Assembly: GCA_903879715.1 (NCBI GenBank)
Contig: CAIRMR010000133.1
Location: 1 to 38,114, forward strand
Source of the DNA: an uncultured Bacteroidales bacterium
GTDB lineage: Bacteria > Bacteroidota > Bacteroidia > Bacteroidales > UBA4417
Direction of reading: 5' to 3'
DNA: 38,114 bases
This document shows positions 1-38,114 of the stretch, piece after piece. Every line of letters starts with the position of its first letter. Position 1 is the stretch's first letter. The notes beneath the pieces were generated by a model that ran no database searches, was not told the DNA's origin, and saw only the letters and a list, made by a program, of their open reading frames with translations. Position numbers and translations under genes: made by a program.

Positions 1-116
1 GGAAAGCTTATGGCGGCGAAAAACTTGCGATTTCAAACCGGTTGTTAAGTGGTGTTTATTTTGTCAGAGTGCAGGGAGCAAATAAAACACAAGTGACTAA
101 AGTCGTTGTAAAATAG
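1..116 (+). CDS. C-terminal tail of a T9SS-sorted protein (5' end outside window)
   Basis: Only the last 37 codons and the stop are present, read in the frame starting at base 3. They encode a type IX sorting-domain ending (NRLLSGVYFVRVQGANKTQ, then a short basic end), matching the end of the 4025-8389 protein with three residue changes. The family role of such a tail is to direct a protein through T9SS to the cell surface. DNA identity with 8274-8389 is about 95 % by eye, so the missing gene is very probably a paralogue of that beta-propeller protein, or at least shares its 3' end. What the rest of the protein does cannot be seen. Confidence 0.8.
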   Translation, partial: KAYGGEKLAISNRLLSGVYFVRVQGANKTQVTKVVVK

Positions 117-200
117 GGTTCTGAGATGAAAATACTGATTCGGTTTCATACTGTATTAAATACCGGAGAAAGTATAATGGATTGAAATGAGGTGGCTGTT
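1..200 (+). repeat. Near-identical 200-bp gene-end repeat, copy A
   Basis: Bases 1-200 align without gaps to 8274-8473 with about 8 differences by eye (roughly 96 % identity). The repeat covers the end of a T9SS-protein gene, its stop codon, a conserved 70-base non-coding tail and the left arm of a terminator. The non-coding tail is as conserved as the coding part, which points to recent duplication or gene conversion rather than selection on the protein. Confidence 0.9.
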
Positions 201-236
201 TGTTTTAGTATTCATAGTTTGCAGCCACCTCTTTTT
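189..236 (+). terminator. Rho-independent terminator after the partial T9SS gene
   Basis: A perfect 10-bp stem, GAGGTGGCTG (189-198) with CAGCCACCTC (222-231), closes a 23-nt loop and is followed by five T residues. It sits 72 bases after the stop of the preceding gene. An open frame with an ATG at 187 begins inside this stem, so that start is not credible. Confidence 0.8.
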
Positions 237-242
237 GCAACA

Positions 243-420
243 TACGCTGAATGGAACCACCACCGATGTTAATGCTTTTTATAGGCTGAATAATGTTTCA
301 AAAGGGCAGAACACATTAAGCTGTAAGATTAATGAGTCAAAAGGAGTATATGCACTTCATTTTACTTTTGCGGCTGAAGAAAAAGAATCATTTATTATTG
401 ACTGGTTTAAATTTAAATAA
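243..420 (+). pseudogene. Mosaic relic: TonB-receptor fragment joined to GH43 C-terminus
   Basis: Bases 243-310 match 23472-23539, part of the carboxypeptidase-D-like domain of the TonB-dependent receptor, without gaps at about 59/68 positions. Bases 311-420 match the 3' end of the GH43 gene (about 35417-35525) at high identity, giving HFTFAAEEKESF followed by DWFKFK where the intact protein has EWFKFN. A continuous frame runs through both pieces, but its only ATG (187) lies in the terminator stem and the product would be a 77-residue chimera with no complete domain. I therefore call it debris from deletion or recombination between duplicated PUL copies. The junction is near GGGCA (receptor GGACA, GH43 GGACA), consistent with microhomology. 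It ends 8 bases before the GH78 gene. Confidence 0.8.
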
Positions 421-428
421 AAAGTAAA

Positions 429-3400
429 TTGAAAGAATTACAAGCAATCTGCATTTTAGTTGTACTAATCGCAACCTCAGCATTTGGAAGCAATAAGCCA
501 CTTGCACCGCTAAACTTACGGGTTAATTATGTTGCTGATCCTGTAGGTATTGACGATCCAACTCCGCGTTTTAGCTGGGAAGTAGCTGATACTGATCGCG
601 GAGATGTTCAAACAGCCTACGAAATTATTGTAGCTTTTAGTTTAAGCGATATTAATTCAAATAATGGAGATGTATGGTCGTCGGGCAAAGTAGTTTCAAG
701 CCGGCAGAACGGAGTTGTCTATAATGGGTCAACTTTATTATCGCAAAAACAGTATTGGTGGAAAGTAAGAACATTCGACAAAGACAATCAGCAAAGTGTC
801 TGGAGTAATGCAGCATCTTTCGAAACAGGATTACTTAACTCCTCAGATTGGAAGGCTTCATTTCTTGAAGGCACCTTTAAATTAGTGCGGAATGAATTTA
901 CACTTCCTGCAGGAAAAACCATAACCAAAGCCCGCGCGTATGTTACTTCCGATGGTTATTTCGAACTTCGGATAAACGGCAATAAAATCGGCGACCATTT
1001 CCTCGATCCACTTCCAACCGAAACAGGTAAATTATTACTGTATTCTACATTCGATATAACCAGTAATTTGGTTAATGGGAGCAATAATGCCGTTGGAATA
1101 ATGCTTGGAGGTTATGCTTTACAAAAACGTTCAAACAGTGTTAAAGTAATTTGTCAAATTGATATTTGGTTTTTCGATGGAACAACTCAAAGCATTGCTT
1201 CCAATGAAACATGGAAAGTATCATCGGCCGGCCCGGTTATTAGTCAACATATTTTTGATGGCGAAAACTATGATGCCCGCGCTGAATGTACAGATTGGGA
1301 TAATGCCGGATATAATCAATCCGGATGGGATACACCAATAGTTACAAATAATTTCCCGAAGGGATGGACTATAAATAACGGTGTCCTGGAGGTAAGAGAT
1401 GGCGGTGAAGGACTTATGACTTCAAATTTCAGCTCTAGTGATTATGTAATTGAGACGGACATAAAAATACTACAGACTTGTGCAGGAATAATATTCAGGG
1501 CTTCAAATACCGATAATTTATATATGTGGCAATTTAATCCCGGTGCAACAGGATTGAGACCTCACAAAAGAGTAGGTGGGACATATTCCCTGGTTGTTCC
1601 AAATATCGCAATTAGCCCTGCATTAGTTCTTAACCAGACTTATCATGTAAAGATTGAACTAAAAGGCAGTAATATTAAATCCTATATTGATGGTGTGTTA
1701 GTGAGTAATCTTACCGACAATACATTTTTAACCGGAACAATAGGTTTTAGAGAAGCTCTCGATGAACAATGCCAATTTGACAATCTTAAAGTAACAGACA
1801 ACAGCTTGGTTGTTTTTTTTGATGATTTTACTTCGTTATCAGATAATTGGCAAAAAACAAATACCTTATCACTAAAATCCCAGTTAAATCCAATAAAAAT
1901 TGATGAAGTAATTACACCCGTGGCAATATACAATCCGGTTGCCGGAACTTATGTGTTCGATATGGGTAAAAACATTAGTGGTTGGGCCGAACTTAACGTT
2001 CAGGGTATAGCGGGAACAAAAGTTACACTGCGCTTTGCCGAAAGAATTTTTCAGGATAAAAATATCAATAGGACATCCACAACAAATGGCCTTGAGGCTA
2101 AGGCTACTGACACCTATATACTCAAAGGCATAGGCACCGAAGTATGGGAACCTCGTTTTACTTACCATGGTTTCAGGTATGTAGAAGTAACCGGTTTCCC
2201 CGGAACGCCAACGATTAATTCAATAAAAGGAAAATTTTTTCATAGTCAGGTAACCAATACTGTTAATGAATTTAGTTGTTCAAATCCCGACCTTAATAAT
2301 ATCTGTAAAGCGTATAAATTAACTCAACTTGATAATTTAATGGGATTGCCGACCGACTGCAACCAGAGGGCAGAACGTGCAGGTTGGCTCGCCGATGCTA
2401 TGGTTACTTCGGAAGCTGCGATGACTTATTTCGATGCCAATTCATTTTACGAAAAATGGATGAATGATATGTTAGTAAACGAAATAATTGGACATGGAGG
2501 TGCCCTTTGTATTATTCCATCAGGTGGTGGAGGCGATGATGTTATTTGGGGATCTGCTGTTGTTTCTGTCCCCTGGGACTACTATACAATGACCGGTGAC
2601 TCAGTATTCTTATCTAAAATGTATCCGCGTTGTAAACGCTTTGTTGAATGGTATAAAGGTTTGGATGCGAATAATAATTTTTTATTTGAACCGGATATAG
2701 AAGGATTAAGTGAAAGTGGGTCGTTAATGACGGCATTCCAGTTTAATGAATGGAACCCTGTTGGAGGTAATGGCGATAATTTGAAACCATCCAAAAATTT
2801 CATGGGATCGCTTTACTACTATCGCTGTGCAAATCTTTTGGCAAAAATGGCCCAGACCTTAGGCGTTACTTCTGATTATAATAACTATTCTGCTTTAGCC
2901 AATAACATTAAAATTGCGATAAACAGCCAATTTTTAAAAACCAGTTATTACGACAATAATAAACAAACCGGTAACGCCTTAGCGATAGAATTTGGAATAG
3001 TTCCCCTGGCTTCTTATACTGCCGTGATAAATGGCTTTGCCTCTGATGTTAATCATAACGGTGATGTTCAGTTAAAGACCGGCTGTTTGGGTACTTATGC
3101 TTTAATGCGTGCTTTAGGGGATAATGGATTAAATGACTTAGCCTACAAGCTAGCCGCACGAAAAACATATCCAAGTTGGGGCTATATGCTTAATACCACT
3201 GATGCTCCCGGTACTTTTTGGGAACACTGGGACAATCAGAATTTATCGAAAAACCATATTTTTTTAGGCGGTTCTGTATCTACATGGTTATTTCATTATG
3301 TTGCTGGAATTAAGCCTTTAAAGCCAGGGTATAGCGAAATTCAATTCAAACCCGATGTTACCACGCAGCTTGATAGTGCCTCTGGTATTGTTTATTCTGT

Positions 3401-3929
3401 AAAAGGTGCTATTAGGTCAAGTTGGAAGAAGAAAAACGGGGAACTTTCATGGGATATAACCATACCGTCAAACACTTCCGGAATACTTTACATCCCCACA
3501 ATGGGTAAGAAAGATGCTGTAAAGATAACCGAAGGATCAACCATACTTTGGGATAATACTCTTAAAGATACGATTTCGGGACTTAAATATCTCAGAACAG
3601 AAGGCGATTTTCAGGTGTGGTCTGTCGGATCTGGCAAGTATCAAATAGTTGTCAATGATTTTTTCAGTAGTCTCTCTCCTTTCAGTAAGGTTTCCGAAGA
3701 AACGTTTGGGATATGGCCCAATCCCGCAAAAAACAGGATTACAATTGATGTTCAAAATCACGAAGCAAAGAGTATTCAAATTCTGGATACTGAAGGAAAA
3801 ATCATTTATTCGGATAATGAAAATTATAGTGGGAAGAAAACGATTAATTTATCCGTGTCCACTGGTGTTTACTTTGTAAAAGTACAGGGAGATGTTACGT
3901 TCGCGACTCAAAAATTGATAGTTGAATAA
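429..3929 (+). CDS. GH78 alpha-L-rhamnosidase with inserted jelly-roll-like domain and T9SS tail
   Basis: A 1166-residue secreted enzyme expected to remove terminal alpha-L-rhamnose from oligo- or polysaccharides outside the cell. In order: signal peptide (1-20), fibronectin/Ig-like domain (about 25-135), the GH78 N-terminal beta domain (about 140-310), an inserted segment (about 310-478) resembling a concanavalin-like/DUF1080-type fold (VIETDIKI, GIIFRASN, GTIGFR), the rhamnosidase beta domain (about 485-620), the (alpha/alpha)6 catalytic domain, a C-terminal beta domain, and a T9SS type A tail from about 1092 (WPNPAKNRITID). The family general acid fits E649 in DCNQRAERAGW and the base E932 in GTFWEHWD. 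The only usable start is TTG at 429; the frame is stopped just upstream and the next in-frame Met is about 220 residues in. The insertion makes it longer than a usual GH78. DNA is AT-rich compared with the GH106 block. Confidence 0.9.
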   Translation: MKELQAICILVVLIATSAFGSNKPLAPLNLRVNYVADPVGIDDPTPRFSWEVADTDRGDVQTAYEIIVAFSLSDINSNNGDVWSSGKVVSSRQNGVVYNGSTLLSQKQYWWKVRTFDKDNQQSVWSNAASFETGLLNSSDWKASFLEGTFKLVRNEFTLPAGKTITKARAYVTSDGYFELRINGNKIGDHFLDPLPTETGKLLLYSTFDITSNLVNGSNNAVGIMLGGYALQKRSNSVKVICQIDIWFFDGTTQSIASNETWKVSSAGPVISQHIFDGENYDARAECTDWDNAGYNQSGWDTPIVTNNFPKGWTINNGVLEVRDGGEGLMTSNFSSSDYVIETDIKILQTCAGIIFRASNTDNLYMWQFNPGATGLRPHKRVGGTYSLVVPNIAISPALVLNQTYHVKIELKGSNIKSYIDGVLVSNLTDNTFLTGTIGFREALDEQCQFDNLKVTDNSLVVFFDDFTSLSDNWQKTNTLSLKSQLNPIKIDEVITPVAIYNPVAGTYVFDMGKNISGWAELNVQGIAGTKVTLRFAERIFQDKNINRTSTTNGLEAKATDTYILKGIGTEVWEPRFTYHGFRYVEVTGFPGTPTINSIKGKFFHSQVTNTVNEFSCSNPDLNNICKAYKLTQLDNLMGLPTDCNQRAERAGWLADAMVTSEAAMTYFDANSFYEKWMNDMLVNEIIGHGGALCIIPSGGGGDDVIWGSAVVSVPWDYYTMTGDSVFLSKMYPRCKRFVEWYKGLDANNNFLFEPDIEGLSESGSLMTAFQFNEWNPVGGNGDNLKPSKNFMGSLYYYRCANLLAKMAQTLGVTSDYNNYSALANNIKIAINSQFLKTSYYDNNKQTGNALAIEFGIVPLASYTAVINGFASDVNHNGDVQLKTGCLGTYALMRALGDNGLNDLAYKLAARKTYPSWGYMLNTTDAPGTFWEHWDNQNLSKNHIFLGGSVSTWLFHYVAGIKPLKPGYSEIQFKPDVTTQLDSASGIVYSVKGAIRSSWKKKNGELSWDITIPSNTSGILYIPTMGKKDAVKITEGSTILWDNTLKDTISGLKYLRTEGDFQVWSVGSGKYQIVVNDFFSSLSPFSKVSEETFGIWPNPAKNRITIDVQNHEAKSIQILDTEGKIIYSDNENYSGKKTINLSVSTGVYFVKVQGDVTFATQKLIVE

Positions 3930-3958
3930 AGAATAATATAAACGCTAGTGAAAAAGCT

Positions 3959-3980
3959 TGCCGGAGTACGCACTCCGGCA
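3959..3980 (+). other. Intergenic hairpin between GH78 and propeller gene
   Basis: TGCCGGAGT pairs perfectly with ACTCCGGCA around an ACGC loop (9-bp stem, 4-nt loop), 30 bases after the GH78 stop and 45 before the next start. No U-tract follows (GATTTTC), so it is a weak terminator at best; an RNA-stability or attenuation hairpin within an operon is equally possible. Confidence 0.55.
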
Positions 3981-4024
3981 GATTTTCAAATTAAATAATA
4001 AATTAAATTTAAAACTTCAAAAAA

Positions 4025-7000
4025 ATGAAGAAGAAATTACTATTGTTTTGGATGTTCATGTTTACAGTTATTTTTGGGTTGAAGGCTCAAGTAAACAGTT
4101 CACGAGCTGATATGGCTACTTATCGCATGCCGGCTGAGGATTATGGCATTGTATTATCGCCAAGCAAAGAAGGTGAAAAGTATTTTGAGTGGGATGGTAA
4201 TGGCATTAGAGAGGGAATCGTAAATAAAGTTGGAAATACATATTATTTATTTTATGATGGTGCCGCTCACCACACTGGTGTCTGTAATCTTAACGACCCT
4301 GAGCGTCATTTATGGCGGGCAATGTTGGCTAAAAGTACCGATTTGATAACATGGGAAAAGTTAGGTGTAAAACTCTGGTGCGGTTACGATACAGATCCTG
4401 CTTCTAATGGCGATGTATATAAGGATTTTGGCTCTGCCTCATCACCGTGGGCATATTTTAGCATAGATGAGGATTATTGGTATTTATTTTATTTAGGTGC
4501 TGAAGGTTCATCTCCGAGTGGCACTGATGTAGGTACACCAGGTTATTATTATTCAACCTTAGTTGCCAAAGCACTTACAAAAGGCATAACCGGTATTGAG
4601 GGCGAGTGGCAACAACTAAACAGATTAACCGGCAACGCAAAGGCTGTTGCTCTTTGGCAGAAACCTGCAACTTGTTCACCTGGTTCGGTGATTGAAAACC
4701 CACTTTGGAAAGTTGATCCTGTTAATAATAAACGTTATATGATGTTTGTAACCCGTGGTGGGCAAACTCATATTGCGAGAAGTAATAAATTGGATGGAAT
4801 TCATAAATGGGATGAAACTCCCGACATAAACGGTTGGGATTTTGATTATCTGATACTAGATAAAACAGGGAATACTTCACCCGAAAATGCTACCATCTAC
4901 TACGACGAAAAGACAAAATGGTATTTTTTATTTACCAACCAATTTAGCATGAATTATACTTACACTGAGTGTAATATTGTTTATTGGAGTAAAGACCCTA
5001 ATTCATGGAATCCTAAAAACTCGGCATTAATAACAGACCCCTCAACCACTAAAAATGGTTGGGCGATTGGAGCAATTGGGATGCCATCTGTTGCAAAAAT
5101 TGATGATAATACACTTGGAATAATTTATGATGCTCAGGAAGGATCATTAAAAAACAATATAGGAAGAAAAATTGCATTAGCCTATTGGAAAATACCTTCG
5201 CTTGACGACAATGGCATTCCTGGAGTATGTAATGGAAGTTTCGAAACACCAGATGCTACAGAAGGTAATGTTGGTTTGCCTGGAGTTTTAAAGACCCCTG
5301 TTACATCAGGTTGGGTGTTTGATAATAATAGCTTTATTATGAAAAATGGTTGTGCGTACGGACAGCCAGATGCAACAGATAGAGTACAATGTGGTGCATT
5401 TCAAAATGGAGGTGCCATTTATCAAAATATCAATTTAGATGCAGGTAATTATGTGCTTATTTTATCGGCTGCTCAAAGGGCTGGAAATGCTATTAATATA
5501 CCAATAACGGTAACTTGTGATGGAACGGTAGTTGGCACATTGACAGCTAATTCACAAACTGGATACTCAATCTTAGCTACTCCAAGTTTTGTTATAACTG
5601 CAGGTATTCATAAAATTCAATTATCAGCACAAGGGAGCGATTTTACTGTTTTTTTTGACAATGTTCAATTAGTTTTAGAGTCAGCTTTGCCTACTACCTT
5701 GTTAAACTCAAGTTTTGAGACTCCAGATGTGGCTGGTGGTTCAAATTTTGTATTAAGACCCACAGGTGGTACATGGCTATTCGAAGGTGGAGCTGCAATT
5801 TCAAACAATTCAAGTTCTTATGGACCACCAGCTGCCATTTATGGAAGTCAGTGTGTGCATTTTCAAGGGGCAGGTTCAGCAATTTCCCAGGTCGTATATT
5901 TAACGGCAGGTAATTATAAACTATATTTTCAGGGAGCACAACGATCAGGAAATGCTTCTCCACTGCCTGTACAGGTAACAATTGACGGAAACTTAGTAGA
6001 AACATTAACGCCATCTACAACGGGTAGTTATAGTAGCTTGAGTACCAGTAGTTTTGCCATTACCGCAGGTTATCATACTATTCGGCTCGAAGCTGTTACT
6101 ACACCTGGCGATGTAACTGTCTTTATTGATAATGTATGCTTAGTGCCAGCAACTACAAATCCAACTTGGGATAGTCGACCAGCTGCAACATTTACGCCGA
6201 TTTATAGTCAGGTATTCAATACAAGCTGGGATAATGCGAAATTTTATGGTCAATGGGAAACTATTGATGCCAACGCTTTTACCGCAGCGGATATCGCCGC
6301 CGGTTACTTGCAGTTTGAATGGACCGCTAAACGTGTTATGTGCTCTAAAAACGTATATGCTTCGCCTTATACTCTCGAAACTGAAATTGAATACCCGGCG
6401 GAAGTCAGCAGCCGTGCCGGTGTGGTTATAAGAGTTGCGCCAGCAAGTAATAATGAAATTATACAGGAACCTGCCTTAGGTGATCCCGGTTTTAACAGCG
6501 AAGGTATCGCTTTCTATCCAACCGATGATGGCTCTAAAATGATTGTGCAGTTTACCGGCATTTATGTTGCAAATGCTACACCGGTTACACGGATTTCAGT
6601 TCCGAAACCAGTTGATATTGCAAGTTTTAGAGACCGCGCATTATTAAGAATAGAAGATTTTGGAACGTCAATCTATGTGTTTTATAATAACGCGCCTTTA
6701 TGCAGAATTGATCTCACAAACTTAATTGACGGCATATACACTTCAGGTACAGTTTACGATTCAGATATGCAGGTTGCCGGAACTTTTTCAGGCATGGAGG
6801 TTGCCGTTTCAGGCAGGGTTGCTATTGCTCAACGGAATTCGGCATTCAGGCTTTACAGTGCGCTTATAAAGACCGCTGTTCCATGGGATAATCGTCCTGC
6901 AACTAATTTTGTAACAAAGTACAGCCAGGCATTCAATACAGTTTGGGACAACACAAAATTTTACGATCAGTGGGAAACTCTTCTTGCAAACGCTTTTACC

Positions 7001-8389
7001 GCAGCGGATATAGCCGCCGGTTATTTGCAGTTTGAATGGTCCGCTAAACGTGTCATGTGTTCAAAAAGTTCATATGCTTCGCCCTATGTTATGGAATCAG
7101 ATATTGATTACTCTACAGGCGGCAGCCAGGGCGGGGTTGTAATCAGAGTTGCAGCAACAAATATTGAAGACATCCAGGAACCTGCATCCGGTGATCCGGG
7201 ATACAACAGGGAAGGTATAGCCTTCTATCCAAATGTCGATGGCTCCTCAATGACAGTTCAATTTACAGGCGCTATAAATGGCAGTTCAACACCGGTAACA
7301 CGGATTTCAGTTTCTAAACCATACGGAGTAGCAAGCCTGAGAAACAGAGGAACATTAAGGGTGGAAGATTATGGATCATCAGTTTATGTGTTTTATAATG
7401 ATGCTCCTTATATCCGGATTAACCTCGGCGGTCTAACCGGCGCAAACTATACTTCGGGTACCGTTTATAATGCTGCTATGCAGGTTGAAGGAACCTTCAC
7501 AGCTATGGAAGTTGCAGTTTTGGGTAAGGTGGCTGTAGCTCAAAGGACCGCTGATTTCAGACTTTACAGCGTGAATATAAAAGTGCAGTCAAATGTACCT
7601 GATGCACCAACTACTGTTTCGGCTGTTGCAGGAAATAAACAAGCTAGCGTTTCTTTTTCGGCACCGCTGTATGATGGCGGAATTGCTATTACCGGATACA
7701 CTGTAACTTCGAGCCCGGGCAACTTTAAACAAACTGGAACTACAAGCCCTTTGGTTGTAATACGATTAGCCAACGGCACAGCTTATACATTTACAGTAGT
7801 TGCCACCAACGAATTAGGCAATAGTTTACCAAGTGAAGTGTCAAATTCAGTAACTCCTGCCACAGTTCCCGATGCACCAACAGACGTAATTGCTGCTGCA
7901 CGTAATATGGAAGCTTTGGTAGCGTTTACAGCACCGGTGGTTAATGGTGGTTCGGAAGTACTCAGCTACACTGTAAATTCGACTCCGGGCAATTTCTCAC
8001 AAACCGGAACTGCCAGTCCGTTAGTTTTAACAGGATTAGACAATGGAACCGCTTATACTTTTACCGTTGTTGCCACAAACCTGGTTGGAAACAGCATCGA
8101 AAGCGCGATTTCAAACGAAGTTACACCTGTTGACAATACAGCTTTAAAGGAAAATCAGCACTCAGCAATCAGGGTTTATCAATCAGGTTCTGCACTTGTT
8201 GTGGACCTGAATGGCTTGAGCGGCTTACAAAACGTTTACCTGACCGATGTTCTGGGAAAACCAGTTGTTTCCAGGAAAGCTTATGGCGGCGAAAAACTTG
8301 AGATTTCAAACCGGTTGTTAAGTGGTGTTTATTTTGTCAGAGTTCAGGGAACAAATAAAACCCAAGTGACTAAAGTCATTGTAAAATAG
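4025..8389 (+). CDS. Multidomain T9SS protein: five-bladed beta-propeller hydrolase-like domain plus repeated binding domains
   Basis: A 1454-residue surface protein. In order: signal peptide (1-21); a beta-propeller of the GH43/GH32/GH117 type (about 30-400; blade motifs such as NTYYLFYDGA, YWYLFYLGAE, KWYFLFTNQF); two tandem galactose-binding/DUF642-like domains (about 402-554 and 559-709), each opening with GSFETPD or SSFETPD; two copies of an unknown ~230-residue domain (about 717-950 and 953-1186); two fibronectin type III domains (about 1191-1280 and 1281-1369); and a T9SS-like tail (about 1379-1454). I cannot place catalytic residues with certainty, so the activity is unknown beyond glycosidase-like. 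The AT-rich first part (a sampled 60-base line at 5401 is 30 % GC) changes to a richer second part (line at 7141, 48 %) near base 6170, suggesting domain shuffling. It shares its unknown domain with the 35532 protein. Confidence 0.8.
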   Translation: MKKKLLLFWMFMFTVIFGLKAQVNSSRADMATYRMPAEDYGIVLSPSKEGEKYFEWDGNGIREGIVNKVGNTYYLFYDGAAHHTGVCNLNDPERHLWRAMLAKSTDLITWEKLGVKLWCGYDTDPASNGDVYKDFGSASSPWAYFSIDEDYWYLFYLGAEGSSPSGTDVGTPGYYYSTLVAKALTKGITGIEGEWQQLNRLTGNAKAVALWQKPATCSPGSVIENPLWKVDPVNNKRYMMFVTRGGQTHIARSNKLDGIHKWDETPDINGWDFDYLILDKTGNTSPENATIYYDEKTKWYFLFTNQFSMNYTYTECNIVYWSKDPNSWNPKNSALITDPSTTKNGWAIGAIGMPSVAKIDDNTLGIIYDAQEGSLKNNIGRKIALAYWKIPSLDDNGIPGVCNGSFETPDATEGNVGLPGVLKTPVTSGWVFDNNSFIMKNGCAYGQPDATDRVQCGAFQNGGAIYQNINLDAGNYVLILSAAQRAGNAINIPITVTCDGTVVGTLTANSQTGYSILATPSFVITAGIHKIQLSAQGSDFTVFFDNVQLVLESALPTTLLNSSFETPDVAGGSNFVLRPTGGTWLFEGGAAISNNSSSYGPPAAIYGSQCVHFQGAGSAISQVVYLTAGNYKLYFQGAQRSGNASPLPVQVTIDGNLVETLTPSTTGSYSSLSTSSFAITAGYHTIRLEAVTTPGDVTVFIDNVCLVPATTNPTWDSRPAATFTPIYSQVFNTSWDNAKFYGQWETIDANAFTAADIAAGYLQFEWTAKRVMCSKNVYASPYTLETEIEYPAEVSSRAGVVIRVAPASNNEIIQEPALGDPGFNSEGIAFYPTDDGSKMIVQFTGIYVANATPVTRISVPKPVDIASFRDRALLRIEDFGTSIYVFYNNAPLCRIDLTNLIDGIYTSGTVYDSDMQVAGTFSGMEVAVSGRVAIAQRNSAFRLYSALIKTAVPWDNRPATNFVTKYSQAFNTVWDNTKFYDQWETLLANAFTAADIAAGYLQFEWSAKRVMCSKSSYASPYVMESDIDYSTGGSQGGVVIRVAATNIEDIQEPASGDPGYNREGIAFYPNVDGSSMTVQFTGAINGSSTPVTRISVSKPYGVASLRNRGTLRVEDYGSSVYVFYNDAPYIRINLGGLTGANYTSGTVYNAAMQVEGTFTAMEVAVLGKVAVAQRTADFRLYSVNIKVQSNVPDAPTTVSAVAGNKQASVSFSAPLYDGGIAITGYTVTSSPGNFKQTGTTSPLVVIRLANGTAYTFTVVATNELGNSLPSEVSNSVTPATVPDAPTDVIAAARNMEALVAFTAPVVNGGSEVLSYTVNSTPGNFSQTGTASPLVLTGLDNGTAYTFTVVATNLVGNSIESAISNEVTPVDNTALKENQHSAIRVYQSGSALVVDLNGLSGLQNVYLTDVLGKPVVSRKAYGGEKLEISNRLLSGVYFVRVQGTNKTQVTKVIVK
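6174..7581 (+). repeat. Tandem duplication encoding the unknown ~230-residue domain
   Basis: Two consecutive ~700-bp units (about 6174-6880 and 6882-7581) inside the propeller gene encode paralogous domains. Shared landmarks are FNTxWDNxKFYxQWET, RVMCSK, GVVIRVA, QEPAxGDPG, EGIAFYP, PVTRISV and YVFYN. Parts of the DNA are about 90 % identical (6277-6340 against 6989-7052), implying recent duplication or gene conversion. A third, more diverged copy is at about 35635-36330. Confidence 0.85.
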
Positions 8390-8473
8390 GATTCTGAGAT
8401 GGAAATACTGATTCGGTTCCATACTGTATTAAATACCGGAGAAAGTATAATGGATTGAAATGAGGTGGCTGTT
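8274..8473 (+). repeat. Near-identical 200-bp gene-end repeat, copy B
   Basis: This is the partner of bases 1-200: the end of the propeller gene, its stop, the non-coding tail and the left arm of the terminator. The loop and right arm of the two terminators have diverged by small changes while remaining able to pair. Confidence 0.9.
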
Positions 8474-8510
8474 TTTTTAGTATTGATACTTTAAAAACAG
8501 CCACTTTTTT
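8465..8510 (+). terminator. Rho-independent terminator after the propeller gene
   Basis: GTGGCTGTTTTT (8465-8476) pairs perfectly with AAAAACAGCCAC (8493-8504) around a 16-nt loop, and six T residues follow. It is the homologue of the terminator at 189-236, with the right arm changed in step with the left arm. Confidence 0.85.
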
Positions 8511-8828
8511 ACAGGATGTCGTAATTATGGCCGTACATCAAATAACAAGGATGGTACAACAATACAACATGTTGATGACAAATAAACAGTAGGTTACGGA
8601 TAGATTTTTTTCTACAACTAATATATTATATGGCTCACAGAAAGGTTGTATTAATATTTAAATTAATGTAGCTATACACCCCTTCAATATTGCCTGGTAA
8701 CCTCATGAGCTTTGCGAATAATTCGCTATTTTTACCAGAGATTACCTTCGGTGGGGGCGCTGAGCTAAGTTTCACAAACCAGCACAGATTTCTAACTTTC
8801 GTTGATGTTTTTTTTAAAATTCTGAATA
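8511..8828. other. Intergenic region before the GH95 gene
   Basis: There are 318 bases without a credible gene. I see a short dyad GCGAATAATTCGC (8714-8726) and no clear TAnnTTTG promoter. A start for the GH95 transcript should lie here because a strong terminator precedes it, but I cannot place it. Confidence 0.5.
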
Positions 8829-11800
8829 ATGAGTAGATTCTTTTTCGCCAGATTATTTATATCCTACGGATTAAGCGGCAGGACGTTTGTGCTGCTTTGC
8901 TTAATTATCAGCCCCATCTTTATTACTGTCGCCTTCAGTCAAAAAAGTACTGTCGAATCAATCCTTGACCGCTGCAACATAACAGTGAATAGCCCGAAAA
9001 ATGCAGAAAACGGCTTTTTTACCATGGATCATTCACCGGTTATGGGAAATGGATGCCTGATGATTACTACAGGGAGCACATCCAACAGTCTTACATTCTA
9101 CCTGGGTAAAACAGATTTCTGGCGCGATAAATGCAATGAGCCGGAAAACGATGGCTGGCAAAGTGCCAATGTGCTTCCTGGCAGGCTGAAGATAAGTTTT
9201 CCCACTCTGGAAGGCAGTTCCTTTAATCAAACCCAGAATCTCCGGCTTGCAGAAGTTCTTACGACTATGACCAAAGGAATTTCATCAGTCACTGTCCGTT
9301 CAGTTACACCGCATCCGGCCGATAATTACCTTATTCAGGAAGTAACAAATACGGGAAAACAAATTGTAGATATGATCGTCGAAACCAGTACTGATCAGTA
9401 CCGCATCCCGACCAATCCATTTGAAATTCAGGCAGGAAAAAGCAGTAACGGTCAACAGGTGATGTGGGTAACCCGCAAAACAAATTCTCCACCGACACAT
9501 GATGACTATGGAAGCCGGGAATTCAGAATGTGGGCTGCAATCGGAACACGGATATTAGGGAAGCCCGGTCGTATTTCCGTAAAAAGCAATTGGAGTTACA
9601 AAGCAGGGGATGGGGAGGTAAGAGTGACTTCAACAGTCGGCCTTTTGCCGGGCGAAAAACGATATATTGTCACAAAAGTCCATTCCACAGGCATCCCGGT
9701 AACAATGAATCCTGCCAATCCACTGCCTCCTGTTTTAAAAGAACTGAGTACCCTGGATCCTTCATTTGTTGAAAAGCTTATTAGCAACCACCACGACTGG
9801 TGGAAGGAATATTGGAACAAATCATACATTGATTTAAAAGAAGAATTACTGGTTGAGCGGGTCTATTACGGTGCATTGTATGTGTTTGCATGTGCCAACA
9901 AACCAGGCCAATGGCCTGCCGGATGCAACGGCTGGCCAATAAATGATGAAGTTCCCTGGGGAGGTGATTACCACTGGAATTACAACAATCAGGCAGTCTA
10001 TTATGGTGCCTTTTCTTCAAACCGGATAGAACTTACAGAGACATACGACCGGACTGTAAATGAGGCAAATATCTTCAGCCTCCGCCATGCACAGAAATTA
10101 GGCGTTCCCGGTACAGTCTTCTTTGTGGCAACTGCCCCTGGTCATTTGAATGAAGCTCAAACCATCGGCCAGCGCACCCATGCTATCGAAGCAGCATTGA
10201 ATCAGATTAATCATTGGTATTATACTTTTGACATGGAATGGATGAAAAGCAATTACTCATTTCTGAAAGATGTAGCCAATTATTGGGATTTCGATCTGCA
10301 AAAAAACAGAGAATCACTTCCAAATGGAAACTACAGGTATGTTGTGGTTAACAGTGCACCCATGGAAGGAGCTGATAAAGATAAATTTAACGGAATTACC
10401 GGAATTGCTTTTCTGAAACGGTTTTATAAAGCTATGATTGACATTACAAACGAATTGAATGCAAATGGCTATAATATCGGCAAAAATGAAAAAGATATCA
10501 TGTTGTGGTCTGATTTTTTGTCGCATATGAGTGATTATCCTAAAAGCTTTGCTTACGGAAGAAAAGTGTTTGCCTGGAGCGAAGAATCGTTAAATCCTTT
10601 ACTTACTGAACAGGATTGGATTCTTTATCCGGTCTTCCCGGCCGAGCAGGTTGGAATGGAATCAAACCGGGAATTACTGAATACGGCGAGGAATACCTTG
10701 ATAATTAAACCACAATATTATGTGGAGTGGTTGAACAACCCAACCCAGATTTTTTCGATTGCAGCCCGTTTGGCTCATCATCCACCAGAAATTCTGGAAA
10801 GGCTCAAATACTATTATAACGACCTGGGAGTAAGCAATTTTAAAAGCGGGGGAAGTAATACTGAAAACACTGCTATTATTGAATCGGTAAACAGTATGCT
10901 GATCCAAAGCCATGAAGGATTTATCCGTTTATTCCCCTGTTGGGATCTACCTGCTGCAGATTTCGTCCAATTAAGAACTGTTGGAGCTTTCCTGGTGAAT
11001 GCTTCAAAAAAGAATGGCGTTGTTCAACCACTAACTATTTATAGTGAAAAAGGGAAAATATGCAAAATACTGAATCCTTGGAAAGGAAGTAAGGTGATAG
11101 TGAAAGACATAAATGAACAGGTAATTCAAACGAAAATTGAAAATACCTATTCAGGTGAGTTGGCTTGTTTTGAAACAAAACCCGGAATGAAATACAGGAT
11201 ATCCGCAATTGAGCAACAGCCAGATTCATTGCCGTACTGGAACGCCGCTTTATACAAAAAAGTGATTACATCATCTGATTTTCAGCCATTCGAAAGCAAC
11301 GGACTGATGGATGCCAATAAATTTTCAGAAATGGCCAGACTGAGCAAGACTACTGCGGTATTAACTAACCAGATACCCAATTGGTCGGCTAATAAGCTCA
11401 CCGATGGAACACGAATTAATACCCGCGCCGGAAACCGGGGTTGGACAAGCAACCTGCATGAGAAACCTGATAATACGGAATGGGTACAAATCGACCTGGG
11501 CGAGTTGGCTGAAATAAAACGGATCGACCTTTGGCCACTTGATCATGGCGATGCATGGCAACATACCCATTGTACCGAGCCTTTTGTTAATTCGGGCGAA
11601 ATCGACCAGTCGTTCGATGGGTTTCCATATTCATTCACAATTTTAGTTTCAACCGATGGTGAGCAATGGAAAACAATAGCAGAAAAGGAGAATTATTATC
11701 CTCCTGCTTCCAATGTCGATGCAAGTGAGCAAAAACCAAAAGATATAACCGGCCCTGAAAGTTTCACCCTTAAAACTCAGTCTGTTCGTTATATTAAGGT

Positions 11801-11882
11801 AGTGGCCACAAAGCTTAGAAAAACCAGGTATTTTGAGAAATACGCCATGCAACTTGCAGAAATTGAGGTTGTACGGAACTAA
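8829..11882 (+). CDS. GH95-type glycosidase (alpha-L-fucosidase / alpha-L-galactosidase family) with C-terminal F5/8-type domain
   Basis: A 1017-residue secreted enzyme. The N-terminus is long, with a hydrophobic stretch about residues 19-37 ending AFSQ, so cleavage near residue 38 is likely. Residues about 45-300 form the GH95 N-terminal beta domain (SPVMGNGCLMITT). The (alpha/alpha)6 barrel follows, with the NxN motif WNYNNQ (N384 and N386), which in GH95 supports the catalytic water. The C-terminal beta domain contains IQSHEGFIRLFPCWD. Residues about 830-1017 resemble an F5/8-type C (CBM32-like) domain (WVQIDLGELAEIKRIDLWP). GH95 enzymes invert alpha-1,2-L-fucose or alpha-L-galactose linkages; which one applies here cannot be read off. 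There is no T9SS tail. It is flanked by an upstream terminator and a downstream broken gene, so it may be transcribed alone. Confidence 0.8.
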   Translation: MSRFFFARLFISYGLSGRTFVLLCLIISPIFITVAFSQKSTVESILDRCNITVNSPKNAENGFFTMDHSPVMGNGCLMITTGSTSNSLTFYLGKTDFWRDKCNEPENDGWQSANVLPGRLKISFPTLEGSSFNQTQNLRLAEVLTTMTKGISSVTVRSVTPHPADNYLIQEVTNTGKQIVDMIVETSTDQYRIPTNPFEIQAGKSSNGQQVMWVTRKTNSPPTHDDYGSREFRMWAAIGTRILGKPGRISVKSNWSYKAGDGEVRVTSTVGLLPGEKRYIVTKVHSTGIPVTMNPANPLPPVLKELSTLDPSFVEKLISNHHDWWKEYWNKSYIDLKEELLVERVYYGALYVFACANKPGQWPAGCNGWPINDEVPWGGDYHWNYNNQAVYYGAFSSNRIELTETYDRTVNEANIFSLRHAQKLGVPGTVFFVATAPGHLNEAQTIGQRTHAIEAALNQINHWYYTFDMEWMKSNYSFLKDVANYWDFDLQKNRESLPNGNYRYVVVNSAPMEGADKDKFNGITGIAFLKRFYKAMIDITNELNANGYNIGKNEKDIMLWSDFLSHMSDYPKSFAYGRKVFAWSEESLNPLLTEQDWILYPVFPAEQVGMESNRELLNTARNTLIIKPQYYVEWLNNPTQIFSIAARLAHHPPEILERLKYYYNDLGVSNFKSGGSNTENTAIIESVNSMLIQSHEGFIRLFPCWDLPAADFVQLRTVGAFLVNASKKNGVVQPLTIYSEKGKICKILNPWKGSKVIVKDINEQVIQTKIENTYSGELACFETKPGMKYRISAIEQQPDSLPYWNAALYKKVITSSDFQPFESNGLMDANKFSEMARLSKTTAVLTNQIPNWSANKLTDGTRINTRAGNRGWTSNLHEKPDNTEWVQIDLGELAEIKRIDLWPLDHGDAWQHTHCTEPFVNSGEIDQSFDGFPYSFTILVSTDGEQWKTIAEKENYYPPASNVDASEQKPKDITGPESFTLKTQSVRYIKVVATKLRKTRYFEKYAMQLAEIEVVRN

Positions 11883-11939
11883 CTAAAGAATTAGGCAGAA
11901 TAAAATATCAATAAAGTGCATAACAGACTGAAAAATTGA

Positions 11940-12391
11940 GTGATTTTTCTTTGGGGAATACTTCTGGTGTTAACGACCAATCAGATTTTCAGCCAGAATT
12001 CTATACCATCAAAAGCATTCAGCGATAATTGGGTACCTACCGACGGGTTGGGCCGAACACTGCCTGCACATTTAGAAGCACGTGATTATAAATCTGATAA
12101 ATATGTAGGAGTATTCTATTGGCTTTGGCATCCATATATACGGTTGAAAAGCAGTAAACTGCAAAAATGGTTCAGGAAATGATAAACGAAAACACTGAAA
12201 GTCCGGCGTTCGAATGTAACTATTACTATTGGTGCGAATCTAAAAACGGTTATTACCACCCTTCCGATCCTATAAGTGCACGCAGAAATCTTCAAATGCC
12301 CGCTAATGCCGGTGTTGACTTCATCTTTATTGATTTCACCAACGGCGATCAGGGTGGATTTCAAAAAGCTTTGATATTTGGTAAGACATAA
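11940..12391 (+). pseudogene. Frameshifted, truncated relic of a GH71/99-like enzyme
   Basis: A GTG-started frame (11940-12182) gives a signal peptide (IFLWGILLVLTTNQIFSQ) and the family's opening (WVPTDGLGRTLPAH, YVGVFYWLWH). A second frame (12167-12391) continues with RRNLQMPANAGVDFIFIDFTNG. The intact paralogue at 35532 has the same landmarks in one frame (WVITDALGRQLPGY, VGVFYYVWQG, RRNLQMLSNAKVDFIYFD). A frameshift near 12150-12170 separates the two pieces, and homology stops after about 12391, before the WNEW catalytic region. The product would be inactive. It lies 57 bases after the GH95 gene, so an intact enzyme was probably once co-transcribed with it. The following 257 bases up to the aldolase end hold no gene; one AT-rich hairpin lies at 12417-12435. 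Confidence 0.8.
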
Positions 12392-12648
12392 TACCGAGTG
12401 GAACAAATCAATTTTTCTGATATTTTATATATCAGGGGAAAGGTGTTTATTTGAGAATAATCAAGTAAAAGAAATAAAATGTGGCCCTGCAAAGTTTTGA
12501 GAGTAGAGAATGTATCGCTGGCCATTGAAATGTTTTGAGGGTACCGTGCCAGAACGAACGATCATTTACTCGTGTAAGCTACGTTGAATCCGCTTTTAAT
12601 TAATGCACACAACGGTAAAGGTTTTTGTTCGTTTGACTAAAACTCCAT

Positions 12649-13947
12649 TTATTTTAGAAACGCTGCACGCAGCTCTTCCACCTGTGCATCATTTATAGGT
12701 ACCATTTTCCCAAAATGTGCACTTAACACTATTGATTTTGCGCTGAATTCGGCTACTTCCAGCCGGTCGAATGTCTGAAGAAGCTTGTCCCCGGTTATAA
12801 CCACCGAATCTTTGCTTACAATGATTGCAGGATTCTGTAACGTTAACAGTTCAGGAATATGTGTGGTTTTCCGGAAATGAGCGCCAAAAGGCAATGTGGC
12901 TACATCCTGTAAAAAGATCCAGCTTTCGGGGATTGTCCTTACGTCAATAACACTGTTTGATACACCAAATGCCATTAAATATGGCGACTGGGTAAGTATT
13001 ATAGAATTTATACCCGGGTTTCGCTTATAAATCTCCTGGTGCAACCACGAAGAACGGCTTGGTACTTTACCAGGCTCTCTTTTCCCGTCTTTGATCTGAA
13101 CTATATCATTTTGGTGCAAATCCCATCGCGGCACGTTGGTAGGGGTTATCAGGAAGTCGTTATCCCTCCAGCGGGTTGATACGGTTCCATACGAACTGAG
13201 CATTAATCCATGGTCGCAGGCACGGTGTACGATGTTACAGATCTCGAGGCGCTTTTCACGCTCGTCCGAAGGATAAGAAACAGAATCCATTTCAGGCATT
13301 AGCATTGGCACCTGGTTATCGAACTCAGCTATCTGATCATCGGTTAAATACTGCACTTCGCCGAGAGAAGTGCCATACAAAATAGTGCGTGCACAGAACT
13401 CCAATGTTTCGAACCGCTGAAAAGCATCTACCAGGTCGATGCCGCCAAGCACAGTGCCATGGTTTTCCATTATAATGGCATCGAAGCCTTTTTTAAATTC
13501 GTCGGCTATTTTTACGCCCAGGGCAAAGCTTCCCGGTAATTCATAGGTCGCATACCCTATAGGTCCGCATATTTTTTTTGCCTGCACAATTACATTTGTA
13601 TCAGGAATTTGGCGAACAATACTGAATGAAACTAATGCCGGAGGATGTGCATGTATTACTGCTTTTATATCAGGCCGGCTTTTGTATATTGCTATATGAA
13701 AGGGGTATTCCGATGATGGTTTATGCGGACCTACGATGGTTCCATCGCTTTTTACACACATGATGTCCGAAGGCTTCAGGGAACCTTTGTCCACAGCTGA
13801 TGGTGTTACCCACACATCTCCGTTATCATCAATCATTGAAATATTCCCACCTGAGGTTGTAGTTAACCCACGTTGGTATATCCGGCTGATTATGATGGCT
13901 ATCTGGTCGCGGGGGTGCATAAGTTGCGTATCAAGTCTTTCGTTCAT
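12649..13947 (-). CDS. Tandem class II aldolase/adducin-domain protein (probable deoxysugar-1-phosphate aldolase)
   Basis: A 432-residue cytoplasmic protein with two class II aldolase folds (about 10-190 and 230-415). Class II aldolases such as FucA and RhaD split L-fuculose- or L-rhamnulose-1-phosphate into dihydroxyacetone phosphate and L-lactaldehyde using Zn bound by three His. Domain 1 keeps the expected residues: E80 (SSEYPFHIAIYK), H99 and H101 (VIHAHPP), H163 (MENHGT). Domain 2 aligns well (LHQEIYKRNPGINSI against FHIAIYKSRPDIKAV) but has Ser, Thr319, Ser321 and Asp380 at those positions, so it should bind no metal. Usual single-domain members are about 215-275 residues. It lies 267 bases downstream of the FGGY kinase on the same strand, which supports a rhamnose/fucose catabolic role. 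Substrate choice between rhamnulose- and fuculose-phosphate is open. Confidence 0.8.
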   Translation of the reverse strand: MNERLDTQLMHPRDQIAIIISRIYQRGLTTTSGGNISMIDDNGDVWVTPSAVDKGSLKPSDIMCVKSDGTIVGPHKPSSEYPFHIAIYKSRPDIKAVIHAHPPALVSFSIVRQIPDTNVIVQAKKICGPIGYATYELPGSFALGVKIADEFKKGFDAIIMENHGTVLGGIDLVDAFQRFETLEFCARTILYGTSLGEVQYLTDDQIAEFDNQVPMLMPEMDSVSYPSDEREKRLEICNIVHRACDHGLMLSSYGTVSTRWRDNDFLITPTNVPRWDLHQNDIVQIKDGKREPGKVPSRSSWLHQEIYKRNPGINSIILTQSPYLMAFGVSNSVIDVRTIPESWIFLQDVATLPFGAHFRKTTHIPELLTLQNPAIIVSKDSVVITGDKLLQTFDRLEVAEFSAKSIVLSAHFGKMVPINDAQVEELRAAFLK

Positions 13948-14016
13948 GATTGTATTGATTTTACTGAATTAGTTGGTTCTGCTGATAATATAGAGGGTTG
14001 GGGATATTTATTTTGT

Positions 14017-14044
14017 CGGAAGTCGGAAGACGGAAGACGGATGT
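14017..14044 (+). repeat. Heptanucleotide tandem repeat, four units
   Basis: The units read CGGAAGT, CGGAAGA, CGGAAGA and a degenerate CGGATGT with exact 7-base spacing. The repeat lies in the 267-base gap between the kinase and aldolase genes, facing an inverted array 100 bases away. Confidence 0.85.
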
Positions 14045-14144
14045 TTACATGAAAACTCATTTATCTGTGAAATCAGGAATTTGTTGACCGTGCCTTTCTT
14101 CATAAATTTTACCTTTGATAGGGAAAAATCTCAAATTGGCACTT

Positions 14145-14172
14145 TCTTCGGTCTTCCGACTTCGTACTTCCG
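14145..14172 (-). repeat. Heptanucleotide tandem repeat, four units, inverted
   Basis: On the plus strand the units are TCTTCGG, TCTTCCG, ACTTCGT, ACTTCCG, which are reverse complements of the GGAAG-type heptamers. Together with 14017-14044 this array could fold the transcript of the kinase-aldolase gap into a long imperfect hairpin. Confidence 0.85.
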
Positions 14173-14214
14173 ACCTTTTTAAAACCATTTCCATTCAATT
14201 CGTGACAGAGCCTA

Positions 14215-15576
14215 TTATTTAAAAGCCTCTATTTTCTTCAATCCCAGGTCCAGGATGGGTTCCGTGCCGGTGAATGCTTTATTCCAGATAGTCATAGCTG
14301 CACCAAAGGCTGTTGCATTGTCAACTTCCGAAGTATATATTGTTTTGCCAGGAAGCAGCGAGGCAAGTAACCTTAAAAATAAAATGTTGCGTGCAAATCC
14401 GCCGGTTACATATACTGATGTAGTAGTGTCGTTTTCAGGAATTACCAGTTTCAACGAATCCAAAGCAAGATTAGTAATATCAATAACCAACTGGTGATAG
14501 GCTTCTTCAGCAGAATTAAATGCTGATAAATCAACGGACAAATCAATATAATCGTCACTCAGGCTGTCTTTGAAAAAAATACGCTTGCAAAGCCGATCAT
14601 TTATGAATACTTCATTTGCTTCAACACTTTTATAATAATCGCTGTTTTTGCCAAAATGATCAGCAATTCGCTGTGAATTCACATCGTGGATATGACCCAT
14701 AAAAAGGCGCGAAGATTTTACCTGTTTCTGTCGTGTACTTATATAACAGAGCGAATCTTTACCGAGTTGTTCGGCAGTTAAAGGCTCATCGTTAAACGGA
14801 TTCATAAATATACACCAGGTGCCTGTTGAGATCAGAATAAAAGGCTTCGGACTACCCTTCAAATAAGGAACCAACGATGAGGAGCTGTCGTGAATACCAA
14901 TGCCGACCTGAATTTTCTGGTCATTTACGATCAGTTCTGTGGCTTCGTCGTTGGCAGCAGGCACAGGCAGCAGAATCTTCTCATTTTCGAGCCAGGCATG
15001 ATAGCAATTGTTGTCGAAATCCCACATGGCGGTATGGCAACCGATTGAGGTTAGCTCCGACGTAATTTGTTTACTTACCAGGAAGTAAAAATATTGCGGC
15101 AGATGCAGAATACTACTTACCCGGTTGTAGACTTCCGGTTTGTGTTTTTTAAGCCAAAGAATCTGCAGGCCCGAATTGAGCATACCCAAAGCCGGTGAAG
15201 CGGTTTTCCTGCTGAACTCTTCGATGCCGTCATATTTCCGGTAAAAACCATCTAAAACATCCTCGGGCATAGGTTTAAGATAGTTATATGCCGGTGTCAG
15301 CCGATTACCTTCTTTATCCAGGTAAATCAGTGTAGCCCCGTAAGTTGCAAAATTAACAGCCTTTAGACTGTATTCCTTACTCACTGAAAGCTGCCTGATT
15401 TCTTCTGAAATCCATGCTTCGACTAAGGGCAGGTCATCACATGAAAAGCCGTCTTCATCCATAATTTCAGCAATTTTCTGCTCTTTCTGGGATAGCAATT
15501 TTAAATGTTTGTCGAAAAGAAGTACTTTCTTATTGGTTTTCCCAATGTCGAAAATGGCAATAACATCCTGTTTCAT
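14215..15576 (-). CDS. FGGY-family carbohydrate kinase (rhamnulokinase/fuculokinase type)
   Basis: A 453-residue cytoplasmic kinase expected to phosphorylate a ketose, most plausibly L-rhamnulose or L-fuculose, at O-1 using ATP. Visible motifs are the N-terminal phosphate loop FDIGKTNKK (9-17), the catalytic aspartate D230 in GIGIHDSSSSL, the second phosphate motif STGTWCIFMNP, and the adenosine-motif region VTGGFARN towards the C-terminus. Length is normal for the family. It is the first gene of a minus-strand pair with the aldolase and is divergent from the AraC-family regulator. In Bacteroides thetaiotaomicron an AraC-type regulator (RhaR) likewise controls rhamnose genes, which supports rhamnose; the sequence alone does not exclude fucose. 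The leader contains a TACTTTTG element (15639-15646, minus strand), placing transcription start about 55-60 bases upstream of the ATG. Confidence 0.8.
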   Translation of the reverse strand: MKQDVIAIFDIGKTNKKVLLFDKHLKLLSQKEQKIAEIMDEDGFSCDDLPLVEAWISEEIRQLSVSKEYSLKAVNFATYGATLIYLDKEGNRLTPAYNYLKPMPEDVLDGFYRKYDGIEEFSRKTASPALGMLNSGLQILWLKKHKPEVYNRVSSILHLPQYFYFLVSKQITSELTSIGCHTAMWDFDNNCYHAWLENEKILLPVPAANDEATELIVNDQKIQVGIGIHDSSSSLVPYLKGSPKPFILISTGTWCIFMNPFNDEPLTAEQLGKDSLCYISTRQKQVKSSRLFMGHIHDVNSQRIADHFGKNSDYYKSVEANEVFINDRLCKRIFFKDSLSDDYIDLSVDLSAFNSAEEAYHQLVIDITNLALDSLKLVIPENDTTTSVYVTGGFARNILFLRLLASLLPGKTIYTSEVDNATAFGAAMTIWNKAFTGTEPILDLGLKKIEAFK

Positions 15577-15638
15577 TTTTTTGTATGCTTAGTTTTAGTT
15601 TGATTATGAATCTTGTCTTCCTGCCGGCTCATTTTAAA

Positions 15639-15646
15639 CAAAAGTA
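15639..15646 (-). promoter_or_regulatory. Bacteroidota -7 element for the kinase-aldolase transcript
   Basis: On the minus strand this reads TACTTTTG, matching TAnnTTTG. No TTTG occurs at the usual ~19-base distance upstream, so activation by a regulator may be needed. Confidence 0.5.
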
Positions 15647-15647
15647 G

Positions 15648-15662
15648 TTTTGCAAAGCAAAA
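15648..15662. promoter_or_regulatory. Candidate operator dyad in the divergent promoter
   Basis: TTTTGC-AAA-GCAAAA is a perfect 6-3-6 palindrome lying between the two divergent -7 elements, a natural position for a site controlling both transcripts. AraC proteins usually bind direct repeats, so the binder is uncertain. Confidence 0.45.
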
Positions 15663-15684
15663 ACAGCAATAGGCAAAATGTTTT

Positions 15685-15692
15685 TATATTTG
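15685..15692 (+). promoter_or_regulatory. Bacteroidota -7 element for the AraC-family gene
   Basis: TATATTTG matches TAnnTTTG exactly and ends 20 bases before the ATG at 15713. That rules against the longer frame beginning with TTG at 15650, which would start upstream of the promoter. Confidence 0.6.
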
Positions 15693-15712
15693 CACATAAT
15701 GACACAAAAGAA

Positions 15713-16582
15713 ATGACAACCAGATTCAAATATATTACTGCATCAGAGCAGGATAAAGAATGGGGGCTCTATCTGAATACAGTGGGGAAAGCCGGTATAG
15801 GAAAAGATTCTGACTATCCGCCTTCGGGCCACCCTTCGGGATATATGTTTGACTGGAGTAAAGGCAGGGTGCTTCATGAATACCAGATAAATTACATTAC
15901 TGAAGGATTTGGGATATTTGAAAACAAGCATGGTTCCTTTCGGATTACACCAGGGACTATATTGGTTCTTTTTCCTGGCGAATGGCACAGGTACAGGCCA
16001 TTAAAAAGAACCGGCTGGAAGGAACATTATATTGGTTTTAACGGACCCCTGGCTGAAACATTTCTGAAACCCGAATTTTTCAGAAAAGAAAATCCGATCA
16101 TTAAGGTTGATTTTCGCAAGGAGCTTCATGATATATTTTTAATGCTGTTTGAAAACGCTTCTTCTGAGAAAGTGGGATATCAGCAAATTTGCACTGGGCT
16201 GATCATTACATATATCGGACTAATAATTTCAGTTGTTAAAAACAGGGAATTTGAGGGTAAGGATATCGAAAAGAGAATTCAGCAGGCTTGTTTTATACTG
16301 CGCGATAATCTGAATTCCAATATTGATGCACGTCACCTGGCGAGTGAGTTAAATACCGGGTATTCCTATTTTCGTACTATGTTTAAAAAATATACCGGCA
16401 TGTCGCCGTTACAATACCACCTTCAGCTTCGGATTAAAAAAGCCGAAGATATGCTGCTTATGTCACATATGCCAGTGAAAGAGATTGCATATGAGCTGGG
16501 ATTTGAATCCACATTTTATTTTTCACGTTTATTCAAGAATAAAACAGGAAAAACCCCGAGTGAATTCAGGTTGATGATTTAG
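15713..16582 (+). CDS. AraC-family transcriptional regulator (RhaR-like by context)
   Basis: A 289-residue cytoplasmic regulator with a sugar-binding cupin N-domain (about 30-150; FGIFENKHGSFRITPGT, LFPGEWHRYRP) and a C-terminal double helix-turn-helix AraC domain (about 190-289; second half VKEIAYELGFESTFYFSRLF and KNKTGKTPSEFR). The start is set at ATG 15713 because a TAnnTTTG element lies at 15685-15692; the frame is open further upstream only from a TTG. Divergence from the kinase-aldolase pair suggests it senses the monosaccharide or a catabolic intermediate and activates that pair, as RhaR does in Bacteroides. No direct evidence for the ligand is visible. Confidence 0.85.
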   Translation: MTTRFKYITASEQDKEWGLYLNTVGKAGIGKDSDYPPSGHPSGYMFDWSKGRVLHEYQINYITEGFGIFENKHGSFRITPGTILVLFPGEWHRYRPLKRTGWKEHYIGFNGPLAETFLKPEFFRKENPIIKVDFRKELHDIFLMLFENASSEKVGYQQICTGLIITYIGLIISVVKNREFEGKDIEKRIQQACFILRDNLNSNIDARHLASELNTGYSYFRTMFKKYTGMSPLQYHLQLRIKKAEDMLLMSHMPVKEIAYELGFESTFYFSRLFKNKTGKTPSEFRLMI

Positions 16583-16703
16583 GCTCAGTATTGAGAAATA
16601 TCATTACATATTCCATGTACAGGTTTTTATGCCATTATCTTTGAATAAAAAAGTGAGTTTTTTGTAAAATCAAGACATAAAGGTAAAGACGCCTGAGCGA
16701 AGC

Positions 16704-16728
16704 TCCTGTTTTTTTGAACTTTAAACAG
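16704..16728. other. Hairpin between the AraC gene and the HTCS gene
   Basis: CCTGTTT (16704-16710) pairs with AAACAGG (16722-16728) around an 11-nt loop that includes several T residues. It may mark the end of the AraC transcript, but it lacks a T-tract after the stem. A shorter GAGC-GAA-GCTC stem precedes it at 16694-16704. Confidence 0.35.
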
Positions 16729-16745
16729 GCAAGAACTTTTGTTGC

Positions 16746-16775
16746 TTGTTTTGTATCTGAATTAATTTATCTTTG
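16746..16775 (+). promoter_or_regulatory. Promoter of the HTCS gene
   Basis: TATCTTTG (16768-16775) matches TAnnTTTG, with a partial -33 element (CTTG, 16745-16748) 19 bases upstream. The implied leader is about 20 bases to the ATG at 16801. A second identical TATCTTTG is at 16636-16643, without a -33 partner. Confidence 0.6.
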
Positions 16776-16800
16776 AACCGAAAATTGATTCTTTTTTTTC

Positions 16801-19800
16801 ATGCACAGTCAATTCCCCAATTTCAGGATAATACTCTTTATCCCGGTTTTTCTAATCTTTCAATGTAATCTCTTCGGGCAGGCTGATAAACTTCACCCAC
16901 AGAGTTTTAATAACATTGGACTTGAGGGGGGATTGTCGAATCTATCTGTTTCATCTTTTTGTGAAGACAATCTGGGCTTTATTTGGGTAGGTACAGCCAG
17001 GGGGATTGATCGTTTTGATGGAAATTCTTTTGAACATTTTTTCTTTAATGATAAAGACACTAACTCTTTATATAATGATTTTATTACCAGCCTGGCTGTT
17101 AAAGATAAACAACTTTTTATCGGGACGAATAACGGTTTAAATAAATATGATATTGAAAAAGAAAAGATGCAGCGGGTGGGTTCAAACAAAACAAGCTATG
17201 CTTCTTTAACGGTATGGGGAAATGTTATTTATGGGGCACCGGCTTTTTCAGGACTTGAATATTACAATTCTCAAAAGAATTCGATGATCCGTCTTGAAAA
17301 AATCCCAAAAGATATATTGATCAATCAATTGATAGCCGATAAGGATAATGGCATATGGTGTTTGCCTGATAATCAGAATTATTTATTCCTATATAATCCG
17401 GAACTAAACAAACTGACAAAATATGAGCTGAATTTTGAACAAAATAAACCGGGCTCAAAGCGGTTGAATTGTGGCAAAATTATTGGAAATAACCTTTGGG
17501 TAGGATCAAATAACGGAATTCAGATCTTTGACATTGACCGTCGTAAATTTTTATCTGCCAGTGAACTTCCTGCTGCGATACATACACTTCTGAACATTGA
17601 AATCACAAGTATTGAAATTAATAAGGGCGTAGTTTGGATAGGCTCCAAAACAGACGGATTGTTTATTTATGATACAAAGTCCGGTCAAATCCAACAATAT
17701 AACAAAGACAATATAAATAACATTAGTTCATCCTTTATCCGCACAATTTTTGTGGACCGGAGTAACAATGTCTGGGTTGGAACTTTCGAATCCGGAATTG
17801 ATGTTTCATTTGAGCAGCGAAAAAATTTCAATTTTGATAATGTTTTGAATAAGTATATTGCCAAAAAGTTTGTCAATTGTATCGTTTCCGATAACAAGGA
17901 TCTTCTTTACCTGGGTACCAGGAATTATGGCCTGGTTATTTACAATAAAAAAACCAGGAAAATTGAAAATCTGACCCGGCAAAGCGGTTCGTTTTCATGC
18001 AATCATGTGCAAGCTATGTTTCTGGATTCACAGAATAAATTGTGGATCGGCACAGAAGAAAACCTGTATATCCTGAATACAGTCAGCAGGAAAATCAGCC
18101 TGGTTCATCTGCCGTTTAATATGTCTAACGATCAAAGCTATTTACAATACAGCGTAGGCTATAATGTTTTCGCTGAAACAAGCGATGGAATTATACTGGC
18201 CGGAACCGGTTCCAACGGGATTATTAAGTTCGGCTTAAACGGAACTTACCAGGCTCATATTAAAAAGATGGGAAACAATATCAACCAGATCATTCCGGTC
18301 GGAAATGGTAATTTTATAGTAAACGCCTATGGAAAGGGCGTTTACGAGTATAAAAGTGCTACTGATTTTGTTATTTCGTTAACAGATAAATCTAAGGCAG
18401 AATCAAATAAAACCAGCGAAGCTACCACCATATTCAAGGATGAATTTGGTACTGTGTGGATAGGATGTTTTAGATACGGGTTATTCAGTTATGATTTGCG
18501 TAACAAAACTGTAATGAACTATACGGTCAAAGATGGACTTCCGAGCAACGATGTAATAGGAATTACCGAAGACCAAAACCACCGACTTTGGCTAAGTACC
18601 TCCTATGGTTTATCTAATTTTGATAAAAAAAGTAAATTCATAAACTATTATCTCAATGAAGGAACCGGAAATCAACAATATCATCAGCGTGCCACCTTCA
18701 GGGAAGCAAATGGTACCATTTATTTCGGGGGGAATAACGGACTTACTTATTTTAATCCTAAATCCCTGGGAGATGAACCTGCGCAATCACCAAAGATTGT
18801 ATTAAAATCATTGAATATCTCGAACCAGAAAGTATATCCCGGCGATGATACAGAACTTTTAGAAACCAACCTTGCCTATACCCGCAAAATCAGACTTAAT
18901 CATAAATACCCGGTTTTCAGCATCGATTTTGTTGGCTTTGATTACATTGCTTCAAACAAGTTAAAATACGCGTATATTCTGGAAGGATTTAATAAGGATT
19001 GGGTGTATGAGCAAAACAGAACCCGTGCCAGCTTTTCCAACCTGGCCCCCGGCACGTATACCTTTAAAGTTAAGGCCCAGAATAACAATGGGATATGGTC
19101 GGAGCAGCCCGCTATACTTACTATCGAAATAGTAGCAGCCCCATGGGCAACATGGTGGGCATTTTTACTCTATTTAATTGCTGTAAGTGCTGCTTTGTTA
19201 TTTGTTTTTCGTATTACTCTCCGCTCGAAGTTGTATAAAAAAGAACTTGAAATTGAGCACAACGAACATTCACGTGAAAAAGAGATCAACGAAATGAAGA
19301 TCAGGTTTTTTACAAATATATCACATGAAATCAGGACACCTCTCACACTTATTTATGGCATCGCCGAGAAATTACCTACTGTTCCCTTAGCTGAATTAAA
19401 AAATTCACCCGTTTTAACCAGGCTTAAATACAATACGGAACGGCTGTTAAAGATGGTTAATCAGTTACTCATGTTTAAAAATCTGGAAAGTGATACACTG
19501 AACTTGTATATTGAAGACACTGACATAGTAAGTCTGACCCGATTGTATGTTGAACCGTTCATATTCCTGGCCGAAAGCAAGAACATCGGGATCGAGTTTA
19601 TTTTTCTGGTCGAGGACCTAATCATTCCATTAGATCGTGATAAATATGAAAAAATACTAAGCAACTTACTGGGAAATGCACTAAAATTCACTAATTACCA
19701 AGGTGTTATCAAGGTTATTGTTGATCGCAAATCTCAGGAAAAAGTAATAACAGAATACAATACCATCAATACTTCGTTACAAGGTAGAGAAATTGATTAC

Positions 19801-20895
19801 ATCGAAGTTAAGGTTAAGGATAATGGCATTGGAATACCCGAGCATGAACTCCCCGAAATTTTCGATCGCTACAAAAGGGTTGAGGGAAATATCTCAACCG
19901 GGCCTGATTATTCAGGCTCCGGAATAGGTTTAAATTTTACAAAACGTTTGGTTGAGTTGCACAAAGGTGCAATTAAAGCAGAGAGCAGCGAAGGGAAAGG
20001 CTCTACATTCTCCTTTGTGATCCCCATTTCATCCGAAATATACGAAAGCAAGGACTGGGTTAAAGAAAGCGGGAATGTTGAAAGCATAGTGTTTCCCGAA
20101 CAGGAATATTTAAAGGAAGAAAGGATTGTTGAAAGTTCGGTTAAAGTTATGATCGTAGAAGATGATACTGAACTTAATTCTTTTATCAGGGAAAGTCTGG
20201 GCGAATTTTACAAGGTAGTTTGTGCTTTTAACGGGGCAGAAGGATTAGCTTTGGCAAAAAGCCAATTGCCGGATTTAATTGTTGCCGACATTACTATGCC
20301 ATTGGTTGATGGCATAACCATGTGTCAGAATGTAAAAGAAGATGCGATGCTTTCGCATATCCCGGTTATATTGCTTACTGCCAAATCAGATATTGAAGAC
20401 CAGGTTTCAGGATACAAACATGGTGCCGATGCCTATGTGATTAAACCGTTTAATCTTAAATTACTTAAGAGCCAGATTGATGGATTAATAAAGGTGCGGA
20501 GGAAACTACAAAAGACTTTTCAGAACGGACTTGCTCCCAACCTCCAAAAAACCAATCTAAACCAGATCGATATCAATTTCCTGCAGAAAATGGAGATTGT
20601 AATTAAGGATAAGTATGTTCATTCAAACTTTTATATCGAAGAATTAGCGCAGGTGATGAACATGAGCCGATCGAGTTTCTACCGGAAATTTGTAAGCCTC
20701 ACCAAAATTACACCGAATGATTATTTGCGAAAATACCGCGTCAACAAATCAATTGACCTGATGAACCAGGGAGTCCGTAACCTGGGTGAGATCAGCGATT
20801 TGTGTGGATTCAGCACTCCCGGGAATTATTCGGTTGCCTTTAAAAAAGAGAAAGGGATCTCTCCAAAACAGTATCAGCTTTCTCAGGGGCAGTGA
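16801..20895 (+). CDS. Hybrid two-component system sensor/regulator (HTCS)
   Basis: A 1364-residue inner-membrane regulator that senses periplasmic oligosaccharides and controls PUL transcription. In order: signal peptide/anchor (1-27); two seven-bladed regulator-propeller arrays (about 35-690; blade motifs such as GFIWVGTARGI, NVWVGTFESG, HRLWLSTSYGL); a Y_Y_Y domain (about 700-780; KLKYAYILEGFNKDW, FSNLAPGTYTF); one membrane helix (about 783-804); HisKA with H842 in ITNISHE-type H-box (TNISHEIRTPL); HATPase (N box about 950-965, DNGIGIPEHE about 1007, GSGIGLNFTKRL about 1039); receiver domain (about 1116-1234) with phospho-acceptor D1163 in VADITMP; and AraC-type HTH (about 1265-1364; SRSSFYRKF). 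All catalytic residues look intact. It has its own promoter and lies directly upstream of the receptor region, the usual place for the PUL regulator. Confidence 0.95.
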   Translation: MHSQFPNFRIILFIPVFLIFQCNLFGQADKLHPQSFNNIGLEGGLSNLSVSSFCEDNLGFIWVGTARGIDRFDGNSFEHFFFNDKDTNSLYNDFITSLAVKDKQLFIGTNNGLNKYDIEKEKMQRVGSNKTSYASLTVWGNVIYGAPAFSGLEYYNSQKNSMIRLEKIPKDILINQLIADKDNGIWCLPDNQNYLFLYNPELNKLTKYELNFEQNKPGSKRLNCGKIIGNNLWVGSNNGIQIFDIDRRKFLSASELPAAIHTLLNIEITSIEINKGVVWIGSKTDGLFIYDTKSGQIQQYNKDNINNISSSFIRTIFVDRSNNVWVGTFESGIDVSFEQRKNFNFDNVLNKYIAKKFVNCIVSDNKDLLYLGTRNYGLVIYNKKTRKIENLTRQSGSFSCNHVQAMFLDSQNKLWIGTEENLYILNTVSRKISLVHLPFNMSNDQSYLQYSVGYNVFAETSDGIILAGTGSNGIIKFGLNGTYQAHIKKMGNNINQIIPVGNGNFIVNAYGKGVYEYKSATDFVISLTDKSKAESNKTSEATTIFKDEFGTVWIGCFRYGLFSYDLRNKTVMNYTVKDGLPSNDVIGITEDQNHRLWLSTSYGLSNFDKKSKFINYYLNEGTGNQQYHQRATFREANGTIYFGGNNGLTYFNPKSLGDEPAQSPKIVLKSLNISNQKVYPGDDTELLETNLAYTRKIRLNHKYPVFSIDFVGFDYIASNKLKYAYILEGFNKDWVYEQNRTRASFSNLAPGTYTFKVKAQNNNGIWSEQPAILTIEIVAAPWATWWAFLLYLIAVSAALLFVFRITLRSKLYKKELEIEHNEHSREKEINEMKIRFFTNISHEIRTPLTLIYGIAEKLPTVPLAELKNSPVLTRLKYNTERLLKMVNQLLMFKNLESDTLNLYIEDTDIVSLTRLYVEPFIFLAESKNIGIEFIFLVEDLIIPLDRDKYEKILSNLLGNALKFTNYQGVIKVIVDRKSQEKVITEYNTINTSLQGREIDYIEVKVKDNGIGIPEHELPEIFDRYKRVEGNISTGPDYSGSGIGLNFTKRLVELHKGAIKAESSEGKGSTFSFVIPISSEIYESKDWVKESGNVESIVFPEQEYLKEERIVESSVKVMIVEDDTELNSFIRESLGEFYKVVCAFNGAEGLALAKSQLPDLIVADITMPLVDGITMCQNVKEDAMLSHIPVILLTAKSDIEDQVSGYKHGADAYVIKPFNLKLLKSQIDGLIKVRRKLQKTFQNGLAPNLQKTNLNQIDINFLQKMEIVIKDKYVHSNFYIEELAQVMNMSRSSFYRKFVSLTKITPNDYLRKYRVNKSIDLMNQGVRNLGEISDLCGFSTPGNYSVAFKKEKGISPKQYQLSQGQ

Positions 20896-21168
20896 TTATA
20901 TAATTGATCTTGAATTTTGATTATTATTTTATGCCGTTAAGCCTTGATCCGGTAAATTACACGGTATGTCGCGACTCTACCGGAAGCATTGCCATTTTAA
21001 CCTTCAAGGGGAACAACTGTTTTCCAGATTTCCACCTAAATTCTTCTGGGTTTTTTCGTTCAGAAAATATTATATAGCGTATTTGTTTTTTAACTGATTG
21101 TTATTCTGATTTTTGTGAAATTACATATTAGGGAGTAATAAACTGATTTCAATCTGGTTTTCTGAAGA

Positions 21169-21354
21169 TTGATACAAATTCATAAGAAAAATACCAAAAT
21201 CAAAAAGGCTTCTGTAGCTTAATCATCTATTTTTGGTTCATCGAAAAAAAATCAATCATTAAGCCTGAAATAGCATAGAATGTTTAAAAGGATAAATGAA
21301 ACAAAAAATTATTCTTTTTTACACCTTATGCAATATGCAATTAATCTGATTTAG
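21169..21354 (+). pseudogene. Relic of a TonB-receptor leader and start codon
   Basis: Bases 21169-21188 are identical to 23196-23215 (AGATTGATACAAATTCATAA) and similarity continues through the leader (ATACCAAAATC against ATACCAGAATC; CTATTTTTGGTTCATCGAAAA against CTATTTTTGACTCATCGAAAA). An ATG follows at nearly the same distance (21280, 111 bases; 23314 in the receptor, 118 bases), with similar first codons (MFKRINET against MLKRILKT). The frame then stops after 24 codons at 21354. I read this as the truncated 5' end of a lost receptor gene; a short leader peptide or a functional RNA copy of the leader is the alternative. The 273 bases between the HTCS stop and this relic hold no gene I recognise. 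Confidence 0.65.
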
Positions 21355-21423
21355 TTTCAGAATTAAAAAAGGATAGCAACTATATATAGCGAAATTGAAC
21401 TCAATGGTTTAGGTGAAGGTTAG

Positions 21424-21460
21424 TTGGCTCAGGTATTTTCCTGAGTCAATTTCTTTTTTT
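21424..21460 (+). terminator. Rho-independent terminator in the HTCS-DUF3078 gap
   Basis: TTGGCTCAGG (21424-21433) pairs with CCTGAGTCAA (21440-21449) with one G-T pair and a TATTTT loop, followed by a T-rich tract to 21460. It lies 529 bases after the HTCS stop, so it may end either the HTCS message or a small transcript from the receptor-leader relic. Confidence 0.75.
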
Positions 21461-21479
21461 AAATCAAAATCAAAAACCC

Positions 21480-21506
21480 TTAACATTGTTTGTTTATCAA
21501 TGTTAA
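21480..21506. other. Hairpin in the DUF3078 upstream region
   Basis: TTAACATTG (21480-21488) pairs perfectly with CAATGTTAA (21498-21506) around a 9-nt AT-rich loop, 20 bases after the preceding terminator. No T-tract follows. The remaining 216 bases before the DUF3078 start contain no clear promoter. Confidence 0.4.
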
Positions 21507-21722
21507 AGGCACAAGGTTGAAAATCCGGACAAATTGATCTGTGCATTAGTTGAAGAACAGGTGAAGTTTATACTATTTTTATCAAACATGCTGATGAAAT
21601 AGTCATGAGAAATTTTCTCACCACTTAAAATATTATTGTTGCAAAACTTTTGCTTACGAATATCAAAAAATAAGCAAGGAATGAGTAATCCCATGTGACC
21701 CGTATAAAATATAGAATAACAC

Positions 21723-22613
21723 ATGAAAAAGACTTTTATTTCTCTATTGCTTGTGTTACTGACATTTTGTGTAAAAGCTGCTGAACCTCAAAGTGATACT
21801 TCCTATTGGAAATCAAAATATGAATCAGCAATCGGATTTTCGCAAACAGCCTTATATAATTGGGTAAAAGGAGGAGAGAAAACTTCTTTTTCATCCAATA
21901 TCATTCTGAATGTTTTCAAAGATTATTCAAAAAAGAATTTTACTTTGAACAATTATATGGGAATTGCATATGGTGTAGCCAGGATGCAAAGTATCAGGCA
22001 ACTTCGGAAAACCGACGATAAAATAAATTTTTTTACTAAAGTTGGATTTTCTGCCTCGAAACACTGGGATTACACCGGTTTTTTTGAGTTTAAATCACAA
22101 TTCTCTGAGGGATTTGCATATCCGAACGACTCTGTACATATCTCAGGGTTTATGGCTCCGGCTTACTTTCAGCTATCTATGGGGATGAACTATAAACCTG
22201 CTGATTATTTTTCAGTGCTTTTTTCACCTATCGGAGCCCGGCTAACTGTAGTAACTGACACTTCGCTCACTCAGCGTAAAGAAGGTGCATACGGGATATA
22301 TGGTGATCATTCTGCTTTATGGCAAGTCGGCAGTTCAATAAATTTAATTTTCAAAAAAGACATAATGAAAAACATCAACCTTATGTCAAAACTCGATATC
22401 TTCAGTAATTACGGCTACAGACCTGATAAAGTTGTTGTAGGCTGGGAGAACAATATCCTGATGAAAGTAAATAAATACATTTCCCTGAACATAACGTCGA
22501 TGCTTATTTATGATGAAAAAGCAATTGTTGCCGAAAATCATGGAGAGTTCAGTGATATTATACAATTCAAAGAAACTTTTGGAGTTGGATTTTCATATAC
22601 AATTTTTCACTAA
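21723..22613 (+). CDS. DUF3078-family outer-membrane protein
   Basis: A 296-residue exported protein with a signal peptide (about 1-19, cleavage after VKA) and the DUF3078 hallmark near residues 38-58: FSQTALYNWVKGGEKTSFS (pattern SQ..L.NW..GG..S.S). The rest alternates hydrophobic and aromatic beta strands (FFTKVGFSASKHWDYTGFFEF) and ends in FGVGFSYTIFH, a terminal aromatic strand typical of outer-membrane barrels. Family function is unknown; members are widespread in Bacteroidota. Here it sits between the HTCS and the receptor, so a role at the outer membrane in this PUL is possible, but it may be a housekeeping neighbour. Start at ATG 21723 is followed at once by KKTF and a hydrophobic core, so it is secure. 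Confidence 0.75.
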   Translation: MKKTFISLLLVLLTFCVKAAEPQSDTSYWKSKYESAIGFSQTALYNWVKGGEKTSFSSNIILNVFKDYSKKNFTLNNYMGIAYGVARMQSIRQLRKTDDKINFFTKVGFSASKHWDYTGFFEFKSQFSEGFAYPNDSVHISGFMAPAYFQLSMGMNYKPADYFSVLFSPIGARLTVVTDTSLTQRKEGAYGIYGDHSALWQVGSSINLIFKKDIMKNINLMSKLDIFSNYGYRPDKVVVGWENNILMKVNKYISLNITSMLIYDEKAIVAENHGEFSDIIQFKETFGVGFSYTIFH

Positions 22614-22699
22614 TCCTTCCTGGAGGATTATTTGAAGGACCAAACCACTATGGACTAAAATACATAGGTTCTCAAGAAATGAAATTATAAGTCTTTAAT

Positions 22700-22734
22700 G
22701 CAAAGAGCACAGAGATATCGCAAAGATCACAGAG
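22700..22734 (+). repeat. Direct repeat with 20-base period
   Basis: GCAAAGAGCACAGAG (22700-22714) and GCAAAGATCACAGAG (22720-22734) differ at one base and are spaced exactly 20 bases apart (two helical turns). The position, 87 bases after the DUF3078 stop and about 600 before the receptor start, fits either an intergenic repeat family or a regulator site. Confidence 0.6.
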
Positions 22735-23195
22735 TTTTATTATAACAAACTAAGCCTGGCATTCTTTCCTAAAGCCTTAACGCCCTTCAGGTTTATAATT
22801 TATCGGAGCTAAAGTTGTTGAAATATGTTGCAGTGTTTTACCCATTTTTGAAACAATAAAAGTCTGAATTTATCCTATTAATGCAGCATCGGGTATAAAT
22901 TTTGCAGTTTGTTTTAAACAAGTCATTCGAACCGTGCCTGTTTGATCTTCATAACAATACTTCAGGGTAATTAATCTTAAAGAAAACAGTTTCACGGTTT
23001 ATTTAAAATGTCGACAAAATTTGCATTTATTTAAGCACAAATACCAATTCATACTTTTCTATACTATAATTTCTATGCGATTTTCCCATTCATAAATCGC
23101 AATAAAACATATTATTGCATAATTGCCTGATATATAATTTTATACGAATTTTATAAAATTACAGCATTATTCCACTTTATAGTTGAATTGTATAG
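22735..23195. other. Long AT-rich intergenic region upstream of the receptor
   Basis: There are 461 bases without a gene. The last 150 bases are very AT-rich (many TATA-like runs) and probably contain the receptor promoter, but no exact TAnnTTTG with a correctly spaced TTTG is present. Confidence 0.45.
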
Positions 23196-23313
23196 ATTGA
23201 TACAAATTCATAAAAAAAATACCAGAATCTATAAGTCATATCTACCGGAACAGCCTATTTTTGACTCATCGAAAATCAATAAAAATATCAAGAAAACCTT
23301 AAACCAAAGTAAA
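23196..23313 (+). promoter_or_regulatory. Receptor 5' leader, conserved in the relic copy
   Basis: These 118 bases precede the chosen receptor start. Their similarity to 21169-21279 shows that the leader, not only the coding sequence, was part of the duplicated unit. The frame stays open through the leader to a TTG at 23188, which explains why a longer protein can be drawn; the leader translation is lysine- and asparagine-rich and not signal-like. Confidence 0.5.
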
Positions 23314-26300
23314 ATGCTAAAAAGGATACTCAAAACAGTCTTTATAATGTTTTTTGCAGGGATGATGTGCAGTGTTACTGCCCAGGTAACTACATCCAAA
23401 AAGATTGCCGGTAAAGTCACTGACTCAATCACCAACGAATCGCTGGTTGGAGTATCTGTATACATTAAAGGTACGCAGAACGGCACCACCACCGATGTTA
23501 ATGGTGCGTATACGCTGAATAATGTTTCAAAAGGACAGATTCTGGTGTTTTCTTTTATAGGCTTTGAAACGCAGGAAATAAAGGTTGGCTCCGGTCAAAC
23601 TATCAATGTCAGTTTTAAAAATACTGCCCAGCAAATTGAAGGGGTAGTTATTACGGTACAAGTAGCAGGACAAAAAAATGCAATCCAGAAACAAATCAAT
23701 TCGACTACAATTAAAAATGTTGTGGCTGCTGACCGTTTGCAGGCAAACCCCGATGCCAATGCTGTTGAAGCCATAGGCCGACTACCGGGGATCTCCGTAT
23801 CGAGGAGCGGTGGCGAAGGAAATGGTTTGGTTATACGTGGACTGGAATCAAAATATACCGCTGTAACCCTTAATGGAGTACTTATGCCATCCACAGGAGG
23901 AGGCCGCGAAACCAATATTTCGGGGATATCACAATATATGATGCAGGGCGTTGAGGTATATAAATCGAATACCGCCGATATGGAGGCCAATTCGGTTGCC
24001 GGCACGGTTAATATTACCACCATGGAAGCTGGCCCTGGTTTTCAAACCAGTGTGTTGGCCCAGATGGGATACAATAACATGAATAACTACTATGGAAATT
24101 ACAATTTCGCGGGAAATGTGAGTAACCGGTTTCTGAACGATAAACTGGGTGTGATTTTTACGGGAAGCGCCGAGAGGGTGAACCGAAGCACACAAACCTT
24201 AAGCGCAGGATTGGATAACGGTTCTTCGGCCGCTTTAGATATTCTATTGAATTCGTTTTCCTTAAATAATATTTACTCCACCAAATACCGCAGGTCGGCC
24301 ATGTTAGCCTTGGATTACAAAGTAGCGTCATCCACTAAATTAAAGCTATACGGCATGTATATAAACAGTAAAAACGAATCGGAATCGCAATCAAAAGGCT
24401 ACGGAGTAACAGGTAGCGGAAGTGTAAGTTATGGTTTTAGTGATAATCCATACTGGCATAACAATATGCTGCAAACGGCCTTAAGCGGGAACACCAAAGC
24501 GAATTTCCTGGATATGGAACTGGATTATGGGGTAGCCTATTCGCAAAGCATTACTGATGATCCTCAATCAAGGAGCTGGGGGTATGGTTTTAGTAAAGTA
24601 CCTGTAGTTGATCCGACAACAGTTTTCAGCCTTGATATGCGGAGATTGAGGCCCCAGGATTTAATAGGTTTATTTAATGACAGGGACGTAACGGAAGAAC
24701 CTACTGAATTGGGTGGGATGAATCAATCCAAAGGCAGTAACGATGACAAAAACCTTTCTACTTATTTAAATGTAAAAGTTCCTTACAGAATTGGCGATTT
24801 TATTGCCGGGCATGTTAAAGCAGGGGGGATATACCGGAATAAAAAGCACAAACAGGATATTCAGTCAGGAGGGGCATTCATGATTGTCAACCAGTTTGCA
24901 AAACCAATGCTTGCTGATTCACTGGACTGGCTTGTTCCCACCGGAGCACAGGGACAACTCTCCCTTCTTGGAATGAGAGATTTTAAGGTTGATAATTTCC
25001 TGGGCAATCAATATGACTATGGATATTACTATGATTTTGACAAGCTGAATGCAATCACGGATATGTGGGCTGAAATATCAGATTTCTATTATCCCCAGGG
25101 ATCATTGGTATATCAGAATCTTTTTGGAGGGAAAGAAAAAATTGGATTTAACCAGGATATAGCTGGCTCCATATTGAACGACCAGGATATCGTTGAAAAA
25201 TACATGGCAGGGTATATCATGACTGAAATAAATTTCGGGAAATATGTGATGTTCCTTCCCGGAGTACGATACGAAGAAACCCGTGCTACCATGAAGGGAT
25301 TTAAAGCATTGCAGCCCACTCAGTCTCCTCCTATGTACGAGACAACCCCCGGCGATTCAGTCTCCGCCACCCGAAGCGATCGTTTTTTTCTGCCTTATAT
25401 TCAGCTCAGGATAAAGCCGGGCAAAGCTGTTTACGCGCATTTTTCTTATACACAAACGCTGGGCAGGCCCGATTTTAATACCATTTCGCCTAACACGTTT
25501 TATAATACAGGATTTCAGCCATACACATATATTACCAATGCGCCGGATATCAAAGTGGAACGATGGACCAATTATGAAGCACAGCTTAGCGTGCATACCG
25601 GGAAAATCGGACTTGTGTCGCTGGGTGGATTTTACAAAACGGTAAAGGATAAAATCTGGTACCGAAGCTACAAGCGTATTAAAGGCGATCCTATCATTTC
25701 TCCATTCCCCGATGCTTCATTGGTTAATGTATCCCTGCCGGAGAATCACCAGTACTCTATTTACCTGAAAGGTGTTGAGGTGGATGCACAAACCTCGTTC
25801 TGGTACCTGCCTAAGCCGTTTAAGTTTTTTACACTTTACGCCAACTATACCTACACCAATTCACAGACACAATACCCGTGGACGAAAATTGTTAATGTAG
25901 TTCCCCCGGGAGGCGGGCGTCCGGTTCCACAACGAATTGATTCAACAATTACCGGTCCTATGCTTAACCAGCCGAGAGATATTTTTAACGCTTCCCTGGG
26001 ATTTAACAATAAAGGCTTAAACATCTGGCTATCCTATCAGTACAATGGTAAAATATTTACCAGTAAAAATTACACACTTGCGGAGATGGATGATTTAAAA
26101 GAGTATTATAACCGCTGGGACCTGCAGATTACGCAAAAATTGCCGGGGAAACTGAAAGGGCTTGAAGTACTGGCAAAAATTGCCAACCTCACCAATTTCA
26201 CAGAAACGACCCGAAAAAGAGGAGACTCCAGGCCAACGTATATGGAAAAGTACGGGTGGACGGCTGACCTGGGTGTACGGTATTCGTTTAACCAGAATAA

Positions 26301-26316
26301 AACTACTGGCAAATAG
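23314..26316 (+). CDS. TonB-dependent outer-membrane receptor without SusD partner
   Basis: A 1000-residue outer-membrane transporter expected to import oligosaccharides using TonB energy. The start is ATG 23314, which gives a normal signal peptide (MLKRILKTVFIMFFAGMMC, cleavage after TAQ). Residues about 29-110 form a carboxypeptidase-D-like regulatory domain (KIAGKVTDS, GTTTDVNGAYTLNNVSKG). The plug spans about 128-240 (VAADRLQANPDANAVEAIGR, LVIRGLESKYTAVTLNGV, VEVYKSNTADMEANSVAGTV), and the barrel runs to the end (LGVRYSF). The plug motif is that of receptors usually found alone rather than the SusC class, and no SusD-like gene follows; the next gene is a T9SS beta-helix protein. A fragment of this gene's domain is found at 243-310 and its leader and start at 21169-21354. 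Regulation by the adjacent HTCS is likely but not shown. Confidence 0.9.
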   Translation: MLKRILKTVFIMFFAGMMCSVTAQVTTSKKIAGKVTDSITNESLVGVSVYIKGTQNGTTTDVNGAYTLNNVSKGQILVFSFIGFETQEIKVGSGQTINVSFKNTAQQIEGVVITVQVAGQKNAIQKQINSTTIKNVVAADRLQANPDANAVEAIGRLPGISVSRSGGEGNGLVIRGLESKYTAVTLNGVLMPSTGGGRETNISGISQYMMQGVEVYKSNTADMEANSVAGTVNITTMEAGPGFQTSVLAQMGYNNMNNYYGNYNFAGNVSNRFLNDKLGVIFTGSAERVNRSTQTLSAGLDNGSSAALDILLNSFSLNNIYSTKYRRSAMLALDYKVASSTKLKLYGMYINSKNESESQSKGYGVTGSGSVSYGFSDNPYWHNNMLQTALSGNTKANFLDMELDYGVAYSQSITDDPQSRSWGYGFSKVPVVDPTTVFSLDMRRLRPQDLIGLFNDRDVTEEPTELGGMNQSKGSNDDKNLSTYLNVKVPYRIGDFIAGHVKAGGIYRNKKHKQDIQSGGAFMIVNQFAKPMLADSLDWLVPTGAQGQLSLLGMRDFKVDNFLGNQYDYGYYYDFDKLNAITDMWAEISDFYYPQGSLVYQNLFGGKEKIGFNQDIAGSILNDQDIVEKYMAGYIMTEINFGKYVMFLPGVRYEETRATMKGFKALQPTQSPPMYETTPGDSVSATRSDRFFLPYIQLRIKPGKAVYAHFSYTQTLGRPDFNTISPNTFYNTGFQPYTYITNAPDIKVERWTNYEAQLSVHTGKIGLVSLGGFYKTVKDKIWYRSYKRIKGDPIISPFPDASLVNVSLPENHQYSIYLKGVEVDAQTSFWYLPKPFKFFTLYANYTYTNSQTQYPWTKIVNVVPPGGGRPVPQRIDSTITGPMLNQPRDIFNASLGFNNKGLNIWLSYQYNGKIFTSKNYTLAEMDDLKEYYNRWDLQITQKLPGKLKGLEVLAKIANLTNFTETTRKRGDSRPTYMEKYGWTADLGVRYSFNQNKTTGK

Positions 26317-26680
26317 GAATGGTACTATTAGGAATTTTAAGGACCTGATGCTTTTGCGGGTCGGAAGACCGAAGCCGGAAGACCGAAGTCAGAAGTTGGA
26401 AGTCGGAAGACCGAAGCAAGTACCATTAGGATACAAAAAATTCTACCATGGAACCACTGGTTCAAGATGAGTAAAAGCAGTTCAAAGTGCAAGCGTCATG
26501 GATTTTAAAGTTTTCAGGAAAACTTCTGACTGCCGACAATTTGAATTTACCCACTAAATTTAAGAATAGATGTATGAAATTTAATCCAGGTAATTAGGAG
26601 AAAGGAGGACCCCACAAAATTGCGTAACTGAATTAATACTAACCAGAACCCAAATAATTTTAACTAAAACCCCTTTAATC
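26317..26680. other. Intergenic region with heptamer array and flanking 12-bp direct repeat
   Basis: There are 364 bases between the receptor and the beta-helix gene. GTACTATTAGGA (26322-26333) and GTACCATTAGGA (26420-26431) flank the heptamer array and differ at one base. The remainder holds no gene. A purine-rich GGAGAAAGGAGG lies at 26598-26609, about 70 bases before the next start. Confidence 0.6.
26362..26417 (+). repeat. Heptanucleotide tandem repeat, eight units
   Basis: There are eight consecutive 7-base units of the form nnGAAGn with exact spacing. CGGAAGA and CCGAAGC alternate for the first part, followed by CAGAAGT and TGGAAGT variants. The same heptamers occur at 14017-14044 and, inverted, at 14145-14172. 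Neighbouring CGGAAGA/CCGAAG pairs make small palindromes (CGGAAGACCG is nearly self-complementary with CGGTCTTCCG). Confidence 0.9.
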
Positions 26681-28396
26681 ATGAAAAAGTTTACTTTTCT
26701 GTTTTTAGCAATTTTTCTGGCTCTAAGCTGCACGCTTATGGCTCAGACGAAAATTGTTGTTGAACCCGGTGTGGGAACACTTAACGCGGCCATAGCAGCA
26801 CATGGCGGTAATGCCATTTACGAGCTTAAAGCTGGCGAATGGTATCAATTAGATGCAATTATCGAAAATAATGGGTACCATCTCCAGATTATCGGCCAGG
26901 AACCTGCCGTAGCCGGTGGCATACCTGCTACCCTTCAAACCGGGGATGATGCCGGTGGCGCTACTTTTGGTAATATGTTTAATGCGTTAGGCGACATTAC
27001 ACTAAAGAACATCTACCTGGTAAATGCTGATTTAACCGGAGTTATCGGTGGAGCATTACTAACTAATAGTGCTAATGATGCCAGAACTGTAATTGACAGG
27101 TGCGTTATTGATCCCGCTTCAAGTGCTAATGCCATAATTTTGGGAGGAGCTAGATCGAAAACTTACTTTACGAATAATTTATGTAACCGTATGGGACATC
27201 AGCTCAATCCAAATGATGGGCACTTTTTTGTAACAGATAATTCATCCGGATCAGGATTTGATACGCTTCTGGTTCAGAACAATACCTTTGTTTGTATGGG
27301 TACAACCATGCATGCCAGCGGATTTACCAAATTCACCAATAATTTCAGCAAATGGGATCACAATACATTTGTGGAACAGAAAAGCCAGATCGACTGGTCG
27401 GATTTTGAAAAAGAATACTACTGGACCAACAACCTGATGTTTGATATGCAGACCCAACCCTGGAATACCCCATGGCAGCCTATGCCTGGAGCAGATGCAG
27501 GTTATCCAAAACCTTGCATGATTTATGCTGACACTATTCCCGAGGAGGTAGCTTCGTTAAAAGCAGGAGGCGTTTCGACAACACTTCAGTTTGTTCAATA
27601 CAACATGCATTACCGCAATCCTAAATTTTATCCACAGATTGACGCCTTAAATGCTCAAGGTGCTATTGACGGCAAAACAAAAATCTATTATATGCCTATC
27701 GTTTGGCCAATAGATTCAGCAGGAATCTGCAGAGAAACGGCTATGTTCGCTAATGATGCAAAGTTCCCGTTGTGGAAATATGGCAATACAACCACCGATG
27801 TGGATCCAAATTGGGTTGATACCCGTATTTACACCATGTCCGACAATTTTGTAAAATGGACAAACCCTGCTACCAAGATTCATGCCATGGGCTACCCGGC
27901 AGGCGATCTTCCACCTGCATCAGAATGGACACAGTACCATTGGGATCCGGACGGAGACGCTTCAATTAACTCAACCTGGCCTTTATTCAACGGAGTTTAC
28001 ACCAATGCAGCTTTGTTAACCGGTTCTATCGAAGGATTGCCATTAGGCGACTTAAACTGGTTCCCTACTAAAAAGGCAATATGGACAGCACATAAAGCTG
28101 AAATTGATGCTCATATGGCTGCAGCTAACGATAGCAAAATGGTTCTCATCAATGCTGGTATTCAGAGTATAAAGGCTAATCCTTTTACTATTTACCCAAA
28201 TCCAGCTAAGGATGTATTAAAGATCAAAGGTGCTAAAAGTGCAGAGGTTACTATCCGTACCATTGACGGACGCAGGGTAAAAACGGTTGAACATGCATCA
28301 GAGGTTAACATCTCAGGTCTTACAAACGGTACGTATATAGTTACCATTAAGGAAGGACAGAATGTTTCAACTCAGAAACTCCTTATTGAAAAATAA
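26681..28396 (+). CDS. T9SS-sorted right-handed beta-helix protein
   Basis: A 571-residue surface protein: signal peptide (1-22, cleavage near LMAQ), a central domain (about 25-480) with pectate-lyase-like parallel beta-helix character (repeating short strands such as ITLKNIYLVNADLTG, VIDRCVIDP, TYFTNNLCNR, LVQNNTFVCMG, FTNNFSKWDHNTFV), and a T9SS type A tail (about 490-571; FTIYPNPAKDVLKIKG, QKLLIEK). I cannot identify lyase catalytic residues, so it may be a lyase, a glycosidase or a binding protein. It follows the TonB receptor by 364 bases, in the place where SusD usually stands, and ends at a strong terminator. A partnership with the receptor in capturing glycan is an inference from position. 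Confidence 0.75.
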   Translation: MKKFTFLFLAIFLALSCTLMAQTKIVVEPGVGTLNAAIAAHGGNAIYELKAGEWYQLDAIIENNGYHLQIIGQEPAVAGGIPATLQTGDDAGGATFGNMFNALGDITLKNIYLVNADLTGVIGGALLTNSANDARTVIDRCVIDPASSANAIILGGARSKTYFTNNLCNRMGHQLNPNDGHFFVTDNSSGSGFDTLLVQNNTFVCMGTTMHASGFTKFTNNFSKWDHNTFVEQKSQIDWSDFEKEYYWTNNLMFDMQTQPWNTPWQPMPGADAGYPKPCMIYADTIPEEVASLKAGGVSTTLQFVQYNMHYRNPKFYPQIDALNAQGAIDGKTKIYYMPIVWPIDSAGICRETAMFANDAKFPLWKYGNTTTDVDPNWVDTRIYTMSDNFVKWTNPATKIHAMGYPAGDLPPASEWTQYHWDPDGDASINSTWPLFNGVYTNAALLTGSIEGLPLGDLNWFPTKKAIWTAHKAEIDAHMAAANDSKMVLINAGIQSIKANPFTIYPNPAKDVLKIKGAKSAEVTIRTIDGRRVKTVEHASEVNISGLTNGTYIVTIKEGQNVSTQKLLIEK

Positions 28397-28514
28397 GCCG
28401 GTACTTACTGATTCTGAAAAAATACAGAATACCGAAAAGCAAATATTTTTTAATTTAATTCTGATAAAACAGTACGAAGTCAAAATATGATTTGTTAAAA
28501 ACGTACTGCCTGTA

Positions 28515-28564
28515 AAACAAAGAAAAGGAGAGTTCTGGTTGTCATTTCTCTCCTTTTCTGTTTT
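28515..28564 (+). terminator. Strong terminator after the beta-helix gene
   Basis: AGAAAAGGAGAG (28521-28532) pairs perfectly with CTCTCCTTTTCT (28548-28559) around a 15-nt loop, and flanking A- and T-rich runs (AAAACA, GTTTT) extend it. The symmetrical A and T tracts would allow function in both directions. It separates the receptor/beta-helix unit from the glycosidase operon. A smaller dyad CAGTACG/CGTACTG spans 28470-28508. Confidence 0.8.
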
Positions 28565-28938
28565 ACTCATTTCTTGAACAAGTCCCAATTGTATAATTTG
28601 AGACTATAATAAACAGGTTTTTAAGAGAAGTTCAATTCCGTGATTTTTTTTTAGGATGAAAGAAGAAGAATTATTTACCTGGAACTAGAATAAGTAAGGA
28701 TTTTTTGTCCAATAGTTAATTGTTACAGTCATGAATACAGGAAAAAAAAAGTACCGGATTAAAAGGGTTTCTTTATCCCGTTATATTTTACAGGAATGGT
28801 GTATCTGGTTTCCATTTTGGGTACAGGTTGACATAACCGATTCTTATTCAAGATCAAAAAATAATATACATCAGGCAGGAATATACTCGAATTGAATATA
28901 AAATTGAAATGATTGTTGCCCAAAATCCATACCTTAAA
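28565..28938. other. Intergenic region upstream of the GH78-GH106-GH43 operon
   Basis: There are 374 bases with several poly-A and poly-T runs and no credible gene. The operon promoter should lie here because a strong terminator precedes it, but no exact TAnnTTTG with a spaced TTTG is evident. Confidence 0.45.
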
Positions 28939-30699
28939 ATGAAACTGATAAATCATAGGACAGCCAATTGTTTTGTAGCTGTTTTTCTGCTGTCTATGGC
29001 CGTGTGCTATGGTCATCCTAAGCGAGGTAATAATCCTGTTAAAAAGGAAAATGCATTAAGCAGGCAATATCTGACACCGGTAAAGATTCTTTGGAAATCA
29101 GATCAGTCGGATAAATATATCCTCAATGCCGAAAAGCTTTTATTGAATGGAAACGGTCAGGCCGACTTAGTCGCAACAGACTTATGCATGCTTAAAGGAG
29201 GCGACAAAACAAATACATCTATCCTGCTTGATTTTGGTAAGGAGATTCAGGGAGGTGTTCAGATAGTTACGGGTATTTTTGCTGTTCAGAAACCCATCAA
29301 AGTCAAAATAACACTGGGCGAATCTGTTAGCGAGGCAATGAGCAGTATATCCGGCTCCACTGCAACTAACGACCACGCCATGCGTGAATTTGAAATCTCA
29401 TTACCCTGGCTTGGGAAGATAGAAGCAGGGAACAGCGGGTTTCGGTTTGTTAAAATTGAGCTGCTGGATTCGGACCGGGAACTTAAACTGAAAGAAGTAC
29501 GGGCAATCTCCATTTTAAGGGATATTCCATACCTGGGTTCTTTTAAATCGAACGATGAACGATTAAACCAGATCTGGCAAACGGGAGCTTACACGGTTCA
29601 GCTTAATATGCAGGATTACCTTTGGGACGGAATAAAACGCGATCGCCTGGTTTGGGTTGGGGATATGCATCCTGAAGTAATGACAATACTTTCCGTTTTC
29701 GGGAATAATGAAGTTGTTCCTAAAAGCCTTGATCTAATTCGCGACATCACCAAACTTCCCGATTATATGAACGGAATAAGTTCTTACTCCATGTGGTGGG
29801 TTTTGATTAACTACCAGTGGTATATGAACAATGGAGATATAGAATATCTGAAGAAAAATCAGGATTACATATTTAGCCTGCTCGATCTGCTTGAGAAAAA
29901 AATTGATTCTGATGGGAGCGAAAATCTTGATGGAGGCAGATTTCTGGACTGGCCTACCAGTCCAAATAAGGAAGCTATACATGCCGGGTTGCAATCTCTT
30001 ATGGTGATGACCTTTGATGCCGGTAAAAAAATAGCGAACGTACTTGGAAATAATGATAAAGCTGTTCAATATGAGAGTACAATTCAATTATTAAAAAAAC
30101 ATATTCCCGATCCTAATGGGAATAAAGCGGGAGGTGCATTACTGGCTTTATCCGGATTATCAGATTCTGAAAAAATAAATGAAACTCTTCTTTCAGTAAA
30201 TAGTACAGAAGGAATCTCTTCTTTTTACGGATACTATGTACTTCAGGCACGGGCAATGGCAGGCGATTACGAGGGTGCACTTAATGTTATCCGCAACTAC
30301 TGGGGCGGAATGCTGGATTTGGGCGCAACCACGTTTTGGGAAGATTTTGAAATGAAGTGGCTGGAAAATGCAGGCCGCATCGATGAGATTACTCCTGAAG
30401 GCAAAGTTGACGTTCATGCCGCTTATGGAGGATATTGCTATGTGGGTTTAAGGCATAGTCTGTGTCATGGCTGGGCATCCGGACCTACTTCCTGGTTATC
30501 GCAGCATGTATTGGGAATAACCATCCTTGAACCTGGCTGCAGGAAAGTTAAAATTGAACCTCATCTGGGCGATTTGAAATGGGTGGAAGGAACTTATCCA
30601 ACTCCTTTAGGTGTAATTTGGGTACGTCACGAAAAACAAGCTGATGGCAGCATTAAGTCGGAAATAAAAGCACCAAAAGGGGTAAAAATTATACAATGA
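28939..30699 (+). CDS. GH78-like alpha-L-rhamnosidase, short form
   Basis: A 586-residue exported enzyme of the GH78 family lacking the N-terminal Ig and insertion domains of the 429-3929 enzyme. The chosen ATG (28939) starts a normal signal peptide (MKLINHRTANCFVAVFLLSM); an ATG ten codons upstream is also in frame but adds a non-signal extension. A beta domain (about 45-195) is followed by the (alpha/alpha)6 domain. The general-acid segment reads WDGIKRDRLVW, with D235 where the longer enzyme has E649, while the base-position Glu is kept (E468, TTFWEDF). A GH78 C-terminal beta domain ends the protein (GCRKVKIEPHLGDLKWVEG). It is the first gene of a same-strand run with GH106 (70-base gap). 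There is no T9SS tail, so it is probably periplasmic. Confidence 0.8.
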   Translation: MKLINHRTANCFVAVFLLSMAVCYGHPKRGNNPVKKENALSRQYLTPVKILWKSDQSDKYILNAEKLLLNGNGQADLVATDLCMLKGGDKTNTSILLDFGKEIQGGVQIVTGIFAVQKPIKVKITLGESVSEAMSSISGSTATNDHAMREFEISLPWLGKIEAGNSGFRFVKIELLDSDRELKLKEVRAISILRDIPYLGSFKSNDERLNQIWQTGAYTVQLNMQDYLWDGIKRDRLVWVGDMHPEVMTILSVFGNNEVVPKSLDLIRDITKLPDYMNGISSYSMWWVLINYQWYMNNGDIEYLKKNQDYIFSLLDLLEKKIDSDGSENLDGGRFLDWPTSPNKEAIHAGLQSLMVMTFDAGKKIANVLGNNDKAVQYESTIQLLKKHIPDPNGNKAGGALLALSGLSDSEKINETLLSVNSTEGISSFYGYYVLQARAMAGDYEGALNVIRNYWGGMLDLGATTFWEDFEMKWLENAGRIDEITPEGKVDVHAAYGGYCYVGLRHSLCHGWASGPTSWLSQHVLGITILEPGCRKVKIEPHLGDLKWVEGTYPTPLGVIWVRHEKQADGSIKSEIKAPKGVKIIQ

Positions 30700-30769
30700 C
30701 GATATCTTTTTATTGGATAGCAGAATAACGATTTTAGAATAATTCTTTAGATAAAATACCTTAATAACT

Positions 30770-33700
30770 ATGAAAACAATGCAAAAGGTTGCTATCCTTA
30801 TTAGCCTGATTTTCACGATCGCAGTTATAACCAGTTGCAAAACCGGTAATTCGAAACATTCAGATGCACTTGAAGCCGGATTTATTACCCCCCCCGATAC
30901 CATGCAAACCAGTGTATACTGGTACTGGATTTCGGACAATATATCCGAAGAGGGCGTGGTGAAAGATCTTTATTCGATGAAAGAAGCTGGCATCAACCGG
31001 GCTTTCATTGGCAATATCGGACTGAGTGATGTTCCTTACGGGAAAGTGAAAATGCTCAGCGAAGAATGGTGGAAGATTCTTCATGCTGCACTAAAAACAG
31101 CAACAAAACTCAATATCGAAATCGGGATATTCAACTCACCGGGCTGGAGCCAGTCGGGCGGTCCATGGGTAAGCTCCGGTGAAGCCATGCGTTACCTTAT
31201 TTCTTCAGAAACGCGTGTACGCGGCCCCAAAAAGTTTTCTCAAAAACTTAGTAAGCCTATCGACATCTTCCAGGATGTAAAACTGATTGCATACCCGGCC
31301 CCAATGGATGACCAGCTGGTGTTAAACAATCAAAACGGCAAAATTACTTCGCTCCCAAAACTTCCCGGACTATCAAAAATACTGGATGGAAATAAGTTAA
31401 CCGGAGTAACATTCGCGGAAGGAGATATTTTTACCTTCGACATTCAGGCTAAGGATGTATTTACGGCACGCAGCCTTTCCATACAAACAACAGAAATCCC
31501 GATGAAAGCAAAAGTCTTGTTTCAGGCTAAAAGTGGACAAAAGGAATATGCTACAATTAAAGAATTTGAAATCGATCGCTCCAATCCTTCCCTCAATGTA
31601 GGATTTGTACCCTATGCCCCGATTGTAATTTCATTTCCTGCCACAACTGCCACTGATTTCCGGTTGGTTGTTACCTGCGAAAAACCAACAGGCTGGTTCC
31701 TGGCTTTCGGACAAGGTGCAAAATCCGGATTTGCCGAATTAACCTTATCGGCTGCTCCGCGCGTAGAGCGTTATGCTGAAAAAACCCTGGCTAAAATGTA
31801 CTCCACACCACTGCCTTACTGGAAGGAATACCAATGGGAACCCCAGGCTGAAGTGGATAATCATACAACAGTGATAGATGGCTCAAAAGTGATTGATATC
31901 TCACAATACCTCACAGTCGATGGAACGCTGAACTGGGATGTTCCCGAAGGGGATTGGGTGATCCTGCGTACAGGAATGACACCTACCGGGACAAAAAATG
32001 GACCAGCCTCGCCCGAAGCTACCGGTTACGAAGTGGATAAAATGAGTAAAAAACATGCAGAGAAACATTTTTACGGCCATATGGGCGAAATTCTGAAACG
32101 CATCCCCGAAGCCGATCGCAAGTGTTTTAAAGTGGTGGTACAGGATAGCTACGAAACAGGAGGACAGAATTTTACTGACGGTTTCCTGAAAGAATTCAAA
32201 CAAAAGTACGGATACGACGCGATTCCTTACCTTCCGGTGTACCAGGGAATGGTTGTAAACAGCCAGCAGTCGAGTGACCGTTTTTTGTGGGACATGCGCC
32301 GCATGGTTGCCGACAAAGTGGCGTATGATTATGTCGCCGGGCTTCGTGAGATCAGTCACAAACACGGATTGAGAACCTGGCTCGAATGTTATGGCCATTG
32401 GGGTTTCCCTGGCGAATTCCTGATGTATGGCGGACAATCGGACGAAATTGGCGGTGAATTCTGGAGCGAAGGCGAACTTGGTGACATCGAAAACCGTGCT
32501 GCTACTTCCTGCGGACATATCTACGGAAAAACAAAAATATCGGCCGAATCAAATACCTGCGGAGGTGCGGCTTTCAGCCGGTATCCGGGTACCATCAAAC
32601 AACGTGGCGACCGTTTCTTTGCCGAAGGGATCAACAACACGCTGTTGCATGTTTATATCACTCAGCCGTACGAGGATAAAAATCCCGGAATGAATGCCGG
32701 ATTTGGCAACGAGTTCAACCGGAAAAACACCTGGTTCCCGCAGATGGATGTTTATACCCAATACCTGAAACGTACCAACTATATGCTTCAGCAGGGATTG
32801 AATGTAGCCGACGTGGCCTATTTTATTGGTGAAGATACTCCGAAAATGACAGGAATCGCTGATCCGGCACTGCCAACCGGCTACCAGTTTGATTACATGA
32901 ATGCCGAAGTGATTGAAAAGTATATGACCGTAAAAAACGGGCTGATTACATTGCCACACGGAACGCAATACCGGATTCTGGTTTTGCCGAAACTGGAAAC
33001 CATGCGTCCGGAGTTGCTGGCTAAGATTAAGCAACTGGTAAATGATGGTGCTGTGGTGCTTGGCCCTGCGCCTAAACGTTCGCCCAGTCTGCAGAATCAA
33101 CCCAAGGCTGACCAGCAAATCCAGGAAATAGCCAAAGAACTTTGGGGGAATGTGGATGGCATAACCGTAAAATCGCGCAAGGTTGGAAAAGGAATGATTA
33201 TTAACGGTATGAATATGACTGAGGCATTTGCACTGATCGGCTGTATACCCGACTGCAAATTACCAGAAGATAAAAGCATTCATTACGGTCACCGCGCTAT
33301 TAAAGACGGCGAAATCTATTTTATTTCCAATCAAACGGCTGACACCAAACTGATAAGTCCTGAATTCAGGGTAAAAGGAAAGCAGCCTGAACTCTGGGAA
33401 GCCACAAAAGGATATATCCGTACCCTTGCCGCCTATGAACAGACTGAAAACACGACTATCGTTCCTTTGAAACTGGAAGCTTACGAAAGTGTGTTTGTGG
33501 TTTTCCGCAAATCAGCAGGCAAAGCTTCGGAAACAGGCGTTAAGGCCAATTACCCAGAGCCAGCACTCGTTACTGATTTGAAAGGTCCGTGGACAGTTAC
33601 ATTTAATGCTTCGCAAAGAGGTCCGGCCGAACCCGTAGTTTTCGAAACACTGCAGGACTGGACTACATCGAAGGATGACCGGATTAAATATTATGCAGGA

Positions 33701-34051
33701 ACAGCGTTTTACAGCTGCAAATTTAAGATGGCCAAAGTCGCCGAAGGCAAAAAAGTGATCATCAATTTAGGCGCTTTTACGGCCATGGCTAAAGTTACGG
33801 TTAACAATGTGTATGCCGGCGGATTATGGACTGCACCCTACACTCTCGATATTACATCCCTTGTAAAGGAAGGAGATAACGACCTGAAGATCGAAATCGT
33901 AAACACCTGGATGAACCGCCTGATTGGTGACCTGAAGCTTCCGGCATCACAGCGGTTAACCTGGTGCCCTGTCAATCCGTACAATGCGGATAGTCCGTTG
34001 CAGCCTTCCGGATTGTTCGGGCCGGTGAAAATCGTCACTAATACGTATTGA
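30770..34051 (+). CDS. GH106 alpha-L-rhamnosidase lipoprotein
   Basis: A 1093-residue enzyme. The N-terminus has a lipoprotein signal (hydrophobic core then ITSC, Cys at about residue 23), so it should be membrane-anchored. The opening SVYWYWISDNISEEGVVKDL, the GIFNSPGWSQSGGPWV segment and the long TIM-barrel catalytic region are those of GH106. Candidate catalytic acidic residues, by position in conserved segments, are E462 (QDSYETGG) and E593 (KISAESNTCGG), with further Glu in WLECYGHW. A C-terminal galactose-binding-like beta domain (about 955-1090; KVIINLGAFTAMAKVTVNN) ends the protein. GH106 enzymes release alpha-L-rhamnose, notably from rhamnogalacturonan side chains. The block is GC-richer than the left end of the window (about 52 % in a sampled line). 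It is followed after 128 bases by GH43. Confidence 0.9.
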   Translation: MKTMQKVAILISLIFTIAVITSCKTGNSKHSDALEAGFITPPDTMQTSVYWYWISDNISEEGVVKDLYSMKEAGINRAFIGNIGLSDVPYGKVKMLSEEWWKILHAALKTATKLNIEIGIFNSPGWSQSGGPWVSSGEAMRYLISSETRVRGPKKFSQKLSKPIDIFQDVKLIAYPAPMDDQLVLNNQNGKITSLPKLPGLSKILDGNKLTGVTFAEGDIFTFDIQAKDVFTARSLSIQTTEIPMKAKVLFQAKSGQKEYATIKEFEIDRSNPSLNVGFVPYAPIVISFPATTATDFRLVVTCEKPTGWFLAFGQGAKSGFAELTLSAAPRVERYAEKTLAKMYSTPLPYWKEYQWEPQAEVDNHTTVIDGSKVIDISQYLTVDGTLNWDVPEGDWVILRTGMTPTGTKNGPASPEATGYEVDKMSKKHAEKHFYGHMGEILKRIPEADRKCFKVVVQDSYETGGQNFTDGFLKEFKQKYGYDAIPYLPVYQGMVVNSQQSSDRFLWDMRRMVADKVAYDYVAGLREISHKHGLRTWLECYGHWGFPGEFLMYGGQSDEIGGEFWSEGELGDIENRAATSCGHIYGKTKISAESNTCGGAAFSRYPGTIKQRGDRFFAEGINNTLLHVYITQPYEDKNPGMNAGFGNEFNRKNTWFPQMDVYTQYLKRTNYMLQQGLNVADVAYFIGEDTPKMTGIADPALPTGYQFDYMNAEVIEKYMTVKNGLITLPHGTQYRILVLPKLETMRPELLAKIKQLVNDGAVVLGPAPKRSPSLQNQPKADQQIQEIAKELWGNVDGITVKSRKVGKGMIINGMNMTEAFALIGCIPDCKLPEDKSIHYGHRAIKDGEIYFISNQTADTKLISPEFRVKGKQPELWEATKGYIRTLAAYEQTENTTIVPLKLEAYESVFVVFRKSAGKASETGVKANYPEPALVTDLKGPWTVTFNASQRGPAEPVVFETLQDWTTSKDDRIKYYAGTAFYSCKFKMAKVAEGKKVIINLGAFTAMAKVTVNNVYAGGLWTAPYTLDITSLVKEGDNDLKIEIVNTWMNRLIGDLKLPASQRLTWCPVNPYNADSPLQPSGLFGPVKIVTNTY

Positions 34052-34083
34052 TAGGATCTAAAGAGAAGTTTATTGTAAAATAT

Positions 34084-34125
34084 AACATGGAACTCTGCCT
34101 GCTAAATCGGGGAGAGTTCCATGTT
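34084..34125 (+). other. Long perfect hairpin between GH106 and GH43
   Basis: AACATGGAACTCT (34084-34096) and AGAGTTCCATGTT (34113-34125) form a 13-bp perfect stem with a 16-nt loop. Only a short TTAT follows, so full termination is doubtful; it could set relative expression within the operon. A competing pairing, TGCCTG (34096-34101) with CAGGCA (34129-34134), would disrupt it. Confidence 0.6.
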
Positions 34126-34179
34126 TATCAGGCAAGACAGAAATATAATGAAATGATAAACTGCTAATTATAACTAACA

Positions 34180-35535
34180 ATGACGAAACGAATTTCTTTT
34201 TACCTTTTATTCCTGCTTTTCGGCGAATTTGTTCTGGCCCAGAACCCGATTTGTCCGCCAGGACTTAACATTGCCGATCCAACCACCCGTGTATGGAAAG
34301 ATGGTAAGCTGTATGTTTATGGCTCACGCGACGAAAGTTTAAATTACTATTGTTCCTACGACCATTGGGTTTTATCCACTTCCGATTTAATAAACTGGGA
34401 ATATACCCCCAATGCTTTTGCATCAAAAGGCCCATTCGACCAGGTACCGTTCAATGATGCACTTTTATATGCACCTGATATAGCTTACAAAAACGGCACT
34501 TATTACCTGTACTTTTGCCAGAACGGAGATGTTGAAGGGGTAGCCACAAGTACTTCACCCAAAGGACCGTTTACCAACGCAAAAGAAATTTACCTGAAAC
34601 ATAAGAATCAGATTGATCCTGCTGTGTTTGTTGATGATGACGGGCAAGCCTATTACATGTGGGGACAATTTCAGGCTAAAATCGCCAAGCTGAAACCTAA
34701 CATGACTGAAATTGACACAACAACCCTAGTAGAAAACCTGGTAACAGAAAAAGAGCATTTCTTCCACGAAGGTGGTTATATGGTCAAACGCAAGGGTATT
34801 TACTATTTTGTTTATGCCAACATGAGCAGGAAAGGAATGCCAACCTGTATTGGTTACTCAACCAGTAAATCGCCACTTGGCCCTTTCAAATATGGTGGTG
34901 TGATTGTGGATAACGATGGCTGTGATCCGAATAACTGGAATAACCATGGCTCGATAGTCGAATTTAAAGGCCAGTGGTATGTGTTTTATCACCGAACGAC
35001 CAATGGGGTTGTGAATGCACGCAAAGCCTGTATCGAGCCCATCTTTTTCAATAAGGATGGAAGTATCAATGAAGTTGAAATGACTTCGCAGGGAGCAGGA
35101 AAGCCACTCGATGCTTTTTCGCAGATTGAAGCTGAACGGGCATGTTTGCTTTTTGGACATGTGCGCATCGAATCGTACTATTGGGACCAGGCTAATCCTT
35201 TGAATCCGGCCAATGCCGATCAGCTCGGCCAGATCGTTAATAATGATCGTGCAGCTTACAAGTATATCAATTTTGGCGATGGGGCAACATCCATAAGTGT
35301 AAGGGTTGCTCCCGGAGCAAAACCCGGTAAAATCTATTTCCAGGTTGACAATACCTGGAGTCCTCATATCGGGACACTCGATATACCGGGCGGAGGTGAT
35401 GGAAAAACCTGGACAACACTAAGCTGTAATATTAATGAAGTAAAAGGAGTACATGCGCTTCATTTTACTTTTGCGGCTGAAGAAAAAGAATCTTTTAATG
35501 TAGAATGGTTTAAATTTAATAAAAACACAAAATGA
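34180..35535 (+). CDS. GH43-family glycosidase with C-terminal CBM6-like domain
   Basis: A 451-residue secreted enzyme with a signal peptide (1-20, VLAQ), a five-bladed GH43 propeller (about 25-310) and a C-terminal CBM6-like jelly-roll (about 315-447; SQIEAERACL, GKIYFQVDN, VKGVHALHFTF). The expected triad is present: base D33 (NIADPTTRVW), pKa-modulating D146 (QIDPAVFVDDDG) and acid E197 (FHEGGYMVKR). GH43 members remove arabinose, xylose or galactose; the subfamily cannot be told here. Its stop overlaps the start of the next gene (ATGA), indicating translational coupling. The last 110 bases have a near-copy in the relic at 311-420. No T9SS tail is seen. Confidence 0.85.
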   Translation: MTKRISFYLLFLLFGEFVLAQNPICPPGLNIADPTTRVWKDGKLYVYGSRDESLNYYCSYDHWVLSTSDLINWEYTPNAFASKGPFDQVPFNDALLYAPDIAYKNGTYYLYFCQNGDVEGVATSTSPKGPFTNAKEIYLKHKNQIDPAVFVDDDGQAYYMWGQFQAKIAKLKPNMTEIDTTTLVENLVTEKEHFFHEGGYMVKRKGIYYFVYANMSRKGMPTCIGYSTSKSPLGPFKYGGVIVDNDGCDPNNWNNHGSIVEFKGQWYVFYHRTTNGVVNARKACIEPIFFNKDGSINEVEMTSQGAGKPLDAFSQIEAERACLLFGHVRIESYYWDQANPLNPANADQLGQIVNNDRAAYKYINFGDGATSISVRVAPGAKPGKIYFQVDNTWSPHIGTLDIPGGGDGKTWTTLSCNINEVKGVHALHFTFAAEEKESFNVEWFKFNKNTK

Positions 35536-38114
35536 AAAACGTTAGTAATCAATCCATCATTAAAGCAATTTATTTTGCATTTAGCCTCCTGGCAGCTTTT
35601 CCCTTAATGGCCCAGGTGCCGGAGTTTGACAACGACAAACCCGCAACAACCTACAACAATCTATTCTCCCAACCATTTAACACAACCTGGGATGGTTCGA
35701 CATTTTACAGCCAATGGGATGCGATGGAAGCAAATATTTTCGGAGCAGCTGATATTACATCGGGGTATTTAAAGTTTGTATGGGTTCAGAAGCGCGTTAT
35801 CTGTTCAAAAACACCCTATATTACCCCCTATGTCATTAAAACAGACATTGATTATACAGGAGGTAGCGGCCGCGGCGGAGTAATAATACGCGCCAACCCT
35901 ACCGCGCTCGACCAGCTGCAGGAACCCGCAACTGGTGATCCCGGGTTCAATAGTGAAGGCATTGCTTTTTATCCTTCCGAAGACGGCGCAAAAATGACAG
36001 TACAGTTCACAGGCGCATTTGTCAGCAATAATACACCGGTAACCAGAATTTTAGTTCCGAAGCCTGCAGGTGTTACAAACCTCAAAAACAGAGGCACTTT
36101 AAGGATAGAAGATTTTGGAACATCAGTGTATGTTTATTATAACGATATACCTTTTATCAGGATTAACCTTGGTGGTAAAACAGGCAGTTTATATACAACC
36201 GGTACTGTTTATGATGCGAATATGCTTGTTGTTGGCAGCTTTACAGGTATGGAGGTTGGAATTTCGGGCAAAGTGTCAATTGCTCAAAGAGATGCGCTGT
36301 TAAAATTGTACAGTGTAGCAATAAATTCCAACGACCTTCTGAAACAAACGATTAGCTTTGATCTCATTGGCAAAAAACTGATCACAGATGCTCCTTTTAC
36401 ATTAAACGCTTCGGCATCTTCCGGATTACCGGTTGAATTTAAACTTGTGTCAGGTCCAGTAACGATGACCGGAAATACTGTGACCTTAACCGGTCAACCA
36501 GGAATTGTAACAATTTCGGCCAATCAAAGTGGGAATTCGACTTATTATCCTGCCAATGAAGTGATCCGTACATTTTATGTTAGCGATCCGGCAGTCGCCA
36601 ATGTGAGCCCTGCCAGCCAGGATTATGTGGATAACTGGGTTATTACCGATGCCCTGGGCAGGCAACTGCCTGGGTATGATGAGGCGGGAGCTAAACGTGA
36701 CAATAAGTCTGTCGGTGTATTTTATTATGTATGGCAAGGTTATCACGGTGATAAAGTATATGACATCACTAAAATATTAAAGCAATATCCTTCCGATCCT
36801 TTGAGCAACAGCAATCCGGGTTGGGGTGGCCCCGGGGCCTTTCATTGGTGGAGCGAACCTGAAGAAGGATACTTCCGTGCTGAAGATCCCTGGTATATTC
36901 GCCGGAATCTGCAAATGCTGAGCAATGCAAAAGTCGATTTTATATATTTTGATGCAACCAATTCCTACACTTACCTTCAGACGGTAAAATCAGTTTGCGA
37001 AGTTTCGCTGCAAATGAGAATGGAAGGCATTTATACCCCGCAGATTATATTTACAACCAGTGCAAGCAGCGGGCAAACCATGAACGCACTCTATGATGAA
37101 TTTTATGCCCAGGATTTATTCAGTGAACTTTGGTTTAAATGGAGTGGCAAACCTTTAATTTTAGGCAATTTCGATGACCCTGATCTGCGTGCAGATGTAA
37201 AAGCTTTTTTTACCATAAAATACTGTTGGGCCTGGACAGATACTAAAACTCAACCCAATCATTGGCAGTGGCTTGATACGTATCCTCAGGATTATGGTTG
37301 GAGCACTGATCCGGCTGTTCCTGAACAAATAGTGGTTTCCACGGCTCAGCATCCTACCAGTACACAGGGTAAAAGTTATCACAATGGAGCGGAGCCCGCA
37401 GTAAACAGTAATTACTTAACTGATTTTACGGGGCAGGGATTACAAGCTGCTGAGCAATGGACAAGAGCATTGGCAGTAGATCCGCCGGTTGTTATGGTTA
37501 CCCAGTGGAACGAATGGGTTGCCCAAAGGTTTATCCAGTCTGGTGCTGGAACTTTTGCCGGCAAACCAATCAAAACCGGAGATTCATACTTTGTTGATGT
37601 GTTTAACCAGGAATTTAACCGCGATATGGCCCCGATGAAAGGTGGACACACCGACAACTATTATTATCAGCTCATTTCAAATATCCGGAAATACAAAGGA
37701 ATGTCTGTGCCACAGGTATTTTCCGCTCCCATAACCAGCATTTTGGATGGAAATTTCACGGAATGGGCAACTGTAACGCCGGTTTTCAAAGATCCGCAAG
37801 GCGATGTGATGCACCGCAACTTTGCCGGTTACGATCCTAGTGTGCAATATATCAACAACACAGGCAGAAACGATATTATTGAATCAAGAGCAACTTACGA
37901 TGACAATAGTCTTTATTTCTATGTGAAAACTTTGCAAAACCTCACTCCATACACCGACCCAAACTGGATGCTGCTGTTTATGGATGTGGACCGCAATAAA
38001 GGAACGGGTTGGGAAGGGTACGATTATGTGGTAAATCAGGGAGTGAAATCGGCTACCGAAACTACCGTGAAACAATGGGATGGCAAAAACTGGGGCAACG
38101 AAGTAACTGTACCC
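35532..38114 (+). CDS. Multidomain GH71/99-like enzyme, 3' end outside window
   Basis: 861 codons are present without a stop. Start ATG 35532 overlaps the GH43 stop and gives a signal peptide (about 1-30, LMAQ). Then come the unknown ~230-residue domain (about 35-267; FNTTWDGSTFYSQWDAM, RVICSK, QEPATGDPG, EGIAFYP, YVYYND), an Ig/MBG-like domain (about 270-356; DAPFTLNASASSGLPVEF), a GH71/99-like TIM barrel (about 357-735; VGVFYYVWQG, FHWWSEPEEGYF, KVDFIYFDATN), and the start of a CBM9/DOMON-like domain (from about 737; ILDGNFTEWA). E661 in TQWNEW fits the GH99 catalytic WNEW motif. Enzymes of this clan cleave internal alpha-linkages; substrate unknown. An inactivated paralogue lies at 11940-12391. 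The family assignment is from remembered motifs, not a search. Confidence 0.75.
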   Translation, partial: MKNVSNQSIIKAIYFAFSLLAAFPLMAQVPEFDNDKPATTYNNLFSQPFNTTWDGSTFYSQWDAMEANIFGAADITSGYLKFVWVQKRVICSKTPYITPYVIKTDIDYTGGSGRGGVIIRANPTALDQLQEPATGDPGFNSEGIAFYPSEDGAKMTVQFTGAFVSNNTPVTRILVPKPAGVTNLKNRGTLRIEDFGTSVYVYYNDIPFIRINLGGKTGSLYTTGTVYDANMLVVGSFTGMEVGISGKVSIAQRDALLKLYSVAINSNDLLKQTISFDLIGKKLITDAPFTLNASASSGLPVEFKLVSGPVTMTGNTVTLTGQPGIVTISANQSGNSTYYPANEVIRTFYVSDPAVANVSPASQDYVDNWVITDALGRQLPGYDEAGAKRDNKSVGVFYYVWQGYHGDKVYDITKILKQYPSDPLSNSNPGWGGPGAFHWWSEPEEGYFRAEDPWYIRRNLQMLSNAKVDFIYFDATNSYTYLQTVKSVCEVSLQMRMEGIYTPQIIFTTSASSGQTMNALYDEFYAQDLFSELWFKWSGKPLILGNFDDPDLRADVKAFFTIKYCWAWTDTKTQPNHWQWLDTYPQDYGWSTDPAVPEQIVVSTAQHPTSTQGKSYHNGAEPAVNSNYLTDFTGQGLQAAEQWTRALAVDPPVVMVTQWNEWVAQRFIQSGAGTFAGKPIKTGDSYFVDVFNQEFNRDMAPMKGGHTDNYYYQLISNIRKYKGMSVPQVFSAPITSILDGNFTEWATVTPVFKDPQGDVMHRNFAGYDPSVQYINNTGRNDIIESRATYDDNSLYFYVKTLQNLTPYTDPNWMLLFMDVDRNKGTGWEGYDYVVNQGVKSATETTVKQWDGKNWGNEVTVP

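Follow-up and report, generated by a model that had tools for sequence, protein, structure and literature searches.

A concanavalin A-like module repeated in secreted proteins of Bacteroidales: probably a glycan-binding module without a family name

The window (the whole stretch of 38,114 nucleotides analysed) raised the question of what a lectin-shaped (concanavalin A-like, ConA-like) module of about 235 residues, here labelled D, does in the two secreted proteins that carry it. Three copies had been reported in a first-pass annotation; all were in open frames and at the places claimed, but they were only part of the complement of the genome, which contained 13 copies plus one 35-residue stub. 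The copies in the window were:

6167-6877, + strand: D1, first tandem ConA-like copy, inside the open reading frame 4025-8389
6884-7585, + strand: D2, second tandem copy, in the same reading frame; the copy modelled by AlphaFold2
35625-36326, + strand: D3, N-terminal copy of host protein 2, in the reading frame running from 35532 to the contig end

Pairwise identity was 54.7-66.0% across 231-235 residues (66% for D1 vs. D2, 55-60% for D3 vs. D1 and D2; BLASTP) with E-values of 4e-96 to 4e-108 (nominal database of 1e8 letters), and chance likeness was therefore excluded. Among the sampled genomes D was rare, and was found only in a few bacteria of the order Bacteroidales; the plasmids searched contained no relatives, and none of 26 pattern matches in viral contigs was confirmed.

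The two host proteins were organized as follows:

4025-8389, + strand: host protein 1 (1454 aa), with a propeller-like N-terminus, a CBM6-like stretch, D1, D2, fn3 and a T9SS tail
35532-38114, + strand: host protein 2 (861 aa, truncated at the contig end), with D3, an Ig-like segment and a large enzyme-like domain

In host protein 1, Pfam gave a CBM6-like stretch at about 5369-5656 (25.2 bits vs. a cut-off of 28.9), fn3 in two stretches, the best starting at 7601, and nothing for the N-terminal domain; NCBIfam placed the T9SS sorting tail at 8207-8386 (34.4 bits vs. a cut-off of 23). “Propeller” was the term of the first-pass annotation, and the domain is called propeller-like here on account of a D-less homologue (L020, 13417-14463; 32% identical), which scored 27.9 for GH32N (above the cut-off of 22.1) and 31.8 for GH43 (just below the cut-off of 32.2). 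The signal-like N-terminus and Ig-like segment of host protein 2 were both judged by eye. Its enzyme-like domain (about 36624-37841) had no Pfam match and a single chance-level match in a PDB profile search (E 0.49), and its predicted structure was unusable (pLDDT 31, pTM 0.27). Two homologues of host protein 2 (L014 and L015) extended into CBM6, PA14 and a T9SS tail, and two relatives had sub-threshold GH99-like Pfam matches (L018, 13954-16077, 28.3 bits; C149, 23.6 bits; cut-off 33), by which the enzyme-like domain is perhaps GH99-like. A neighbour protein (L057, 1252-4581) also gave a sub-threshold GH99-like match (23.1 bits).

The remaining genes assigned by Pfam in the window were:

432-3926, + strand: GH78 alpha-L-rhamnosidase with a PF06439 insert and a T9SS tail
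8829-11879, + strand: GH95-family glycosidase with an F5/8 type C domain
12649-13947, - strand: class II aldolase domain protein
14215-15576, - strand: FGGY sugar kinase
16801-20892, + strand: hybrid two-component sensor/regulator
23188-26313, + strand: TonB-dependent SusC-like transporter (Plug, CarbopepD_reg_2)
28909-30696, + strand: GH78-type protein
30770-34048, + strand: GH106 alpha-L-rhamnosidase (E 4.4e-223)
34180-35532, + strand: GH43 with CBM6

The fold of D is, in the AlphaFold2 model of D2, a ConA-like beta-sandwich: the model and the fold search made with it both gave a two-sheet antiparallel jelly-roll of the ConA-like lectin/glucanase type, in agreement with the earlier guess of a jelly-roll. 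Residues 21-60 and 91-110 were modelled with low confidence (10-residue means 53-65), and W30, R56, Q98 and N108 fall inside these stretches. Of the 103 virus structures in BFVD that matched at E<=0.001, most were phage tail proteins or had no name; the best TM values on the query were 0.33-0.53 among the top rows, and the matches were uninformative.

No named family was assigned to D by sequence. Pfam and NCBIfam gave nothing above their model cut-offs, Pfam gave no CBM match on the D copies, and three PDB profile searches gave nothing at E<=10; the clear CBM or DUF match named in the first-pass annotation as a refuting outcome did not emerge from Pfam or NCBIfam. Weak or chance leads were ThioSDhTetH of NCBIfam (E 0.00075 and 18.9 bits on the whole of host protein 1, E 0.0095 and 15.3 bits on D2, vs. 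a cut-off of 300), DUF3150 of Pfam (E 0.1 and 0.25, both below cut-off), ParC (E 0.036, one member only) and a 64-residue match in G130 (E 3.4e-4), taken as chance. In the open-licence literature no paper was recognised as an account of D, for which no name can serve as a search term.

Profile comparisons (hhalign) were run with 18 and later 25 D copies against sets for PF06439 (five rows, without L044, which has a stop), DUF1961 (three, without the partial L049), CBM6 (four) and PA14 (three), and against the GH78 insert alone. All four sets gave values below 3%, with reversed controls of 0.08-0.31% across all sets, and an earlier run with other settings gave 0.03-0.17% for the same sets; no profile link to a known carbohydrate-binding family was obtained. 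A value of 96% for D against the set of enzyme-like domains in that run was discarded, as one row of the slice contained D residues (28 aligned columns). The best value, 2.9%, was for CBM6 (reversed control 0.31%), which we take to be a jelly-roll from another superfamily, and a relation was rejected. The GH78 insert looks like D by eye and rose from 0.38% to 1.62% with 25 copies (E 0.031, reversed 0.08%); although exceeding its control, this likeness was not counted, because it was far from significant.

Known systems nearest to D differed from it in several respects. In the fold search, YesU of Bacillus subtilis (presumably 1oq1) tied with ERGIC-53 rows within 1 Z unit; it shared 10% identity with D and stands alone, whereas D is part of secreted proteins. 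Its family, which we take to be DUF1961 (PF09224, with which the control match agrees), gave an hhalign value below 1% and no profile match at E<=0.01 in the genome with 13 D copies, while the Bacillus subtilis control matched. CBM66 (4b1m, Bacillus subtilis), whose ligand is fructan, is about 70 residues shorter than D (161 vs. 234) and was not among the PDB sequence search results. The “3-keto-disaccharide hydrolase” domain PF06439 resembles D by eye in its strand pattern near GGVVIR; no D copy was among the six places of the genome that its profile matched, and hhalign gave 0.44% (reversed control 0.21%). Bac_rhamnosid_N (PF08531), present in the GH78 of the window, is presumably the rhamnose-binding domain of CBM67 type, a known L-rhamnose binder, and had no Pfam match at E<=10 on any of 14 D copies. 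CBM112, from a Bacteroides GH26, is described as a recent case of an unassigned domain from a Bacteroidota locus proven to be a CBM; it is mannan-specific, and is set beside D by description only (PMC13357471).

Conservation was read from an alignment (A6) of 25 D copies, which omits the C149 copy, cut by a contig end, and the stub (C22); the 18-row analyses additionally omit seven copies from a later search (those other than G139). Twenty-four columns were invariant, ten of them polar or charged, and the invariant polar and aromatic positions (D2 numbering) were R56, Y68, R88, Q98, N108, Q126, E161-D162, N172 and R221; D42 and E209 were nearly invariant. RVMCSK, proposed earlier as a conserved landmark, held for its Arg (25/25) and Ser (24/25), but its Cys was present in merely 14 of the 25 copies. 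The dN/dS values (0.12-0.51 in 11 selected pairs, the larger ones rough, as synonymous distances reach 1.9) indicate that D is under purifying selection.

D was found on several kinds of secreted protein, and two of its hosts have D-less paralogues, one of which bears another segment in its stead; D behaves as an optional module. The C134 protein with D has a D-less neighbour that is 67% identical to it. In a complete protein of 1,481 residues D occurred three times, and no catalytic domain was recognised. T9SS sorting tails were present on the complete hosts scanned, and D shared chains with CBM6 and PA14, within glycosidase gene clusters.

We conclude that D is probably a non-catalytic ConA-like accessory module, most likely glycan-binding and in effect a candidate CBM family without a name; that reading, put forward in the first-pass annotation, is strengthened by the hosts with and without D and by the three-D protein. 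It is unlikely that D is a cryptic enzyme in which the ConA-like fold houses a catalytic centre unlike the GH16 one, such as a hydrolase or lyase that complements the attached domain. The best fold matches did include GH16 glucanases, carrageenases and alginate lyases, an enzyme-named family (PF06439) occurs inside the GH78 of the window, and the invariant E161, D162, R56, R88 and R221, with D42 and E209, could make a centre. However, an enzymatic fold with a catalytic pair had been named as the finding that would tell against a binding module, and the GH16 motif (which we take to be E-x-D-x(1,2)-E) was absent from all 25 copies in strict and loose form; E161 and D162 lie side by side at a strand end in the D2 model, which would be poor geometry for a pair, and up to four D in a single chain, with hosts that may lack it, would be unusual for a catalytic unit.

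That D instead serves as a structural spacer or as a domain for protein-protein contact, positioning the enzymes at the surface or within a complex and binding no glycan, has a similarly small, marginally larger probability. D adjoined Ig-like, fn3 or further D domains in the long secreted proteins read, the segment following it went with it in C106 and the other hosts, and DUF1735 is reported to act as a spacer in loci of Bacteroidota (PMC11216935). Against this, the invariant columns are more than a spacer requires, and sugar binders were among the fold neighbours of known function. Some CBM families have no Pfam models, and many have solved members. D could bind glycan as one of the former and hence not be new, given CBM numbers up to 112 by May 2026 (PMC13357471); the absence of any PDB match at E<=10 in the three profile searches makes this improbable.

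As a glycan-binding module, D would contact its ligand through the invariant polar and aromatic positions, by which a secreted enzyme, or the three-D protein with no recognised enzyme, would be retained on polysaccharide food; multiple D per chain may give higher avidity. A binding module with a name and a ligand open to testing would make it easier to annotate its hosts, whose enzyme-like domains have no above-cut-off family. Where D-bearing and D-less relatives share a genome, they amount to a natural experiment on the role of such a module for a secreted enzyme, though general understanding of such systems would stay unchanged.

The ligand may contain L-rhamnose or another 6-deoxyhexose, rhamnose being only a lead, and D would then extend the set of modules tied to rhamnose-containing glycans. 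Tentatively, and with rather less than even confidence, D would found a new CBM family that recognises L-rhamnose-containing polysaccharide and would target enzymes of unassigned, perhaps GH99-like families; multi-D chains such as L058 would be secreted enzyme-free glycan traps, and the 13 copies would have arisen by within-genome shuffling, most sampled sister species being without D. By one and the same test, rhamnose genes were absent from five of the 13 D loci of at least 10 kb (C134, which has GH92 and GH2, C217, G037, G804 and G802) and present near D in eight, some of them orthologous. The FGGY kinase of the window was 51% identical to the L057 kinase that adjoins rhaA and rhaT.

The claim of the first-pass annotation that one domain occurs three times in two proteins held far beyond chance. 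D, a ConA-like module of around 235 residues, was found twice in the ORF 4025-8389 and once in the ORF running from 35532 to the contig end; these copies shared 55-66% identity over their full length (E <= 4e-96), with the following refined limits:

6167-6877, D1, ORF 4025-8389
6884-7585, D2, ORF 4025-8389
35625-36326, D3, ORF 35532-contig end

Nothing above the cut-off was found for D in Pfam or NCBIfam (whole proteins and 14 copies) or in three profile searches of the PDB, and profile-profile comparisons with DUF1961, PF06439, CBM6 and PA14 sets from these genomes gave probabilities below 3%. As far as Pfam, NCBIfam and the PDB show, and pending dbCAN, D would form a family that is new in sequence within a known kind of module. 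The GH16 motif, strict or loose, was present in none of 25 aligned copies. Twenty-four columns were invariant in this alignment, including R56, R88, Q98, N108, Q126, E161, D162, N172 and R221 (D2 numbering); the Cys of RVMCSK, proposed earlier as a conserved landmark, was present in only 14 of the 25 and was discarded as a family feature. The invariant residues could be a binding site; a catalytic centre of a non-GH16 kind is less likely.

In the working proposed here, a secreted, T9SS-tailed protein would bear one to four D modules and grip polysaccharide via the conserved patch (we infer binding, patch and ligand alike), and the attached enzyme-like domain, where present, would act on the polysaccharide held by D. 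The fold is that of a model; the modularity and the sorting tails of the D hosts were seen directly. YesU, which has the same fold as the D model, is a precedent for the fold, not for membership; its gene adjoins a rhamnogalacturonan acetylesterase gene, and binding of fucosylated glycans was recorded for it by array and SPR (PMC6120924).

BLASTP among the host proteins gave three cases of relatives with and without D. In C134, a D protein and a near neighbour lacking D were 67% identical over 646 residues; in C106, a D protein and two neighbours lacking D were 69% identical over 298 residues; and a protein in C149 was 66% identical over 1063 residues to that of locus L014, with another segment at its start where L014 has D. 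The propeller-like host of the window has a homologue without D in C106 (32% identity). In genome G810, a complete frame of 1,481 residues carried three D (residues 495-1201), two Big_2, two fn3 and a T9SS tail; no catalytic domain was recognised in it, since the remaining stretches were two similar N-terminal modules of around 140 residues each. In C70, a chain of four D was cut by the contig end. The N-terminal module starting VNxWEF/KNSWEF (residues 24-164 and 347-485 of the G810 protein, locus L058; N-terminal part of the L021 frame 450-4115) had no Pfam match; it occupies the place of D in C149, and two copies precede D in L058.

The enzyme-like domain beside D3 (36624-37841) has relatives in L014, L015, L018, L019, L021 and L037. 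The window copy had no Pfam match at E <= 1 and only a chance-level PDB sequence match; two relatives matched Glyco_hydro_99 below the cut-off (28.3 and 23.6 bits vs. 33). The domain may represent an unassigned glycoside hydrolase family. Because alignments between the C106 host and other hosts end soon past the post-D segment, bar 30-35% matches somewhat further, their enzyme-like domains are read from sequence as distinct types, distantly related at most. In G037 (L036, 9097-10365), the D frame stops soon after the enzyme-like domain begins.

When the genome of the window itself (6.07 Mb, 223 contigs) was searched at the protein level, 13 places matched D, and a profile of 14 copies found 14: 13 copies on seven contigs (four on C70, three on C133, the window, two on C134 and one each on C22, C217, C106 and C149) and a 35-residue stub. 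The C149 copy was cut by the contig end, and that of C22 was short of a few residues there. The stub, the D N-terminus directly before a propeller-like domain (L017 460-564, contig C22), is apparently a deletion relic. In a tree of 18 copies, D2 grouped with the third C70 copy (support 99/98), the first two C70 copies with each other (95/97), and D3 with C134a (100/99), while a pair was formed by two of the three copies from Paludibacter (100/98); by these groupings, D was duplicated within genomes and is present on different hosts. Of the 15 inner branches, seven were well supported and seven open. dN/dS was 0.12-0.51 in 11 chosen pairs.

The family looks rare and patchy: D was present in 2 of 16 genomes of the window's genus, in 4 of 28 of the family of carrier G139 (one with five copies), and in one of 395 genomes in both the phylum and class samples, each time the window's own. 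Four of 393 genomes matched in the order sample, one via 64 residues only, a match regarded as chance. Since at most seven candidates per genome were scored in these large samples, which overlap and cover part of GTDB, the rate is only rough. A scan of genome contigs gave two D loci (a Bacteroidales bacterium, apparently G013:C501, and Paludibacter sp.); no relatives were confirmed in viral contigs and plasmids. Every full-length copy found belongs to one order.

The window neighbourhood encodes two GH78-type proteins, GH106, GH95, GH43-CBM6, a sensor/regulator, a TonB-dependent transporter, a class II aldolase and an FGGY kinase. In 16 D loci searched by tblastn (GH106, GH78, RhaA, RhaT, kinase and GH95 probes), a rhamnosidase or rhaA/rhaT was found in eight (the window, C106, L015, G139, G013 and the three of G810), but not in five long loci (C134, C217, G037, G804, G802) nor in three contigs under 5.2 kb. 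The G013 locus is orthologous to the window, and that of G139 resembles one of those in G810, leaving about six independent positive loci. Downstream of the D protein, L057 encodes RhaT, RhaA and a kinase. GH106 and GH78 each matched 11 stretches in the genome; as rhamnose genes are not scarce and D lies in glycosidase clusters anyway, the link of its ligand to rhamnose is a lead. C134 carries GH92 and GH2, which points to another glycan there. A PF06439-type domain (1251-1793; residues 274-454, E 9.6e-13) is located within the GH78 protein and overlaps the end of the Bac_rhamnosid_N match.

Window positions 1-220 were 95% identical in DNA to 8274-8492; the contig opens within the 3' end of a gene paralogous to that at 4025-8389. 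This tail also stands at the start of C70 (93-94%), which suggests that the assembly broke up a tandem array of these genes. An 85% identical repeat (313-434 and 35416-35537) echoes the GH43 gene end and D3 gene start just upstream of the GH78 gene, possibly a rearrangement relic. Of a 68-base repeat (243-310 and 23472-23539, 87% identity), one copy lies upstream of GH78 and the other in the gene for the TonB-dependent transporter.
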